Origin: Christiangramia gaetbulicola
GTDB taxonomy: Bacteria; Bacteroidota; Bacteroidia; Flavobacteriales; Flavobacteriaceae
Length of the DNA stretch: 64,000 bases
Reading direction: 5' to 3'
Assembly: GCF_003054225.1 (NCBI RefSeq)
Contig: NZ_QBKQ01000003.1
Span: forward strand, 744,001 to 808,000
Part shown: positions 1 through 64,000 of the stretch, piece after piece
Numbering within the stretch: the first letter of the stretch is position 1
Layout of the letters: each line of letters opens with the position of its first letter
Notes under the pieces: model-generated
Database searches by the model: none
What the model saw: only the letters and a program-made list of their open reading frames with translations
What the model was told of the DNA's origin: nothing
Position numbers and translations under genes: made by a program

Positions 1-255
1 ATGAGTAAAAATAAGATCGAATTAACACCGGATCTTGATGTAGATGGAATTTTAAAGTCGGTTGAAAAAAGACATGCTCAGGAGGAAATTTCAACGGTTG
101 ATGGAGTGAAGATCGATTTTCCTGAAAATTGGGTTCATCTAAGAAAATCAAATACAGAACCGATCATTAGAATTTATACCGAAGCGAAATCGCAGCAGGA
201 GGCAGATGATCTTGCTCAAAAAATGATTAAGGAGATACAGGATATAATTTCCTAA
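1..255 (+). CDS. glmM: Phosphohexomutase (phosphoglucosamine mutase-type), C-terminal end
   Basis: Only the last 84 residues are present; the gene enters from the left edge and the methionine at base 1 is almost certainly internal. The segment shows the end of an alpha-D-phosphohexomutase: a D-G-(V/I)-K strand at residues 34-37, then W-V-H-L-R-K-S-N-T-E-P at about 44-54, the conserved phosphate-binding loop of domain 4, and a closing helix. The family isomerises hexose or hexosamine 6-phosphate and 1-phosphate in the cytoplasm, feeding nucleotide-sugar synthesis. Phosphoglucosamine and phosphomannose mutases cannot be told apart from this tail alone. The stop codon overlaps the convergent acyltransferase gene by four bases. 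Confidence 0.8.
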   Translation: MSKNKIELTPDLDVDGILKSVEKRHAQEEISTVDGVKIDFPENWVHLRKSNTEPIIRIYTEAKSQQEADDLAQKMIKEIQDIIS

Positions 256-1157
256 TCTATAATTTCAGCATTTTTAGGAATGGGCTCATTGCGATGTTTC
301 CATCGTTTATGGGTCCATAAATAATATTCCGGTTTCTTATAGATCTGTTCTTCCAGATATTCAATAAACTTTTTAGTAATCGCATGCTCAGGTTCAGCCG
401 GAGCATTTTCTGTAATCGGCTTAAGGGTTGCTTCGTAATATCCACGGCCAACTTTCTCAACATGTAGATAAACTACCGCCATATCCAGTTTTCGGGCAAG
501 TCTGTCTGAACCTTCAAATACGGGAACTCTTATCCCCATAAAGTGCAGCCAATGTTTGGCCCGACTAAGTTTAGGTGACTGGTCGGCGATCATGGCATAA
601 TTTCCAAGAATTCCATTTTCCTGGTTATATCTTATAACTTCCGTCGTTTCACGGGTTGAAATTAAGGTACCCCCAAATCTTCCCCTTATTTTCTTTACCA
701 GAGCATCAAAGCGCTTATTCTTTATTGGCTTGTATACGCCATAGGTCCTATACTTCAGGCCATATAGTTGCAAAGCATTTATCCATTCATAACTGGCATA
801 ATGCCCCAGCATTATCACAAGACTCTTATCCAGGCTTTCTAATTTTCGAAGGTATTCCACATTAGTAAAGGTGAAGCGCTTTTCAATTTCCTTTTCAGAG
901 ATCGAGATACTTTTGATCATCTCCAGGAACATATCACACATATGACTGTAGAATTCCTTCTGAATTCTCTTTATTTCCTTCTCAGATTTTTCAGGAAAAA
1001 CCAGCTCCAGGTTTTGGCGTACTGTTTTTCTCCGATATCCAATAATATGATATACAAGAAAAAAGACCGCATCAGAGAACATATAAAATAACCGGAAAGG
1101 CAGAATGGAAACAAGCCATAGGATAGGGTAGACCAACCAGAAAACTAATCCTTGCAT
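252..1157 (-). CDS. LpxL/HtrB-type lysophospholipid (lipid A) acyltransferase
   Basis: A 301-residue inner-membrane acyltransferase of the LpxL/LpxM/HtrB family, which moves acyl chains from acyl-ACP to lipid A precursors or, in Bacteroidota, sometimes to other amino-lipids. An N-terminal hydrophobic anchor covers about residues 5-40. The catalytic H-x4-E motif is intact (His119, Glu124 in G-H-Y-A-S-Y-E). A second family signature, Y-Y-L-W-T-H-K-R-W-K, lies near the C-terminus. Length is normal for the family. It is transcribed alone, divergent from the rhomboid gene, and its end overlaps the upstream mutase tail-to-tail. The exact lipid acceptor cannot be read from the sequence. Confidence 0.88.
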   Translation of the reverse strand: MQGLVFWLVYPILWLVSILPFRLFYMFSDAVFFLVYHIIGYRRKTVRQNLELVFPEKSEKEIKRIQKEFYSHMCDMFLEMIKSISISEKEIEKRFTFTNVEYLRKLESLDKSLVIMLGHYASYEWINALQLYGLKYRTYGVYKPIKNKRFDALVKKIRGRFGGTLISTRETTEVIRYNQENGILGNYAMIADQSPKLSRAKHWLHFMGIRVPVFEGSDRLARKLDMAVVYLHVEKVGRGYYEATLKPITENAPAEPEHAITKKFIEYLEEQIYKKPEYYLWTHKRWKHRNEPIPKNAEIID

Positions 1158-1171
1158 AAAAAAACTTTCGG

Positions 1172-1190
1172 CAAATATATGGTATATTTG
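1172..1190. promoter_or_regulatory. Palindromic divergent -7 elements
   Basis: The sequence CAAATATA-TGG-TATATTTG is a perfect inverted repeat with a 3-base centre. Each arm is a TAnnTTTG -7 element, one facing the acyltransferase start at 1157 and one facing the rhomboid start at 1210. Distances to the starts (15 and 19 bases) suit very short leaders. No good -33 TTG is seen at normal spacing on either side. Confidence 0.4.
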
Positions 1191-1209
1191 AAACTAAACT
1201 TAAGCAAAT

Positions 1210-1857
1210 ATGGGAGAATTAAGCCTTGCAACGCTCGTTGTGATTGCCGTGAACGTTCTGGTTTCATTTAAAGGTTTTAGTGATCAATCTTTTTTCAATA
1301 AATACAAATTCAATATTTCAGATATAAAGCAGGGATCTAAATTTCAGATCTTCACTTCTGGATTTTTACACGTAGATACTGGCCATCTATTTGTGAATAT
1401 GCTGACCCTTTACTTTTTCGCCAATGTACTTATCTACAATTTAGGTGCAATCGCCTTTATTATAATTTACCTGGGAAGCTTGTTACTGGGGAACCTGCTT
1501 TCTTATTTTTTTCACAAAGACGACTATAATTATACGGCCGTAGGAGCTAGTGGAGCTGTAATGGGAGTGTTATACTCCGCGATCTTATTACAGCCAGATA
1601 TGACTCTTGGGTTGTTTTTTGTAATTCCCGTACCGGCCTACGTTTTTGGGATTGGTTACCTGCTATATACCATTTACGGTATGAAGCGTAGAACAGACAA
1701 TATTGGTCACGACGCACATTTTGGGGGTGCTACCGGCGGTTACCTAATCACGATGCTTTTCGCACCCTGGGTTTTTGAAACACATCTTCTCATGGTCGTG
1801 CTTCTGGCGATCCCGATCGTGGTATTATTTTTACTTCAAAGGACCGGCCGAATCTAG
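1210..1857 (+). CDS. Rhomboid-family intramembrane serine protease
   Basis: A 215-residue polytopic membrane protein with six or so hydrophobic segments. The rhomboid catalytic dyad is visible: Ser114 in G-A-S-G-A-V-M-G and His170 in H-D-A-H-F-G-G-A-T-G-G, followed by the small-residue packing motif. The H-L-F-V-N-M segment near residue 58 gives the oxyanion-side His and Asn. Rhomboids cleave transmembrane helices within the bilayer; the substrate is unknown. The ATG start is 19 bases downstream of a TATATTTG -7 element. Bacterial family lengths are about 200-280 residues, so this one is complete. Confidence 0.9.
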   Translation: MGELSLATLVVIAVNVLVSFKGFSDQSFFNKYKFNISDIKQGSKFQIFTSGFLHVDTGHLFVNMLTLYFFANVLIYNLGAIAFIIIYLGSLLLGNLLSYFFHKDDYNYTAVGASGAVMGVLYSAILLQPDMTLGLFFVIPVPAYVFGIGYLLYTIYGMKRRTDNIGHDAHFGGATGGYLITMLFAPWVFETHLLMVVLLAIPIVVLFLLQRTGRI

Positions 1858-1904
1858 TTTGGTATTCTTCTTGGTTAGGTTCAGTGAAACTAAAAACTAT
1901 TTAT

Positions 1905-2591
1905 ATGAAAAAAATGATATTCTTTATCGCTCTCTTTGCTGCTTTGCCATTAGTAGCGCAGCAAAACATGGAAAAACCTGTAGTTAATGTAACGGGGGAG
2001 GGCATAGTAAAAGTTGAGCCAGATGAAGTTCTAATAAAATCCAGAATAGAACATGAAGGTGAATCTGCGGCCGAGGTGAAAAAACAGAATGATGCGGTAG
2101 TAGATAAGGTTATTAGTTATTTGAAATCACAGGGCTTGGAAGACAAGGATATTCAAACAGATTATATGAATCTTAATAAGCGCTATGATTATAATGATAA
2201 AACATACAGCTTTGTAGCAAATCAGGCCATTTCTATTACTCTACATGATATAAAAAGCTATGAGAAGATCATGAAAGGACTTCTTGAAAATGGATTGAAC
2301 CGAATTGATGGTATCCAGTTTAGATCTTCAGAATTGGAGAAATATGAGAAGGAAGCCAGAAAATTAGCGGTTCTAGATGCTCAAAGCAGGGCTAATGAAC
2401 TGGCGGAACCACTGGGACAGGAAATTGGAAAAGCCTTATCTATTAGTGAAATGGATTACAATAGTTTTCAACCAGTTTATAGAATGGATGCAGCTGTAGA
2501 GATGAGTGCTGCAAAAGGAGGTGAACAATCTATTGCCCCCGGAGAGCTGGAGATCAAGATCAAAGTAAATATTGGATTTGAACTGAAATAA
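1905..2591 (+). CDS. SIMPL-domain (DUF541) exported protein
   Basis: I place the start at the ATG at 1905, not the in-frame GTG 21 bases upstream, because it begins directly with a clean Sec signal peptide (M-K-K-M-I-F-F-I-A-L, cleavage probably after V-A-Q). The 228-residue product then shows the SIMPL/DUF541 pattern: an N-terminal strand V-N-V-T-G-E-G followed by V-x-P-D-E, a long helix rich in Lys/Glu, and G-L-x-D-K-D-I-Q-T around residue 85. SIMPL proteins are periplasmic or outer-membrane-facing; some are linked to oxidative-stress tolerance, but the biochemical role is unknown. The gene ends on a bidirectional terminator. Confidence 0.85.
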   Translation: MKKMIFFIALFAALPLVAQQNMEKPVVNVTGEGIVKVEPDEVLIKSRIEHEGESAAEVKKQNDAVVDKVISYLKSQGLEDKDIQTDYMNLNKRYDYNDKTYSFVANQAISITLHDIKSYEKIMKGLLENGLNRIDGIQFRSSELEKYEKEARKLAVLDAQSRANELAEPLGQEIGKALSISEMDYNSFQPVYRMDAAVEMSAAKGGEQSIAPGELEIKIKVNIGFELK

Positions 2592-2617
2592 AAAAAGCGC
2601 CAAACGGCGCTTTTTTT
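2591..2617. terminator. Bidirectional intrinsic terminator
   Basis: A perfect 11-bp stem (A-run, GCGCC; GGCGC, T-run) with a four-base AAAC loop lies directly after the SIMPL gene stop. The A-run and T-run on opposite sides let it serve both this gene and the convergent thioredoxin-like gene ending at 2638. Confidence 0.85.
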
Positions 2618-2637
2618 ATTAAATACGATCATCAAAA

Positions 2638-3759
2638 TTACTGAAGTAATTCCCCGATCTTATTAGAAAGAGCTTCGCCTCGAAGGTTTTTTGCAACAAT
2701 AACTCCGTTCTCATCAAGAATAAATGTAGCCGGGATCGCGCTTACCCTGTATTTCTTAGCTATAGGTTCGTTCCAGAACTTAAGGTTTGACACATGTTGC
2801 CATTGCTCCAGGTTATCTTCCTCAATCGCTTGTAACCATCTATCTTTCTGGCCAGGTCTGTCCAGGGAAACACTAATGATATTCAATCCCTGGTCCTTGT
2901 ATTTGTTGTAGGTTCTTACCAGGTTTGGATTTTCCACTCTACAAGGCTTACACCATGCTGCCCAGAAATCCACTACCGTTACTTTTCCAAGATTATCTTC
3001 TAAAGATAATTCGTCTCCATCTGGAGTAGGAGCAGTGAAAGAAGGTGCTTTACTACCAACTTCTGCGGCCATATTATTCTCAAGAGTTTCTTCCAGGGTT
3101 TTAGCTAAAGGAGTTTCTTTTAATCTATCTGAAACTTCTGTATACATATCTCTAACTTCTGGAGAAGAATGAGATCTCATATTTAGCATATCCATCAATA
3201 ACATGACTGAAACATAAGAGTCTTTGTTACGATTGAAAAGTTCTTCCTTGTAATTCTTGGAGTTATCTCTTAACTCAGCCTGTGCTTCTCTTAAGCTGTT
3301 TAGTTTTTCTCCGTCTTTATCTCTTGCAGCCTGGCGCATTTCCTGTTGCATCTCCATCATTTTGTCATTTAATTCCTGTAAATGATCAAGATATTCGGCC
3401 AGAGCCTTATTCTCCTTACCGCCGGTTACTACGGTATTTCTAATGGTATCTTTATTTATATCGAATTTGATCTCCTGATTCTCCGTGATAAATACGATGT
3501 TCCCGTTAATCCCTTCGATTCGAAGAAAACTAATACCAGGTTGCTCCTGGTCTTCCAGGTCAATCTCGAATTTTCCATTTTTTATAGTCGCGGTATCCAC
3601 TGGCTTAAGACTGTTAGTTGATTCATCCCTTTCAGAGATATAAACCTTTTTACCGTCTTCAACTCCATCGATAGTCCCGCTCAGGTAGTAGCCTTTATCT
3701 TCCTGGCACCCCGTTAAAATCAATGCGAAACCAAAAATTAATAATGCTATTTTTCTCAT
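2638..3759 (-). CDS. Thioredoxin-fold (TlpA-like) lipoprotein with DUF4369 N-terminus
   Basis: A 373-residue lipoprotein: signal peptide ending L-I-L-T-G-C, so Cys18 is the lipidated residue. Residues about 22-120 form a DUF4369-type beta-rich domain (Y-x-L-S-G-T-I-D-G-V start). A charged helical linker of about 120-200 follows, then a TlpA/ResA-type thioredoxin domain from about 235 to the end with the redox motif W-C-K-P-C-R (Cys270, Cys273) and a cis-Pro region (A-I-P-A-T-F). This arrangement is common in Bacteroidota and is expected to reduce or repair disulfides outside the cytoplasm. Residues after the lipid cysteine are acidic (Q-E-D), which might act as a lipoprotein surface-export signal; that is inference. 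Confidence 0.9.
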   Translation of the reverse strand: MRKIALLIFGFALILTGCQEDKGYYLSGTIDGVEDGKKVYISERDESTNSLKPVDTATIKNGKFEIDLEDQEQPGISFLRIEGINGNIVFITENQEIKFDINKDTIRNTVVTGGKENKALAEYLDHLQELNDKMMEMQQEMRQAARDKDGEKLNSLREAQAELRDNSKNYKEELFNRNKDSYVSVMLLMDMLNMRSHSSPEVRDMYTEVSDRLKETPLAKTLEETLENNMAAEVGSKAPSFTAPTPDGDELSLEDNLGKVTVVDFWAAWCKPCRVENPNLVRTYNKYKDQGLNIISVSLDRPGQKDRWLQAIEEDNLEQWQHVSNLKFWNEPIAKKYRVSAIPATFILDENGVIVAKNLRGEALSNKIGELLQ

Positions 3760-3778
3760 TTTGTTATATTATTTTTCA

Positions 3779-3786
3779 CAAAAATA
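3779..3786 (-). promoter_or_regulatory. Possible -7 element for the thioredoxin-like lipoprotein gene
   Basis: On the minus strand this reads TATTTTTG, matching TAnnTTTG, 20 bases upstream of the start at 3759. No convincing -33 TTG is seen. Confidence 0.3.
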
Positions 3787-3838
3787 AAGAACTAAGGTAT
3801 CATAGTAGTTCATATTTTATAAATTATTGTTAATTCTG

Positions 3839-3872
3839 TTGCAGTAGTCTTTCCGGGGCTTCCGTAACTTTT
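3839..3872 (+). promoter_or_regulatory. Possible promoter for the GAF-protein gene
   Basis: A TTG at 3839-3841 is followed after 23 bases by TAACTTTT (3865-3872), one mismatch from TAnnTTTG. The start codon lies 25 bases further on at 3897. Confidence 0.3.
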
Positions 3873-3896
3873 AATTTTACCTTAAATTATCAGGTT

Positions 3897-6263
3897 ATGA
3901 CGCAGCAATTAAAAGAATTTCCTTTAGAGATACAGATCAGCTTTCATAAGGTGATCGAGCAATATCAGGAGGAAGTTAAAGAGATCGAAAGCAGTATATC
4001 CAAAAATTATATGGAGGATATGCTTGAGTATATCGCAGACTATCCTGAACTTTCAGAGGGTTTTCAAGATCTGGATCTCCTTGAAAAATATAAGGAGCCT
4101 ATTAAAATTTTGCTGGACGACCTGTTCCCGAGCATTCTAACCAATAATGAGATCAAGGCTGCTTCAGTGCCTTTCCATGATATTCTTTTCAATAAATCAA
4201 AAAGGCTAACCCAGATCTTAAAGAAGGCGGGTGATGATTTTCATCTTTCTTTCAGAAATACAGATGATGAACTTATTTATCTATATGCCTGTATCCAGAT
4301 CTTAAAGCATTGTTATGGCTATACCATGGATATTTCCAGGCCGCTTTATTACGATATTCCAGATGAAAATGGGATCCGCAGGCATTACAGGGTAGCAATG
4401 AATGCTGATTTTGTTGAGATCATCAAAAAAGATTCTGCACCAGAGATTACCCAGAAAGATGTGGATCAGTTGCTGCAAAATGTAGATGACCTTAAGTTAT
4501 GGAAAGAAAAGATACCTCCAAATAGTTATGTTTTTAAAGGGTTTACCATTGTAAACCTAACAGATGTTACTATCGATGATGCGATCTCTGAGCTAAAAAC
4601 AACTTTGTTATTCGAGGAGGTAAATGAGACGGAGGAGCTACAGAAACTTCAGGAAATCTTCAGGTCTATTTATAAGATTCCAGATCTGCGTGTAGGTTTC
4701 ACGGTATTTAATCGTAGGGATATGGTTTTTGAGAGGATGGATGCCAATGAAGCTACAAGTTTTATCCTGGATCAGAAATTAGTGAACGACTGTGAAACTG
4801 GAATATGCGAGCGAGGATTTCAAAAGCTGATTGATGAAAATGCCTATTTCACTATATCCAATGTAGATGATTACATAAAGGAGAACAGGAATTTACTTGC
4901 CAAGAATCTTAAGAAGAACAATGTAAAAAGCTGTCTTTTAGCCCCGATTGCCAAAAATGGCAAATTGCTCGGAGTTCTGGAATTGGTTTCTCAAAGAAAG
5001 AATGAACTCAATAGTATCAATGCGATCAAACTTGATGACATATTACCTTATATAGTCACAACGGTAGAAAGAAACAGGAATGATTTTGAAAATAGGGTAA
5101 AGGCTGTTATACAGAGTGAATGTACTTCGATACATCCAAGTGTACTATGGGTTTTTGAAAAAGAGGCTAAAAAATTTATCAGGGATCTGGAAAAGGACGG
5201 TCTAGCTTCTTTTAAAGATATCACCTTTAAGGATGTGTTCCCTTTATATGGACAGATAGACATCGTGGCATCTTCTGAAGCTCGTAATAATGCCATTAAG
5301 AAGGATCTTCTGGATCAATTAGATATCATTCTCGATATTATTGAAAAGGCTTATCAAATTGAAGAATTACCAATTTATGACCAGGTTAAATACAGGATCT
5401 CAGATTTTAGAGAAGAGTTGCTGGATACACTGAATGCAAGCAGTGAACAAAAGGTGTTCAACCTGTTACAGAAGGAAGTGAATCCTTTAATGAGTCATTT
5501 GAAAAAACAGTCAGATGAGATCAAAAACCTTGTAGATGACTATTCCAAAATGCTAAATCCAGAAACCGGTCTGGTGTATAACCACAGAAAAAAATACGAT
5601 GATACAGTTCAGCAGATAAACCGTACCATGTCTCGCTACATCGATAAAAAACAGGTACAGGCTCAGGAGATCTACCCGCATTATTTTGAAAGGTATAAGA
5701 CAGACGGGGTAGACCATAATATGTATATAGGTGCTTCCATGGCTAATAAAAGGCCATTCAATAAGGTTTATCTATTTAATCTGAGGTTATGGCAATTGAG
5801 CACTATGTGTGAAATGGAAAACCGTTTTTATCAGTTGCAGGAAAGTACTCCAATCAAGCTTGAAGCAGCATCACTGATCCTGGTTTACAATAGCACCATG
5901 TCTATTCGGTATAGAATGGATGAAAAGAAATTTGATGTAGATGGAACATATAACGCCAGGTATGAGATCATTAAAAAGCGAATCGACAAGGCTTATGTAA
6001 AAGGTACCGAGGAGCGAGTTACCCAAAAAGGTAAAATGACCATCGTTTATTCTCAGGGCAGCGACGAGAGAGAGTATCTTCAGTATATTAAATACCTTCA
6101 GGCCAAAAGTTACTTTGGAGACGAAGTTGAATTACTCGAACTTGAGGATGTACAGGGAGTAGTAGGATTAAAAGCTATCCGGGTAAATATTCTATATACT
6201 CCAGATAGCGATCATCCTGAAAAAGTCATTAATTATGATGATCTAATGGAAGAATTACATTAG
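3897..6263 (+). CDS. Large GAF-domain protein of unknown function
   Basis: A 788-residue soluble protein with no signal peptide. An N-terminal helical region (about 1-240) precedes a GAF-like domain at about 245-405, recognisable from V-G-F-T-V-F-N at its start and from S-C-L-L-A-P-I-A-K-N-G-K-L-L-G-V-L-E-L near residue 350. The remaining 380 residues are mostly helical, with no catalytic motif I recognise. GAF domains bind small molecules or serve as dimerisation sensors, so a cytoplasmic signalling role is likely. The protein resembles long Bacteroidota GAF proteins that have no output domain. It ends in a 9-base tail-to-tail overlap with the HD/Pycsar-effector gene. Confidence 0.75.
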   Translation: MTQQLKEFPLEIQISFHKVIEQYQEEVKEIESSISKNYMEDMLEYIADYPELSEGFQDLDLLEKYKEPIKILLDDLFPSILTNNEIKAASVPFHDILFNKSKRLTQILKKAGDDFHLSFRNTDDELIYLYACIQILKHCYGYTMDISRPLYYDIPDENGIRRHYRVAMNADFVEIIKKDSAPEITQKDVDQLLQNVDDLKLWKEKIPPNSYVFKGFTIVNLTDVTIDDAISELKTTLLFEEVNETEELQKLQEIFRSIYKIPDLRVGFTVFNRRDMVFERMDANEATSFILDQKLVNDCETGICERGFQKLIDENAYFTISNVDDYIKENRNLLAKNLKKNNVKSCLLAPIAKNGKLLGVLELVSQRKNELNSINAIKLDDILPYIVTTVERNRNDFENRVKAVIQSECTSIHPSVLWVFEKEAKKFIRDLEKDGLASFKDITFKDVFPLYGQIDIVASSEARNNAIKKDLLDQLDIILDIIEKAYQIEELPIYDQVKYRISDFREELLDTLNASSEQKVFNLLQKEVNPLMSHLKKQSDEIKNLVDDYSKMLNPETGLVYNHRKKYDDTVQQINRTMSRYIDKKQVQAQEIYPHYFERYKTDGVDHNMYIGASMANKRPFNKVYLFNLRLWQLSTMCEMENRFYQLQESTPIKLEAASLILVYNSTMSIRYRMDEKKFDVDGTYNARYEIIKKRIDKAYVKGTEERVTQKGKMTIVYSQGSDEREYLQYIKYLQAKSYFGDEVELLELEDVQGVVGLKAIRVNILYTPDSDHPEKVINYDDLMEELH

Positions 6264-7439
6264 ATAAAACGATAGGATGTAAGCCAAGACCGAAATAATT
6301 ATCCCAGACATAAATACCGTATAAGTCAATCTTAGAAGCAGATACTTTCTATGTAGCACTTTACCCAGCAGGTGTAAGTCCAGTGTAAGCATCTCATAAA
6401 CATAATCCTTATCCTTTATTAATTCGCCCATCGCCCATTTAAACTGGTCGAATGGCATTTTATGGTAGTTACCGAAAAAGAGCAGATTTACTTCTCTTTT
6501 CTTAACCTGTTCCCTGGTAAATTCTCCACTGGTCACATTGGGTCTGGTAGACATAATCGAAAGAATGATTGATGCTACACTAAAAAGGATCAATATCAAA
6601 GTAGGAACCAGAAGGTGTTTGTTGGAAGCTGCCTCAAGTTTCGGGATCATATCTGCGATGGCAAGCGAGATGATAATAGCGTTAACCGAAAGAAGAATGT
6701 TCGCCTTGGTATCGGCAATATCACTAAGTTTTATATGGTTCCTTAAAGTAGTTCGGTAAAGAGTTTGAATACTCCTTTCGGGATTCTCATTTTTATATTT
6801 CGCCTTCATCCGGGCTTTATGCTCCTCTTTCTTAAGCTTCTTTTGCTGCTTGTTCTTACTTTCAATAAGTTCAAGCAGATTTTCATCTTTCTTGGGCTTC
6901 CACTTTTCTATGGCGTAGTCTGTATAATACTGGTGTTTTTCAGTAAATACAAGGATATTTTCCTCAAGCCATTCTGCATTGGTGAAATGCTTGATGTTAT
7001 GAAGTTCTAGCTCCTGTCTCAGAAATTCGCTGGTTTCTTCAAAATATTCTTTTCCAAAGTGAGAAGAGTCGGCATCACGTATGATCTTTTCACCTAAACA
7101 CTCAGGAATATTAGAGAAATTGGTGGCAAGAATGTATTTCTTAACCTTATCGATCAATTCCTGAGTGGCATTATTGTCTTTCAAAAAAGCCTCTGCGATC
7201 TCGGCACTTTTCTTTTCATGACCCTTGTATGTATGGATATAACCGGTGTCATGAAGCCATGCCGCTAGCATTAGCGCCTCTTCCTCTTTAACATTAATTT
7301 CAGAATTATCGATTAATTCTTTAGTACTTTTAACCACACGCTGCGTATGCTGGTAGTTATGATATATAAAGGTGTTTGGCAGTTTTTCTTTAAATAATTC
7401 TTCAACAAATTTATCAGCTTTCTCTATGAGATTATTCAT
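6255..7439 (-). CDS. HD-domain phosphohydrolase fused to a Pycsar-type membrane effector domain
   Basis: A 394-residue two-part protein. Residues about 20-170 form an HD phosphohydrolase domain with His31, the His63-Asp64 doublet (W-L-H-D-T-G-Y) and His74, enough to bind divalent metal. After a Lys-rich linker (about 195-225), residues 230-394 match the Pycsar effector family (formerly DUF5706): L-R-N-H-I-x-L-S-D-I-A-D-x-K-A-N-I-L-L-S-V-N precedes two membrane helices, and a last helix lies at the C-terminus. In known Pycsar systems such effectors respond to cCMP or cUMP and disrupt the membrane. No nucleotide cyclase gene is adjacent, so defence is not established; the HD part might hydrolyse the ligand. 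Confidence 0.85.
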   Translation of the reverse strand: MNNLIEKADKFVEELFKEKLPNTFIYHNYQHTQRVVKSTKELIDNSEINVKEEEALMLAAWLHDTGYIHTYKGHEKKSAEIAEAFLKDNNATQELIDKVKKYILATNFSNIPECLGEKIIRDADSSHFGKEYFEETSEFLRQELELHNIKHFTNAEWLEENILVFTEKHQYYTDYAIEKWKPKKDENLLELIESKNKQQKKLKKEEHKARMKAKYKNENPERSIQTLYRTTLRNHIKLSDIADTKANILLSVNAIIISLAIADMIPKLEAASNKHLLVPTLILILFSVASIILSIMSTRPNVTSGEFTREQVKKREVNLLFFGNYHKMPFDQFKWAMGELIKDKDYVYEMLTLDLHLLGKVLHRKYLLLRLTYTVFMSGIIISVLAYILSFYLM

Positions 7440-7496
7440 ACATGAAGTTCTTAAATGTAACGCCCAAATTACAAAAAAAATTACCCAATATTTTCT

Positions 7497-10400
7497 ATGA
7501 AAAAAGTTAAACTTTTAGCCCCAATTTTAACCTTATTCCTTGTATTTTCCTGTGTTACCGTGGCACCAAAATATGGAGAAGAACAAAAAAAGTCTGATTT
7601 TGGGTATCCGAAAAATAAAGAAATCGAGAAGTCATTTTATCTCATTGGAGACGCAGGTTACTCACCTCCAGGAGGTACATCTTTAGGACTTATAGCTTTT
7701 AAGACATTCCTCGATTCAGTCAATAAAACAGAAAACTATACCATTTTCCTGGGAGATAATATTTATCCCGATGGAATGCCGCCAGAAGAGTCACCTGAAC
7801 GGGAAGAAGCAGAATATCGTCTGGACGCGCAATTAGATGCGATAGAAAACTATAAAGGGAAAGTTGTTTTTATTCCCGGAAACCATGATTGGTATAATGA
7901 AAAACTAGAGGGGCTGGAAAGACAGAAAGATTATCTGAAAAGTAAATTCGAAGAGATTCTTGTGTGGAGCCCGGAAATTGGCTGTGGTTTGGAATCCCTT
8001 GAAATCTCTGAAAACATCCAGCTAATTGTAATTGATTCTCAATGGTACCTGGAAGATTGGGATAAAAACCCAAAGATCAATGATAACTGCGAGGAAATAA
8101 AGACAAGAGAGGCGATGTTTCTTGAGCTTCAATCTGAGATCAAGAAAAATCAGAATAAAACTGTTCTAATTGCCCTGCACCATCCGGTATACACGAACGG
8201 AGTTCACGGTGGGCAATATACTTTTGACAGGCATATTTATCCTTCTCAAAAGAAAATTCCTCTTCCTATATTAGGTTCTTTGGCAACCTTGATCAGGACA
8301 ACCGGTGGTGTATCTATTCAGGATGCACAGAATAACCGATATAAATCTCTTGCCACCAGGCTTTCTAACATTGCTAGAGGAAATGAAAGATTGATATTCG
8401 TTTCCGGGCACGAGCATTCCCTGCAATATATAGAGCATGATAGCGTGAAGCAGATCGTTTCCGGTTCTGGTTCAAAGGCCTCTTACGCAACCTTAAGTAA
8501 CGATGGTCTTTTTGCATATAATGGACAAGGATTTGCTGTTTTGGACATATTCAAGGATGGATCGGCCTGGGCCAGTTTCTACGGAAATGAGAACAACAAA
8601 CCTAAACTGCTTTTTCAAAAGGAGGTGATGGAAACACCAATCCCTTTTGAATTAAAGGAATATCCTGAAAGTTTTCCGCAGACGATCACCACTTCGATCT
8701 ATAAGGATTCTGAAACCGATAAAAGCCCTGTACACAAGACCGTTTGGGGAGAAAGATACCGTGAACTATATGGAACCGAGGTGACCTTGAAAGTTGCAGA
8801 CCTGGATACTCTTTATGGAGGTTTAGAAGTAGTTCGGGAAGGAGGCGGTCATCAAACCGTATCGCTACGTGTAAAGGACAGTCTTGGCCGTGAGTATAAT
8901 ATTAGAAGGGTAAGAAAAGATGCCCTTAGGTTTTTGCAAACCGTAGCTTTTAAAAACCAACCGGTAGAGGATAAAATGGAAAATACCGTTGCAGAAAATC
9001 TTCTTACAGATTTTTATACGGCAGCGCATCCATATGGATTTCTGGCTATACCAACTTTAAGTAAGGCAGCCGGAGTGTATCATACGAATCCTGAAGTTTT
9101 CTATTTGCCAAAGCAAAAGGCATTAGGAAAATATAATTCTGTTCACGGAGATGATATTTACATGATCGTGGAAAGACCCGAAGAAGGATGGACGGGATAT
9201 GAATCCTTCGGAAGTCCAGATCATGATATTGTTAGCACGGCAGATATGATCGAAAGATTAAGAAGAGATGAGAAATATATTCTTGATGAACCTGCTTATG
9301 TGCGAGCAAGGGTCTTCGATATGCTTATTGGAGACTGGGACAGACATCAGGATCAATGGCGCTGGTCTGAGATAGAAAATGAAGAAGGACAACATCATTT
9401 TGAACCGGTACCAAGAGATCGTGACCAGGTATTTTCAAATTTTGATGGTGCATTTTTCGGAACCTTGAGAGCAATTACCGGCTTTGCCAATCAGTTCGCG
9501 GTTTACGGAGACGATATTAAAGATGTAGAGTGGTTTAACATCGCAGCAATGGGATTAGACAGGTCACTGCTGCAGAATGTTGGTAAAGACACCTGGTTAG
9601 AGCAAGCCAGGTATATTCAGGAGAATGTTACAGATGAGGCTATAGAAGAAGCTTTTTCGAAATTACCGGAAGAGACCAAAGGAAAGGCTACCCAGGAATT
9701 GATAGAAAATGTGAAGGGCAGAAGAAGTAATATTGTAGATATTGCTGAAAGATATTACGACCACCTGGCTAATCTTGCTATAGTTACCGGAACAGATAAA
9801 GATGATTTTATTGATATTGTAAGACTTCCAGACAACGAAACCAGGGTCACCATTTCCAGGAATAAGGACGGTGAACGGGCTGAAAAGTTAAGCGATAAGG
9901 TTTACAAATTTGAAGAAACAAAAGAGATATGGATCTATGGTCTGGATGACGATGATAAGATCCATGTTAAAGGTGACGGTCCTGCCAAAATATTTTTGAG
10001 AGTTATCGGCGGCCAGAATAATGATGTATACACGGTAGATTATGGTAAAAATCTTAAGGTATATGATCACGAATCTTTGCCTAATACTATAAAAAAGATT
10101 GATGGAGCAAAACTTCGCTTAACAGATAATTACGAGATCAATACTTATGACAAGGATAAAAAGACCTTTTCTTCAGGATCTATCCTTCCCGGGATAGGCT
10201 ATAATCCGGACACTGGTTTTTCATTTGGCCTTGAGTACGTAAAATCTATCAATAAATTCAAGAGAAATCCATTTACCTCGCAGCATACTTTTTCTGGTGA
10301 GGTTCACTCTTCCACAAATGGTTTCGCGCTAGATTATGAAGCAGAGTTTGCTACGATAGTAGGTAATTATAATTTACAGGTAGGAGCAAATTTCGCCAGT

Positions 10401-11216
10401 CCGAATTTTTCTGAAAACTTCTTTGGCTTCGGAAATGAAACTGAAAATTTTGAGGATGAGCTTGGATTAAGTTACAATAGAGTAGGACTGAGTGAATATG
10501 GCGTTAGGGCGGCCCTGGTTAATAAAACTCCATTTGGTAGCTTCTTTGGTTTTACCGCAAGTTTTGAAGGTATAGAAGTTCAACAGAGAGAAGGAAGGTT
10601 TGTTACAGATGATTTTATAAGTAATGATCCAGATTTCTTCGATAGAAAATACTTCGCCGGTCTGGATGCTATGTACCGTTATGAAAGCTACGATGATGTG
10701 CTTAATCCTACTCGAGGGATGCTTTTTGAATTGAATCTTGGAGCTAAGATCAATACAGCAGATCCAGACAGGCATTATGGTTATTTCAAACCATATATGG
10801 GATTCTATAATGCCCTGACCAATAACCGAAAGCTGGTGATTAAGACCAGGGCCGAGGCTCATATAAACATTGGTACCAAATATGAATTTTATCAGTCGGC
10901 TCAATTAGGGGCAGATTCTGGTCTTAGAGGATATAGATTAGAGAGATATTCAGGTAAAAGTTCTTTTGGAACTGGAGCAGATCTCCGTTATTCTTTCAAC
11001 ACGGTTAAGACTAGTTTTCTACCATTCCAACCAGGTATTTATCTTGGGTATGATCTGGGTCGAGTTTGGATGAATACGCAAAATAGCTCTAAATGGCATG
11101 ATAGCTATGGTGGTGGTGTTTGGATAAATAGTGCAGATGCGATACAGGGAAATTTTAGTGTGTTTGCCGGTGAAGAAGGAGCAAGATTTCAATTCGGTGT
11201 AGGCCTGAAATTTTAA
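7497..11216 (+). CDS. Giant lipoprotein: calcineurin-like phosphoesterase, middle domain, BamA/TamA-like beta-barrel
   Basis: A 1239-residue protein with a lipoprotein signal (L-F-L-V-F-S-C). Residues about 45-370 are a metallophosphoesterase carrying the family motifs G-D-A-G-Y, G-D-N-I-Y-P-D-G, G-N-H-D-W-Y, H-H-P-V-Y and S-G-H-E-H. Residues about 420-830 hold G-D-W-D-R-H-Q-D-Q-W-R-W and P-R-D-R-D-Q-V-F, which recall catalytic Asp/Asn segments of HipA/CotH/Fam20-type kinase folds (inference). From about 890 the sequence alternates like an outer-membrane barrel of the bacterial surface antigen (Omp85) family and ends in Phe, as barrel proteins usually do. It is a single intact frame followed by a strong terminator. 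The substrate is unknown; surface phospho-compound scavenging is plausible. Confidence 0.85.
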   Translation: MKKVKLLAPILTLFLVFSCVTVAPKYGEEQKKSDFGYPKNKEIEKSFYLIGDAGYSPPGGTSLGLIAFKTFLDSVNKTENYTIFLGDNIYPDGMPPEESPEREEAEYRLDAQLDAIENYKGKVVFIPGNHDWYNEKLEGLERQKDYLKSKFEEILVWSPEIGCGLESLEISENIQLIVIDSQWYLEDWDKNPKINDNCEEIKTREAMFLELQSEIKKNQNKTVLIALHHPVYTNGVHGGQYTFDRHIYPSQKKIPLPILGSLATLIRTTGGVSIQDAQNNRYKSLATRLSNIARGNERLIFVSGHEHSLQYIEHDSVKQIVSGSGSKASYATLSNDGLFAYNGQGFAVLDIFKDGSAWASFYGNENNKPKLLFQKEVMETPIPFELKEYPESFPQTITTSIYKDSETDKSPVHKTVWGERYRELYGTEVTLKVADLDTLYGGLEVVREGGGHQTVSLRVKDSLGREYNIRRVRKDALRFLQTVAFKNQPVEDKMENTVAENLLTDFYTAAHPYGFLAIPTLSKAAGVYHTNPEVFYLPKQKALGKYNSVHGDDIYMIVERPEEGWTGYESFGSPDHDIVSTADMIERLRRDEKYILDEPAYVRARVFDMLIGDWDRHQDQWRWSEIENEEGQHHFEPVPRDRDQVFSNFDGAFFGTLRAITGFANQFAVYGDDIKDVEWFNIAAMGLDRSLLQNVGKDTWLEQARYIQENVTDEAIEEAFSKLPEETKGKATQELIENVKGRRSNIVDIAERYYDHLANLAIVTGTDKDDFIDIVRLPDNETRVTISRNKDGERAEKLSDKVYKFEETKEIWIYGLDDDDKIHVKGDGPAKIFLRVIGGQNNDVYTVDYGKNLKVYDHESLPNTIKKIDGAKLRLTDNYEINTYDKDKKTFSSGSILPGIGYNPDTGFSFGLEYVKSINKFKRNPFTSQHTFSGEVHSSTNGFALDYEAEFATIVGNYNLQVGANFASPNFSENFFGFGNETENFEDELGLSYNRVGLSEYGVRAALVNKTPFGSFFGFTASFEGIEVQQREGRFVTDDFISNDPDFFDRKYFAGLDAMYRYESYDDVLNPTRGMLFELNLGAKINTADPDRHYGYFKPYMGFYNALTNNRKLVIKTRAEAHINIGTKYEFYQSAQLGADSGLRGYRLERYSGKSSFGTGADLRYSFNTVKTSFLPFQPGIYLGYDLGRVWMNTQNSSKWHDSYGGGVWINSADAIQGNFSVFAGEEGARFQFGVGLKF

Positions 11217-11239
11217 AGAAACTATTGATGCATAAAAAC

Positions 11240-11270
11240 AAAAGCCCCTTGGAAATTGCAAGGGGCTTTT
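11240..11270. terminator. Bidirectional intrinsic terminator
   Basis: A perfect 12-bp stem (AAAAGCCCCTTG and CAAGGGGCTTTT) encloses a 7-base loop, 23 bases after the phosphoesterase-barrel stop. A- and T-tracts on either side suit the convergent MscS gene ending at 11296 as well. Confidence 0.9.
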
Positions 11271-11295
11271 TATTTAGTTGTTACAGGATTATTAT

Positions 11296-12177
11296 TTATC
11301 CTTCAGATTTATTAATTCCCAGCTTGTTGCTGAAATTGATAGTACGAATAGGGAATGGAATATTAACTCCTTTACCATCGTAAGCTTTCTTGATCGCAAT
11401 AATCGCTTCGTTCTGAGCTACCAAAATATCCCTGTTTTTGGTGACATCTGTCCAGAATCTAACGGTGAAATTAATAGAACTGTCTCCAAATTCGTTGTAC
11501 ATAAATTCAACTTCTTCATTACCTCTTTGGGGAAATAAGTCTTTAATAACCTGTAATGTTAGGTCTCTTACCATTTCAAGATCTGATTCATAACCAACAC
11601 CACAATTAACAAAAACTCTGGATCTCGCTGTTCTGGTGAAGTTCTTAAAAGGCTCTTCAATAATTTTGGAATTGGGAATCACAACATAATTATTGTCTGA
11701 TTGTTTAATTACGATATTCCTGAGGTTAATCTCAGTAACCGTTCCCGCATATCCGTTTGTTTCTACCCAGTCTCCAATTTGCAGCTCCGGGAGAAAACTT
11801 AATATTAAACCTGAGAAGGTGTTGTTAAGAGTTCCCTGTAGTGCCAGACCAATAGCTAAACCTACGACACCGGCACCGGCAAGAACAGAGGTAAGAACTT
11901 TATCAAGATTCAGCAGACCTAAAGCGATAAAAAATCCTATAAGGACGACGATGGCTTTTATAACCTTAACCGTCATTAGTCGGATAGAATCCTGTTTTAT
12001 CTGATTTCTGGTGACTCGTTCAAATAACTGACCTACATATTTTGCAATAAATGTAAAGGCTACAAAAACGATAACGGCCAGGAGAAAATTAGGCAGACCT
12101 AGAATTAAAGAATCTAGCCATCCGCCTAATTTATCAGTAATACCGCTTAGAGAATCCTGAATGTTGAAATCCTGCAT
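11296..12177 (-). CDS. Small-conductance mechanosensitive channel (MscS family)
   Basis: A 293-residue MscS-type channel of near-minimal length. Three hydrophobic helices lie at about 28-50, 72-90 and 95-130. The third is the pore helix, with alternating Gly/Ala (A-G-A-G-V-V-G-L-A-I-G-L-A-L-Q-G). The beta domain follows with G-D-W-V-E-T-N-G-Y-A-G-T-V-T-E-I, then R-N-I-V-I-K-Q-S-D-N and V-I-P-N-S-K-I, all hallmark segments. The channel releases solutes on hypo-osmotic shock, consistent with a marine lifestyle. It starts 16 bases after the Dps-like gene and is probably co-transcribed with it. Confidence 0.93.
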   Translation of the reverse strand: MQDFNIQDSLSGITDKLGGWLDSLILGLPNFLLAVIVFVAFTFIAKYVGQLFERVTRNQIKQDSIRLMTVKVIKAIVVLIGFFIALGLLNLDKVLTSVLAGAGVVGLAIGLALQGTLNNTFSGLILSFLPELQIGDWVETNGYAGTVTEINLRNIVIKQSDNNYVVIPNSKIIEEPFKNFTRTARSRVFVNCGVGYESDLEMVRDLTLQVIKDLFPQRGNEEVEFMYNEFGDSSINFTVRFWTDVTKNRDILVAQNEAIIAIKKAYDGKGVNIPFPIRTINFSNKLGINKSEG

Positions 12178-12193
12178 ATTTTAAATTTGATTA

Positions 12194-12688
12194 TTATTTT
12201 ACTGGTTTATGTTGATCATTGGTTTTCATTTTCCAGGCATCTAACATCCAGCTGGTTTTTTCCAACTCACGAATATACGCTCCAATAAGGTCGATAGTTC
12301 CTTCGTCATCTGCAGCATCAGCAACTTCTATTACTTTTCTCATCTGTTTTAAGATAGAACCATGGTCGTCGAGGAGAATTTCGATCATCTTCTTATCGGT
12401 GATATCTGACGGTGATTCTTTTAAATTGGAATCTTTCAGATATTCGCTAAGATTGCTGGTTGGTTGATACCTTAAAGTAAGAATACGTTCAGCAATTTCA
12501 TCTACCTTTAATTTAGCATCGTCATATAATTCTTCGAACTTTTCATGCAGATCAAAGAAGTTTTTGCCAATAACATTCCAGTGGAAGTTACGAAGCTTTT
12601 GATAATATAGATGATAATCGGCTAAAAGAACATTTAGCTCTTCAACGGTTTTCTTTGTTTTATTTGAATCTAAACCTAAGTAATTCAT
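12194..12688 (-). CDS. dps: Dps-family ferritin-like DNA-protection protein
   Basis: A 164-residue four-helix ferritin-like protein. The inter-subunit ferroxidase signature is visible: H-W-N-V-I-G-K-N-F-F-D-L-H-E-K-F-E-E-L-Y-D, with His, Asp and Glu ligands, followed by D-E-I-A-E-R-I. Dps dodecamers oxidise and store iron with peroxide and protect DNA during starvation and oxidative stress. The gene has one of the best promoters in the window and probably drives MscS as well. Length matches the family. Confidence 0.92.
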   Translation of the reverse strand: MNYLGLDSNKTKKTVEELNVLLADYHLYYQKLRNFHWNVIGKNFFDLHEKFEELYDDAKLKVDEIAERILTLRYQPTSNLSEYLKDSNLKESPSDITDKKMIEILLDDHGSILKQMRKVIEVADAADDEGTIDLIGAYIRELEKTSWMLDAWKMKTNDQHKPVK

Positions 12689-12720
12689 AGTTTTTATTTA
12701 TCGTTTTTAAAAATTCAATA

Positions 12721-12750
12721 CAAATTTACAATGGAAGTTCTGTTTTGCAA
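12721..12750 (-). promoter_or_regulatory. Promoter for dps-mscS
   Basis: On the minus strand TTG (12750-12748) is separated by 19 bases from TAAATTTG (12728-12721), a full match to the flavobacterial TTG-N17-23-TAnnTTTG consensus. The start codon at 12688 is 32 bases downstream. Confidence 0.65.
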
Positions 12751-12786
12751 ATCTCCATTCTCACTTTAATAGAAGTTTAACTTAGG

Positions 12787-13107
12787 TTACCCCAGGGATC
12801 TGTGATCTTTAAGATCTAATTTTTCCATCATTTTTTTGGAAACCTGTCCGCTGGAAACACCATATCCGTCAACGAGGACTCCTTTATGGTTATTTGAAGT
12901 AGTAATGGCGTAAAGTATCGCATTATCATCAGGGTTACTCATACCTTCAAAACGTAATACTTTATCAACTTCGAATTCCTCAACTCCAAAAGTCTGATTT
13001 TTGGATTTAAGTTCGATCTCTTCATCCAGAAGGTTAAAATCTTCTTCGTAACCTTCTTCTAGTTTTAATTTATTTATCGCTTGTGATAATGTACCGTAAT
13101 CTTTCAT
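12787..13107 (-). CDS. Small conserved Bacteroidota protein (often mislabelled PRPP synthetase)
   Basis: A 106-residue soluble protein starting M-K-D-Y-G-T-L-S-Q-A-I-N and containing F-E-V-D-K-V-x-R-F-E-G-x-S-N-P-D-D-N-A-I-L-Y-A-I, which I recognise as a widespread Bacteroidota family commonly annotated as phosphoribosylpyrophosphate synthetase. It is one third of the length of a real PRPP synthetase and has none of its motifs (no PRPP loop, no flexible catalytic loop), so that label is unsafe. It looks like a small regulatory or stress protein; position next to Dps and MscS fits, but its function is unknown. It appears to be monocistronic. Confidence 0.75.
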   Translation of the reverse strand: MKDYGTLSQAINKLKLEEGYEEDFNLLDEEIELKSKNQTFGVEEFEVDKVLRFEGMSNPDDNAILYAITTSNNHKGVLVDGYGVSSGQVSKKMMEKLDLKDHRSLG

Positions 13108-13216
13108 TTTAATTCAATTTTATTTCTAAATCAAATTACACTGAAAGCCGCATTTGAGCAAAATCTAAGAAGGGTTTAGGATAAGTTTAACTCCCGGAAG
13201 CTTAGCGTTTACGCGC

Positions 13217-13354
13217 CTATTCATCCCGATCTTTGGATCGAAATAAACCTAAAGGGAAAAGAATGATCAAAAAGAAATACCAACCCGTAACAACGCCTAT
13301 TATAGTTATAATTGCCGCGATGATATAAAACCAGTAAGATTTAGGGATTTTCAT
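13217..13354 (-). CDS. 45-residue small membrane protein, coupled to the DCC oxidoreductase gene
   Basis: Read by eye, this frame encodes 45 residues starting M-K-I-P-K-S-Y-W-F-Y, followed by one long or two short hydrophobic segments (I-I-A-A-I-I-T-I-I-G-V-V-T-G and F-F-L-I-I-L-F-P-L-G) and a charged tail R-S-K-D-R-D-E. Its ATG overlaps the TGA stop of the upstream gene in an ATGA arrangement, typical of translational coupling. The positively charged N-terminus and acidic C-terminus are those of a real small membrane protein. Function unknown; an accessory to the thiol oxidoreductase is possible. Confidence 0.6.
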   Translation of the reverse strand: MKIPKSYWFYIIAAIITIIGVVTGWYFFLIILFPLGLFRSKDRDE

Positions 13355-13815
13355 AACAGATTGATGACTAAAAAGATTAATAATAAATATATGATCCAGT
13401 AGTGTTTGAATTTCAAAGGATCCTTGCCAAATAATAACTTCGTGAGGCTGAAATAGAAAGATCTGTTTTTCGCAATGTGATTATAAGCATGATCACTAAG
13501 CTTTCTAAACAAGGAATTGGAACTGTAAAATTTATGGTAGCTTTTGGTACCGGCATGCCATAAACTTCTGTAAGCGGAGTCCGGACCGCTATAGACCTTT
13601 CCGTCAGTTTCTATTAGTCTACTGGCTTTCTTGAATTCTTTGAGGGGAATATCTGGAAAGTTTTCGGCAAATTCCTGGTATGTTTTAAATGAGATTTTGC
13701 CTTTGGTCTTTTCCTCCCATCTGGTTTTCCAAAAATTACAGAAACCACATTGACCGTCCCAGATCAAAATATTTTGTTTAGGAGGATAATCTGTATGGTC
13801 AAATTTGGCGAACAC
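13351..13815 (-). CDS. DCC-family thiol-disulfide oxidoreductase (DUF393)
   Basis: A 154-residue protein of the DCC/DUF393 family, named for the N-terminal D-G-x-C-x-x-C motif, seen here as W-D-G-Q-C-G-F-C-N-F-W near residues 18-28. A second conserved part, D-S-A-Y-R-S-L, is at about 78-84, and a hydrophobic C-terminal helix lies at about 139-154. The family is predicted to be thioredoxin-like and membrane-associated; its substrate is unknown. The start is a GTG at 13815, since no ATG gives the conserved N-terminus. The stop overlaps the start of the 45-residue membrane protein. Confidence 0.85.
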   Translation of the reverse strand: MFAKFDHTDYPPKQNILIWDGQCGFCNFWKTRWEEKTKGKISFKTYQEFAENFPDIPLKEFKKASRLIETDGKVYSGPDSAYRSLWHAGTKSYHKFYSSNSLFRKLSDHAYNHIAKNRSFYFSLTKLLFGKDPLKFKHYWIIYLLLIFLVINLL

Positions 13816-13932
13816 TTTTGTTTTCTTTTAATAGTAAAGGACTAAAAAAATAGGTCTACTTCAAAACAAAATCTTATTTTGTGCAGAGTCAGTATTTTTT
13901 TTGACCTTTACAGCTTATTTTTCCTTTGACCT

Positions 13933-14940
13933 ATGAAAAGCAAAATTACACTTAAAGAATTATCAAAACTGCTGAATGTGAGTATTTCAACAGTTTCTAA
14001 AGCTTTACACGACAGCCCGGAAATAAGTCCGAAAACTGCTGAAAGGGTTAAAGAACTGGCGAAACTTCATAATTACAGGCCCAATCCGGTAGCGGTAAAT
14101 CTGAAAAAAAGTAAGACCGGAACCATTGGAGTGGTGATTCCGAATATTTCCAACAGCTTTTTTGCAAGAGTACTTTCAGGAATGGAAGCCGAAGCTCAGA
14201 AACATGAGCAGCAGGTGATCACCTATATTTCTAATGAGTCTCTGGATCGTGAGAAACAGATCTGCGATATGCTTACTTCTGGAATGGTAGATGGAGTATT
14301 GATAGCGGTTTCCGAGGAAACCCAGAAGAAACAGGAGTATGATCATTTATTTGCTCTGCTGGATTATGATATCCCGGTAGTAATTTATGATCGAATCAAC
14401 CTGGGCCTTCCGGCAGACAAAATAGGAGTGGACGACGAAAAAAGCTTTTATGATGCCACTAAGTTCTTTAAGGAAAAAGGATTGGAGAAAATAGGTCTGG
14501 CCTCTGCCATACATCATGTTGGTATAGGGCAGCTAAGAATAAAAGGCTATGAAAAAGGTATGCAGGATTTGGATAGCCTTTATATGGCTACCAGTACAAA
14601 ACCTGCGGAGCTTAAGAGAAAAATTAAAGAGTTAATTACCTCTGAAAAGGTTGAAGCCTTATTATGCACCGACTTCGAGAGCTCAATCATGGCTACACGG
14701 ATAGCTTATGAGGAAAATATTAAGGTGCCGGAAGAACTAAAGTTAATAGGTTATATAAGTAAAGAAGTGGCAGAATACCTCACACCATCAATAAGCTATA
14801 TTGAACAACACCCGCAGGAATTAGGGTCTCAGGCTGTAGAGGTATTAAACAACAGGCTGGAAGGTAAATATGAATCTGGACAGTTCGAAGAGAAGATCAT
14901 CGCAACTACCATGGTTCATTTGGAGTCGACGGGGTTTTAA
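13933..14940 (+). CDS. LacI-family transcriptional regulator
   Basis: A 335-residue LacI/GalR regulator. The N-terminal helix-turn-helix and hinge are clear: L-K-E-L-S-K-L-L-N-V-S-I-S-T-V-S-K-A-L, then Y-R-P-N-P-V-A-V-N-L. From about residue 62 the periplasmic-binding-protein-like sensor domain begins (T-I-G-V-V-I-P-N-I-S-N-S-F-F-A) and is full length. It should bind DNA as a dimer and respond to a sugar or sugar phosphate. Its stop is only 22 bases before rfbB on the same strand, so it is likely transcribed into the polysaccharide locus; whether it regulates the locus is inference. Confidence 0.93.
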   Translation: MKSKITLKELSKLLNVSISTVSKALHDSPEISPKTAERVKELAKLHNYRPNPVAVNLKKSKTGTIGVVIPNISNSFFARVLSGMEAEAQKHEQQVITYISNESLDREKQICDMLTSGMVDGVLIAVSEETQKKQEYDHLFALLDYDIPVVIYDRINLGLPADKIGVDDEKSFYDATKFFKEKGLEKIGLASAIHHVGIGQLRIKGYEKGMQDLDSLYMATSTKPAELKRKIKELITSEKVEALLCTDFESSIMATRIAYEENIKVPEELKLIGYISKEVAEYLTPSISYIEQHPQELGSQAVEVLNNRLEGKYESGQFEEKIIATTMVHLESTGF

Positions 14941-14962
14941 AAGATTTTGCTTAAAATTTAAA

Positions 14963-16024
14963 ATGACTGAAAGTTATAAATCAATATTGATTACTGGTGG
15001 GGCTGGCTTTATAGGCTCACATGTCGTAAGACATTTTGTCAAGAAGTACCCAGGATATACAATTTACAATCTGGACGCTTTAACCTATGCAGGAAATCTT
15101 GAAAATTTAAAGGAAATAGAGGACTTTCCGAACTATGAGTTCATTAAGGCTGATATTACAGATGAGAATAAAATAAGTGCACTTTTTGAAACTTATAAAT
15201 TTGAAAAGATTATTCATTTGGCGGCAGAATCTCATGTAGACCGTTCTATTACCGATCCTCTGGCCTTTGTCAAGACAAATATCATTGGAACCCTTAATTT
15301 GTTAAATGCATTCAAATCATTATGGGAGAACGATTTTGAGAATAAGTTATTTTACCATATTAGTACAGATGAGGTATATGGAAGCTTGGGAGAAACAGGT
15401 CTTTTTAAAGAATCAACACCTTATTCTCCAAATTCTCCTTATTCTGCTTCAAAAGCCAGTTCAGATCATTTTGTTAGGGCCTATGGTGAAACTTATGGAG
15501 TGCCATATATCATTTCTAATTGTTCCAATAACTATGGTCCATTCCAGTTTCCGGAAAAAATGATTCCTTTAATGATAAATAATATTATTCAGGAAAAGGA
15601 ATTGCCAGTGTATGGAGATGGAAAATATACAAGGGATTGGCTTTATGTTGAGGATCATGTGGAGGCAATAGATTTGATCTTACATAAAGGGAAAAACAAG
15701 GAAACATACAATATAGGCGGAGTAAACGAATGGAAAAATATTGATGTAACCAATTTACTTTGTGAGATCCTTGATCAAAAATTAAATAGAAAGGCAGGAA
15801 CTTCAGCGGGTTTAATCCAATTTGTAAAAGACAGGCCAGGGCATGACAGGCGCTATGCTATTGATGCATCAAAAATTCAGAAAGATTTGAATTGGAAGCC
15901 GAAATTTGATTTCAAAGAAGGTCTGGAAATAACTGTTGATTGGTATCTAGAAAATGAAAACTGGTTAAAAAAAATTATTTCGGGAGATTATAGATATTAT
16001 TATAGAAATCAGTATACTAGATAG
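14963..16024 (+). CDS. rfbB: dTDP-glucose 4,6-dehydratase
   Basis: Converts dTDP-glucose to dTDP-4-keto-6-deoxyglucose. I start at the ATG at 14963 (353 residues), because the longer open frame only adds residues overlapping the LacI gene. The Rossmann motif G-G-A-G-F-I-G-S-H is at about residues 13-21, the S-T-D-E-V-Y-G catalytic segment follows, and the Y-x-x-x-K pair sits in [10 protein letters not shown]. The sequence [11 protein letters not shown] is diagnostic for RmlB. It pairs with rfbA two bases downstream. With the WecD- and WecE-like genes nearby and no rfbC or rfbD, the product more likely goes to Fuc4NAc than to rhamnose. Confidence 0.95.
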
Positions 16025-16026
16025 TC

Positions 16027-16905
16027 ATGAAGGGAATTGTTTTAGCAGGTGGAACCGGGTCTCGTCTATATCCAATTACTAAAGGTGTATCTAAACAGCT
16101 TTTGGCTATTTATGATAAACCTATGATATATTATCCTATATCTGTTTTAATGTTAGCTGGAATTCGAGAGGTTCTTATAATTTCAACTCCGGAAGATCTT
16201 CCAAATTTTCAAAAATTACTGGGAGATGGTTCGCAACTTGGATTAGAATTTAGTTATGCAGAACAAACTAAGCCTAATGGTCTTGCTGAAGCTTTTATAA
16301 TAGGAGAAAAATTTATTGGTAATGAGAACGTTTGCCTAGTTCTAGGTGATAATATTTTTTATGGTCAGGGGATAAGTGGTTTGTTAGAAAATGCGAGAAA
16401 TTCTTGTTCACAGGAAGGCAATGCGACTGTATTTGGTTATTATGTAAATGAACCGGAAAGATACGGTGTAGTAGATTTTGATGATAATGGTATGGCACTA
16501 ACTATAACTGAGAAACCACAAAATCCCCGAAGTAATTACGCAGTAACTGGTTTGTATTTTTACCCAAACTCGGTAATTGAAATTGCAAAAAAATGCAAAC
16601 CAAGTGAGAGAGGGGAATTAGAAATCAGCAGTATAAACCAGTCATACTTAGAGCAAGAAAAATTAAATGTTGAAATTATGGGTAGAGGTTATGCTTGGCT
16701 GGATACAGGTACTCATGATTCTTTACTGGAAGCTTCTAATTTTATTCAAACGATAGAAAAAAGACAAGGCCTTAAAATCGCCTGTCTTGAAGAAATAGCA
16801 TTTAGGAAGGGTTTTATTAATCATAGTGAATTGTTGATTCTAGCCAATAATCTTGTTTCCAGTGATTACGGTAAGTACTTGCTAAACATCTATTCTAAGG
16901 AATAG
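16027..16905 (+). CDS. rfbA: Glucose-1-phosphate thymidylyltransferase
   Basis: Makes dTDP-glucose from glucose-1-phosphate and dTTP. The 292-residue protein shows the RmlA signature at the N-terminus ([13 protein letters not shown] followed by S-K-Q-L-L), the catalytic/metal Asp in L-G-D-N-I-F-Y-G, and E-K-P near residue 163. The C-terminal extension typical of the tetrameric enzyme is complete. It is the second gene of the rfbB-rfbA pair. A promoter lies in the 91-base gap after it. Confidence 0.96.
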
Positions 16906-16935
16906 GCGGTTTTTGGCAATTCTTTAAGATTACGT

Positions 16936-16968
16936 TTGATAAATCCTGAATGATATATTTTATATTTG
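16936..16968 (+). promoter_or_regulatory. Internal promoter before the WbpP-like epimerase
   Basis: TTG (16936-16938), 22-base spacer, then TATATTTG (16961-16968), a full match to TTG-N17-23-TAnnTTTG. The TTG start codon is 28 bases further on. Confidence 0.6.
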
Positions 16969-16996
16969 CCAACTGCGAAATGTTAAAAAAAATATC

Positions 16997-17995
16997 TTGA
17001 TTACTGAAAATCAGAAAGAAGTTATTTCTTCTTCCAAAATCCTAGTTACAGGTGGTGCTGGATTCATTGGTTCTAATCTTTGTGAAAAATTAATTGAAAT
17101 AGGAGCTGAAGTTAAATGCCTCGACAATCTTGCTACGGGCCATTTAAGTAATATTGAAAAACTAATTACTCATCCTAAGTTTGAATTCATAAATGGTGAT
17201 ATTCGTGACTTCGAAACGTGTAATAAAGTATGTGATTCTGTAGATTATGTGCTTCATCAGGCTGCATTAGGATCAGTTCCCAGATCTCTCAAGGATCCAA
17301 TAACTAGCAATGAGGTAAATGTTTCCGGATTTCTTAATATGCTAGTAGCTTCTAGGGATTCAGGAGTTAAACGGTTTATATATGCAGCTAGCTCTTCTAC
17401 CTATGGAGATTCTGATAAATTACCTAAAGTAGAAGATGAAATTGGAAAGCCTCTTTCACCATATGCTATTACTAAATATGTGAATGAATTATATGCAGAA
17501 AATTTTTATAAATCCTATGGATTAAATACCGTTGGCTTAAGATATTTCAATGTATTTGGGAGAAAGCAGGATCCAAATGGGGCCTACGCCGCAGTAATAC
17601 CAAAATTTGTGATTCAATTGATGAACCATGAAAGTCCTGTTATTAATGGGGATGGGACTTATTCTCGTGATTTTACATATATTGACAATGTAATACAAAT
17701 GAATTTATTAGCTATCTCAAGCGAAAATGAGAATGCTTTAAATCAGGTTTTTAATACAGCGGTAGGAGATAGGACAAATTTGTTAGAGCTTACTGAACTT
17801 TTGAAAAAATATCTCTCAGAATATGATCCTGAAATTAGCAAGGTTAAAATTAAGCATGGGCCAAATCGTCCAGGTGATATACCTCATTCTCTCGCGTCAG
17901 TAGAAAAAGCAAAAGAATTACTTGGTTATAATCCAACCCATAAAATTGAAGATGGTGTAGCAGAGGCAATAGAATGGTATTGGCATAATTTATAA
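16997..17995 (+). CDS. NAD-dependent epimerase, UDP-GlcNAc 4-epimerase (WbpP)-like
   Basis: A 332-residue extended short-chain dehydrogenase. Motifs: G-G-A-G-F-I-G-S-N at about 18-26, H-Q-A-A-L-G-S-V-P-R-S near residue 95, catalytic Ser region A-A-S-S-S-T-Y-G and Y-A-I-T-K. The H-Q-A-A-L-G-S-V-P-R stretch resembles WbpP/TviC/VipB enzymes that interconvert UDP-GlcNAc and UDP-GalNAc (or their uronic acids). The start is a TTG at 16997; the nearby ATG at 16980 is out of frame and stops at once. The dehydrogenase at 22163 would complete a UDP-GalNAcA route. Confidence 0.85.
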   Translation: MITENQKEVISSSKILVTGGAGFIGSNLCEKLIEIGAEVKCLDNLATGHLSNIEKLITHPKFEFINGDIRDFETCNKVCDSVDYVLHQAALGSVPRSLKDPITSNEVNVSGFLNMLVASRDSGVKRFIYAASSSTYGDSDKLPKVEDEIGKPLSPYAITKYVNELYAENFYKSYGLNTVGLRYFNVFGRKQDPNGAYAAVIPKFVIQLMNHESPVINGDGTYSRDFTYIDNVIQMNLLAISSENENALNQVFNTAVGDRTNLLELTELLKKYLSEYDPEISKVKIKHGPNRPGDIPHSLASVEKAKELLGYNPTHKIEDGVAEAIEWYWHNL

Positions 17996-18020
17996 ATTTT
18001 ATAAATCATTTTAATTAAAA

Positions 18021-18941
18021 TTGACCGACAAATCTACTTTATCTGTTGTTATTCCACTTTTTCAAGCGGAAGAGTTATTAGAAGAGCTAATTAATAGGCT
18101 GAATAAAAGCTTAAGCTCTTTATCTGATTGGGAGTATGAAATTGTTTTAATTGATGATGGTAGTGAAGATGGAACTTGGAAAAAACTAGTGAATTTATAT
18201 AAAGAAAGTTCTTATATTAAAGCTTATAAATTTAGTAGAAATTTCGGTCAACATAATGCCATTATTGCGGGTTTGAACCGATGTATTGGAGAATGGGTGA
18301 TTGTGATGGATTGTGATTTGCAAGATAGGCCAGAGGAAATACCTAATTTATTAAATACAGCATTGAAGGGTTTTGATATTGTTCTGGCTCAGCGAATATC
18401 CCGTCAGGATGATTTTTTTAAAGTTATTACATCTAAAGGATTTTATAAGTTTTTTGAATTAATAAGTGGTCTTAAATTTGAAACTGGAGTTGGTAATTTT
18501 GGAATTTATAATAGAAAGGTTGTAGAAGCAATTCTCAAGTACAAAGAAAATTTCAGACCGTTTCCAATTATTGTTAAAGTGTTGGGTTTTAAAAGGACAG
18601 CAATAGAAGTTAAGCATGGAAAAAGATTTGCTGGCGAATCAAATTATAATAGATTTGGACTATTCAAAGGAGCTCTTAATGTTATTATTTACTATTCTAA
18701 CAGGCCCATTTGGCTTTTTCTAATTATAGGTTTAGGAATATTAAGTTTTATACTTTTTATATTGTTGGGAATGTATTTTTTAGCGTTTGATATTCAAGTA
18801 AAAGAATTGGTGCTCATATTGATACTTTTAATGAGTATTTTAAGTTTGAATACCTCCCTTATAGGGATTTATGTTTCTCGTATATTTATCGAGAGTAAGA
18901 ATAGGCCTTTATATTTGATAGAGGATAAGCTCGTTAATTAA
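18021..18941 (+). CDS. Family 2 glycosyltransferase, DPM1/GtrB-like, with two C-terminal membrane helices
   Basis: A 306-residue GT2 enzyme using a TTG start. The GT-A fold begins with L-S-V-V-I-P-L-F-Q-A, with D-D-G-S-E-D-G at about residue 48 and the D-x-D-like metal site in V-M-D-C-D-L-Q-D-R-P-E-E. F-S-R-N-F-G-Q-H-N-A is the family-specific segment. Two hydrophobic helices at about 230-255 and 265-290 anchor it. Relatives load a sugar onto a polyprenyl phosphate for later transfer outside the cytoplasm. The GT-C-like protein at 20818 could use such a donor; this link is inference. Confidence 0.88.
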   Translation: MTDKSTLSVVIPLFQAEELLEELINRLNKSLSSLSDWEYEIVLIDDGSEDGTWKKLVNLYKESSYIKAYKFSRNFGQHNAIIAGLNRCIGEWVIVMDCDLQDRPEEIPNLLNTALKGFDIVLAQRISRQDDFFKVITSKGFYKFFELISGLKFETGVGNFGIYNRKVVEAILKYKENFRPFPIIVKVLGFKRTAIEVKHGKRFAGESNYNRFGLFKGALNVIIYYSNRPIWLFLIIGLGILSFILFILLGMYFLAFDIQVKELVLILILLMSILSLNTSLIGIYVSRIFIESKNRPLYLIEDKLVN

Positions 18942-18946
18942 AATAA

Positions 18947-19657
18947 ATGGACTATAGTTTAATTAATTTGCAATGGGATAGTAATTTTTTTGGATTTCCT
19001 GTTTCGCAATTGAAGAAAGACTCAGTTAGAGTTGAGGATTTAAAGGATATTTATTCTAATACAGATGCCAGATTAATATATTATTTCACAAGTCAGCTTA
19101 TTTCTGACGAAGTTTCAAATAACAATTATTTTAGCACGAAACTGGTAGATACTAAAGTAGCTATCTTTAAGCCTTTAAAGGTAGATGCCAAAATGCATCC
19201 TAAAGTTGAAATTTATGAAGACGATAAAGTTGATGAGAGGTTAAGGCATTTAGCTTTAACCGCGGGTACTCATAGTCGTTTTTTTAAGGATGATAATATA
19301 TCCTATAGCAAGTCTAAAGAATTATATCAGATATGGATTGATAAATCTGTTCAAAGAATTATGGCAGATATAGTTTTAGTTTATCGTGAAAACGATAATA
19401 TTATAGGCTTCATAACTATTAATACTAAGGGTATTCAGCCTCATGTTTCACTTTTAGCTGTAGATCCTCTTCATGAAGGAAAAGGAGTATCTTTTGCTTT
19501 AATGAACTCCATGGAATCGATTTTATTTGAAAAAGGATATAAGATAGTAAAGAGTGAAACTCAAGCCCAAAATAAAAAAGCCCTTTCCATCTACCGAAGA
19601 CAAGGTGTAGAATTTGGAGAAAAGCATTTCATCTATCATTTTTGGAGAAATAATTAA
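18947..19657 (+). CDS. wecD: WecD-like dTDP-Fuc4N N-acetyltransferase (GNAT)
   Basis: A 236-residue GNAT-fold protein. The N-terminus (W-D-S-N-F-F-G-F-P-V at about 10-19) matches the WecD/RffC family, which acetylates dTDP-4-amino-4,6-dideoxygalactose. The acetyl-CoA pyrophosphate loop appears as H-E-G-K-G-V-S-F-A-L near residue 182, followed by E-T-Q-A-Q-N-K-K-A-L-S-I-Y, the usual GNAT motif B. It sits eight bases before the WecE-like aminotransferase, which would make its substrate. The assignment therefore rests on both motif and context. Confidence 0.82.
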   Translation: MDYSLINLQWDSNFFGFPVSQLKKDSVRVEDLKDIYSNTDARLIYYFTSQLISDEVSNNNYFSTKLVDTKVAIFKPLKVDAKMHPKVEIYEDDKVDERLRHLALTAGTHSRFFKDDNISYSKSKELYQIWIDKSVQRIMADIVLVYRENDNIIGFITINTKGIQPHVSLLAVDPLHEGKGVSFALMNSMESILFEKGYKIVKSETQAQNKKALSIYRRQGVEFGEKHFIYHFWRNN

Positions 19658-19665
19658 TTAAGTTT

Positions 19666-20808
19666 ATGAAAATTCCCTTTAATAAGCCCTTTCTTACTGG
19701 AAGTGAAATTTTTTATATTAATCAATCACTTCAGTCTGGTAAGTTATCGGGAAATTACCATTTTGCTAATAAGGTAAAAAGCTGGATAAATTCTAAATAT
19801 GGTCTTGAAGGTATATATTTAACGCCCTCCTGTACTGCAGCATTGGAAATGGGAGCACTATTAGTTGATTTGCAGCCGGGGGATGAAGTTATTATGCCTT
19901 CTTATACTTTTACCTCTACTGCAAACTCTGTTCTTATTTTCGGTGCTAAGCCAGTTTTTTGTGATATTCATTCAAAAGATATGAATATCGATGTGCAGAA
20001 AATAGAGTCATTAATTACTTCTAAAACAAAGATGATTATTCCCATCGATTATGCAGGAGTGCCATGTGATATAGATGAAATTATGTTGATTGCTGAGAAG
20101 TATGGGATTACTGTAATGCAAGATTGCGCCCAATCTTATGGAGCTCTGTATAAAGGTGAGATAAGTGGAAAAAGAGCACATTTATCCTGCTATAGTTTCC
20201 ATGATACTAAAAATTTGACATGTGGTGAAGGTGGTGCATTAATAGTTAATGAAGAATTTAGAAGGGAAAGAGCTTCCTATTTAATGGAAAAGGGCACCGA
20301 TAGAACCAAAATGCTTAAAGGACTTCAAAAGAAGTATAGCTGGATAGATAAAGGGTCTAGTTATCTTTTATCTGATATTCTGGCTGCGATGCTATTATCT
20401 CAATTGGAAAATGAAGAATATATAATAAGTAATAGATTGCATTTAATGAAGACCTATTATAATTGGTTTAATGATTTTAAATTTAGAGATCGTTTAAATA
20501 CTTGTAAGGTTGATAGTATCAAGAAACCTAATGGTCATAGTTTTTGGTTATTGCTACCCACCAATAATTTAAGAGATAAATTTATTCAGAAAATGAAAGC
20601 CTCTGGTGTTACCGTACATATTGGATATATTCCTCTACACTCCTCAAAAATGGGTAGAAAGCTAGGATATCAGGGAAGTGATTTACAGTTAACTGAGGAA
20701 TTGGCTGGTAGAATAGCCAGGATGCCTATATTTACTGAAATGTCTGATACTGAGATAAATTATACAATTGAAAAAGCAGAAGCTGTTTTATCAGAATTAT
20801 TAGATTAA
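19666..20808 (+). CDS. wecE: dTDP-4-amino-4,6-dideoxygalactose transaminase (WecE/RffA)
   Basis: A 380-residue PLP-dependent sugar aminotransferase of the DegT/DnrJ/EryC1/StrS family. The start P-F-N-K-P-F-L-T-G-S-E and S-G-K-L-S-G resemble E. coli WecE specifically. The PLP lysine is Lys182 in S-F-H-D-T-K-N-L-T-C-G-E-G-G. It should convert dTDP-4-keto-6-deoxyglucose (from RfbB) to dTDP-Fuc4N using glutamate. Together with rfbA, rfbB and the wecD-like gene this completes dTDP-Fuc4NAc, the sugar known from enterobacterial common antigen. Confidence 0.9.
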   Translation: MKIPFNKPFLTGSEIFYINQSLQSGKLSGNYHFANKVKSWINSKYGLEGIYLTPSCTAALEMGALLVDLQPGDEVIMPSYTFTSTANSVLIFGAKPVFCDIHSKDMNIDVQKIESLITSKTKMIIPIDYAGVPCDIDEIMLIAEKYGITVMQDCAQSYGALYKGEISGKRAHLSCYSFHDTKNLTCGEGGALIVNEEFRRERASYLMEKGTDRTKMLKGLQKKYSWIDKGSSYLLSDILAAMLLSQLENEEYIISNRLHLMKTYYNWFNDFKFRDRLNTCKVDSIKKPNGHSFWLLLPTNNLRDKFIQKMKASGVTVHIGYIPLHSSKMGRKLGYQGSDLQLTEELAGRIARMPIFTEMSDTEINYTIEKAEAVLSELLD

Positions 20809-20817
20809 AATTTAACC

Positions 20818-22110
20818 ATGTTGAATCAGTTCAAAATAATTACTTTTATTTTTATCCTGATTTTTCTTTTTACTATATATTTCTCAATTTCTAATTCTTA
20901 TATAAGTAGTGATGCTCCTTACTATTTATCGGTAGCAAGAGATATTTCTAAAGGTTATATTCCTTATAAAGATATTTATCTCTCTTATACACCTTTAATG
21001 ATGTATATGAATGCTCCAATCTATTATATATTCGAAAAATTCAATTATAAAAATTTTTTGATTTTTCAATATTTTATAATCTTTTTGACGCAGTTAATTT
21101 TTTTTAAAATAAGTAGGAATAAAAGCCGAAATTCAGTTACTCTCTCTTTATTCTTAACTGTTTTATTCGGCTTAGCTATTCTTAGTTCAGATGGTAATTA
21201 TATAAATCTTGAAGTTTATTCTTTGCTATCAGTAATGATTGCAATTTATTTTTACCTAAATAGTCAAATTCTTTTCACCGGTTTTTTTCTGGCGTTGTCT
21301 TTTTTATTTAAACAGTACGGTATATTGAATTTCATCCCGTTTATATTTCTTATTTATAACTCAGAAAATGAAATAGTTAAAAGATTAGTATTGCTTGGTT
21401 TCGGAGCCGTATTACCTGTATTATTTTTTTTGATATACTTTGTGGTTATTAAAAACTTATCTTTAAACTCTCTGCTTGCTCAATTAAGTGGTGTGGAATA
21501 TATCAAATATTCCGTCAATAAATTTCCTGGTTTTTTTAATTGGATATTAGGTGCAAAGGTTTTTTTACTGTTGGTAATTCCTGTATTAATTCTAGTAAGG
21601 AAAAAAGTTTTTGAAAGGAAAAACATTCCTTGGCTTATTGGAATTATTGTAAGCCTACTTCCAACTTTTTTAAATTCGTTCCAGCATTACTTCATAAATG
21701 CCTTGCCATATATTTTTATGTTGATTATGATAAATTGGAAGAAGGATTTTGAGAAAGCCTTAAAACCTTTAATTTTTGGTGGCTTATTGTTTTCTCTTAT
21801 GTTAATTATTAGAGTTTCTAAATATAGCGAAGTCTATGTTAAACAAATTTCTACTGCGGAGAAAGTTAAACAATTGGTACCTGAAGGGAATACTATTTTT
21901 TTAAATGGAGGTATTAGATACCTGTATAGTCTTAACGATTATAATAATCCTTTCAGAAAAAGGATAGGTTATTCTTATATTCATTTTTTGAGTGCTGAAG
22001 ATTTTGAAGCTGTAAAATTTCTTTCGGATAGCTTAATCAACACTTCTTGTACTGAGCGTATAGAACTGGGTGAAAGGAAATATTATTTGAAGCTTTTAAC
22101 TAGGAATTAA
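20818..22110 (+). CDS. Polytopic GT-C-like glycosyltransferase (PMT/ArnT-like), substrate unknown
   Basis: A 430-residue protein with about ten hydrophobic segments. Near the N-terminus it has S-S-D-A-P-Y-Y-L-S-V-A-R-D-I and G-Y-I-P-Y-K-D-I-Y, the acidic first-loop pattern seen in GT-C enzymes that use polyprenyl-phosphate sugars on the outer face of the membrane. The C-terminal 100 residues are more polar and probably extracytoplasmic. Base composition is extremely AT-rich. The upstream GT2 (18021) could supply a lipid-linked donor. I cannot name the sugar or acceptor; a Wzy-type role is an alternative. Confidence 0.65.
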   Translation: MLNQFKIITFIFILIFLFTIYFSISNSYISSDAPYYLSVARDISKGYIPYKDIYLSYTPLMMYMNAPIYYIFEKFNYKNFLIFQYFIIFLTQLIFFKISRNKSRNSVTLSLFLTVLFGLAILSSDGNYINLEVYSLLSVMIAIYFYLNSQILFTGFFLALSFLFKQYGILNFIPFIFLIYNSENEIVKRLVLLGFGAVLPVLFFLIYFVVIKNLSLNSLLAQLSGVEYIKYSVNKFPGFFNWILGAKVFLLLVIPVLILVRKKVFERKNIPWLIGIIVSLLPTFLNSFQHYFINALPYIFMLIMINWKKDFEKALKPLIFGGLLFSLMLIIRVSKYSEVYVKQISTAEKVKQLVPEGNTIFLNGGIRYLYSLNDYNNPFRKRIGYSYIHFLSAEDFEAVKFLSDSLINTSCTERIELGERKYYLKLLTRN

Positions 22111-22131
22111 CATCGCCGATAAATAGAATCG

Positions 22132-22139
22132 TAACTTTG
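22132..22139 (+). promoter_or_regulatory. Candidate -7 element before the nucleotide-sugar dehydrogenase
   Basis: TAACTTTG matches TAnnTTTG and lies 23 bases before the ATG at 22163, in the only gap between 22110 and the next gene. No clear -33 TTG is seen at normal spacing. Confidence 0.4.
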
Positions 22140-22162
22140 CACGTTTAAATTTTAAATTGAAA

Positions 22163-23440
22163 ATGAATAGAAATATAGCGGTCATTGGTCTGGGATATGT
22201 AGGTTTACCGCTTGCCAGATTATTTGCTACCAAATTTCCAGTAGTAGGATTCGATATAAATCAGTCTAGAGTGGATGAACTGATGAGTGGTAAAGATTCA
22301 ACCTTAGAAGTTGAAGATAAATTATTGCAATCTTCTCTTAAAAAATCTAATTCTGAGCATGTTGGATTATTTTGTAGTACCCTCCTTGACGATATTAAAT
22401 CCTGTAATTACTATATTATAACCGTTCCTACACCGGTAGACAAGAATAATCGACCTGATCTTACTCCTCTCTATAAATCAAGTGAAACCGTGGGAAAAGT
22501 TTTAAAGAGAGGTGATATAGTTGTTTATGAATCTACGGTATATCCTGGAGTTACAGAGGAAGAATGTGTACCTGTTCTTGAGAGAGTTAGTGGTTTGAAA
22601 TTCAATGAAGATTTTTATGTTGGGTATTCACCTGAGAGAATTAATCCGGGTGATAAAGAGCATACGGTGGAGAAAATATTAAAAGTGACCGCTGGTTCGA
22701 CCCCGGAAATTGGAAGAAGGGTGAATGAGCTATATTCAGAGGTTATTACGGCAGGAACCCACCTGGCACCAACGATAAAAGTGGCTGAGGCTGCCAAGGT
22801 TATAGAAAATTCTCAAAGAGATATTAATATTGCTTTTGTAAATGAACTGGCTAAAATTTTTAATATGATGGGTATTGATACTCATGATGTTTTAGAAGCT
22901 GCAGGAACTAAATGGAATTTTCTACCTTTCAAACCTGGACTTGTTGGTGGTCATTGTATAGGAGTTGATCCATATTACCTAGCACAAAAGGCACAGGAAA
23001 TTGGATACCATCCTGAAATTATTCTTGCTGGAAGGAGAATGAACGATTCAATGGGACAATATGTAGCATCCGAAGTTGTTAAACTGATGTTGCAAAATGA
23101 TATAAAGGTTAAAGGTGCAAAAATTCTTGTTTTAGGAATTACATTTAAAGAGAACTGTCCAGATGTTCGTAATACAAAGGTGGTAGATGTAATTAAAAGC
23201 CTTAAAGAATACGGTGTGGAAATAACTATTTTTGATCCATTGGCTAATCCGTCTGAAGTTCAACATGAATATAATTTGGATACCACAAATGAGATGCCTA
23301 TTGATAAATTTGATGCAATTGTTTTAACTGTTGCTCATAAAGAATTTATGAATATCGACTTGGATAACTTTAAGAATAACGGTGCGGTAGTTTATGATGT
23401 AAAGGGAGTGTTAGGTGATAAATGCGACCGAAAATTATAA
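22163..23440 (+). CDS. UDP-N-acetylhexosamine dehydrogenase (WbpO/TviB-like)
   Basis: A 425-residue nucleotide-sugar dehydrogenase, started at the ATG at 22163 in preference to a TTG six bases upstream. N-terminal Rossmann motif G-L-G-Y-V-G-L-P-L-A is followed by the central domain; the catalytic Cys lies in P-G-L-V-G-G-H-C-I-G-V-D-P-Y-Y-L, a form typical of WbpO/TviB enzymes that oxidise UDP-GalNAc or UDP-GlcNAc to the uronic acid using two NAD+. With the WbpP-like epimerase this gives UDP-GalNAcA. The next gene, another dehydrogenase, starts four bases later. Confidence 0.88.
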   Translation: MNRNIAVIGLGYVGLPLARLFATKFPVVGFDINQSRVDELMSGKDSTLEVEDKLLQSSLKKSNSEHVGLFCSTLLDDIKSCNYYIITVPTPVDKNNRPDLTPLYKSSETVGKVLKRGDIVVYESTVYPGVTEEECVPVLERVSGLKFNEDFYVGYSPERINPGDKEHTVEKILKVTAGSTPEIGRRVNELYSEVITAGTHLAPTIKVAEAAKVIENSQRDINIAFVNELAKIFNMMGIDTHDVLEAAGTKWNFLPFKPGLVGGHCIGVDPYYLAQKAQEIGYHPEIILAGRRMNDSMGQYVASEVVKLMLQNDIKVKGAKILVLGITFKENCPDVRNTKVVDVIKSLKEYGVEITIFDPLANPSEVQHEYNLDTTNEMPIDKFDAIVLTVAHKEFMNIDLDNFKNNGAVVYDVKGVLGDKCDRKL

Positions 23441-23443
23441 TTT

Positions 23444-24838
23444 ATGAAAATTAGAAATATTTGCTGTATCGGTGCTGGATACGTCGGTGGTCCAACCATG
23501 GCTGTTATTGCGCAGAAATGTCCTGAAATCAATGTTACAGTTGTAGATATCAATAAGGAAAGGATTGCGGCTTGGAATGACAAAAATGTAGAAAATATTC
23601 CAATTTATGAACCTGGTCTGTCTGACATTGTAGCTGAAGCCAGGGATCGTAATTTATTTTTTTCTACCGATGTAGATCAGGCGATCGATAAGGCTGACAT
23701 GATTTTTATCTCTGTAAATACGCCTACCAAAACCTATGGAATTGGAAAAGGTATGGCAGCAGATCTTAAATTTATCGAACTATGTGCTCGTCAGATAGCC
23801 AGAGTTGCTAAAGATGATAAAATTGTTGTTGAAAAATCAACTTTACCGGTAAGAACCGCTCAGGCTTTAAAAAACATTTTGGATAATACAGGAAATGGTG
23901 TTAATTACCAGATTCTTTCCAACCCTGAATTTTTAGCAGAGGGAACTGCGGTAGATGATCTAATGAATCCAGATCGTGTTTTAATTGGAGGGGATATTGA
24001 CACGGCAGAAGGGGAGGAAGCTATTCAGGCGTTAGTAGATATTTATGCTCATTGGGTATCTAAAGAGCAGATACTTACTACAAATGTTTGGTCATCAGAA
24101 TTATCAAAGCTTACTGCAAACGCATTTTTAGCTCAGAGAGTATCCAGTATTAATGCGATGAGCGAATTATGCGAGAAGACAGGCGCAGACGTAAATGAGG
24201 TGTCTCGTGCTGTAGGTATGGACTCAAGGATAGGATCAAAATTTCTGAAATCTTCCGTAGGATTTGGAGGAAGTTGTTTTCAAAAAGATATACTCAATCT
24301 GGTTTACATAGCGAAATCCTTCGGCTTGGATGAAGTGGCAGATTATTGGCATCAGGTGATCATTATGAATGATCATCAAAAAAAGCGTTTTGCCGCTAAA
24401 ATAGTTCAAACTTTATTCAATACAGTATCTGGTAAAAAGATAGCTTTATTAGGTTGGGCTTTTAAAAAAGACACTAACGATACAAGAGAATCGGCAGCGA
24501 TTTATGTAGCAGACTATCTTTTAAATGAACAGGCAGAAATAGTAGTCTATGATCCAAAAGTGACGGAAGAACAAATCTACGCAGATCTGGATTACTTGGG
24601 AACAAGATCTGAAAAGGAAAATAGAGAACGTGTTACCGTATTAAAGGATCCGTATAAGGTATGTGATAAGGCTCATGCCATTGCGGTCCTAACAGAGTGG
24701 GATGAGTTCATGGAATTGGACTGGCAAAAAGTTTATAAAGCTATGCTCAAACCAGCATTTCTTTTTGATGGTCGTAGATTATTGGACAGGAAAACCAAAG
24801 AAGAAATAGGATTTGAATTTTATGCAATTGGGAGTTAA
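23444..24838 (+). CDS. ugd: UDP-glucose 6-dehydrogenase (long, eukaryote-like type)
   Basis: A 464-residue UDP-glucose dehydrogenase. The N-terminus [17 protein letters not shown] and the Y-E-P-G-L segment are those of the long UGDH type shared with animals and plants. Catalytic Cys sits in [15 protein letters not shown]. The C-terminal R-E-S-A segment and a third domain are present. It makes UDP-glucuronate, a capsule precursor. It differs strongly from the neighbour at 22163, so the two dehydrogenases serve different sugars. Confidence 0.93.
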
Positions 24839-24856
24839 AAGATTATTTTTTTTAGT

Positions 24857-26047
24857 ATGGTAGATATATTGTCTTTAATTGGTAGAAATGAAGAGTTGTT
24901 TTCTAAGGATATTTCAGATAACAAAGAAGAGTTATTAAAAAAGGTTCAGGAATCCTCTTTCTTAGTATTAGGGGGTGCTGGCTCTATAGGCCAGGCGGTA
25001 ACTAAAGAAATTTTTAAAAGAAATCCGCTAAAGCTTCACGTAGTAGACATTAGTGAGAACAATTTAGTAGAGCTTGTTAGAGACGTCCGTAGTTCTTATG
25101 GATATATAGATGGTGACTTTCGGACTTTTGCGTTGGATATTGGCTCAATAGAGTACGATGCATTTATAAAAGAAGATGGTAAGTATGATTTTGTTTTAAA
25201 TCTCTCGGCGCTCAAGCATGTTCGTAGTGAAAAGGATCCATTCACATTAATGCGGATGATTGATGTAAACATTTTTAATACCGAAAAGACTATAAAACAA
25301 AGCATTGCGAAGGGGGCAGCAAAGTATTTCTGTGTTTCTACAGATAAAGCGGCTAATCCAGTTAATATGATGGGAGCCTCAAAACGAATTATGGAGATGT
25401 TTCTTATGCGTCGAAGCGAACAAATTAAAATTTCCACTGCTCGATTTGCGAATGTTGCTTTTTCTGATGGATCTCTACTTCACGGTTTTAATCAGAGAAT
25501 TCAAAAAAATCAGCCTATTGTCGCGCCCAATGATGTTAAAAGATATTTCGTTACACCACAGGAAAGTGGAGAACTATGTTTAATGTCTTGTATCTTTGGT
25601 GATAATAGAGATATATTTTTCCCAAAACTTAGTGAAAAATTGCATTTAATTTCATTTGCAGATGTTGCTGTGAAATATCTTAATCAGAGAGGGTACGAAG
25701 CTTATCTTTGTAAAGATGAACATGAAGCAAGACAGTTAGTCAAAACACTACCAGAAGAAAATAAATGGCCTTGTCTTTTTACTGGGAGTGACACAACTGG
25801 TGAAAAGGATTTCGAAGAATTTTTTACAGAGTCTGAAAAATTGGATTTAAATCGTTTTGAGAATCTTGGTATCATCAAGAATGATTTTGATAATCAATCT
25901 TCTAATTTAGACTTTTTCAAAAGTTCTATTGATTCGATGAAAAAGGAACAAGCTTGGAATAAGGAAGAAATTGTAAAACTGTTTTTTGAAATGATTCCGG
26001 ATTTTGGACATAAAGAAACCGGTAAATATTTAGATTCTAAAATGTAA
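24857..26047 (+). CDS. legB: Nucleotide-sugar 4,6-dehydratase of the LegB type
   Basis: A 396-residue short-chain dehydrogenase of the CapD/PseB/LegB group with about 35 extra N-terminal residues before G-G-A-G-S-I-G-Q-A. The catalytic region reads V-S-T-D-K-A-A-N-P-V-N-M-M-G-A-S-K, the family's altered S-T-D-K with M in place of the usual Tyr. It removes water from a GlcNAc-nucleotide to give the 4-keto-6-deoxy form. It overlaps by one base with the LegC-like aminotransferase and opens a nonulosonate operon, so LegB is favoured over PseB. UDP- versus GDP-sugar preference cannot be read here. Confidence 0.85.
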   Translation: MVDILSLIGRNEELFSKDISDNKEELLKKVQESSFLVLGGAGSIGQAVTKEIFKRNPLKLHVVDISENNLVELVRDVRSSYGYIDGDFRTFALDIGSIEYDAFIKEDGKYDFVLNLSALKHVRSEKDPFTLMRMIDVNIFNTEKTIKQSIAKGAAKYFCVSTDKAANPVNMMGASKRIMEMFLMRRSEQIKISTARFANVAFSDGSLLHGFNQRIQKNQPIVAPNDVKRYFVTPQESGELCLMSCIFGDNRDIFFPKLSEKLHLISFADVAVKYLNQRGYEAYLCKDEHEARQLVKTLPEENKWPCLFTGSDTTGEKDFEEFFTESEKLDLNRFENLGIIKNDFDNQSSNLDFFKSSIDSMKKEQAWNKEEIVKLFFEMIPDFGHKETGKYLDSKM

Positions 26048-27189
26048 TGCAAGAAGCTCAAAATACAATTTCTTTTATCCGGGATTATTATGGGACTAAC
26101 GATTTTATCCCGTTACATGAACCACGATTTCTCGGTAATGAAAAAAAATATCTCAATGATGCAATAGATTCAACATTTGTTTCTTCAGTAGGTATGTATG
26201 TAGATAAATTTGAAGACATGATGACACATATCACAGCAACGAACAAGGCGGTGGCTGTGGTTAATGGTACAGCAGGTATTCAAATAGCTCTGAAATTGGT
26301 TGGTGTAGAAAAAGGTGATGAGGTATTGACCCAAGCTTTAACTTTTGTAGCTACAGCAAATGCAATTTCATATAATAATGCCGAGCCTGTTTTTTTGGAT
26401 GTAGATAGAGATACAATGGGCTTAGCTCCACATGCGATAAGTGAATTTCTTCAAAATTATGGAGAATTGAAGGAAGATGGTTGCTATAATAAACAAACAG
26501 GAAAGAAAATAGCGGCCTGTTTACCTATGCACACCTTTGGTTTTCCTGCTAGAATTGACGAAATAGTAAATATTTGCGAAAAATGGAATATTCCTGTAGT
26601 TGAAGATGCAGCAGAATCTCTTGGTAGCACCTTCAATGGTAAGCCTACAGGTAGTTTTGGTGATTTAGGTGTTTTTTCATTCAATGGTAATAAAATTGTA
26701 ACATCTGGTGGTGGTGGGGCCATTGTTACAAATGATGTAGAAATGGGAGTAAAGGCTAAATATCTAACAACAACTGCTAAAAAGCCTCATGCCTATGAGT
26801 ATTTTCATGATGAGTTGGGGTATAATTTTAGAATGCCTAATTTAAATGCTTCTTTGGCTTGTGCGCAATTAGAGAATCTTGATATGTTTTTACGAAGTAA
26901 ACGGGAATTAGCCTTGGGATATGCCAATTTTTTCGCTGATACTAATATTAAATTTAGAAGTGAATCTCCAAATACCAAAGCAAACTACTGGTTAATGAGT
27001 GTTGAACTTGAAGATAAGCAGGCAAGGGATAATTTTTTAAAAATCACGAATGAATCCGGGATTATGACACGCCCTATCTGGAAACTTATGTACAAATTAC
27101 CTATGTATGAAAACTGCTATAGGGATGAGCAGAAAAATGCGGAATATTTGGAAGATCGAATAGTAAATATAACTAGTAGTGTTAGATAA
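26047..27189 (+). CDS. legC: LegC-type sugar 4-aminotransferase
   Basis: A 380-residue DegT/DnrJ/EryC1/StrS aminotransferase. It begins with F-I-R-D-Y-Y-G-T-N-D-F-I-P-L-H-E-P, matching the LegC subgroup that aminates the 4-keto-6-deoxy-GlcNAc nucleotide. The PLP lysine is Lys216 in S-F-N-G-N-K-I-V-T-S-G-G-G-G, and the carboxylate-binding D-A-A-E-S-L-G is intact. It lies between the dehydratase and an acetyltransferase, as pathway order requires. Its stop overlaps the next gene by 11 bases. Confidence 0.9.
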   Translation: MQEAQNTISFIRDYYGTNDFIPLHEPRFLGNEKKYLNDAIDSTFVSSVGMYVDKFEDMMTHITATNKAVAVVNGTAGIQIALKLVGVEKGDEVLTQALTFVATANAISYNNAEPVFLDVDRDTMGLAPHAISEFLQNYGELKEDGCYNKQTGKKIAACLPMHTFGFPARIDEIVNICEKWNIPVVEDAAESLGSTFNGKPTGSFGDLGVFSFNGNKIVTSGGGGAIVTNDVEMGVKAKYLTTTAKKPHAYEYFHDELGYNFRMPNLNASLACAQLENLDMFLRSKRELALGYANFFADTNIKFRSESPNTKANYWLMSVELEDKQARDNFLKITNESGIMTRPIWKLMYKLPMYENCYRDEQKNAEYLEDRIVNITSSVR

Positions 27190-27811
27190 ATTAGTGACGA
27201 TTGTTGGATATTCCGGCCATGGCTTGGTGGTAGCAGACGCTGCAGTAGAATCAGGTATTAAGGTTAAATATTACGTTGAAAAAAAAGCTTCAAAATACAA
27301 TCCTTTTAATTTAGAATATTTAGGAGATGAGAGTAAGCATGATTTTACAGGTTTCAATAAATCTAATCATTACATATTAGGAATTGGTAATAATTATATA
27401 AGAAGAAAAGTTGTAGCGTCTTTAATAAAGCGAGATATAAAAATTATTAATGTAATTCATCCTAATTCTAGTTTTTCACGTTATATGAAAATCGGACATG
27501 GAAATTTTATTTCTAGAAATGTTTCAGTAAATATTGGTGTGGAGATTGGAGACTATACAATTTTAAACACCTCTTCTATTATAGAGCATGAATGTAGAAT
27601 TGGAGATTATAGTCATATAGGCCCCGGGGCGACCCTTGCCGGTAACGTAATTGTAGGAGAAAATAGTTTTATTGGAGCTAATAGTGTAATTAAACAAGGG
27701 GTTAAAATAGGTGACAATGTTGTTATAGGTGCGGGTACAGTGGTTATTTCCGATGTTATTGATGATAAAACTATAGTTGGTAATCCTGGTAGATACTTAA
27801 TGAAAAGATGA
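27179..27811 (+). CDS. NeuD/PglD-type sugar acetyltransferase (LegH role)
   Basis: A 210-residue left-handed beta-helix acetyltransferase with a GTG start. The N-terminal Rossmann-like part carries I-V-G-Y-S-G-H-G, which binds the nucleotide sugar, and the rest is hexapeptide repeats ([I/V]-G-x-x-x-x) with the catalytic His likely in I-E-H-E-C-R-I-G-D-Y. NeuD/PglD/LegH enzymes N-acetylate UDP- or GDP-4-amino sugars, which is the step needed after LegC. A role in sialic acid O-acetylation is the alternative. It overlaps its neighbours on both sides. Confidence 0.85.
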   Translation: MLDKLVTIVGYSGHGLVVADAAVESGIKVKYYVEKKASKYNPFNLEYLGDESKHDFTGFNKSNHYILGIGNNYIRRKVVASLIKRDIKIINVIHPNSSFSRYMKIGHGNFISRNVSVNIGVEIGDYTILNTSSIIEHECRIGDYSHIGPGATLAGNVIVGENSFIGANSVIKQGVKIGDNVVIGAGTVVISDVIDDKTIVGNPGRYLMKR

Positions 27812-28650
27812 ATACTGTATTAGTAACATATATATATCCGGAGGCTGTAAAATTTTTTCCTGACTTTATTAAGACAGTTAATGAGCAAACCAATCAAAAT
27901 TTTACTATTCATATTTTCAATGACGGAGTCAAAAATGTAAAAAAGTTTTTTCATGGTTTATCAGGAGGTGTAGAAATAACAAATTTGGAAGGAAGTATTT
28001 CTGAGATTAGATTTAAATCACTTGAAATTCTGAAGAACTCCAAATCAGATTTTATTATTTTTCAGGATATTGATGATTTGATGTCGAAAAATAGAATTCA
28101 AATAACACTTAAATTGCTTGAAAATAGGGCACTAGTATGTAATGATTTAAGTTTATTCTCTAAAGGTGAAATTAAAGAAACTAATATTTGGCAAAAGCGT
28201 CTGGGGAAGATATTTGAGTTTAATTACAAATTTTTGGAAGATAAAAATATTGTAGGTTTCGGAAATACAGCAATTAGAAGAGAACTACTCAACTTTGACC
28301 TAAAGATAAGTAATACACCAATTGCGGTTGACTGGTTTGTTTTTTATCAAATTTTACTAAAGCATCAGCAAACTGTGTTATTCACAAGTGAATGCACTAC
28401 TATTTATAGACAACATGAAGATAATATCATTGGAATTACTGATGACTTATCTACAGAAAGACAATTAACAATTTTAAATGGCAAAATTGCTCACTATAAA
28501 GCTTTAAACGAAATTGGAATAAACTTTTCTTCAGATTTAGAAAAGATTGAGGATCTTAATGAAAGATTAAAAATATCTAATAATATCCATAAAAAGCCAA
28601 ACACTGAGGCTTTTTGGTGGGAACAAATTAATTTTTATGAAACAAATTAA
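27808..28650 (+). CDS. Family 2-like glycosyltransferase inside the nonulosonate operon
   Basis: A 280-residue GT-A fold protein beginning M-N-T-V-L-V-T-Y-I-Y-P-E-A. It carries F-I-I-F-Q-D-I-D-D-L-M as the probable metal-binding D-x-D segment near residue 93, and Y-R-Q-H-E-D-N-I in the acceptor half, both typical of GT2 enzymes. No membrane helix. It sits between the acetyltransferase and the NeuB-like synthase, overlapping both by a few bases, so it is co-expressed with sugar supply and probably acts on the same glycan. Donor and acceptor are unknown. Confidence 0.8.
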   Translation: MNTVLVTYIYPEAVKFFPDFIKTVNEQTNQNFTIHIFNDGVKNVKKFFHGLSGGVEITNLEGSISEIRFKSLEILKNSKSDFIIFQDIDDLMSKNRIQITLKLLENRALVCNDLSLFSKGEIKETNIWQKRLGKIFEFNYKFLEDKNIVGFGNTAIRRELLNFDLKISNTPIAVDWFVFYQILLKHQQTVLFTSECTTIYRQHEDNIIGITDDLSTERQLTILNGKIAHYKALNEIGINFSSDLEKIEDLNERLKISNNIHKKPNTEAFWWEQINFYETN

Positions 28651-29692
28651 ATTCGGAAATAGGGAAATTGGCAATTATAGAGAACCTTACATAATTGCTG
28701 AGATAGGAGCAAACCATAATGGAAATATGGATCTTGCAAAAGAAATGATCATATCAGCTAAAGAAGCTGGAGCCGATTGTGTCAAATTCCAGTCCTGGAC
28801 TCCAAAATCTTTAATATCTAAAGAGGAGTATCAAAATAATCAAGTTTATAATGATTCGAAAAAGAAGCATTTTGGCTCCTTAAAGGAAATGGTAACTAAA
28901 TATGCTTTAACCGATGAACAGCATAGAGAGCTAAAGTCATTTTGTGATAAAAATAATATCGAATTTGCTTCCTCTCCTTTTTCGGTGGAAGAAGCCAGAC
29001 TTTTAAATGACATTGGAGTTTCTTTTTTTAAAATTGCTTCGATGGATATAAATTATATCGATTTTCTAAAGGAAGTTGCTTCATTTAAGAAACCGATGAT
29101 AATATCTACCGGAATGGCAACTATAGCTGAGATTGAAACAGCTGTAAATGCATGTAAGGAAGCAGGAAATGATCAAATAGTTTTACTTCATTGTATTTCT
29201 ATCTATCCTCCAGAATACGAGGATATTCATTTGAATAATATTTCAATGTTGCGAAATACATTTAATATGCCTATTGGCTTTTCAGATCATACTATTGGGA
29301 CTGCTATTCCTTTAGCTTCAGCTGCATTGGGAGCATGCGTTATTGAAAAGCATTTTACATTAGATAAGGATTTACCTGGATGGGATCACCAGGTATCAGC
29401 AAATCCAATGGAATTAAAAATTATTTGCGAAGAATCAAAAAATATAGCGAAATCTTTAGGTAATTATCAAAGAACCGTTTCTGAAGCGGAGGAGCTTAAA
29501 AAAGAAAAGTTTAGAAGGAGTTTAGTTGTTAAGAGAGATTTGAAGAAGGGTGATATATTGAAAAAAGAAGATCTTACGGCAAAACGTCCCGGAACATTTA
29601 TTGCTCCCGATAAAATGGAGTATGTTTTAGGTAGAGAATTAAATACAGATATTTCTGAAGATGCAATATTAAAATGGGAAAATTTATATTAG
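28637..29692 (+). CDS. legI: Nonulosonic acid synthase (NeuB/LegI family)
   Basis: A 351-residue NeuB-family enzyme that condenses a mannosamine-type sugar with phosphoenolpyruvate to form a nine-carbon acid. Motifs: I-A-E-I-G-A-N-H-N-G near residue 20, D-C-V-K-F-Q-S-W at about 47-54, and G-F-S-D-H-T-I-G near residue 216. A C-terminal SAF antifreeze-like domain covers about 285-351 (R-R-S-L-V-V to the end). Context points to legionaminic rather than neuraminic acid, because LegB/LegC-like genes precede it; sequence alone does not settle NeuB, LegI or PseI. Confidence 0.88.
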   Translation: MKQIKFGNREIGNYREPYIIAEIGANHNGNMDLAKEMIISAKEAGADCVKFQSWTPKSLISKEEYQNNQVYNDSKKKHFGSLKEMVTKYALTDEQHRELKSFCDKNNIEFASSPFSVEEARLLNDIGVSFFKIASMDINYIDFLKEVASFKKPMIISTGMATIAEIETAVNACKEAGNDQIVLLHCISIYPPEYEDIHLNNISMLRNTFNMPIGFSDHTIGTAIPLASAALGACVIEKHFTLDKDLPGWDHQVSANPMELKIICEESKNIAKSLGNYQRTVSEAEELKKEKFRRSLVVKRDLKKGDILKKEDLTAKRPGTFIAPDKMEYVLGRELNTDISEDAILKWENLY

Positions 29693-29696
29693 AATA

Positions 29697-30743
29697 ATGA
29701 CCGATTTTCAAGATAAATTGATAGAAGAGAACGAAAGTATTTTAACAGCTTTGAGAAAGCTAAATGATATACGTGATGTAAGTAGACTTATATTATTTGT
29801 CAAGGATCAGAGCAATAAAGTGATTGGTTCATTAACAGACGGAGATATTAGGAGGTCTCTGGCGAATGAAGGTGATATTAGCAAGCCTGTTGGCCAGATA
29901 TGCAATAAAAATTTTTTCTACGAAGAATTCTCAGATTCTTTTATCAATCTTTCGTTTTATAGAAAAAAAAACATCAAGATATTACCATTATTGGATTCAG
30001 ATAAAAAGCTCGTAAAAATTATTGATCTTGAAAATCAAATTTCGGTTCTCCCTATGTCAGCTATGATAATGGCAGGTGGAAGGGGAAAACGTTTAAGTCC
30101 AATGACAGATAAAACACCCAAACCAATGCTCGACTTGGGTGGAAAACCAATTATAGAACATAATATTGATAAATTAATTTCTTTTGGAATTAACAAAATC
30201 TATATTTCGGTAAAGTATTTAGGTGAACAAATTGAATCTTATTTCGGGGACGGCAGTAAAAAGGGAATTGAAATAGAATATATTTGGGAAGAAGAACCAT
30301 TAGGTACAGCTGGAGCTCTATCACTTGTAGATAAATTTGAAAGTGAATATGTGCTTCTTATGAATAGTGATTTATTTACAAATGTTGATTTGGAAGATTT
30401 GTATATTGATGCTAAAAACTCAAAAGCAGATATGGCTGTAGCTTCTACCGAATTTAAAATTGATGTTCCATATGCAGTTTTTGAAACTAATGGAAGTTCA
30501 GTTACCGCTTTTAAAGAAAAGCCTTCATATGTATATCATAGTAATGCCGGTATCTACATAATGAAGAGAGATCTGATCAAGAGAATTCCAAAAAATGAAT
30601 TTTATGATATTACCACCTTAATGGAGGAATTAATTGCAGAAGGAGGTAAACTTATACATAATCCTATCAGGGGTTATTGGATTGATATAGGTAAACCTAT
30701 TGATTATAAACAAGCACAAGAATTTGTAAAACATTCAAAATGA
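29697..30743 (+). CDS. ptmE: PtmE-like nucleotidyltransferase with N-terminal CBS domains
   Basis: A 348-residue fusion. Residues about 1-115 form a CBS-pair (L-F-V-K-D-Q-S-N-K-V-I-G-S-L-T-D-G-D-I-R-R-S is typical), and 120-348 a nucleotidyltransferase with M-A-G-G-R-G-K-R-L-S-P-M-T-D-K-T-P-K-P-M-L. This architecture is that of Campylobacter PtmE, which makes GDP-GlcN(Ac) to start the GDP-linked legionaminic acid pathway. The CBS pair may sense adenine nucleotides. Its presence argues that this pathway uses GDP- rather than UDP-sugars. Confidence 0.85.
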   Translation: MTDFQDKLIEENESILTALRKLNDIRDVSRLILFVKDQSNKVIGSLTDGDIRRSLANEGDISKPVGQICNKNFFYEEFSDSFINLSFYRKKNIKILPLLDSDKKLVKIIDLENQISVLPMSAMIMAGGRGKRLSPMTDKTPKPMLDLGGKPIIEHNIDKLISFGINKIYISVKYLGEQIESYFGDGSKKGIEIEYIWEEEPLGTAGALSLVDKFESEYVLLMNSDLFTNVDLEDLYIDAKNSKADMAVASTEFKIDVPYAVFETNGSSVTAFKEKPSYVYHSNAGIYIMKRDLIKRIPKNEFYDITTLMEELIAEGGKLIHNPIRGYWIDIGKPIDYKQAQEFVKHSK

Positions 30744-31414
30744 TAGCAATAATTCCTGCTAGAGGGGGGTCGAAAGGTTTACCAGGGAAAAATATTCGCT
30801 TATTGGATGGTAAACCTTTAATTGCATATACGATTGAAGCTGCTAAAAATTCAAAATATATTTCCAGATTAATTTTAAGTACAGATGATCCGGAGATTGC
30901 CGCAGTAGGTAAGCAATATGGGGCAGAAGTTCCTTTTTTAAGGCCTGAATATTTAGCATCAGACACAGCCAAAGCATTAGATGCATATTTATATACCATA
31001 GATAAAATTTTCGAATTAGAAGGTTTAGAAATAACTGAATTTATCGTTTTACAGCCAACTAGTCCTTTTCGTATAGGTAGGCATATTGATGAAAGCATTC
31101 AAATGTTCAATACTAAAAACGCCGATTCTGTAATAAGTTTTTGTGAGGAACAGCATCCAATAGTTTGGCATAAATATGTGGATGACGAAGGTAAAATTTC
31201 ATCAATTTTCGATGAGCGTATAAGAAACAGGCAGGACGAAAAGAAAACTTACTTTCCCAACGGTGCAATATTTATTTTTAAAAAATCCATTTTGCAGCAG
31301 GGTCAATATTATACAGAGAATACTTACGCGTATGTAATGTCTCGACAATCGTCGATTGATATAGATACTTTGGAAGATTTCAAATATGCTGAGTATTTAA
31401 TATCTAAACTTTAA
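30740..31414 (+). CDS. legF: CMP-nonulosonate (legionaminate) cytidylyltransferase
   Basis: A 224-residue CMP-sialate synthetase family enzyme. It shows I-P-A-R-G-G-S-K-G-L-P-G-K-N-I at the start, S-T-D-D near residue 49, and L-Q-P-T-S-P-F-R at about 103-110. It activates the nine-carbon acid with CTP for transfer. It is shorter than NeuA proteins with an esterase domain, so it is cytidylyltransferase only. It overlaps ptmE by four bases and ends the sugar-supply operon. Confidence 0.9.
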   Translation: MIAIIPARGGSKGLPGKNIRLLDGKPLIAYTIEAAKNSKYISRLILSTDDPEIAAVGKQYGAEVPFLRPEYLASDTAKALDAYLYTIDKIFELEGLEITEFIVLQPTSPFRIGRHIDESIQMFNTKNADSVISFCEEQHPIVWHKYVDDEGKISSIFDERIRNRQDEKKTYFPNGAIFIFKKSILQQGQYYTENTYAYVMSRQSSIDIDTLEDFKYAEYLISKL

Positions 31415-31494
31415 GATGAAGATTTCTAAATCCTCTTATCAGTTTTTATATTCGTGGGATTTAACTTTTCGCTTTGTTCCGTAACATTTTATAA

Positions 31495-32730
31495 ATGCGA
31501 TTTAAATCAAATGTAGCCGTTAATTTTACTATAAGTAGTATTTTCAAAACTATTTCCGGGATGGCTATTAGTTTAATAGCTATAAAAGTTATAGGACCGG
31601 AGAAATTAGGATTGTGGCAAGCTGCTTTAATTATTAAACCCTATATAGGTTTCACTCAGTTAGGGCTTACTCAGGGGTTGGGAAGACAACTACCTTTTTA
31701 TTTGGGTAAAAATGATCAAAAGAAGGTAAAGAAATATGCGGCTAGTGCACAATATGTTACAATATTATATACAATATTTTTTCTAATACTAGCAATCTTC
31801 CTGTCTGTTTTTGTAGCCTCCAATGCTGAAGAACAGTTGATTTATTTAACAGCAGGAGTTTTTATTTCTACAATGTTCGTAGATGATTTTCTTTCATCCA
31901 CTTATAGATCATCAAAAAGTTTTGCAGATTTATCCAGAGTATACATTATTTCTTCTCTTTTTGCTTTTTTGCTATCTCCACTAATCTTTTACCTTGAATT
32001 TTCAGGATATTTAATAATGCTTTTAATTCATAGTCTGGCTTCCACAATTCTATTGGTGGTGTATAGACCCATTAGAACAAAATCCAAATTTTTTAAAAAA
32101 ATCTATATAGAGAATATTAAAATTGGTTTTCCTATGCTTTCATTGAATTATTTGCGAAGTTTACCAGATACCTATCCAAAAATTTTTATTGTATTCTTTA
32201 TTTCTACTACAGCATTAGGGCTTACCGCGCCGGCTAATGCAGCTTTAACAGCTTTCAGCGTACTTCCTGCAGCCCTGGCAAAGTATATAATGCCAACGAT
32301 GACCTTTGATTACGCCAAATCAAATGACAAAATTGTTATATGGAATAAGATTAAAAAAATTTCATACTACTTGAGCATTTTTGGACTTGCTGGTCTTTTG
32401 TCTTTAATTTTCATACCGTATATCATAGAGAATTATTTTCCAAAATACGAGGAGGCAGTATTTATTACTATAATTGCTGTAATTATTGGTTTTTTTAGAA
32501 TGTACGCTCTTATATTTCAGGTTTTTAATACATTGAAAAGATATAACGAACAATTTAAAGTTTCTGTAAGTAGAAATCTATTATATATCCTGATACCAGG
32601 ATTTTTATTTTATGCAGCTCCCAAAGAGAAAGGCTTATCCTATATTTTTATTGGAGTTTTAATAGCAGAATTTATTTCCACTGGTATTACTTTTTACTAT
32701 GTTCATAAAGTTACCCATGACGAAAAATGA
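31495..32730 (+). CDS. Wzx-type polysaccharide flippase
   Basis: A 411-residue, strongly hydrophobic protein with roughly 10-12 membrane helices, matching the MOP/PST exporter family. Near the N-terminus it has V-I-G-P-E-K-L-G-L-W-Q-A-A-L and further on G-L-T-Q-G-L-G-R-Q-L-P-F-Y-L-G, a loop pattern common in Wzx proteins. It should flip undecaprenyl-linked repeat units across the inner membrane. It is the only flippase in the window and directly follows the nonulosonate genes. Substrate specificity is not readable. Confidence 0.85.
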   Translation: MRFKSNVAVNFTISSIFKTISGMAISLIAIKVIGPEKLGLWQAALIIKPYIGFTQLGLTQGLGRQLPFYLGKNDQKKVKKYAASAQYVTILYTIFFLILAIFLSVFVASNAEEQLIYLTAGVFISTMFVDDFLSSTYRSSKSFADLSRVYIISSLFAFLLSPLIFYLEFSGYLIMLLIHSLASTILLVVYRPIRTKSKFFKKIYIENIKIGFPMLSLNYLRSLPDTYPKIFIVFFISTTALGLTAPANAALTAFSVLPAALAKYIMPTMTFDYAKSNDKIVIWNKIKKISYYLSIFGLAGLLSLIFIPYIIENYFPKYEEAVFITIIAVIIGFFRMYALIFQVFNTLKRYNEQFKVSVSRNLLYILIPGFLFYAAPKEKGLSYIFIGVLIAEFISTGITFYYVHKVTHDEK

Positions 32731-32788
32731 GATAACGATAGGAAATAAACTTTTTACAAAATTTAGTATTTGCTTTTTTAAATAAAAT

Positions 32789-33772
32789 ATGAATTTATTC
32801 GTCCTATCAACACCTTCCCAAGCATTTTTTCTTTCTAGAGCTCCTGAATTGTTGGAGAATGCTATTGTTATTGCTACTGTTACTGATAAAACAACTGCAT
32901 CAAAGATATTTGAACATCTTCAGGAATTTGAATTTGAATATACCCTTATAGTCTATATGGTAGATAACAATGATTGGCTTAAGCCTCTCAAAATTCTTTA
33001 CTTTAGAATTTGGTTATTTCAATTTAAAAAAAAATTTAAAACCTTTCAAAATGTTTATATAGGTAGTTATAGTAATATTTATCACCTTAGTATTATTGGT
33101 GAATATGAAAAAAAAAGTAAGATTTCGCTTTTATATGATGGAATGCAGATAATTTCTGTAGCATATAATAGGAAGCTTAATAATAGCGAAGTAAGGAGTT
33201 TACCGAGGGTTTTTCGCCAATTGAAATTCAAACAACCAAAAATTCCATCTCTAAATTTTGTTGGTCCGTTTACTCTTGATGTTAATTCCAGAGATACTTC
33301 AAAAAGTTTGAACAGAAAAAACCAAAATGAACATCCTAAATTAGACGAAACAGAGGTCATATTTGTAGGGCAACATTTGGTGCAGTTGGAGATCGTCTCG
33401 AACGATTTCTATTTAAAGTGTTTGAGAGGTTTGGTTAAAAAATTTCCGAATAAAAAAGTTTTATATATACCTCATCCAAGAGAAAATAAAGTTAATCTTG
33501 AGAAGATTTCAGAATTTTTAGAAATAAAAACTTTTAATGGAATATTTGAGGAAGAGTACTTAAATAGTAAAGTTTTTCCAAAGACTGTAGTCTCTTTTTA
33601 CAGTTCTGTATTGGGGAATTTATGTTATCTGAGAGCAGAAACAGATTTGTATGCTATTGCTATTCCTGAAGCCAATTTTCTTAGAAAAGAGTTATATGAT
33701 AATTACCAGGTAACCTTTTCTTTTCTAAAACAGCTGGATTCGCCTAAAATAAGTATCATCGATTTTCAATAA
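32789..33772 (+). CDS. Bacterial (poly)sialyltransferase-like glycosyltransferase
   Basis: A 327-residue protein not easily named by overall similarity, but it carries in order the three short motifs shared by bacterial polysialyltransferases and GT52-like sialyltransferases: an acidic-Gly site (Tyr-Asp117-Gly118), the HP motif (His229-Pro230 in Y-I-P-H-P-R-E), and the paired serines (Ser272-Ser273 in F-Y-S-S-V-L-G). A short N-terminal fold begins M-N-L-F-V-L-S-T-P-S-Q. It lies right after a CMP-nonulosonate pathway and flippase, so I infer that it transfers the CMP-activated nonulosonic acid. Confidence 0.65.
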   Translation: MNLFVLSTPSQAFFLSRAPELLENAIVIATVTDKTTASKIFEHLQEFEFEYTLIVYMVDNNDWLKPLKILYFRIWLFQFKKKFKTFQNVYIGSYSNIYHLSIIGEYEKKSKISLLYDGMQIISVAYNRKLNNSEVRSLPRVFRQLKFKQPKIPSLNFVGPFTLDVNSRDTSKSLNRKNQNEHPKLDETEVIFVGQHLVQLEIVSNDFYLKCLRGLVKKFPNKKVLYIPHPRENKVNLEKISEFLEIKTFNGIFEEEYLNSKVFPKTVVSFYSSVLGNLCYLRAETDLYAIAIPEANFLRKELYDNYQVTFSFLKQLDSPKISIIDFQ

Positions 33773-33899
33773 AAGTAGATTGATTGGTGGCTTCATTTGA
33801 AAACGAATATTTTTCACCAATTCATTTCGCACGTACTTCAAAACCTATATTTAACTAAGTTTTCGCAAATTACATGGTCTTTTTTTTTAAATAAACCAA

Positions 33900-33907
33900 T
33901 ATTTTTG
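33900..33907 (+). promoter_or_regulatory. Candidate -7 element of the phosphoramidate-type operon
   Basis: TATTTTTG matches TAnnTTTG, 23 bases before the ATG at 33931 and inside the 158-base gap that separates two tight gene groups. No -33 TTG at normal spacing. Confidence 0.35.
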
Positions 33908-33930
33908 CATGCTTTAAGATAAAACACACT

Positions 33931-36294
33931 ATGCTAGGAACAAAAGCTGAAACACTACAATATATATCTGAAAATGGATTTCCAGTACCGGACGTACATT
34001 TTTTCACTGTTCATGAATGGAATAATTTTAAAGATAATGTTATTTCTAATATTTCTAATAAATATGAAAGCGTCACATATTTAGCAGTACGAAGTAGTTC
34101 CAGGGCAGAAGATACAGAAGTTGATTCTATGGCGGGAGCTTTTGAAAGTATCTTAAATGTGAATTATAAAATTAATGGTGAACTTTCAACAGCAATTGAT
34201 ACAGTGATCAATTCTTTTGACAATAATCCGGAGAACCAGGTCTTAATACAACCTATGGTGGAGGATGTTAGGATGAGTGGTGTCATAATGACCAAATCTT
34301 TAGATGACGGTTCACCATATTATGTCATTAATTTCGATGATACGACAGGCAAGACAGATACCGTCACTAGCGGGAATTCTATCAACAAAACGGTATATGT
34401 CTATAATGGTTTTAAAGATAAAGATTTTGATTCCCCATATTTATTAAAGGTTCTAAAAGTTGTAGAAGAATTAGAATCCCTTTATAAGAATTTGCCTTTA
34501 GATATTGAATTTGCATTGAATAATAAAAATGAAGTTTTCATCTTGCAGGTACGACCAATTACTACTTCTACAAATTGGAAGAATAAAGCGAATAAATTGG
34601 TTTCAGAAAGGCTTCCATATCTTGAAGATTTTGTACAGCAATTAATGACTAGGAGAGTGGATATTTATGGTGAAAAAACCCTCCTGGGAATTATGCCTGA
34701 TTGGAATCCTGCAGAAATGATTGGTGTTGTGCCACATCCGCTTGCAATGTCCTTATACCGTGAGCTTATTACTCGAAGGGCTTGGAGTTTGGCTAGGGAA
34801 GAAATGGGTTATAAAAAAATGCCAGATGTAGAATTAATGGTTTCGTTATTTGGCCGGGCGTATATAGATGTGCGTAATAGTATGAACTCATTTTTGCCGG
34901 AAAAATTAAGCCCAGAAATTTCTGAGAAGCTTATTAACGCTTATATACAAAGGCTGGAAAATAATCCTCATTTGCATGACAAAATCGAATTTGAGGTTGT
35001 ACCTACTGCTTATGATTTTAAATTTGAAGAAAATCTAAACAATCGGTATCCAAATTTGCTGAACGAAGAAGAAATCAAGGAGTTTAAAAACTTTTTAGTA
35101 GAATTGACTCAAAATGCTATTGAAGACACAGAAGGCAATACGTTAAACAAAGCTATTGAATTAATTGAATTATTGAAAACCCTACAAGAGGAAAACTTGA
35201 ATAAAAAGCTTGTTACTCCTTTTTCAATTTCAGATCACGTAAATACACTCAAAAATCAATGTGTTAAGTATGGAACAATACCTTTTTCAATAACTGCCAG
35301 GCATGGCTTTATAGCGGAATCACTATTGAGATCAGCTATAGCTTGTGGAGCTATAGAAGAGGAAAGGGTGAAGGCATTTAAGAGAAGCGTGAAAACTATC
35401 TCTACAGAGCTTAGCACTGATTTTTACGAAGTGTGTAACGAAAATCTTGAAAAAGATAAATTCATGCAGAAGTATGGTCATCTTAGGCCAAACAGTTATG
35501 ATATACTATCACCATGTTACAAGAACAGACCTGATTTATTAGATGGTGATCCTCAAAAACCAGGTGAGCACGAAGTATTTCAGTTAAGTGATCAAGAGCG
35601 TAAAAATTTAAATATATTATTGCGAGATCACGGTTTTGACAGAATTAATGCAGATGATATTTTTAAGTATGCGTCTAAGGCCATAAAAGGTAGAGAATAT
35701 CATAAATTCATCTTTACTAAACACCTGTCTGCTATCATAGAATATATAACAGAATGGGGTGAGTTAATTGGTTTTTCTAAAAAGGATCTAGCAATGCTTA
35801 CCTTAGATGATGTTCAAAGTGTTTTATTTGAACCGATCACCAAGGATTTAAAAGTTTTCTTTAAACGTAGAATTAAAAAAGCAAAGAAATCTTACAGTGT
35901 AGCAAATTCTTTTAAATTAAACTATTTAATACGTTCTCGAAGAGATGTTTATATTGCACCAATGCAAAGAAGTGCACCAAATTTTATTGGCAATAAGAGG
36001 GTTGAAGGTAAAATAGTATTTCTTAATCCGTTCATAAAAGAGATCCCAGATTTGGAAGGTAAAATTATATGTATAGAAGGCGCGGACCCTGGATATGATT
36101 GGATCTTCTCAAGAAAAATAGGTGGTCTTATTACAAAATTTGGAGGTGCTAATTCACATATGGCTATACGCTGTGCTGAATATGATCTTCCTGCAGCAAT
36201 TGGATGCGGAGAACAACCTTTTAATAAGCTAATAAAGGCCGGTAAGGTATTGTTAAATTGCCAAGGAAAACGTTTAGAGCCACTTACAATTTAA
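33931..36294 (+). CDS. PEP-synthase-like phosphotransferase, probable L-glutamine kinase (Cj1418-like)
   Basis: A 787-residue protein with the two ends of a PEP synthase/PPDK: an ATP-grasp part (about 1-210, V-R-S-S-S-R-A-E-D-T near 52, closing I-L-Q-V-R-P-I-T) and a C-terminal swivelling phosphohistidine domain with His743 in G-G-A-N-S-H-M-A-I-R. Between them is about 450 residues that do not look like the PEP/pyruvate TIM barrel. This layout and size match C. jejuni Cj1418, which phosphorylates the amide of L-glutamine using ATP. The next two genes are the other two enzymes of that pathway, which is the main reason for the call. A phosphonate-related or other phosphotransferase is the alternative. 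Confidence 0.78.
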   Translation: MLGTKAETLQYISENGFPVPDVHFFTVHEWNNFKDNVISNISNKYESVTYLAVRSSSRAEDTEVDSMAGAFESILNVNYKINGELSTAIDTVINSFDNNPENQVLIQPMVEDVRMSGVIMTKSLDDGSPYYVINFDDTTGKTDTVTSGNSINKTVYVYNGFKDKDFDSPYLLKVLKVVEELESLYKNLPLDIEFALNNKNEVFILQVRPITTSTNWKNKANKLVSERLPYLEDFVQQLMTRRVDIYGEKTLLGIMPDWNPAEMIGVVPHPLAMSLYRELITRRAWSLAREEMGYKKMPDVELMVSLFGRAYIDVRNSMNSFLPEKLSPEISEKLINAYIQRLENNPHLHDKIEFEVVPTAYDFKFEENLNNRYPNLLNEEEIKEFKNFLVELTQNAIEDTEGNTLNKAIELIELLKTLQEENLNKKLVTPFSISDHVNTLKNQCVKYGTIPFSITARHGFIAESLLRSAIACGAIEEERVKAFKRSVKTISTELSTDFYEVCNENLEKDKFMQKYGHLRPNSYDILSPCYKNRPDLLDGDPQKPGEHEVFQLSDQERKNLNILLRDHGFDRINADDIFKYASKAIKGREYHKFIFTKHLSAIIEYITEWGELIGFSKKDLAMLTLDDVQSVLFEPITKDLKVFFKRRIKKAKKSYSVANSFKLNYLIRSRRDVYIAPMQRSAPNFIGNKRVEGKIVFLNPFIKEIPDLEGKIICIEGADPGYDWIFSRKIGGLITKFGGANSHMAIRCAEYDLPAAIGCGEQPFNKLIKAGKVLLNCQGKRLEPLTI

Positions 36295-36301
36295 AACTTT
36301 T

Positions 36302-36922
36302 ATGCAAAAGCTCATTATTGGTATAAGTATGAGAGAAGCTAATGCAGCTAGTTACGATGAAAAGCGTGATGCAATAGCACGGGATTGGTATAGGTTTATG
36401 AAGGAGATTATGCCAAATGCAAATTGGATACTTTTGCCAAATATTGAAGAAGAAATTATTGAATATATCGAAAATTGGAATATAAATGCATTTATTCTAA
36501 CCGGAGGTGAAAATCTAAGTATTTCTAAAGAAAGAGACGACACTGAGAAGCTTATTTTTCAATACTCTCAGGCTAATTCTCTTCCTGTTTTAGGTATTTG
36601 CAGAGGATTTCAAGCTATTTTTAAATGGTTAGGAGGAGAAATTGAACAACGAAATGATAGGTTTTCGGTATTTCATGTAGCGACCCGACATCAGATAATT
36701 ATCAATAATAAAGTTGAAGAGGTTAACTCTTACCATTCTAATGCACTAATCGACAGGTCTAAGCCTGAGATGTTAAAGGTTATTGGTAGGTGTAAAGAAG
36801 ATAATACTATTGAGGCTTTTCAAGGAAATGGTTTACTTGGATTAATGTGGCATCCTGAAAGGGAAGATATATTTAGTAAATGGGAAGCACGAATGATAAA
36901 AAAATTATTTAAATATGAATAA
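36302..36922 (+). CDS. Class I glutamine amidotransferase-fold hydrolase (Cj1417-like)
   Basis: A 206-residue protein with a complete amidotransferase triad: nucleophile Cys100 in G-I-C-R-G-F-Q, then His184 and Glu186 in W-H-P-E-R-E. It has no synthase partner domain and resembles gamma-glutamyl hydrolases. In C. jejuni, Cj1417 removes glutamate from gamma-glutamyl-CDP-amidate to leave cytidine diphosphoramidate. Size, fold and position between the kinase-like and nucleotidyltransferase genes (overlapping the latter by 8 bases) all fit. A general gamma-glutamyl-GABA hydrolase role is less likely here. Confidence 0.8.
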   Translation: MQKLIIGISMREANAASYDEKRDAIARDWYRFMKEIMPNANWILLPNIEEEIIEYIENWNINAFILTGGENLSISKERDDTEKLIFQYSQANSLPVLGICRGFQAIFKWLGGEIEQRNDRFSVFHVATRHQIIINNKVEEVNSYHSNALIDRSKPEMLKVIGRCKEDNTIEAFQGNGLLGLMWHPEREDIFSKWEARMIKKLFKYE

Positions 36923-37664
36923 ATATAAAGGATTAATACTAGCAGCAGGGAGAGGGTCAAGAATGGGTAGTACTACTGAAAGATCGCATAAATGCCTAAC
37001 AATTTTAGAAGGTAAGACTTTATTAGATTGGCAACTTTCAGCCTTGAGGGCAGCAGATGTCCAGGATATAACCGTGGTTAGAGGTTACAGATCAGAAATG
37101 TTACAAGGAGATTTCAAAACAGCAGAAAACCCAAGGTGGTCTGAAACGAACATGGTTGGAACACTGTTCTGTGCACCTAAAATGGAAACAGAGACCATTA
37201 TATCCTATTCAGATATCGTTTATTCTAGTGATCATATTGAAAAATTGAAAAATCAGGATGGAGATATAGTAATAACTGCCGATAAAAAGTGGCTTGATCT
37301 CTGGTCTACCCGATTTGAAAATCCTTTGGACGACGCAGAAAGTTTTAAAACAAACGATGGTGTTTTAACCGAAATAGGAAATGACGAAGATAGTATAGAT
37401 AATATTCAGGCACAGTATATGGGCTTAATCAAGTTTACTCCAAGAGGTTGGGATATAGCCTTTGGTACTTATAATTCTTTAAATAAGGATGAACAGGATA
37501 AACTAGATATGACTTCCTTTTTATCCATGCTAATGGAAAAAACAGACATTAAAGTTGCATTTATAGAAGGCAGATGGTGTGAAGTAGACTCTAACGATGA
37601 TGTAAAGGCATATGAAATAAAATTGAAGGAGAATAAAAACTGGTCGCATGATTGGAGAAAATAA
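36915..37664 (+). CDS. LicC/PntC-like cytidylyltransferase (Cj1416-like, CTP:phosphoglutamine)
   Basis: A 249-residue nucleotidyltransferase. It opens with L-A-A-G-R-G-S-R-M-G (about 9-18) and H-K-C-L, keeps the Lys used for phosphate binding, has E-T-N-M-V-G-T-L near residue 77 and Y-S-D-I-V-Y as metal site, and ends with E-V-D-S-N-D-D. The N-M-V-G-T-L segment places it near the choline-phosphate/aminoethylphosphonate cytidylyltransferases and Cj1416 rather than sugar-phosphate enzymes. The proposed reaction is CTP plus phosphoglutamine to gamma-glutamyl-CDP-amidate. Stop and start overlap with the unknown gene downstream by 17 bases. Confidence 0.78.
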   Translation: MNKYKGLILAAGRGSRMGSTTERSHKCLTILEGKTLLDWQLSALRAADVQDITVVRGYRSEMLQGDFKTAENPRWSETNMVGTLFCAPKMETETIISYSDIVYSSDHIEKLKNQDGDIVITADKKWLDLWSTRFENPLDDAESFKTNDGVLTEIGNDEDSIDNIQAQYMGLIKFTPRGWDIAFGTYNSLNKDEQDKLDMTSFLSMLMEKTDIKVAFIEGRWCEVDSNDDVKAYEIKLKENKNWSHDWRK

Positions 37665-38223
37665 AATTATATATAAGTATTTAAATGAGGATGTGTTTAA
37701 TAATAAGATTAACTATTCTTATTCCAAATTTGGCGGAATTGAATTTCTCAAATCCTGGGAAGAAAAAAGGGATAAGTGCCTAGATATTCTGTTGAAAAAT
37801 AATGCCGGAAGCCATAAAACTGAAGATGATTCTAGAACAAATATTCAATTGGAACGATGGTTAAATAATGATATAGTTTTCTCTGAACTTGATAAGGTTC
37901 ATTTGTTGATAAAAAGATTTGAGGTAACCAAAAGGATTTATGAATTCTACGATGCTGATTTTCGCCGTATAAATAAAGATGTGACTTATAATAACTTGAA
38001 TCTTTATATCAATTTTGGGTTAGTAATGGTTAAACTTTTTGACAGATATAAACATTTGCAGTACTTAAATTCTCTTTTAAAATTAGTTGATATTATTTGC
38101 AGCAGAATAAACGAATTGAATCAAAATGCAGAAACCTCCAATTACAGAGCTGCATCCAAACTATTATGGGCAGAAAAAAGAATTATTAAAGAATTGTGTG
38201 AAAATAAAAACATTGATTTATGA
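37648..38223 (+). CDS. Unknown 191-residue helical protein in the phosphoramidate-type operon
   Basis: I do not recognise this protein. It is soluble, Lys/Asn-rich and predicted mostly helical by eye, with no signal peptide, membrane helix, P-loop or obvious metal site. It overlaps the cytidylyltransferase by 17 bases and the formyltransferase-like gene by 4, so it is translated with them. Because it lacks a Walker A motif, it is not a counterpart of the CDP-amidate kinase Cj1415. It could be a binding partner of a neighbouring enzyme or a new enzyme of the pathway; neither is shown. Confidence 0.7.
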   Translation: MIGENKIIYKYLNEDVFNNKINYSYSKFGGIEFLKSWEEKRDKCLDILLKNNAGSHKTEDDSRTNIQLERWLNNDIVFSELDKVHLLIKRFEVTKRIYEFYDADFRRINKDVTYNNLNLYINFGLVMVKLFDRYKHLQYLNSLLKLVDIICSRINELNQNAETSNYRAASKLLWAEKRIIKELCENKNIDL

Positions 38224-38930
38224 AGATTTTACTTCTAGCAGGAAACACACTTAGATCTAATTCGTATGCGCAATATTTGGCTGCCAGCTCTTGCAAAGTG
38301 GAAGGGCTATTTTACGGATTTGAGGAAAGAGAATATAGTGTACCTAAATTAAATCGAGACACTGAGCAATTCTTCGATGATAATAATATTCTTATTCCCG
38401 ATTTTCAAATAGGTATTGAAAATGTGTTTGAGCGTAATAAATGGAAATATCAGCATATTAATGATTATGACGTTAATTCTCAAAGTGTAGTAGAGCGGGT
38501 AAAGTCGATATCTCCAGATTTAATAATTTTTTCAGGTTATGGAGGTCAAATTCTTAGAAAAAATCATTTTGACTTGGATCTACCTTATGTACATATGCAC
38601 CCGGGAGACATTCCTTTAGAAAGGGGGAGTACAACAATTTATTATAGCATATTAAATAGACAATCCTGTACAGTGACTGCCTTCTTGATGAATGAAAAAA
38701 TTGATGCAGGGAATATTATTACAAAAAGTCATTTTCCCGCTCCCACTGGAGGGGTAAATATTGACCAATACTATGATAATATTATTAGGGCAAATTGCTT
38801 AATAGATGCAATTACCGCATTATCCAAAAAAAATGAAATTACTCCCTTTCCTTCGCACGATAATAGTCTAGAATATTACGTCATTCATCCAATCCTTAAA
38901 AATATTGGAATTTTATCTCTCAAAAAATAA
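38220..38930 (+). CDS. Formyltransferase-fold protein with altered catalytic Asn
   Basis: A 236-residue protein of the methionyl-tRNA/GAR formyltransferase fold. The core motif reads H-M-H-P-G-D-I-P-L-E-R-G (from His125): catalytic His127 is present, but the usual Asn two residues before is His125. The later Asp is kept (Asp162 in K-I-D-A-G-N-I-I). The N-terminal nucleotide-sugar/folate-like part is short. Such folds transfer formyl groups from 10-formyl-THF or, with changed active sites, carry out other C1 or hydrolytic chemistry. It is embedded between an unknown gene and a TagF-like transferase. N-formylation of an amino group is possible, not shown. Confidence 0.75.
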   Translation: MKILLLAGNTLRSNSYAQYLAASSCKVEGLFYGFEEREYSVPKLNRDTEQFFDDNNILIPDFQIGIENVFERNKWKYQHINDYDVNSQSVVERVKSISPDLIIFSGYGGQILRKNHFDLDLPYVHMHPGDIPLERGSTTIYYSILNRQSCTVTAFLMNEKIDAGNIITKSHFPAPTGGVNIDQYYDNIIRANCLIDAITALSKKNEITPFPSHDNSLEYYVIHPILKNIGILSLKK

Positions 38931-38932
38931 CT

Positions 38933-40129
38933 ATGTTATTTCTATATATTGATCCCGGTACGGGGAGCTTGTTAATAAGCCTATTAATAGGTTTTATTAT
39001 GACCATTACATTTTCAATACGTAATTTTTATTATAAAGTAATACATTTTTTTGCGGGAAAAGAATATAAGGGTACAAATGATTTTTCTGGAGAATTGGTG
39101 TTTTTTAGTGAGGGGAAAAACTACTGGAACGTTTTTTACCCAGTTTTAGATGTACTCATCAAGCATAATAAAAGATTCGTATATTTAACTGCAGACCGGG
39201 AAGATCCCGGACTACAAATCGATTCTGAATATTGTTCTTCCCATTATTTAGGTAATACAAATCAGGCTTTCTTTGTATTAAATAAATTGAAAGCGAAAAT
39301 GTGTATAACCACTACTCCTCAATTAGATATTCTAAACTGGAAGCGTTCGAAAAACGTAGATCACTATTGTTATCTATCTCACGCCCCCATGGATATCCAT
39401 GCAAATAAAAAATTTTCATTTGATTATTATGACTCTGCACTTTGTGGAAATGATTTTCATATCGCAAATCTTCGCCAACTGGAACGTGATAGAAATAGCA
39501 GAAAAAAAATTCTTATGAAAACTGGTTGTACCTACTATGATTTGAAGAATGAAGGAGCTAACGAACAAAAAGAACACATTTTAATTGCGCCAACCTGGGG
39601 TGATAGATCATTTTTTGTAGAACATGGAGAGCTATTATTAGAGAAATTATTAGAGCATAAACATCGTGTTTTATATAGACCTCATCCTCAATCCTGGATT
39701 TCTGAAAAAGAGCTCTTGAGTATTATCTCTTCCAAATTTGGTAAAAATGAACTTTTCGAAATTGATAAGAGGGTTGATAATGTACATGCATTATCTAAAG
39801 CAAAAGTATTGATAACAGATTCAACTTCCGGGATAATCTATGATGTGGCATTTTTGCAGAAAATACCAATTATAGCTGTTGATTTTGAATGGGACGATGG
39901 TGGTTACGAATCATCGGATCTAGAAAATCCTCCATCTACAAAATATCTTTTGGAAGATTTTGGAAGAACAATTACAGAAAATGAAATATATAATATTCAT
40001 AATATTATTGGAGAAGTATCAAATGTAAAAATGACGGAGGAAATAATAGATAAGCATATTTTTAATTTTCAAAATGCAGGTAGTGTGGCTGCTAAACAGA
40101 TTCTATCAATTTTTAAAGGATTAAAATAA
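38933..40129 (+). CDS. TagF-like CDP-glycerol-type phosphotransferase
   Basis: A 398-residue protein with one N-terminal membrane helix (after Y-I-D-P-G-T-G-S-L-L) and a GT-B-like domain of the CDP-glycerol glycerophosphotransferase family. Family motifs: Y-R-P-H-P-Q (His251) and T-D-S-T-S-G (Ser297 region), the latter before A-F-L-Q-K-I-P. TagF proteins take a phospho-alcohol from a CDP carrier. No CDP-glycerol synthase (tagD) is in the window, while a CDP-amidate-type pathway is directly upstream, so it could move a phosphoramidate or related group from its CDP carrier. That is inference. Confidence 0.78.
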   Translation: MLFLYIDPGTGSLLISLLIGFIMTITFSIRNFYYKVIHFFAGKEYKGTNDFSGELVFFSEGKNYWNVFYPVLDVLIKHNKRFVYLTADREDPGLQIDSEYCSSHYLGNTNQAFFVLNKLKAKMCITTTPQLDILNWKRSKNVDHYCYLSHAPMDIHANKKFSFDYYDSALCGNDFHIANLRQLERDRNSRKKILMKTGCTYYDLKNEGANEQKEHILIAPTWGDRSFFVEHGELLLEKLLEHKHRVLYRPHPQSWISEKELLSIISSKFGKNELFEIDKRVDNVHALSKAKVLITDSTSGIIYDVAFLQKIPIIAVDFEWDDGGYESSDLENPPSTKYLLEDFGRTITENEIYNIHNIIGEVSNVKMTEEIIDKHIFNFQNAGSVAAKQILSIFKGLK

Positions 40130-42372
40130 TGTTTTTAATAAACTTTCTTAAAAATATCCTGGAGTTTTTCTACGATATAACTTTTAGTTATGGGTGGTCT
40201 ATAATTCTATTGAGCCTGGCTACACAAATTATTATGCTTCCTCTTTTCTGGATAGCAGATAAAATTCAGGATTTGGAGAAAGCCAGAAAAGATAGAATGC
40301 AGCCTGCTCTGGATTCCATAAAGAATGTTCAAAATAAACAAGAGAAATATCACTATACACGGGAGATATACCGTAAAAATAACTATAGTCCGTTTTATTC
40401 ATTAACAGGTTTAGTTGGTTTACTAATTCAAATTCCATTTTTTCTTGCGGCTTATTGGTTACTTCTGGATTATTATCCACTTATTGGAATATCTTTTGGG
40501 CCAATCAGCGATTTATCTCAGCCTGATGAGTTGCTTTTAATCGCAGGTATATCAATTAATATATTACCCTTCTTAATGACCTTTGCTAATTTATTAGCGG
40601 CATATTTTTACACAAAAAACCAAGATAAAAGTGAGAAGATACAGTTGGTAGTTATAGCTATTGTATTTCTCGTTCTACTATATAACTTATCTGCGGCGCT
40701 AGTATTATTCTGGACTATGAATAATATTTTTGCAATAGGTAAAAATTGGTTTTTGTTAAGAATCAAATCAACCAAAGCTGATTTAATTCTCTCAAATAGC
40801 TTCTCGAAACTTCTTAAGATCCTAACTTCTTTCTGGAAGGAGTATGGTTTTGTGGTTTTTCTATTAATGTTTTCAGTTTTTCCCCTTCTCTCAATTTATT
40901 TTGAAAATATAGAAGAGCTTTACTTGACTCAATCTTCTATATTATCACTTATAATTGTCATTTTAATTTTTACCTTAGGAATAACCATTGCAATTAAGTT
41001 TCTGGTCAAAAATAATTATAAAACCCAGATCCTAGTGTTTACTGGTTTATCACTGTTTTTTCTCTTTGGTCATTTTAGAAATTTACTTGCAGCAATGGGG
41101 CTGGAAGGCAAACTTGCTATATTTTTTCTAGGATTGGTTTTTCTGCTCTTACCAGCAATAATTATCTATCTTACTTTGAAAACTAAAAGGAATCTAAAGG
41201 CATTATCTAACGTAATTAGTATCCTATCTCTTTGTTTGTTCTCTATAGTTATTTTGAGAATAATGTCCTTTGGTATAAGTAATAGACAAACCCTTCTACA
41301 CAACAATTCACAGACAACAAAACTGATTAGCGCAAATAAAGAACAGTTACCTGATATTTATTATATTATTCTTGATGGTTACGCTAGTTCACAAATTTTA
41401 GAGGAGGACTTTAATTTTGATAATAGTGAATTTGAAGATTATTTAATCGAAAAAGATTTTTATATAGCTTCAAATAGCAGGTCTAATTATATGAACACCT
41501 TTCTTTCACTGGGATCAACCTTTAATATGAATTATATTAACTTTTTAAGTGATTCCTTGCCAAAAGGATCTACCAACAGGAAGATCCCATATGATATGGT
41601 ATTAAATGGTAATGTAATGAAATATTTGAAAGACAAAGGTTATAAAACTGTTCATTTTGGTAGTGTTTTTGGAGGAACCAAACAAAATATATACGCTGAT
41701 TATAATTATAAATATTCAAGCTATATGGGTGAATTCACTACTAATTTTTTACACACCACTATACTATCACCCTTAGTAAGCCATTTTGCGGGTAAAGAAT
41801 ATCGAAAAACTATTTTATATACTTTTGATCATCTAACGAAATTAAAAAACATAGAAGATCCCAAATTTATTTTTGCACACATAGTTTCCCCTCATCCTCC
41901 CTATGTTTTTGATGAAAATGGTGAAGAAATACCAAAATCTGTAAACCTGGATAACAGCTGGAATAAAAATGAAAAGAGGTTTTACATAGATCAGTTAAAA
42001 TTTTTAAATAAAAAGGTAAGAATTCTAACAGAGGAGATTCTGAATATATCAGAAAATAGTGTGATAATCATACAATCTGATCATGGTCCGGCATTTTTGG
42101 AAGAGGACGATAAAAATGCCAGTCCAGAATTTTTAGAAGAAAGAAGTGAAATATTTAATGCTATTTATATGAATAGCTCTAATAGTAACAATAAGAATTT
42201 ATATAAAGATATTTCCTCGGTGAATACTTTTCGTGCTGTATTTAATACGATCTTTGACGAGGATTTTAAAATTCTTGAAGATTCTACTTATTATTCCACT
42301 TATAAAAATCCTTATGATTTTACTAATATTACAACAACTTTAGATAGTTTAAAAATTTCGAAAAAGGAGTAA
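40129..42372 (+). CDS. YidC/Oxa1-like membrane domain fused to an alkaline-phosphatase/sulfatase-fold domain
   Basis: A 747-residue fusion in one uninterrupted frame. Residues about 1-215 resemble YidC/Oxa1: a first helix leading into I-I-M-L-P-L-F-W, a charged amphipathic loop (Q-D-L-E-K-A-R-K), then P-F-Y-S-L-T-G-L-V-G-L-L-I-Q-I-P-F-F-L-A-A-Y-W-L-L and two further helices. Residues about 235-395 are extra membrane helices. From about 408 an alkaline-phosphatase-superfamily domain follows, with Y-Y-I-I-L-D-G-Y (Asp416), S-P-H-P-P-Y and S-D-H-G-P (Asp651-His652). Phosphotransferases such as lipoteichoic acid synthase share that fold. It starts on the last base of the TagF-like gene. I infer an outward-facing phosphotransferase or translocation step. 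Confidence 0.8.
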   Translation: MFLINFLKNILEFFYDITFSYGWSIILLSLATQIIMLPLFWIADKIQDLEKARKDRMQPALDSIKNVQNKQEKYHYTREIYRKNNYSPFYSLTGLVGLLIQIPFFLAAYWLLLDYYPLIGISFGPISDLSQPDELLLIAGISINILPFLMTFANLLAAYFYTKNQDKSEKIQLVVIAIVFLVLLYNLSAALVLFWTMNNIFAIGKNWFLLRIKSTKADLILSNSFSKLLKILTSFWKEYGFVVFLLMFSVFPLLSIYFENIEELYLTQSSILSLIIVILIFTLGITIAIKFLVKNNYKTQILVFTGLSLFFLFGHFRNLLAAMGLEGKLAIFFLGLVFLLLPAIIIYLTLKTKRNLKALSNVISILSLCLFSIVILRIMSFGISNRQTLLHNNSQTTKLISANKEQLPDIYYIILDGYASSQILEEDFNFDNSEFEDYLIEKDFYIASNSRSNYMNTFLSLGSTFNMNYINFLSDSLPKGSTNRKIPYDMVLNGNVMKYLKDKGYKTVHFGSVFGGTKQNIYADYNYKYSSYMGEFTTNFLHTTILSPLVSHFAGKEYRKTILYTFDHLTKLKNIEDPKFIFAHIVSPHPPYVFDENGEEIPKSVNLDNSWNKNEKRFYIDQLKFLNKKVRILTEEILNISENSVIIIQSDHGPAFLEEDDKNASPEFLEERSEIFNAIYMNSSNSNNKNLYKDISSVNTFRAVFNTIFDEDFKILEDSTYYSTYKNPYDFTNITTTLDSLKISKKE

Positions 42373-42761
42373 TTCAAACCTTGATATTCTTATGAAAATT
42401 CTCTGTCCAACGCTGGCTTCTATAAATAAATTGAAAATTATTGAATAGGATATTTTTAAAATAAAAATTGGTTGTTGAATCTCCTCCTTTTAGAAATATA
42501 TAATTATTAATTACCAAGTGTTATCTATAATGTGAATTATTCACCGTCATTTTTTATTTTGGTTTTTAAAATTAGTGATTTTCACATTTTATTATAAGAA
42601 TTTCTATTTTAAGCCATACACAATTATTTACTTTTGAAAAAAAACAACTGATATTCTGCATTATAAAATAACTGAGCTATTTATTAGGTTTTGAGATTGA
42701 AAATTTTCTAAAGTAATTTTAAAATTGAGATAGAGATTTCTAATACTTTAAAAATTTAAAG
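42373..42761. other. 389-base AT-rich gap, no supported gene
   Basis: Between the YidC-like fusion and the hexapeptide acetyltransferase. I see only an 18-codon frame starting M-K-I-L-C-P-T-L near 42392, too short to support, and a TACTTTTG (42629-42636) resembling a -7 element but 125 bases from the next start. No hairpin terminator is obvious. It marks the end of the phosphoramidate-type operon and may be a recombination scar. Confidence 0.5.
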
Positions 42762-43328
42762 ATGCTAAAAGAAAAATGTTTCAATTTAATCAAAAGCGAT
42801 CTTGTGCGATATGGTAAAAATAATTTATCAAAATTAAGATTTTTATCTATATTTTTTCGTCAGCCAGAATTTAGATTTTTAGTTAATCATAGATTGGCTA
42901 ACACTTATTCCAAAAAGCATCCTTTAGGCTTAATCACTAGAGTTTGGTATCATTCAATTAGGGCGAAATATGGCATGCAGATTCAGTTAGGAGCTCAACT
43001 AGGGCAAGGCTTTTTTCTTAACCATTGGGGACCTGTGCATATAAATCATGCCGCAATAATTGGTAAAAATTGTAATATTTTGCATGGAGTCACAATAGGG
43101 AATGTTAGTAGAGGCAAAAGGAAAGGTTCTCCTACAATTGGGGACGAAGTATGGATAGGGGCAAACGCCGTGGTCGTTGGGAAAATTAGAATTGGTAACA
43201 ATGTTTTAATTGCACCCTTAACCTTTGTTAATTTTGACGTACCCGATAATAGTGTGGTTGTTGGAAATCCAGGAAAAATTGTAAGTCAAAAAGGTAGTGA
43301 AGGCTATATTAAAAATAAAGTTCTTTAA
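42762..43328 (+). CDS. Hexapeptide acetyltransferase (serine acetyltransferase-like)
   Basis: A 188-residue left-handed beta-helix acetyltransferase. C-terminal hexapeptide repeats start near residue 95 (I-G-K-N-C-N-I-L-H-G-V-T-I-G) and run to I-G-N-N-V-L-I-A-P, with the catalytic His in N-H-W-G-P or H-G-V-T. N-terminal helices resemble CysE-like proteins found in polysaccharide loci rather than the full CysE. It probably O-acetylates a sugar of the glycan using acetyl-CoA in the cytoplasm. Genuine serine acetyltransferase activity is unlikely in this setting. Confidence 0.82.
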   Translation: MLKEKCFNLIKSDLVRYGKNNLSKLRFLSIFFRQPEFRFLVNHRLANTYSKKHPLGLITRVWYHSIRAKYGMQIQLGAQLGQGFFLNHWGPVHINHAAIIGKNCNILHGVTIGNVSRGKRKGSPTIGDEVWIGANAVVVGKIRIGNNVLIAPLTFVNFDVPDNSVVVGNPGKIVSQKGSEGYIKNKVL

Positions 43329-43355
43329 CCATTCTCGAAAAGATGAAAATTTAAT

Positions 43356-44237
43356 ATGAAAGGACTGAATAAGAGAAATCTAATCTACAAAAGTTTAAAT
43401 GCCTTTACAGCACCGTTTAAAAGTTATAACGCAGGACGATTAAGAGTGCTTGCCTATCATACCGTTGTTAATACCGAAATTTTTGAAAGTCAACTTCAAT
43501 TTTTACGCAAAAATTATAATATAATTGACCTTGCATATCTGGAAAGTCATCTGTTTAATGGAAAAGAACTACCAGAAAATGCAATCCTTCTTACTTTTGA
43601 CGATGGCGATTATTCAGTTCTCGAATTCGGTATGCCATTACTAAAAAAATACGGTATACCTTCTGTTCTGTTTATAATAACTGATTTGATAGAAACTAAT
43701 AAATCTTTTTGGTGGAATAGGGCTTACACCTTTTATAAAAATTCTAGGTTTTCTGATGAGCAAATTGGAAAAAAAATATCTGAATTAAAAGATTTACCAA
43801 ATAATATGAGAATAGAAGAACTTGATAAAATGCCTGAAGTTTTTACGCGCCAATTAACTGTAAGAGATTTAAAAGAGCTTGAGTCTTCCGGGATGGTTAT
43901 CTGCAATCACACTCATACACACCCTATTTTAAATAAATGTAGTAAGGGAGATGTTAAGCTGGAAGTAAGCAGAGCAATGGATATGTTAGAATCCTGGGGA
44001 TTTCAACATAATCAAATATTTGCCTATCCAAATGGAAACTTTAATTCCAGAGCAGAAAAGATACTAAAGCATAAAGGTATTTCAACGGCATTTTTGTTCG
44101 ACCATAAGATAAATGTTGAAAACATAAATCCTATGAGAATTTCGCGCATAAGAGTAGATAGCGATACCGAAATAGATGAATTTCAAGTAAAAGTTAGTGG
44201 TTTACATCCATTTTTATTTAATAAATTTCTAAAATAG
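43356..44237 (+). CDS. Polysaccharide deacetylase (NodB-like, CE4)
   Basis: A 293-residue carbohydrate esterase family 4 protein. Motif 1 is T-F-D-D-G-D with Asp82 and Asp83, motif 2 contributes the metal histidines in N-H-T-H-T-H-P (His185, His187, His189), and F-A-Y-P-N-G near residue 225 gives motif 3. It has no clear signal peptide, so it may act on lipid-linked intermediates at the inner face or lack a classic export signal. The role is removal of N-acetyl groups. The next gene starts five bases later at a TTG. Confidence 0.87.
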   Translation: MKGLNKRNLIYKSLNAFTAPFKSYNAGRLRVLAYHTVVNTEIFESQLQFLRKNYNIIDLAYLESHLFNGKELPENAILLTFDDGDYSVLEFGMPLLKKYGIPSVLFIITDLIETNKSFWWNRAYTFYKNSRFSDEQIGKKISELKDLPNNMRIEELDKMPEVFTRQLTVRDLKELESSGMVICNHTHTHPILNKCSKGDVKLEVSRAMDMLESWGFQHNQIFAYPNGNFNSRAEKILKHKGISTAFLFDHKINVENINPMRISRIRVDSDTEIDEFQVKVSGLHPFLFNKFLK

Positions 44238-44242
44238 TTAGT

Positions 44243-45355
44243 TTGAAAATTTTAATAGTTATTGATAGTTTAGGCTCTGGTGGAGCCGAAAGATCTACTG
44301 CAGTTCTTTCTGATTATTTATATGAGAAGGAAATTAATTTTGATGTTATCTGTCTGGATCAAAAAACGGTAGGGGTGCAAAGCCAAATGCAAGCAAAAGG
44401 TTATAAAATCTATTTTTTTGAAAAAAATAACTTTTTTTCTCAAGTAAAATATTTGGCAAAATTTATCAAAAAAGGGGAATATGACCTGGTTCATAGTATC
44501 CTTTTCCGTGCCAATATCAGAACTCGTTTTGCGAAATTATTTCAAAATTTTGTTCATCTTGAAAGTTTAGTAAATACCACGTATTCTAAAGAACGCTTCA
44601 ATGATAAAAGAGTAAACCAGAAGGCGCTATGGTTCTATAAGAATTTAGATAAAAATAGCGCTTCCTGGGGAGTTGATCATTTCCACAGTATAACGGAAAC
44701 AGTGAAAGAGCATTATATCAAAGAGGTAAATATAAAGCCTGAGATAATATCGGTTATCCCCCGGGGTCGAAAACCATTGCTAAATGAATATGAACAAAAA
44801 CCAGCTACTTCTTCTGAGATGGTGAGTTTTATCAATGTGGGAAGACACGAGTTTCAGAAAGGGCAAATTTACTTACTCAAAGCAGTAAAAATTTTAAAAG
44901 ACAAAGGTTACCTATTGAATCTAACCATATTAGGGCGAGATGGAACCATGACACCTGAAATGAAAAATTACATAAATGAAAATTCTTTGGCTGAGATTGT
45001 AAGTATTGAGGGTTTTAAAGAAAATGTTCCGGATTATCTTTTAAAATCGGACGTGTTTGTTTTTCCTTCTCTTTTTGAAGGATTGGGAGGTGCTCTTATA
45101 GAGGCTCAAGCGGCAGGTTTGCCAATAGCATGTAATAATATTCCGGTTTTACATGAAGTTGTTAAGGACAATAAAAATGCAAAATTCTTTGATGTTCATA
45201 AAATAGATTCTATGGTGGAAACCCTAATTTTCTTTATTGAAAACCCTAAAGAGCGTGTAGCATACGGAAAAGAAAGTTTAAAAAATTATAAGCTTCGTTT
45301 TCAGGAGAAGAAAAACAATCAAAAAATGCTTGATTTATTTAAAGGGCTATGCTAA
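44243..45355 (+). CDS. Family 4 glycosyltransferase
   Basis: A 370-residue GT-B enzyme with a TTG start that gives the canonical opening K-I-L-I-V-I-D-S-L-G-S-G-G-A-E-R-S. The donor-binding half has N-V-G-R-H-E-F-Q-K-G, then V-F-P-S-L-F-E-G-L-G-G-A-L-I-E-A-Q-A-A-G-L-P, where the E-x7-E pair of GT4 retaining enzymes is visible (Glu in F-E-G and I-E-A). No membrane anchor. It overlaps the GNAT gene downstream by seven bases. Donor unknown. Confidence 0.9.
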   Translation: MKILIVIDSLGSGGAERSTAVLSDYLYEKEINFDVICLDQKTVGVQSQMQAKGYKIYFFEKNNFFSQVKYLAKFIKKGEYDLVHSILFRANIRTRFAKLFQNFVHLESLVNTTYSKERFNDKRVNQKALWFYKNLDKNSASWGVDHFHSITETVKEHYIKEVNIKPEIISVIPRGRKPLLNEYEQKPATSSEMVSFINVGRHEFQKGQIYLLKAVKILKDKGYLLNLTILGRDGTMTPEMKNYINENSLAEIVSIEGFKENVPDYLLKSDVFVFPSLFEGLGGALIEAQAAGLPIACNNIPVLHEVVKDNKNAKFFDVHKIDSMVETLIFFIENPKERVAYGKESLKNYKLRFQEKKNNQKMLDLFKGLC

Positions 45356-46221
45356 GTTTTCGGGAGATTGACTATAATAAAGATTTAGATCAGATAATAA
45401 AATTGATCAATGATAATTTGGATCCCGATTTTACCATTAAGCTTTTTAAGTGGAAACATCTGGAAAATCCTTTCGGTAAATCTTATGGCCTTCTAGCCTT
45501 TGATGGGACAGAAATTATAGGCTTGAGAATGTTTATGTTTTGGAAATTCTGGGAACCCTCTGAAGAAAATTTAATTTTAGCTCTACGTCCTGTAGATACG
45601 GTCGTGGATAAAAACTATCGGGGCCAGGGTATATTCAAAAGATTGACCTTAATGGGACTCGAAAAATTTAATGGAGATCACAGTTTTATTTTTAATACTC
45701 CAAATAAAAATAGTCTTCCAGGATTACTAAAAATGGGCTGGGAAAAATATAATTTTATCAATTGTTTTAAAATAGGTTTGATTAATCCGTATTATGGATT
45801 TTCATCATTTGTAGACGTAAAACCGGATGAGATAAAAATAGATGATAAAATAAGTTTCCAGAAAGAAATTCTAAAAACTTACACTCCTTTAACGTACTTT
45901 AAATGGAGATACCAGGCTTCCTGCTTTAGAATTGCTTATTTTGAAAAAGAGCAAACTTACATTGTGTATAGTATAAATAAATTTCATATCATAGTCTTTG
46001 AAATTACAGGATATAGTCAATTGAACATCAGAATGTTAAATTCTTTAGGGCGAAAATTTAAAAAGGCACTGATATATTTTTATGAAGATGAACAATTTGA
46101 AAAAGTAGATTTTTTGCTTACCTTGAAAAGGTATAAGCCTAATATAACTTTAAGAAATTTCGAAGTATTTAAGGATAATCAAATTAAATTTTCATTAGCT
46201 GATTTGGATGCTAGCTTTTAA
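45349..46221 (+). CDS. GNAT-family acetyltransferase, paralogue of the one at 51968
   Basis: A 290-residue protein with an N-terminal GNAT domain: the acetyl-CoA loop reads Y-R-G-Q-G-I-F-K-R-L near residue 92, preceded by R-P-V-D-T-V-V and followed by F-I-F-N-T-P-N-K-N-S-L-P-G-L-L-K-M-G-W. The C-terminal half is a second, poorly conserved region. Much the same pattern is repeated in the gene at 51968. In this family the acceptor is often an amino sugar or lipid-linked glycan. It follows a GT4 gene, as does its paralogue. Confidence 0.8.
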   Translation: MLSFREIDYNKDLDQIIKLINDNLDPDFTIKLFKWKHLENPFGKSYGLLAFDGTEIIGLRMFMFWKFWEPSEENLILALRPVDTVVDKNYRGQGIFKRLTLMGLEKFNGDHSFIFNTPNKNSLPGLLKMGWEKYNFINCFKIGLINPYYGFSSFVDVKPDEIKIDDKISFQKEILKTYTPLTYFKWRYQASCFRIAYFEKEQTYIVYSINKFHIIVFEITGYSQLNIRMLNSLGRKFKKALIYFYEDEQFEKVDFLLTLKRYKPNITLRNFEVFKDNQIKFSLADLDASF

Positions 46222-46267
46222 TTTGTATTGGATTATTTCTATATGTATAAAGTTAATGAGTTATTAG

Positions 46268-46819
46268 TTAAGAAACTTTTTCAAGTTCAGGTTTATTCAC
46301 CAATTCACCTTCTTTAATTTCTTTTACCACTTTTGCAGGATTACCAGTCGCTATTGTCCAGGCAGGTACATCCTTTACTACTAAGGAACCAGCCCCAACA
46401 ATAGCACCTTCTCCTACTGTAACACCAGGCATGATTGTACTAGCCATCCCAACAACACACCCTCTTTTCAAAACAACAGGAGATTTAATATAGGATAGAT
46501 CGTTATATCGCGTATTTTTATAATATAATTTTAAATCTCTCTTATGGCAAAGAATTAAACTTCTACTGGCAATCCACACATCATCTTCAATAGTAATTAA
46601 GTTAGCGTTATGTACATCATAATATATATCATAGCCGATTGAAACATTTTTTCCAATTTTGCATCCTGTAGCTTTCCAGATTGCAGGTCTCAAACGAATG
46701 CTTATTCGATTTAGAATTACCCAATTCTTACTTATTTTAAATAAGAAAAAGTATAAAATTATTCTCGCCTTAAGAAATATGGCTGTAGGTATTTTTCTTA
46801 TTATTTCAATAGGCTTCAT
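46268..46819 (-). CDS. WcaF-like hexapeptide O-acetyltransferase, the only minus-strand gene in the locus
   Basis: A left-handed beta-helix acetyltransferase. The open frame runs from 46879, but I prefer the ATG at 46819 (183 residues, M-K-P-I-E-I-I-R-K), since a TATGTTTG -7 element (46846-46839) lies between the two ATGs. The repeats read C-K-I-G-K-N-V-S-I-G-Y-D-I-Y, then R-G-C-V-V-G-M-A-S-T-I-M-P-G-V-T-V-G and I-V-G-A-G-S-L-V-V-K-D-V-P. Colanic-acid-type enzymes use acetyl-CoA to O-acetylate sugars. It runs against the surrounding operon, so it is separately expressed and perhaps a later insertion. Confidence 0.82.
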   Translation of the reverse strand: MKPIEIIRKIPTAIFLKARIILYFFLFKISKNWVILNRISIRLRPAIWKATGCKIGKNVSIGYDIYYDVHNANLITIEDDVWIASRSLILCHKRDLKLYYKNTRYNDLSYIKSPVVLKRGCVVGMASTIMPGVTVGEGAIVGAGSLVVKDVPAWTIATGNPAKVVKEIKEGELVNKPELEKVS

Positions 46820-46838
46820 ATATAGCTTTTTACAAGGA

Positions 46839-46846
46839 CAAACATA
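46839..46846 (-). promoter_or_regulatory. Candidate -7 element for the minus-strand acetyltransferase
   Basis: On the minus strand TATGTTTG matches TAnnTTTG, 19 bases upstream of the preferred start at 46819. It is the reason for rejecting the longer start. No -33 TTG at normal spacing. Confidence 0.35.
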
Positions 46847-46893
46847 TTTAAAATTTTGCTGAGAAAATATAAAAATCAATTTATATAAAATTA

Positions 46894-46924
46894 TTGTTTA
46901 AGGAGTTTTTAAATTATAGTTTTG
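46894..46924 (+). promoter_or_regulatory. Promoter for the MBOAT-SGNH pair
   Basis: TTG (46894-46896), 20-base spacer, then TAGTTTTG (46917-46924), a full consensus match; the TTG start codon of the MBOAT gene is 31 bases further on. It is placed so that the MBOAT operon is expressed independently of the opposing gene. Confidence 0.65.
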
Positions 46925-46955
46925 CTAAACTAATTTCAAAATTAAATCTAATCAA

Positions 46956-48404
46956 TTGCTTTTTAATTCCCTGGATTTTGCCCTTTTTCTTCCGATTGTA
47001 TTTATTTTTTACTGGCTGCTTAATAATAGGTTAAAGTATCAAAATATACTTATACTTTTAGCCAGTTATTTATTTTACGGCTGGTGGGATTGGCGGTTCC
47101 TAAGCCTAATTATTTTTAGTACCATAGTAGATTTTAGTATTGGTCTGGCTTTAAAAAAAACTGTAGACTTAAATAAAAGGAAATATCTTTTATGGTCTAG
47201 TTTATTCGCAAACCTTGGTGTATTAGCAGTTTTTAAATATTTCAACTTTTTTATAGAAAATGTATCTAATGCATTTAGTTTTTTTGGTGCTGATTGGAGT
47301 ATGAGTTCATTAAATATTATACTACCCGTTGGAATCAGTTTTTATACTTTTCAAACTCTTAGTTATACTATTGATGTTTATAGGGGAAATTTAAAGCCAA
47401 CTACTAACATTATAACTTTTGCGACATTTGTTAGTTTTTTTCCTCAACTGGTAGCAGGACCTATTGAACGAGCTACAAATTTACTTCCTCAATTTGAGAT
47501 AAAGAGAAAATTTAATTATGAGGAAGCTACAGATGGTTTGCGCCAAATCTTATGGGGTTTATTTAAAAAAATAGTTATTGCTGATAATTGTGCTCTTTAT
47601 GCTAATTATATTTTTGAGAATTCCGAAACTCTATCAGGGAGCACCCAGTTACTAGGGGCACTTTTTTTTACCTTTCAAATTTACGGTGATTTTTCGGGAT
47701 ATTCCGATATAGCTATTGGTACCGCCAGATTGTTTGGATTTAATTTAATGCAGAATTTTGCGTTTCCCTACTTTTCCAGGGATATTGCGGAATTTTGGAG
47801 GCGATGGCATATTTCACTTTCTACTTGGTTCAGGGACTATCTTTATATTCCATTGGGAGGAAGTAGAGGCGGCACCTCAATGAAAGTAAGAAACACATTT
47901 ATCATTTTTATAGTGAGTGGCTTTTGGCATGGTGCAAGTTGGACATTTATAATCTGGGGAGCTCTTAATGCGGCCTATTTCCTACCTTTACTGTTAGCGG
48001 GTAAAAACAGGCAAAATTTAGACATTGTAGCGAAGGGAAGATTGTTTCCACATGTAAGGGAGGGAATTAAGATTGTGGCTACCTTTTCTCTTACAGTTTT
48101 AGCCTGGATATTTTTTCGTGCTGAGAGTACACCACATGCGATTTCTATAATTGCCGACATCTTCTCTAACTCCCTTTTTAGTACTCCTTATTATGCGGGG
48201 CTTGGTATGGCCAAAAGTACAATTCTTCTGGTACTTTTATTTATCATAATAGAATGGTTAGGTAGAGAAAATCAATATGCAATTCAGAAACTAGTAAAGG
48301 TAAAGTCTACAGGTTTAAGGTGGTGCTCATATAGTTTCCTGATTTTCATTATAGGCGTTTACATGTTCACAGATAGATCGCAATTTATTTATTTTGATTT
48401 TTAA
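46956..48404 (+). CDS. MBOAT-family membrane O-acyltransferase (AlgI-like)
   Basis: A 482-residue protein with about ten membrane helices, TTG start. It begins L-F-N-S-L-D-F-A-L-F-L-P-I-V, the usual AlgI/MBOAT opening. The paired catalytic segments are W-R-R-W-H-I-S-L-S-T-W-F-R-D-Y (His285) and F-W-H-G-A-S-W (His325). In AlgI, PatA and DltB systems such proteins pass acyl groups across the inner membrane for O-acetylation of exported polymers. The downstream SGNH-like protein, separated by one base, is the expected periplasmic partner. Confidence 0.93.
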   Translation: MLFNSLDFALFLPIVFIFYWLLNNRLKYQNILILLASYLFYGWWDWRFLSLIIFSTIVDFSIGLALKKTVDLNKRKYLLWSSLFANLGVLAVFKYFNFFIENVSNAFSFFGADWSMSSLNIILPVGISFYTFQTLSYTIDVYRGNLKPTTNIITFATFVSFFPQLVAGPIERATNLLPQFEIKRKFNYEEATDGLRQILWGLFKKIVIADNCALYANYIFENSETLSGSTQLLGALFFTFQIYGDFSGYSDIAIGTARLFGFNLMQNFAFPYFSRDIAEFWRRWHISLSTWFRDYLYIPLGGSRGGTSMKVRNTFIIFIVSGFWHGASWTFIIWGALNAAYFLPLLLAGKNRQNLDIVAKGRLFPHVREGIKIVATFSLTVLAWIFFRAESTPHAISIIADIFSNSLFSTPYYAGLGMAKSTILLVLLFIIIEWLGRENQYAIQKLVKVKSTGLRWCSYSFLIFIIGVYMFTDRSQFIYFDF

Positions 48405-48405
48405 C

Positions 48406-49341
48406 ATGACTAAATTTTTAAAACGACTCTTATTTTTTTTTCTTTTTAGTTCCATTTTTTACACCTTGTTTATTGGAATATGGGGATATTTTGTGCCCCC
48501 GACTCTAAGAAAAAATTTAATGTTTAATCCAAATGAAGGATACTTAAAGAGAAAATTTTTAGATGTAGAAAAGTATAAAGGAGTTGATATTGTTTTTTTT
48601 GGTTCGTCTCATTCCTATCGAGGTTTTGACACCAGGATATTTAAGGAATATGGAATAACTAGTTTTAATTTAGGCTCAAGTGCTCAAACCCATATACAAA
48701 CTGAATATTTGATGGAAAGATACTTGAAGGATCTAAACCCAAAGTTAGTAATTTATGAGGTTTATCCGGAAATGTTTAGTAATGAAGGGGTTGAATCTAC
48801 CATCAATATAATTTCTGCAAATGAAAATGTAGATTCGGAGATATTGGATCTGCTTTTTCAAACTCGTGATATAAGGGCTGTAAATACTTTTTTATTTTCT
48901 TTCTTTGAACCTAGAAATCCGGAAATTATTAATTCCGGAAATGTAGAAAAAGATACTTATGTCCCAGGGGGATTTGTGGAAAAAAAATTAAGTTATAATA
49001 CAGATACTGCGGTTAACAGAATTTGGAAACCTTTGCCAAAGCAAAAAGCCGCCTTTCAGGAAAATATTCAATTTTTAAAAGATAATAATATTCCATACTT
49101 GCTTGTTCAGGCGCCATATACTTTTACTTATAGTAATCAAGATGAGATAGAAAATTATATTTCGGAAAACGGTAGATATTATGATTTTAACCATCTGATA
49201 GACTTCTCTCCTCAAAAGGATTTTTATGATGAGAGTCATTTAAATCAAAATGGAGTAAAAAAATTTAATAATAAACTTATAAAAATTATAGATAGTCTAG
49301 AAATTTTAAAAACTAATAAATTAGAACAATTACCTTATTAA
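48406..49341 (+). CDS. SGNH/DltD-AlgJ-like membrane-anchored partner of the MBOAT protein
   Basis: A 311-residue protein starting at the ATG at 48406, one base after the MBOAT stop. An N-terminal membrane helix (about 7-28) anchors a periplasmic SGNH-hydrolase-like domain: F-F-G-S-S-H-S-Y-R-G with Ser67 as likely nucleophile (followed by Ser68-His69), L-G-S-S-A as block II, and D-E-S-H (Asp275, His278) at the C-terminal end. This set resembles AlgJ/AlgX/DltD proteins that move the acetyl group from the MBOAT to the polymer. The pair makes a complete extracytoplasmic O-acetylation unit. Confidence 0.8.
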   Translation: MTKFLKRLLFFFLFSSIFYTLFIGIWGYFVPPTLRKNLMFNPNEGYLKRKFLDVEKYKGVDIVFFGSSHSYRGFDTRIFKEYGITSFNLGSSAQTHIQTEYLMERYLKDLNPKLVIYEVYPEMFSNEGVESTINIISANENVDSEILDLLFQTRDIRAVNTFLFSFFEPRNPEIINSGNVEKDTYVPGGFVEKKLSYNTDTAVNRIWKPLPKQKAAFQENIQFLKDNNIPYLLVQAPYTFTYSNQDEIENYISENGRYYDFNHLIDFSPQKDFYDESHLNQNGVKKFNNKLIKIIDSLEILKTNKLEQLPY

Positions 49342-49386
49342 ATCTTTATAACTCATTGAGAGTATTGAAATCAAAAAATAGAAAGC

Positions 49387-50457
49387 ATGAAAATTCTCCA
49401 TTTAATTCATAAGCATCAAAATAGAGGAGCTGAGACTTTCACCTGCCAACTATCTAATCATCAGAGTAAAATTGGTCACGAAGTTAAAATTGTTGCTGTT
49501 TATAATGGAGAAGCTAATCTAAACTGGAAAGATTCTATAGAAAGCCTAATTGGAGATGAGAATAAATTTATTGATTGGAAAGCTTGGAAAAAACTATCAG
49601 AATATGTTAATGATTTTAAGCCCGATATTATACAAGCTAATTCTGGAGATACACTCAAATATGCAGTTCTATCTAAAATAACTTTTGGATGGAAGACCCC
49701 CATAATCTTTAGGAATGCCAGTGAAGTTGGTCAATATTTGAATAGTAATTCTCAAAAAATGTTTAATTATCTTCTATATAGAAAGGTTTCTGGTGTAGCT
49801 TCAGTTTCAAAAAAATCGAAGAATGACCTAATTGGACATTTTTCGTTTCTAGAAAAGAAAACCACCATTATTCCTATCGGCTTAGAAGAAAAAACTGTCA
49901 TTTCAAGAATAAAATTTGATTCATCCAGAAGATATAACATTGTACACGTAGGTGGCTTTAGCTTTGAAAAGAATCATGAAGGCCTTATAAGAATTTTCAG
50001 GAAAGTCGTTGATCAAAGAAAAGATATTCATCTACACCTTATTGGAGATGGTCCTCTGAAGTCTCAGATTGAAAATTTTTCTAATGAATTTGCTCTCAAT
50101 GATTACATAAGTTTTTATGGATTCGTAAATAATCCTTTGGATTATATTAAAGCTGCTGATCTTTTAGTTCTACCTAGCATTATAGAAGGTTTACCTGGAG
50201 TTCTATTGGAAGCAATGTATTGCAAAACACCTGTCATTGCTTACGATGTTGGAGGCATTAGTGAAATTGTAAAATCTCAAACTGGTACCTTAATGAAAAA
50301 GGATGATAAAGAGGGGTTTGCAAATGCTATCCTAGAAAAGATAGACCATCCTGATCTTACACAATTAGAGAATGCTTATAATATGGTTGCTAGAAACTAT
50401 ATGAATAAGAAACTGGCTACAAAGTTTTTAAATTTTTACAAGGAGGTTCTTGAATAA
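49387..50457 (+). CDS. Family 4 glycosyltransferase
   Basis: A 356-residue GT-B enzyme. It starts M-K-I-L-H-L-I-H-K-H-Q-N-R-G-A-E-T-F. The donor-binding part shows H-V-G-G-F-S-F-E-K-N-H-E-G and L-V-L-P-S-I-I-E-G-L-P-G-V-L-L-E-A-M, giving the GT4 E-x7-E pair. Soluble, no signal. It is separated from both neighbours by small gaps, and the following gene has its own promoter, so this may be the last gene of the MBOAT transcript. Donor and acceptor unknown. Confidence 0.9.
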   Translation: MKILHLIHKHQNRGAETFTCQLSNHQSKIGHEVKIVAVYNGEANLNWKDSIESLIGDENKFIDWKAWKKLSEYVNDFKPDIIQANSGDTLKYAVLSKITFGWKTPIIFRNASEVGQYLNSNSQKMFNYLLYRKVSGVASVSKKSKNDLIGHFSFLEKKTTIIPIGLEEKTVISRIKFDSSRRYNIVHVGGFSFEKNHEGLIRIFRKVVDQRKDIHLHLIGDGPLKSQIENFSNEFALNDYISFYGFVNNPLDYIKAADLLVLPSIIEGLPGVLLEAMYCKTPVIAYDVGGISEIVKSQTGTLMKKDDKEGFANAILEKIDHPDLTQLENAYNMVARNYMNKKLATKFLNFYKEVLE

Positions 50458-50634
50458 TTATGAAGGATAATTTATTATCTATTTTTTATACTCAGCGTGA
50501 AATATTACCCTCAATTTTTTATTTGGAACCAAATAACTTTGATAAAACTGAGGTGTGAATTAAATTTTCTGCAATTTTAAATCTTTGATTATTTTTCTTA
50601 CCTAAGCTAGGTTTCATAAATTATTTTAAAATTC

Positions 50635-50664
50635 TTGGTGGAGGGATAGATTGCTCTAACTTTG
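50635..50664 (+). promoter_or_regulatory. Internal promoter before the GT4-GNAT-polymerase group
   Basis: TTG (50635-50637), 19-base spacer, TAACTTTG (50657-50664); a full consensus match, 17 bases before the ATG at 50682. Together with the preceding 170 bases it forms a non-coding gap, so a new transcript probably begins here. Confidence 0.65.
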
Positions 50665-50681
50665 CGCTCTTATTTGAACTT

Positions 50682-51806
50682 ATGCCAAAATTCAAGATAC
50701 TTCACATTATAAAATCACTCGGTCGGGGTGGTGCAGAAATGCTACTTCCTGAAACTTTAAGACTTCACGACCATGATAGATTTGAATTTCATTATATATA
50801 TTTTCTTCCATGGAAAAACCAAATGGTAGAAGAAATTAAAGAAGTAGGAGGAAAAGTAACCTGTTTGGCAGCTAATAATAATTTTAAACTATTGTTGAAG
50901 TTTAATGAGGTAGCTAATTATTGCAAAGAAAATAAAATAGACCTTATCCATGCTCATTTACCATGGTCAGGTTTTCTTTCCAGGGTTGTTTTTAAAAAGA
51001 CTGAACTGCCGTTGATTTATACCGAACATAATATTCAGGAACGCTATCACATTGCAACTAGAAAGTTAAATGCACATACATTTAATTGGCAAAGTATAGT
51101 TTTAGGGGTTTCAGCAGATGTTACTCGATCTATTGAAGAAAAAATAAAACCTAATATTCCCGTAAAGACTCTTCTAAATGGCGTAAATACGAAAAAGTTT
51201 AATCGTGATAATTTCGCTGGTATAAATATAAAAAAGGAATACAATATACCGGAGGAAGCTATAGTTATTGGCAATCTTGCTGTATTTAGAGAACAAAAGG
51301 ATATTAAGACCTGGGTGAAATCCTTTAAAATAATTAATGATCGGTTTCCTGAAGTATATGCTTTGTTGGTTGGAGCAGGTCCTAAAGAGGAAGAAATAAA
51401 ACAACTTATTGAAACTTATGGTTTGCAAAACAGAATTATATTACCTGGTTTACAAACTAATACAGTAGCATTTTTTTCCGCTATGGATGTTTTTATGATG
51501 AGTTCACAATTTGAGGGATTACCTATAGCCTTACTTGAAGCTATGAGTACTGGATGTGCTATTGTTTCCACCAAAGCTGGAGGCGTAGTGGAAGTGGTAA
51601 GAAACCAAATGGATGGACTGTTATGTGAGGTAGGTGACGCCAAATGCCTTGCAAATAATTGCATAGAACTATTGGAAAACCCATTATTAAGGGAAGAGTT
51701 TCAGAAGAAAGCCAGGAAAAGAGTTAAGGCTGAATTTAGCCTTGAAAATATGGTAGTTAATTTAGAAAAGTCTTACTTGAGTTTACTGGATAATGTAGTG
51801 CAGTAA
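50682..51806 (+). CDS. Family 4 glycosyltransferase
   Basis: A 374-residue GT-B enzyme. N-terminal I-L-H-I-I-K-S-L-G-R-G-G-A-E-M-L-L is the glycine-rich acceptor-side loop of GT4 proteins, with T-E-H-N near residue 110. The donor side has N-L-A-V-F-R-E-Q-K-D-I and F-M-M-S-S-Q-F-E-G-L-P-I-A-L-L-E-A-M, containing the E-x7-E pair. Its own promoter precedes it. It is followed after 161 non-coding bases by a GNAT gene, the same order as the GT4-GNAT pair at 44243-46221. Confidence 0.9.
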   Translation: MPKFKILHIIKSLGRGGAEMLLPETLRLHDHDRFEFHYIYFLPWKNQMVEEIKEVGGKVTCLAANNNFKLLLKFNEVANYCKENKIDLIHAHLPWSGFLSRVVFKKTELPLIYTEHNIQERYHIATRKLNAHTFNWQSIVLGVSADVTRSIEEKIKPNIPVKTLLNGVNTKKFNRDNFAGINIKKEYNIPEEAIVIGNLAVFREQKDIKTWVKSFKIINDRFPEVYALLVGAGPKEEEIKQLIETYGLQNRIILPGLQTNTVAFFSAMDVFMMSSQFEGLPIALLEAMSTGCAIVSTKAGGVVEVVRNQMDGLLCEVGDAKCLANNCIELLENPLLREEFQKKARKRVKAEFSLENMVVNLEKSYLSLLDNVVQ

Positions 51807-51967
51807 ATTTATAATGATTGATGTAAAAACTGAATTATAATTGATCACTAATCTATTGAAAAGGAGTTTTTGGTTTACTACATTATTTTGGATTTTTTAT
51901 TCCAAAGTTCTTAAAGTTGATACAACATTCATAGATAGGTATAATAAGATATAGGTTAAATTTAATT

Positions 51968-52918
51968 ATGGAGATAAGACAAGCTTGCGAAAGTGATATT
52001 TCAGAAATTGTAGAAGTTTTAAAAGCAAGTCTCGGTGAAGATCAACTGGAACTTTCAGATACAGTATGGAGATATAAACATATTGATAACCCTTTTGGTG
52101 AGTCTATAGTACTGGTAGCAATAGAAAACAGTAAAATTATAGGTGTCAGAGCATTTATGTGTTGGAAATGGAGGATGAACGATACCATTTTTAATGCTTA
52201 TCGTGCAGTAGACACAGCGACACATCCTGAACATCAGGGAAAAGGGATTTTTAAAAAATTGACCATGGCTGCTATTGAAATTGCGGCGAAAAGAGGTGAT
52301 CATTTTATATTTAATACCCCTAATGAAAAAAGTAGGCCAGGTTATTTAAAGATGGGGTGGGAAATAGTAGATAAAGTAGTAATTGCTATAAAACCTGCTT
52401 TTAATTCATTTTTAAAAATAAAATCGAAAAAGATTAAATATAGTATAGATCACCAAGTTTCTGATGAGATAATAAATAATGTTTGTAATGATTGGAATGA
52501 GAGACAATTGCACAAAGGAAAGTTGTTTACTCCAAAATCAAGATATTATCTTTCTTGGCGTTATGAGAAGAATCCTCTTCAAAAATACCAGGTAATAACT
52601 ACTGGTAATATTTATTTGGCTGCATATGTGAAAAAGAGAGGTAGAATTAAAGAATTGCGAGTAGCCGAATGTTTGCACAATGATAATAAAGAAGACAAAC
52701 GTCAAATTTCCAGAATTCTTCTTCTTTTAAGCAGTAAATTTGGCGTTCAGGTAATAACTTATGCGCCAGATTTGTTGGATTTATGGTCTATTAAGCTTAT
52801 AGGGAGTTTTGGTCCAATTTTGACTTTGAAGGAGCTTAATTTGAGTACGAAAGATAAACAAGACCTATTAGAGATCAATAATTGGGATAACAGTATTGGT
52901 GATTTAGAACTATTTTAA
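51968..52918 (+). CDS. GNAT-family acetyltransferase, paralogue of the one at 45349
   Basis: A 316-residue protein with an N-terminal GNAT domain: H-Q-G-K-G-I-F-K-K-L as the acetyl-CoA loop near residue 96, preceded by Y-R-A-V-D-T-A-T and followed by F-I-F-N-T-P-N-E-K-S-R-P-G-Y-L-K-M-G-W. Nearly the same order of motifs occurs in the gene at 45349, so the two arose by duplication or from the same family. The acceptor is likely an amino sugar or lipid-linked glycan. The next gene starts four bases later and is co-transcribed. Confidence 0.8.
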   Translation: MEIRQACESDISEIVEVLKASLGEDQLELSDTVWRYKHIDNPFGESIVLVAIENSKIIGVRAFMCWKWRMNDTIFNAYRAVDTATHPEHQGKGIFKKLTMAAIEIAAKRGDHFIFNTPNEKSRPGYLKMGWEIVDKVVIAIKPAFNSFLKIKSKKIKYSIDHQVSDEIINNVCNDWNERQLHKGKLFTPKSRYYLSWRYEKNPLQKYQVITTGNIYLAAYVKKRGRIKELRVAECLHNDNKEDKRQISRILLLLSSKFGVQVITYAPDLLDLWSIKLIGSFGPILTLKELNLSTKDKQDLLEINNWDNSIGDLELF

Positions 52919-52922
52919 TTTT

Positions 52923-54128
52923 ATGATAGGAGTTCTTTTTCTAATTATATTATTTTTTGGTATAAATCAGGCCATTTTTAGTTTCTTTAAGAAAAGGCAT
53001 TCTTTCTTTTCTGTTAGTAAAATGAACCTGCTTTATCTATACCATACCTTTTTCTATGGTGTGTATACCTGGTATGCCTATAACAATCCATCTGATTCAA
53101 AAAATTATTATCAGGAGCTAACAATTCATTCAGGTACATGGTTGGAATTATTTGGAACAGATACGCTATTTATCAACTTCCTATCATATCCTTTTTATTC
53201 AATTGGGTTCAATTATGATATGCTCATGTTTACATTTGCGTGGTTAGGATACCTTGGATTTGTTTACGCATACTTATTTTTTAGAGAAAAAATCCCCATT
53301 AAAATAAAAGTATTTAAGAAAATTGACTTTCTTACGTTAGTGTTATTTTTCCCAAATATGCATTTCTGGACGGCCTCGTTAGGTAAAGGATCTGCTATAT
53401 TTCTGGGATTAATGATGTTTACTTATTCTATTGTGCAACCAAGTAAAAGACTTCTATTACTTTTTTTAGGTTCAGCTATCATATTTTATATTAGGCCACA
53501 TGTTTTTATGTTTGTAGCTGTAGGAGCAGTTTTAGGCTTTATGAGTGGTAGACAGAAAATCCCATTGTGGCAAAAACTTATGATTTTCGTTGTAATGTTG
53601 GGATCTTTGGTATTATTACAGGATAAAATATTAGGTGTGATGAATCTTCAAAATTCAGATAACTTAATTGAAGATTTCCAGGCCGCTTCTGAAAAAAATG
53701 CGGAAGATCTAAGTAAAGCCGGTTCAGGAGTAGATATGTCTACTTATCCTTTGCCCCTTAAACTATTTACCTTCTGGTTCAGGCCATTATTTGTTGACGC
53801 ACCAAATCTACTTGGTTTAATAACCTCTGTAGAAAATTTAATTTATTTATTACTTTTCTTAAAAATTATTAGAAAAGATTTTATAAAATTCATAAAAAAG
53901 TCACCAGCACTCGTCAAAATGAGTTTTGTAATATTCTTTACTGCTTCATTGGCAATGACTTTTGTAATGTCCAACCTGGGGATTATTATGAGACAAAAAA
54001 CCATGGTTATGTATTTTATCTTTTTCGTAATCTATTATTACATGGCTGAAAAAAAGTATAAAAAACTAATCAGATTGCGTGATATGAAAAGGAAAAGAGA
54101 AGCAGAGCTCGTAGTTCAAACTCCTTAA
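52923..54128 (+). CDS. Wzy/EpsG-like polytopic membrane protein, copy 1
   Basis: A 401-residue protein with about ten hydrophobic helices. Conserved between it and the protein at 57532 are: N-P-S-D-S-K-x-Y in the first loop, F-F-P-N-M-H-F-W-x-A-S-L-G-K-G in the middle, I-R-P-H in a later loop, K-I-L-G-V, F-T-F-W-F-R-P-L-F and M-S-N-L-G-I. Arg and His in outward loops are typical of O-antigen polymerases, so a Wzy/EpsG-type role is likely. Function is inferred from topology and locus, not from a defined motif. Confidence 0.65.
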   Translation: MIGVLFLIILFFGINQAIFSFFKKRHSFFSVSKMNLLYLYHTFFYGVYTWYAYNNPSDSKNYYQELTIHSGTWLELFGTDTLFINFLSYPFYSIGFNYDMLMFTFAWLGYLGFVYAYLFFREKIPIKIKVFKKIDFLTLVLFFPNMHFWTASLGKGSAIFLGLMMFTYSIVQPSKRLLLLFLGSAIIFYIRPHVFMFVAVGAVLGFMSGRQKIPLWQKLMIFVVMLGSLVLLQDKILGVMNLQNSDNLIEDFQAASEKNAEDLSKAGSGVDMSTYPLPLKLFTFWFRPLFVDAPNLLGLITSVENLIYLLLFLKIIRKDFIKFIKKSPALVKMSFVIFFTASLAMTFVMSNLGIIMRQKTMVMYFIFFVIYYYMAEKKYKKLIRLRDMKRKREAELVVQTP

Positions 54129-54151
54129 TTTACCAATTCACATACTAAAAA

Positions 54152-55126
54152 ATGAGTAAAAACGGATATCTTATTATTTCTCTAGATTTTGAACTGATTT
54201 GGGGTGTTTTTGATGTAATAGATTTGCAGGATAAAAGGAGATATTTTGAAAACACCATTAAGGTAATACCTGAGATTCTTTCCTTATTTAAAGAAAATGA
54301 TATTCATTGTACCTGGGCCATTGTAGGGATGCTATTCAATAGAAATTGGGAGGAATGGAAAAGAAATATTCCACAAAACAAACCCGATTACTTAAATGAA
54401 AAGCTGTCAGCCTATAATTATGGTAGTAACCATAATAGTGAAGAAGATGATTCATTTTTTTTCGCTCCGCAATTAATAAGGAGTATAAAAAATACTAAAG
54501 GACAGGAAGTTGGAACTCATACGTATTCCCATTACTATTGTTTAGAGGATTCTCAGAATGAAGTTCAGTTTAGTAATGATCTTGACATCGCGATAAATGT
54601 GGCGAAAGATTATGGTATTGAATTAAAATCCTTGGTTTTCCCGAGAAATCAATTGAAAGATAGTTATTTAAAAATTTGTAAATCTAAAGGGATCTTAAAT
54701 GTACGATCAAATCCGTTGAGCTGGTATTGGGACGATCCTACATCCGAATCAATTCTGGTTAAAGTTGCTCGTACAGGGGATGCTTATTTAAATTTTGGAA
54801 AAAAATCCTATTCACTAGAAAATCTAGAAACATCTAATGATTTACCTCTAGAACAACCCGCAAGTAGATTTCTCAGGCCAGTTGAGGGACAAAATTTTAT
54901 CAGAGATCTAAAAATTGAAAGAATTAAAAGAGAAATGACTTCGGCTGCTAAAGCTGGAGAGATTTATCATCTTTGGTGGCATCCTCATAATTTTGGTGTT
55001 GAACCCGAAGAAAGTATGTTGGATATAATGAAGATTATCAACCATTATAAAGAATTAAATGTGAAATTTAATTTCCAGTCTTTGAACATGGATGAGCTAG
55101 GAGCTTTAGTATTAAATAAAGTTTAA
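54152..55126 (+). CDS. Polysaccharide deacetylase-like protein (CE4 type)
   Basis: A 324-residue CE4-fold protein. L-I-I-S-L-D-F-E-L-I-W-G at the N-terminus supplies the catalytic/metal Asp in place of the usual T-F-D-D, G-T-H-T-Y-S-H-Y near residue 130 gives the metal histidines, and V-F-P-R-N-Q is motif 3. A closing W-W-H-P-H-N-F segment is also present. It differs from the 43356 deacetylase, being closer to the H-x3-H polysaccharide deacetylases of capsular loci. It lies between two polymerase-like genes. Substrate unknown. Confidence 0.82.
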   Translation: MSKNGYLIISLDFELIWGVFDVIDLQDKRRYFENTIKVIPEILSLFKENDIHCTWAIVGMLFNRNWEEWKRNIPQNKPDYLNEKLSAYNYGSNHNSEEDDSFFFAPQLIRSIKNTKGQEVGTHTYSHYYCLEDSQNEVQFSNDLDIAINVAKDYGIELKSLVFPRNQLKDSYLKICKSKGILNVRSNPLSWYWDDPTSESILVKVARTGDAYLNFGKKSYSLENLETSNDLPLEQPASRFLRPVEGQNFIRDLKIERIKREMTSAAKAGEIYHLWWHPHNFGVEPEESMLDIMKIINHYKELNVKFNFQSLNMDELGALVLNKV

Positions 55127-55153
55127 ACCTTAAAGTTGGTCTTTTAGTTTGTA

Positions 55154-55161
55154 TATCTTTG
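55154..55161 (+). promoter_or_regulatory. Candidate -7 element before asnB
   Basis: TATCTTTG matches TAnnTTTG, 21 bases before the ATG at 55183. The nearest upstream TTG is at 55136-55138, spacer 15, shorter than usual. Confidence 0.4.
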
Positions 55162-55182
55162 CCATCCTAAAATTGCTAAATA

Positions 55183-57084
55183 ATGTGTGGAATTAATGGT
55201 ATTATATTAAAGTCTGGTCAGGACTATAAAAAGCTTAGTAATGACCTTTCTAAAATGAACTTTGAAATAGTCCATCGTGGTCCGGATCAGGACGGATTTT
55301 TTCTACATAATTCGCATAATTTTCATCTGGGAATGGCCATGCGCCGCCTTTCTATAATAGATTTAAATACAGGTAAACAACCAATTTCTTCAGAAAATAA
55401 CTCCATCACTATCGTCTTTAACGGAGAAATTTATAATTATTTGGAGTTAAAAAAATCCTTGGAGGAGAAAGGAATAAGATTTAATACAACCTCAGATACC
55501 GAAGTAATTTTAAAATTATATGAAATATATGGAACCGAATCATTTTCCATGCTTGATGGGATGTTTGCGTTCAGTATTTATGATGATAATATTAAGAAAA
55601 CCTTTATAGCCCGAGATTTTTTTGGAGAGAAACCTTTGTATTTTACAAAAGATGAGCATAGAATCATCTGGGCATCTGAATTAAAATCTATAATATCTGT
55701 TTTAAATTATAAACCCAACTTGTCAAAAACGGGATTGAGTCTTTATTTTCAGTTAACCTATATTCCAGCACCATATACTATTTACGATAATATCCATAAG
55801 CTCGAGGCTAATAACTATTTAGAGATTGATACGGAAAATTTCAACCTCAAAAGTATCGAGGTAAATCAAAAATTTTCAAAAGATGTATCTCCTGATATTA
55901 CATTCAAAGAAGCAAAGAATCTTACCCATGACCTGGTGGTGGATAGCGTAAGCTCAAGATCTATTGCAGATGTTCCTTTGGGCACTTTTTTATCTGGAGG
56001 AGTAGATTCTTCCATTGTATCATGGGCATTGGCAAATCAAACCAATAAAAAAATTGATACTTTTTCAATAGGATTCGATAAAAAATCTTTCGATGAATCT
56101 GATAAATCCAGAGCGGTAGCTAAAATAATTAATAGTAACCACCATGAATTTATTGTGTCAGCAGAAGATTTGAAGGATAACGTCGATTCTATTTTATTAA
56201 ATTTTGATGAACCTTTTGCCGATTCCTCATCCCTTCCAACATATTTAGTAGCAAATAAAACCAGACAGCATGTAAAAGTGGCGCTTACTGGCGATGGAGG
56301 AGATGAAGTTTTTGGAGGGTATAATAAATATTATATTGGAAAGTTAAATACCAGATATAGTTCTTTTATACCTGAAAAAGTTCATAATGCTATAAAAAGT
56401 TTTTCTGAACCCTTTTTAGCTACTAAAGATGATAAGAGAGGATATCGTTTCAAGGCAAAAAGATTATTGAATGCAATTAATTATGACGGAGATTTTTATT
56501 ATAATATCGTTTCCCTTGCTTATCAGCCAGAAGAGGTGAATAGATTCTTAAAGGATTACATTCTGGATAATTCTCCGTTGAATTATTTTAAAAATAAAAT
56601 AGGGTCAAATAACCAAACGTTGACTGATTTCAGAAACATTGATAAATTATTAAGTTTGGAAGGAGATATGTTGGTGAAGGTAGATAGAACAAGCATGTTG
56701 ACTTCTTTAGAAAGTCGGGCACCTTTTCTGAATAAGAAATTATGGAATTTCACTTCCCAGGTGCCGGAAACATATTTAATGCAAGGTTGGAACAAAAAGT
56801 TTTTATTGAAAGAATCATTTAAAGAATATTTCCCAAAAGACTTTTTAGATAAATCAAAAAAAGGTTTTGGGGTGCCCGTTGGTGATTGGTTAAGAGGTCA
56901 CTTATCTAAAGAGTTGGAATCTTATATCGAACCTGAATTTTTGAAAGTACAGAATATTTTTATAACTGATGAAATTATAGCTTTGATTAGAAATCATCTT
57001 TCAGGAAAGGAAGATAATACCTTTAGAGTATGGACATATTACTGTTTTCAAAAATGGTATAAGGAAACTTATTTAAAATTTTAA
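55183..57084 (+). CDS. asnB: AsnB-type glutamine-dependent amidotransferase (WbpS-like role)
   Basis: A 633-residue asparagine synthetase B family enzyme. The glutaminase nucleophile is Cys2 (M-C-G-I-N-G-I), with R-G-P-D-Q-D-G and F-N-G-E-I-Y-N-Y in the N-terminal amidotransferase domain. The ATP-pyrophosphatase motif S-G-G-V-D-S-S appears at about 270-276. In glycan loci such proteins, for example WbpS of Pseudomonas, amidate hexuronic acids rather than aspartate. The locus has a route to UDP-GalNAcA, so that is the likeliest substrate; whether the sugar or a lipid-linked form is amidated is unknown. Confidence 0.85.
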   Translation: MCGINGIILKSGQDYKKLSNDLSKMNFEIVHRGPDQDGFFLHNSHNFHLGMAMRRLSIIDLNTGKQPISSENNSITIVFNGEIYNYLELKKSLEEKGIRFNTTSDTEVILKLYEIYGTESFSMLDGMFAFSIYDDNIKKTFIARDFFGEKPLYFTKDEHRIIWASELKSIISVLNYKPNLSKTGLSLYFQLTYIPAPYTIYDNIHKLEANNYLEIDTENFNLKSIEVNQKFSKDVSPDITFKEAKNLTHDLVVDSVSSRSIADVPLGTFLSGGVDSSIVSWALANQTNKKIDTFSIGFDKKSFDESDKSRAVAKIINSNHHEFIVSAEDLKDNVDSILLNFDEPFADSSSLPTYLVANKTRQHVKVALTGDGGDEVFGGYNKYYIGKLNTRYSSFIPEKVHNAIKSFSEPFLATKDDKRGYRFKAKRLLNAINYDGDFYYNIVSLAYQPEEVNRFLKDYILDNSPLNYFKNKIGSNNQTLTDFRNIDKLLSLEGDMLVKVDRTSMLTSLESRAPFLNKKLWNFTSQVPETYLMQGWNKKFLLKESFKEYFPKDFLDKSKKGFGVPVGDWLRGHLSKELESYIEPEFLKVQNIFITDEIIALIRNHLSGKEDNTFRVWTYYCFQKWYKETYLKF

Positions 57085-57531
57085 ATTCTATCTACCTAAT
57101 AACTTTAGAGTTTAAAAATTCATTTAGAAAAATGTAATAACATGCATAATGACAACAGAAAGATTAGACTCTTCTGAATTTTGATTTTTGAAATTTCATC
57201 TAAGCAAAAACCTAATTTAACAGCCTGATTAGATCTATAATGCGAATTAATTATATTTTAAAATATTATTACCTCAGATCATTTTTTTTATCCGAATACA
57301 TATAGTTTTTTGAAAAGCTATCCCACCTATCTTTATTCTTAATTATTTCTATCTGTTGAATAAAAGAACATAACTGGGATTCTGAAAGTGTAATTTCCAC
57401 AAGTATTATGTGTAAAAAACACACGGTATTCAAAGCCCTATTGTAGTTATGTTTGAATTTTTAGGGTGAAATGAGACAATCTTTACTTTGGCAGACCCTT
57501 TGCTTATCGAAGTTCCGAATTATAAAAATTT
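57085..57531. other. 447-base gap containing a possible gene remnant
   Basis: Between asnB and the second polymerase-like gene. No complete gene is seen on either strand. The minus strand has an open stretch without a start codon (57460-57269; described separately). A TTACTTTG near 57482 weakly resembles a -7 element for the gene starting at 57532. The stretch is AT-rich and without a terminator hairpin I can see. Confidence 0.5.
57269..57460 (-). pseudogene. Possible C-terminal remnant of a lost gene
   Basis: A 63-codon open stretch on the minus strand with no proper start, ending in TAA at 57271-57269. The last 40 residues look protein-like (L-S-E-S-Q-L-C-S-F-I-Q-Q-I-E, then K-N-K-D-R-W-D-S-F-S-K-N-Y), an amphipathic helix pattern seen at the ends of glycosyltransferases. 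It is on the strand opposite to the locus. It may be the tail of a gene deleted by recombination, or chance. I cannot assign a family. Confidence 0.25.
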
Positions 57532-58770
57532 ATGGAACTAAATACCTTATATATTTTAAATGTACTGGAATGTATCTTTTTAATACCTTTTCTATATGAA
57601 CTGAATCAGGTTATGCTGAAATGGTTTAAAAAGAAATATTCTATTATTTCGGAAAAACGACTGAATATTTTATTCTTTTATCATCTTTTATTTGGTCTCG
57701 TATATTATTTATACGCTCTTTCCAATCCTTCAGATTCCAAAAGATATTTTAGAGTTCCCAGTGAATCCAATAAAGCCTGGATTGATTTCTTTGGTACTGA
57801 AACTACTTTTATTGATTTTATTTCTTACCCCTTCATTAATTTTATGGGATTCAGTTATGAGATGATGATGTTACTCTTTACCTGGATAGGATATTGGGGG
57901 TTTGTTTTTGGTTTCTTGTTTTTTAAAGAAAACATAACTGAAAAAGTAAAGGTTTTTAAAAAGGTAGATTTGCTAACACTAATCTTGTTTTTCCCAAATA
58001 TGCATTTTTGGTCGGCCAGTTTAGGAAAGGGTGCATTGATATTTTTTGGTTTGATGTTATTTGCTTTTTCAATTACTAAACCGGCTAATAGAAAATCAGG
58101 CTTGATTATCTCTTCTATCTTGATTTTTGCTATAAGACCTCATATGTTTTTACTCTTATGTATCGCGAGTTTATATGGTTTGTATTTTGGTAAAAATCTG
58201 ATATCCAAACGATATAAAATTATTGGCGGAGCAGCAATATTGGCAGGTCTGTTGCTTCTTCAGAATAAAATATTAGGTGTGGTAAATCTTAATGATTCAA
58301 ATAATTTAATTGCAGATTTTTTAGCATTCACAAGTCAAAGGTCGCAAGATCTCAGTGGCGCTACTTCCGGCGTGAATATGGCTGGTTATAGTTTACCGGA
58401 AAAGATATTCACTTTCTGGTTTAGACCTTTGTTTTTGGATGCGCCGGGAATTTTAGGAGTTCTTGTTTCCATAGAAAACTTTATTTATCTCCTGCTATTT
58501 GCCAAGATATTCAGGTTTAATTTTTTTAAATTTTGGAAAAATGCGCCTTCTCATGTGAAATCAAGTTTAATGGTATTTATCTTAACTTCATTTGCCATGA
58601 CATTCGTAATGTCCAATCTTGGAATTATGATCAGGCAAAAAACAATGATCATGTATTTTATGTTTTTTGTAATCTATTATTTTCTGGCTTACGAGAAATC
58701 AAATGATATGAAATTAAGATTAGAAAAATTGAACATGGCTGCGAGTAATAAATCTTTAATAAAAATATAA
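57532..58770 (+). CDS. Wzy/EpsG-like polytopic membrane protein, copy 2
   Basis: A 412-residue protein with about ten hydrophobic helices, clearly related to the one at 52923: shared N-P-S-D-S-K-R-Y, F-F-P-N-M-H-F-W-S-A-S-L-G-K-G, I-R-P-H-M-F, K-I-L-G-V-V-N-L, F-T-F-W-F-R-P-L-F and F-V-M-S-N-L-G-I-M-I-R-Q-K-T-M. The high identity suggests duplication, with the same membrane role. Two polymerases in one locus could build two repeat linkages or two different glycans. Precise activity is inferred, not shown by a defining motif. Confidence 0.65.
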   Translation: MELNTLYILNVLECIFLIPFLYELNQVMLKWFKKKYSIISEKRLNILFFYHLLFGLVYYLYALSNPSDSKRYFRVPSESNKAWIDFFGTETTFIDFISYPFINFMGFSYEMMMLLFTWIGYWGFVFGFLFFKENITEKVKVFKKVDLLTLILFFPNMHFWSASLGKGALIFFGLMLFAFSITKPANRKSGLIISSILIFAIRPHMFLLLCIASLYGLYFGKNLISKRYKIIGGAAILAGLLLLQNKILGVVNLNDSNNLIADFLAFTSQRSQDLSGATSGVNMAGYSLPEKIFTFWFRPLFLDAPGILGVLVSIENFIYLLLFAKIFRFNFFKFWKNAPSHVKSSLMVFILTSFAMTFVMSNLGIMIRQKTMIMYFMFFVIYYFLAYEKSNDMKLRLEKLNMAASNKSLIKI

Positions 58771-58810
58771 TTTCGATAAAGCTCTTTATTCAAACCAAAT
58801 CGAAAAACTA

Positions 58811-58818
58811 TAGTTTTG
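58811..58818 (+). promoter_or_regulatory. Candidate -7 element before the terminal GT4-pgl group
   Basis: TAGTTTTG matches TAnnTTTG, 23 bases before the GTG at 58842. No TTG at normal -33 spacing. Confidence 0.4.
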
Positions 58819-58841
58819 CGCCAGACTCATAATTTAATCAC

Positions 58842-60005
58842 GTGGAGAAAATAGTAAGAATCACTACAATTCCTCTTTCATTAGAAAAACTGTTGGAAGG
58901 GCAGCTTAGCTTTATGAATAATCATTTTGAAGTTATAGCTGTATCCGCGGAAAAGGATAGGCTGGAAAAATATGGACATGATAATGGAGTGCGCACATTT
59001 CCGGTAGATCTTACCCGTGCGATTACACCCGTTCAGGATTTAAAAAGTCTGTTTAAACTATATCAATACTTAAAAAAGGAAAAACCGTTAATCGTCCATA
59101 CACATACACCTAAAGCTGGAATTATAGGTATGATGGCAGGTAAATTAGCAGGTGTGCCTATAAGGTTACATACCGTTGCGGGTCTTCCTTTACTGGAAAC
59201 AGAAGGAGCAAAAAGAAAACTTCTTGATTTAGTTGAAAAGTTGACTTATAGCTTAGCTACCAGGGTTTATCCTAATTCATTTAAATTAAAAGAGATAGTA
59301 TTAGATTTGGGTTATGCTAAAGAATCCAAGCTCAAAGTTTTGGGAGATGGGAGTTCAAATGGTATTGATACAGAATATTTTGATCCGAAGCGATTTAAGG
59401 ATGAAGATAGATTAAAATTAAAATCTGAATTAGATATTCCTGAAGATCATTTCGTTTACATATTTGTGGGGAGACTAGTGAAGGAAAAGGGAATTAATGA
59501 ACTCGTAAAATCTTTTGTTCAGGTCAACCAGGAATACTCTAAAACGACTCTTTTATTGGTAGGTCCCTTCGAGCAGGAGTTGGATCCATTGGAAGATGAG
59601 GTTTACGAATTGATTAAATCACATCCCAAGATTATTACAACGGGATATCAGACAGATGTAAGGCCATATTTTGCAATTTCCGATGTTTTAACTTTTCCGA
59701 GTTATAGAGAAGGCTTTCCGAATGTGGTGATGCAGGCAAATGCCATGAATTTACCAGTAATTGTTAGTGATATTAATGGTTGTAACGAGATAGTATCGCA
59801 TAAAGAAAATGGCTTGATAATCGCAGTAAAAGACCAGGTAGCACTATATAATGCTATGAAAAAACTTTGTCTCGATGCTAATTTGAGGGTGAAAATGACG
59901 GAAAACGCACGAGCATTGATTCAAAGCAAATATGAAAGGAAGCAATTCTGGAAAATTTTGTTAAAAGAATACAAAGAATTAGAAGCCCAATATAAACATG
60001 ATTAA
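58842..60005 (+). CDS. Family 4 glycosyltransferase, probably second step after PglC
   Basis: A 387-residue GT-B enzyme with a GTG start (E-K-I-V-R-I-T-T-I-P). The acceptor part has V-H-T-H-T-P-K-A-G-I-I-G-M-M-A-G-K-L-A-G-V-P, shared with GT4 enzymes that extend undecaprenyl-linked sugars. The donor part has V-G-R-L-V-K-E-K-G and F-P-S-Y-R-E-G-F-P-N-V-V-M-Q-A, where the second Glu of the usual E-x7-E is Gln. It lies 44 bases before the initiating transferase, which suggests that it adds the second sugar. A -7 element lies just upstream. Confidence 0.85.
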   Translation: MEKIVRITTIPLSLEKLLEGQLSFMNNHFEVIAVSAEKDRLEKYGHDNGVRTFPVDLTRAITPVQDLKSLFKLYQYLKKEKPLIVHTHTPKAGIIGMMAGKLAGVPIRLHTVAGLPLLETEGAKRKLLDLVEKLTYSLATRVYPNSFKLKEIVLDLGYAKESKLKVLGDGSSNGIDTEYFDPKRFKDEDRLKLKSELDIPEDHFVYIFVGRLVKEKGINELVKSFVQVNQEYSKTTLLLVGPFEQELDPLEDEVYELIKSHPKIITTGYQTDVRPYFAISDVLTFPSYREGFPNVVMQANAMNLPVIVSDINGCNEIVSHKENGLIIAVKDQVALYNAMKKLCLDANLRVKMTENARALIQSKYERKQFWKILLKEYKELEAQYKHD

Positions 60006-60049
60006 ATTCGCCGCTGCGGAAAGAATCCAATAAATATCTATTATAAGCA

Positions 60050-60655
60050 ATGTATAAGTCCATTATAAAGCCTCTATTAGATTTCCTCGTTGCGCTGATT
60101 GGCCTTATTTTTTTAAGCCCATTACTTATAATATTTACTATTTTGCTTTCTATGGTAAATGGGGGGAAGCCATTTTTCTTCCAAAAGAGGCCTGGCAAAA
60201 GAGGAAGGAGCTTTCAAATTGTTAAGTTTCGTACAATGACAGATGAAAGAGACGAAGATGGGAATTTATTGCCTGACGCCTCAAGATTGACTTCAGTTGG
60301 ACAATTTGTAAGAAAGACCTCCATCGACGAGATTCCACAATTGATCAATGTTGTCAAAGGGGATATGAGTATTGTAGGTCCGAGACCCTTATTACCAGAA
60401 TACCTTGAGCTTTATTCTGAAAGACAGAAAAAGAGACATGAAGTAAAGCCTGGTATTACCGGCTGGGCTCAGGTAAATGGGAGAAATGCGATCAGCTGGA
60501 CCCAAAAGTTCGAGTATGATGTTTGGTATGTTGAGAACTTATCTTTTAGTTTAGATTTGAAAATCCTGTTCAAGACAATAAAAAAAGTATTGATTTCAGA
60601 AGGAATAAATACTCAGAATATGGCTACAACAGAGCCTTTTAACGGAAACAATTAA
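60050..60655 (+). CDS. pglC: Initiating phosphoglycosyl transferase (PglC-like)
   Basis: A 201-residue small monotopic phosphoglycosyl transferase of the bacterial sugar transferase family. It has one N-terminal reentrant/membrane helix, then F-Q-K-R-P-G (about 43-48), V-K-F-R-T-M, the catalytic Asp-Glu in S-I-D-E-I-P-Q-L-I-N-V, and G-P-R-P-L-L-P-E-Y. Size matches PglC rather than the larger WbaP/WcaJ. It transfers a UDP-sugar phosphate to undecaprenyl phosphate, starting the repeat unit. The next three genes make the matching UDP-diNAc-bacillosamine. Confidence 0.92.
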   Translation: MYKSIIKPLLDFLVALIGLIFLSPLLIIFTILLSMVNGGKPFFFQKRPGKRGRSFQIVKFRTMTDERDEDGNLLPDASRLTSVGQFVRKTSIDEIPQLINVVKGDMSIVGPRPLLPEYLELYSERQKKRHEVKPGITGWAQVNGRNAISWTQKFEYDVWYVENLSFSLDLKILFKTIKKVLISEGINTQNMATTEPFNGNN

Positions 60656-61269
60656 TGATAATATTTGGTGCCAGCGGTCACGCGAAAGTGATTATTGATA
60701 TCGTAAAATCTACAGGTCAAAAGTCTATCGATTTTATTTTAGATGATGACAGGTCGATCAAAAGTATTGCGGATTTTGAAGTGAAGCATGAATTTGAGGA
60801 ATCGATGGTATCACAAGATCTTGTTATAGCTGTTGGAAATAATATTACAAGGAAAAAACTGGCAAATCAAATTACCAATAATTTCTGTGAAGCTTTAAAG
60901 CATAGAACGGCTGTTGTATCTGAAGATGTTGTGATTGAAGAGGGATCTGTAATAATGCCTAATGCGATTATTAATTCTTCGGTAGTAATTGGAAAACATT
61001 GTATAATAAATTCAGGTGCTGTCATCGAGCATGACTGTGAACTTCAAGATTTCGTTCATATTTCTCCAGGATCTACCGTTACCGGTAACGTAAAAATTGG
61101 AGAAGGAACCCAAATTGGAGCAGGAGCTACTGTGATTCCTGGAGTTCAGATAGGGAGATGGGCTACAATTGGCGCTGGGGCTGTTATTATTAATGATATA
61201 CCAGATTTCGCGGTTGTAGTAGGAAATCCAGGAAAAGTTATAAAATTCAATAAATTTGAGAATGAGTAA
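60655..61269 (+). CDS. pglD: UDP-4-amino-sugar N-acetyltransferase (PglD-like)
   Basis: A 204-residue hexapeptide-repeat acetyltransferase. It begins I-I-F-G-A-S-G-H-A-K-V-I-I-D-I, the nucleotide-sugar binding part of PglD/NeuD proteins, followed by repeats with the catalytic His in I-E-H-D-C-E-L (about residue 125). It should acetylate the amine made by the aminotransferase downstream. Start shares one base with the pglC stop, and its end overlaps pglE by eight bases, so the genes are translated together. A second, related protein is encoded at 27179. Confidence 0.87.
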   Translation: MIIFGASGHAKVIIDIVKSTGQKSIDFILDDDRSIKSIADFEVKHEFEESMVSQDLVIAVGNNITRKKLANQITNNFCEALKHRTAVVSEDVVIEEGSVIMPNAIINSSVVIGKHCIINSGAVIEHDCELQDFVHISPGSTVTGNVKIGEGTQIGAGATVIPGVQIGRWATIGAGAVIINDIPDFAVVVGNPGKVIKFNKFENE

Positions 61270-62416
61270 AGAAAAAATCTGGCTGTCTTCACCGCATATG
61301 GGAGGGACAGAATTAAAATATATTCATGATGCATTCGATCAAAATTGGATTGCTCCTCTAGGACCCAATGTCAATGGTTTTGAGAATGACATTAAAAAAT
61401 ATTTAGATCCGGAAGGTTCCGAAGGCATTGAGGTTGCGGCTTTGAGTTCAGGGACTGCGGCTCTTCATTTGTCTTTAATTCAATTAGGGGTTGGTCCAGA
61501 AGATGAGGTTATTTGTCAGAGTATGACCTTTGCAGCGTCTGCGAATCCAATTATGTATTTAGGCGCTAAGCCAATTTTTATAGATAGTGAAAGAGATACT
61601 TTAAATATTTGCCCTGAGCAACTAGAGATCGCTATTAAAGACAGAATTTCAAAAGGTAAAAAGCCTAAGGCTATAATTGCGGTTCATCTATACGGAATGC
61701 CTTATAAAGTTGATGAAATTGAAGCTATTTCTAAAAAATATGAGATTCCAATTATTGAAGATAGTGCAGAGGCTTTAGGGTCAACCTATAAGAACAGGAA
61801 TTGCGGAACCCTTGGTGACTATTCCGTTCTTTCATTCAATGGAAATAAAATTATTACTACCTCTGGTGGTGGAGCTTTGGTAATAAAATCATTCGAACAA
61901 AAACAAAAGACCGTTTTTCTAGCAACGCAGGCTAGAGATGATGCTCCGCATTACCAACATAGTGAGATCGGTTATAATTATAGATTAAGCAATATTTCAG
62001 CCGGAATTGGACGCGGCCAAATGGAAGTTTTGGATAAAAGGGTCGAAGCCAGGCGGAATATGTTCCAATTTTATGTAAATTTATTCCATACTGAAGCAGG
62101 GGTAGAGGTTCATGAGGAACCTTCTGACGATTTTTTTAGCAATCATTGGCTAACTGTGATTGAAGTTAATGAGGAAAAAACTAACGGAGTAAGTAGAGAA
62201 GACTTAAGAAAGTGTTTGGAAGAAGAAAATATTGAAAGTAGGCCTTTATGGAAACCAATGCATATGCAACCGGTTTTCAAGCGTTTCCCATTTTATGGTA
62301 AGGGAGTTGCCGAAAATATATTTAAAAATGGTTTATGTTTGCCGAGTGGATCTAATCTAACTGATAATGATAGAGATAGATTAAAAAAAGCAATCTTAAA
62401 TTGTTTGAAAAAATAG
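61262..62416 (+). CDS. pglE: UDP-4-keto-6-deoxy-GlcNAc aminotransferase (PglE-like)
   Basis: A 384-residue DegT/DnrJ/EryC1/StrS aminotransferase. I start at the ATG at 61262, which yields the standard opening K-E-K-I-W-L-S-S-P-H-M-G-G-T-E. The PLP lysine is Lys196 in L-S-F-N-G-N-K-I-I-T-T-S-G-G-G, and D-S-A-E-A-L-G-S is intact. It should convert the PglF product to the 4-amino sugar. It is distinct from the WecE-like and LegC-like enzymes in the window, giving three aminotransferases of one superfamily. Product acetylated by PglD. Confidence 0.9.
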   Translation: MSKEKIWLSSPHMGGTELKYIHDAFDQNWIAPLGPNVNGFENDIKKYLDPEGSEGIEVAALSSGTAALHLSLIQLGVGPEDEVICQSMTFAASANPIMYLGAKPIFIDSERDTLNICPEQLEIAIKDRISKGKKPKAIIAVHLYGMPYKVDEIEAISKKYEIPIIEDSAEALGSTYKNRNCGTLGDYSVLSFNGNKIITTSGGGALVIKSFEQKQKTVFLATQARDDAPHYQHSEIGYNYRLSNISAGIGRGQMEVLDKRVEARRNMFQFYVNLFHTEAGVEVHEEPSDDFFSNHWLTVIEVNEEKTNGVSREDLRKCLEEENIESRPLWKPMHMQPVFKRFPFYGKGVAENIFKNGLCLPSGSNLTDNDRDRLKKAILNCLKK

Positions 62417-62426
62417 AATTATAACT

Positions 62427-64000
62427 ATGGGTAGATTAGATAAAGCCCTCAAAAACATTCTTTCTGGTCCCGATAATGCTTTAGATATAAGAAATCTGAA
62501 ATATCTTCCGCGTTGGGCTGTTTTGATGATTGACATAGGTCTCGTTACGATTTCAACCATTTTGACGATTTTTATTTTAATTGACCTATCTCCATTTCAA
62601 TATACTTTACTTAGCTTTTTTGAAAAGACATTGCTAGTCGTTAGTGTAAATATTTTCTTTTTTTACATTTTCAAAACATATGCAGGGATAATCCGATATT
62701 CCTCTAATGTCGATGCATTAAAGCTTTTGCTGGCGACAGTGAGTGTTTTTGCCAGTCTATTGATAATTAATTATGCTACTTATTTTTTAATTGGAGAAAA
62801 GATTTTTCTGGTTGGTGGACTGCTTATAAATTTATGGATATCCTTTTCATTACTTTTTCTATTCAGGCTTAGTGTTAAGCAGGCATACGAATATTTTAAA
62901 GTGGTTCAAAAAAATGAGTCTCTTATAAAAGCTGTAATTCTAGGTGTAGATGAAAATGCAATCTCTATTGCCGGTGCTTTGGATATTGAGCATCCAAAAA
63001 GATTCAAAATCGTTGGTTTCTTGTCACCTAGTGTACAAAAAAGCCTTCGGATTTTGGATAAGCCAGTTTTGCAGCACACTCAAAAAATACATAAGGAAAT
63101 TAGTTCTTTAGGCGCAGAGGCCATAATTTTTTCTGAAAACTCATTTACTCCAGAAGAGAAGTTCAAGTTGGTAGAAGAGTGCCTTGAGCATGACATAGCT
63201 GTTTACAATGCACCTCTTGTTTCTTCATGGGATGATAACCAGCCTATAGCAAAAAATATTAAGACCTTGCAGATTGAAGATCTTCTGGAGCGTGAACCCA
63301 TTCAGCTAGAGGTTCAAAATAAAATCGATCAGTTAACAGGTAAAACTATTCTGGTTACTGGAGCAGCGGGTTCAATTGGAAGTGAGATCGTAAGGCAGGT
63401 TTCAGAATATAATCCTGAGAAACTGATCATTCTTGATCAGGCAGAGACTCCAATTCATAATTTACAGCTCGAAATAGAATCATCATTTCCTGATCTTAAT
63501 TTTCAGGTAATTGTATGTGATGTTGGGAACCAGAAAAGGTTAGAGTTGATGTTCCAGAATCAGAATATTGATGTGGTTTATCATGCAGCGGCATATAAAC
63601 ACGTTCCCTTAATGGAGAGCAATCCACATGAGGCAGTATTTGTAAATATTCATGGAACAAAGAATTTGGCTGATCTGGCTGTAAAATATAAAGTTGGACA
63701 TTTCGTGATGGTATCTACAGATAAAGCTGTTAATCCTAGTAATGTAATGGGAGCTTCTAAGCGCGCTGCAGAAATGTATGTTCAGTCGCTTTATCATGAA
63801 CAATTAAATCATTCTGGTCACATAACAAAGTTTATCACGACGAGATTTGGTAACGTCTTAGGATCAAATGGATCCGTAGTACCACTATTTAAAAAACAAA
63901 TAGAACAGGGTGGTCCGGTCACCATAACCCATCCTGATATAATTAGGTATTTCATGACTATACCCGAGGCTTGCCAGCTGGTTCTGGAAGCAGGAGCCAT
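62427..64000 (+). CDS. pglF: UDP-GlcNAc 4,6-dehydratase (PglF/CapD type), N-terminal part
   Basis: The frame is open from the ATG at 62427 to the edge, giving 524 codons; the C-terminus is missing. Four membrane helices lie at about 30-150, then a first Rossmann-like region (A-V-I-L-G-V-D-E-N-A), then the dehydratase domain with V-T-G-A-A-G-S-I-G-S-E near residue 311 and V-S-T-D-K-A-V-N-P-S-N-V-M-G-A-S-K near 430. This is the PglF/WbpM long form. It makes UDP-4-keto-6-deoxy-GlcNAc, the substrate for PglE. Only the end is unseen; no frameshift is visible. Confidence 0.93.
   Translation, partial: MGRLDKALKNILSGPDNALDIRNLKYLPRWAVLMIDIGLVTISTILTIFILIDLSPFQYTLLSFFEKTLLVVSVNIFFFYIFKTYAGIIRYSSNVDALKLLLATVSVFASLLIINYATYFLIGEKIFLVGGLLINLWISFSLLFLFRLSVKQAYEYFKVVQKNESLIKAVILGVDENAISIAGALDIEHPKRFKIVGFLSPSVQKSLRILDKPVLQHTQKIHKEISSLGAEAIIFSENSFTPEEKFKLVEECLEHDIAVYNAPLVSSWDDNQPIAKNIKTLQIEDLLEREPIQLEVQNKIDQLTGKTILVTGAAGSIGSEIVRQVSEYNPEKLIILDQAETPIHNLQLEIESSFPDLNFQVIVCDVGNQKRLELMFQNQNIDVVYHAAAYKHVPLMESNPHEAVFVNIHGTKNLADLAVKYKVGHFVMVSTDKAVNPSNVMGASKRAAEMYVQSLYHEQLNHSGHITKFITTRFGNVLGSNGSVVPLFKKQIEQGGPVTITHPDIIRYFMTIPEACQLVLEAGA

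Follow-up and report, generated by a model that had tools for sequence, protein, structure and literature searches.

Phosphorus–nitrogen bonds are rare in biology. In Campylobacter jejuni, phosphoramidate decorations take part in phage recognition and affect interaction with the host, and their donor involves a glutamine kinase (Cj1418), a cytidylyltransferase (Cj1416), a hydrolase (Cj1417), and a further kinase (Cj1415). Together, Cj1415–1418 convert Gln, ATP, and CTP to CDP-phosphoramidate 3'-phosphate (PMC11800397), and the glutamine kinase has been described as C. jejuni-specific (PMC9561416). A paper on the Legionella capsule mentions phosphoramidate for C. jejuni alone. Three consecutive genes in a 64,000-nucleotide stretch of the Christiangramia gaetbulicola genome, the window of our analysis, raise the question of whether a member of Bacteroidota makes a donor of this kind for a surface glycan. 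The original prediction read them as a CDP-amidate module.

A tight gene unit beside nonulosonic acid genes

The three open reading frames of the original prediction were all recovered on the forward strand: K (33931..36294, 787 aa), H (36302..36922, 206 aa), and C (36915..37664, 249 aa). They had been described as overlapping, which holds for H and C, sharing 8 bp, and not for K and H, separated by 7 bp. On the same strand follow ORF191 (37648..38223), a conserved helical protein of no known family; FT (38220..38930), which has a formyltransferase fold; a TagF-like gene (38933..40129; Glyphos_transf, PF04464, E 7e-6); and, as the last member, a gene fusing a YidC/Oxa1-like domain (PF02096, E 3e-25, residues 21–209) to a long C-terminal part (40129..42372). 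A Pfam search beyond residues 21–209 of this fusion protein gave no match. With successive gaps of 7, −8, −17, −4, 2, and −1 bp, K through the fusion gene form one tight unit ending at 42372. The signal from a promoter scan was no stronger than in shuffles.

The surroundings point to a surface polysaccharide. Legionaminic-type nonulosonic acid genes (LegC-, NeuD-, NeuB-, guanylyltransferase-, and CMP-synthetase-like) occupy 24857..31414 on the forward strand; the LegC family is matched at 535 bits (cut-off 420) and the NeuD model also above its cut-off, and the NeuB and PseF models are matched below theirs. Between them and K, at 31495..33772 on the forward strand, lie flippase-like and polysialyltransferase-like genes (MatE, E 3e-5, slightly under the cut-off; A-2_8-polyST, E 1e-7). 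The legionaminic-type genes are the likely source of the acceptor glycan, and the TagF-like protein, relatives of which adjoin K in loci L032, L033, L034, L040, and L055, is perhaps the transferase moving the amidate group from its CDP donor.

Candidate enzymes and their linkage across genomes

We computed homology, family-wide linkage, conserved catalytic residues, and folds, and from these we infer the enzyme substrates, the order of the steps, what FT and ORF191 do, the transferase, and the acceptor glycan. K has PPDK_N and PEP-utilizers domains and scores 927 bits with NF004508 (cut-off 501), a model titled merely "hypothetical protein." It consists of an ATP-grasp part, an all-helical substrate domain at about residues 215–660, and a swivelling domain with the phospho-acceptor His743; the latter, predicted at the outset, lies within the motif GGANSHM and is invariant in 77 homologues. 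Alignment of the middle domain with the PEP/pyruvate barrel had been named as the point on which the prediction could fail. The domain does not align so: it is helical in the AF2 model (pLDDT 94.5) and resembles that of rifampin phosphotransferase. As the middle domain is all-helical and the PEP synthase model TIGR01418 gives 53 bits against a cut-off of 740, we rejected PEP synthase and pyruvate phosphate dikinase as identities for K. The best full-length fold match is the rifampin phosphotransferase RPH-Lm (5hv1), which has the same ATP-grasp part, helical substrate domain, and phospho-His domain but shares only about 15 to 20% identity with K and differs in gene neighbourhood, and the rifamycin model scores 36 bits with K against a cut-off of 999. 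K is thus a dikinase-type phosphotransferase and probably an L-glutamine kinase.

C matches NTP_transf_3, and the profile of its family is closest to LicC (1jyk) and 6pd1. Its nearest solved relatives are LicC, a CTP:phosphocholine cytidylyltransferase, and PntC, both of which cytidylylate non-sugar phosphoryl compounds. This runs against firm clustering with sugar-1-phosphate enzymes, the other outcome that could have overturned the prediction; the best sugar nucleotidylyltransferase model, TIGR03992, reaches 58 bits with a cut-off of 292. From LicC and PntC it differs in always occurring with K and H and in its conserved residues, a set that includes Trp130, Arg133, Asp140, and Glu142 and marks a family of its own. 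We regard C as a probable CTP:phosphoglutamine cytidylyltransferase.

The assignment of H as a hydrolase of the class I amidotransferase fold was confirmed by GATase/Peptidase_C26 matches and by the proposed triad of Cys100, His184, and Glu186: all 76 homologues keep these three residues. The best NCBIfam family is NF045546, gamma-glutamyl-CDP-amidate hydrolase (E 3e-27, 96 bits), which outscores GMP synthase by 46 bits, the score for the latter being far under its cut-off, and the same family ranked first for all five relatives tested (95 to 123 bits). Since 96 bits falls below the equivalog cut-off of 250, the claim is that H works like this enzyme as part of a diverged branch, not that it is a certified equivalog. 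With this reading, H is a probable gamma-glutamyl-CDP-amidate hydrolase.

In the proposed scheme, C would join N-phosphoglutamine with CMP from CTP to give gamma-glutamyl-CDP-amidate, from which H would hydrolyse glutamate to leave CDP-NH2. A transferase, perhaps the TagF-like protein, would then pass the group to a legionaminic-type polysaccharide, the presumed product of the neighbouring genes.

The original prediction took the co-occurrence of the three folds as strong evidence, and the comparison of genomes bears this out. Among 395 Bacteroidota genomes, the K, H, and C families are found in the identical seven, with scores of at least 850, 209, and 287 bits, respectively, and the next best scores at 62, 111, and 168; with the same seven genomes and such wide gaps, the co-occurrence is far above chance. 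The best 80 loci from a scan of genome contigs include none from Campylobacter, and 86 K loci from many phyla were compared. H and C adjoin K in 76 of the 86, spanning at least about 10 phyla, and are missing at a few despite long contigs. The K and C family members are 30 to 60% identical to those of the window. As judged from sequence, the K-H-C module is widespread across many phyla and not Campylobacter-specific.

Other features of these loci were also recorded. The module is annotated just as "PEP-utilizing enzyme" or hypothetical protein, and it often stands beside nonulosonic-acid, sugar-aminotransferase, or flagellin genes. Sugar aminotransferase genes are present at many K loci, and a loose search for possible transferases found sulfotransferase-like neighbours at 19 loci. 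A literature search on flagellin glycosylation islands carrying K-H-C genes turned up nothing useful.

FT and ORF191

The three-gene module of the original prediction is supported, and its parts list was incomplete, as ORF191 and FT had been missed. FT gives weak Formyl_trans_N and fmt matches (fmt 43 bits, cut-off 201.5) and falls far under all curated cut-offs. It has the fold of methionyl-tRNA and sugar N-formyltransferases and keeps their catalytic His and Asp but differs in that the catalytic Asn is His in 40 of 40 FT sequences, HxH replacing NxH. ORF191, an obligate partner of FT, has no Pfam match, and its AF2 model is all-alpha (pLDDT 89) with no PDB fold match at E 0.001. Partial superpositions on alpha/alpha-barrel enzymes were seen, the best with Z 11.8 and an rmsd of 3.0 across 134 residues; between helical proteins these may reflect nothing beyond a shared arrangement. 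Strong matches to ORF191 are confined to K-bearing genomes. Of the 86 K loci, 40 have FT and 38 have FT and ORF191 together; neither ever co-occurs with the methyltransferase family MTa.

This linkage of FT and ORF191, never with MTa, suggests another route to finishing the phosphoramidate, and FT is a candidate finishing or modifying enzyme. The pair could, however, act by N-formylation or a related acylation on an amino sugar of this glycan instead of the phosphoramidate and be linked to the module through a shared repeat unit. We give this a substantial chance, somewhat short of even: known surface-glycan formyltransferases of the FT fold act on amino sugars, and sugar aminotransferases are found at many K loci, whereas the pair tracks K across many phyla despite differing sugar genes, is never found with MTa, and has an FT without the catalytic Asn of sugar formyltransferases. 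More tentatively, FT and ORF191 may form an unrecognised phosphoramidate branch that finishes or transfers P-NH2 in a new way and not by O-methylation, for example by adding an N-formyl group to CDP-NH2 or to the phosphoramidate once transferred; such a branch, possible though doubtful, would yield an undescribed surface-glycan decoration occurring in many phyla.

Comparison with the C. jejuni pathway

The window shares with C. jejuni the same three folds, encoded by adjacent genes in a surface-polysaccharide cluster, and the best family of H is the gamma-glutamyl-CDP-amidate hydrolase. It differs in that its module lies within a Bacteroidota nonulosonic-acid cluster, H scores below the equivalog cut-off, and ORF191 and FT are added. 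The Cj1415 kinase and methyltransferases had been noted as missing: a genome search gave no Cj1415-type 3'-kinase, only two weak P-loop matches, and no MTa gene lies near the module. Most K-H-C relatives do have a Cj1415-like kinase, an APS-kinase-like gene being nearby in 63 of the 86 loci. As the 3'-kinase is lacking from the genome, the donor here is probably CDP-NH2, either as such or after modification by FT and ORF191.

The module may alternatively belong to a homologous but different pathway: K would act as kinase on some other amide or amino compound, C would convert the product to its CDP adduct, H would cleave off a gamma-glutamyl group or the like, and what is transferred would then not be plain phosphoramidate. 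The low score of H relative to its equivalog cut-off, the 30 to 60% identity of K and C members to those of the window, and the additional parts FT and ORF191 would fit such a pathway, but we think it unlikely, as K-H-C with the Cj1415-type kinase in most relatives mirrors the C. jejuni reaction set, the triad of H is invariant, and the C. jejuni-type hydrolase ranks first among the curated families for H. A chance grouping of a PEP-synthase-like protein, a glutamine amidotransferase, and a sugar-1-phosphate nucleotidylyltransferase in a polysaccharide cluster, each fold being common by itself, is highly improbable and effectively ruled out by the exact seven-genome co-occurrence, together with the adjacency in 76 of 86 loci and scores that fall far short of the cut-offs set for PEP synthase, GMP synthase, and sugar nucleotidylyltransferases.

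CDP-amidate synthesis by K, H, and C is strongly indicated by the helical domain of K, the LicC/PntC-like character of C, and the linkage across phyla, and the reading of the original prediction is supported on these grounds. The product of the operon is very probably a phosphoramidate donor used in decorating a surface glycan. The claim that this locus newly extends P–N chemistry does not stand, as its relatives are widespread and unmethylated phosphoramidate had already been reported in the LPS of Xanthomonas and Shewanella (PMC3907429). What the locus adds is that a rare P–N donor, so far assigned to Campylobacter alone, is very probably made by a Bacteroidota operon in a surface-sugar cluster. 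The FT/ORF191 pair provides a concrete lead to a new pathway step, and, if our reading is true, phosphoramidate decorations would be a common and overlooked component of bacterial surfaces.

Kinase, hydrolase and cytidylyltransferase families

The three ORFs that the original prediction read as a C. jejuni-type CDP-amidate module were confirmed in position: K (33931-36294, + strand; PPDK_N and PEP-utilizers domains), a probable L-glutamine kinase; H (36302-36922, +; GATase/Peptidase_C26), an amidotransferase-fold hydrolase; and C (36915-37664, +; NTP_transf_3), a LicC/PntC-like cytidylyltransferase. In the NCBIfam scan, K matched NF004508 over its full length (927 bits; cut-off 501), a family carrying only the name "hypothetical protein". 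The best family for H was gamma-glutamyl-CDP-amidate hydrolase (NF045546; E 3e-27), which led GMP synthase by 46 bits, yet with 96 bits the match falls short of the curated cut-off (250). For C there were weak general matches only.

The AlphaFold2 model of K (pLDDT 94.5, 77 sequences) has an all-helical middle domain (~215-660) without an alternating barrel; the PEP/pyruvate barrel that had been named as counting against the prediction is absent from the model. The top full-length fold match was rifampin phosphotransferase, and PEP synthase and PPDK aligned with K mainly over ~200-300 residues. His743 of K is invariant, as is the H triad of Cys100, His184 and Glu186 (76/76). The best solved relatives of the C profile were LicC (1jyk) and 6pd1, a structure that we take to be PntC; both ranked ahead of sugar-1-phosphate enzymes, contrary to the clustering that would have spoken against the prediction.

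Distribution and comparison with C. jejuni

A scan of 84,980 species genomes, for which the K alignment served as query, gave at least 589 pattern matches, at least 576 of them encoding relatives. The best 80 of these at least 589 matches came from Bacteroidota, Proteobacteria, Desulfovibrio relatives, a Syntrophomonadaceae bin, Omnitrophota, Verrucomicrobia, Acidobacteria, Planctomycetes, Patescibacteria, Fibrobacterota, a Prochlorococcus and others. Together with six Bacteroidota genomes and the window, less one duplicate, they form a sample of 86 loci, whose fractions are not population estimates because it follows a ranking by similarity to the K of the window. Of the 86 loci, 76 gave matches to both the H and the C profile; several of the remaining ten are short or incomplete contigs, but a few, among them L045, L083 and L090, have enough sequence, and there H and C are seemingly missing. 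In four loci, K is preceded within the same protein by a nucleotidyltransferase-like domain (~240 residues) that is a second C-like domain, though a diverged one (L032 9415-12525, L033 8898-12026, L035 8864-12010, L114 9239-12403). A full-length K homologue, 33.5% identical, is found in MT837632.1 (673-2991), a 9.5-kb record that lacks annotation and was submitted as a bacteriophage of human faecal origin.

Among 395 Bacteroidota genomes, K exceeded its cut-off in seven (next match 62 bits), and the same seven held the H-profile matches above 200 bits (next 111) and the C-profile matches above 280 bits (next 168). Chance coincidence of two seven-genome sets has p ~4e-15 under independence, a guide only as the genomes are related. 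In each of the six genomes besides the window's, H and C are found no more than ~6 kb from K.

In C. jejuni, Cj1415, Cj1416, Cj1417 and Cj1418 convert Gln, ATP and CTP to CDP-phosphoramidate 3'-phosphate (PMC11800397). A Cj1415-type APS-kinase-like gene lies close to K in 63 of the 86 sampled loci, tying the K family to this pathway. In contrast to C. jejuni, a search of the window's genome found no such gene, and the clusters of Bacteroidota loci L032-L035 likewise showed none. K-H-C is very likely to perform the predicted CDP-amidate synthesis; a chemistry different from, though homologous to, it is improbable. A 2022 review termed glutamine kinase C. jejuni-specific (PMC9561416), and a literature search of partial coverage found no description of the module outside that species.

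CysQ-like 3'-phosphatase genes, expected if transfer yields a 3'-phosphorylated CMP by-product, occur near K at L031 5180-5959, L036 14415-15209, L076 2767-3582 and L078 18198-18995. The K clusters of L036, L078, L085, L086, L094 and L099 also encode a conserved membrane protein (~410 aa) weakly similar to GDSL hydrolases, whose gene adjoins the Cj1415-like kinase in those clusters read through.

Operon setting and candidate transferases

K, H, C, ORF191 and FT run on into a TagF-like gene (38933-40129, +), homologous to CDP-glycerol phosphotransferases, and then into a gene with a fused YidC domain (40129-42372, +), with spacings of -17 to +7 bp. Enzymes of the TagF type attack a CDP donor at its distal phosphorus and displace CMP, which is chemically what CDP-NH2 transfer requires; the TagF-like protein is thus a candidate amidate transferase. 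A YidC-like and a TagF-like gene are likewise found upstream of K in L040, a distant Syntrophomonadaceae contig where the YidC-like gene (2195-2863; 33% identical over 198 residues) stands beside the TagF-like gene and K-H-C. To the eye, the long C-terminal part of the window's YidC/Oxa1-like fusion looks similar to the sulfatase/alkaline phosphatase superfamily, but it has no Pfam match. CDP-alcohol phosphatidyltransferase-like proteins, encoded near the module in L035, L037, L094, L102 and L105, are another candidate for amidate-group transfer.

Upstream of K lie a legionaminic-type nonulosonic acid pathway, a flippase-like gene and a polysialyltransferase-like gene. NeuB homologues occur near K in 17 of the sampled loci and flagellins in 8, so both flagellin and O-antigen/capsule glycans are possible targets family-wide. 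The window also holds two polymerase-like membrane proteins, 51% mutually identical, in one polysaccharide cluster (52923-54128 and 57532-58770), and a second LegC-like aminotransferase with a NeuD-like gene (60655-62416).

ORF191, FT and the methyltransferase family

Clustering of genes neighbouring K revealed two further families, ORF191 (37648-38223, +) and the formyltransferase-fold FT (38220-38930, +), present in 39 and 40 of the 86 loci, respectively, and together in 38; a frequent order in Proteobacteria is kinase-ORF191-FT-K-H-C. In Bacteroidota, the three strong ORF191 matches all fall in K genomes, and two weak ones (E 4e-8 and 2e-4) in two further K genomes; another, at 1e-4 within a frame of 660 aa, lies outside them. 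Of 129 Pseudomonas genomes, 14 have K and 6 ORF191, all within those 14. FT adjoins ORF191 in 11 of 11 ORF191-bearing genomes checked. FT retains the formyltransferase His and Asp, but a His takes the place of the catalytic Asn in 40/40. ORF191 is confidently predicted to be helical; it has no Pfam family, and its model found no clear match in the PDB.

Campylobacter capsules carry O-methyl phosphoramidate, and phosphoramidate without the methyl is reported from Xanthomonas and Shewanella LPS (PMC3907429). MTa, a SAM methyltransferase family, occurs in 18 of the 86 loci and never with FT, against ~8 expected (p ~2e-6, ignoring kinship). This pattern suggests that the phosphoramidate group is finished either by MTa or by FT/ORF191, MTa perhaps adding the methyl known from Campylobacter; that FT/ORF191 constitute a new finishing branch is a tentative proposal. 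K-H-C would represent a variant of a known pathway, accompanied by two partner genes, FT and ORF191, that are unstudied.
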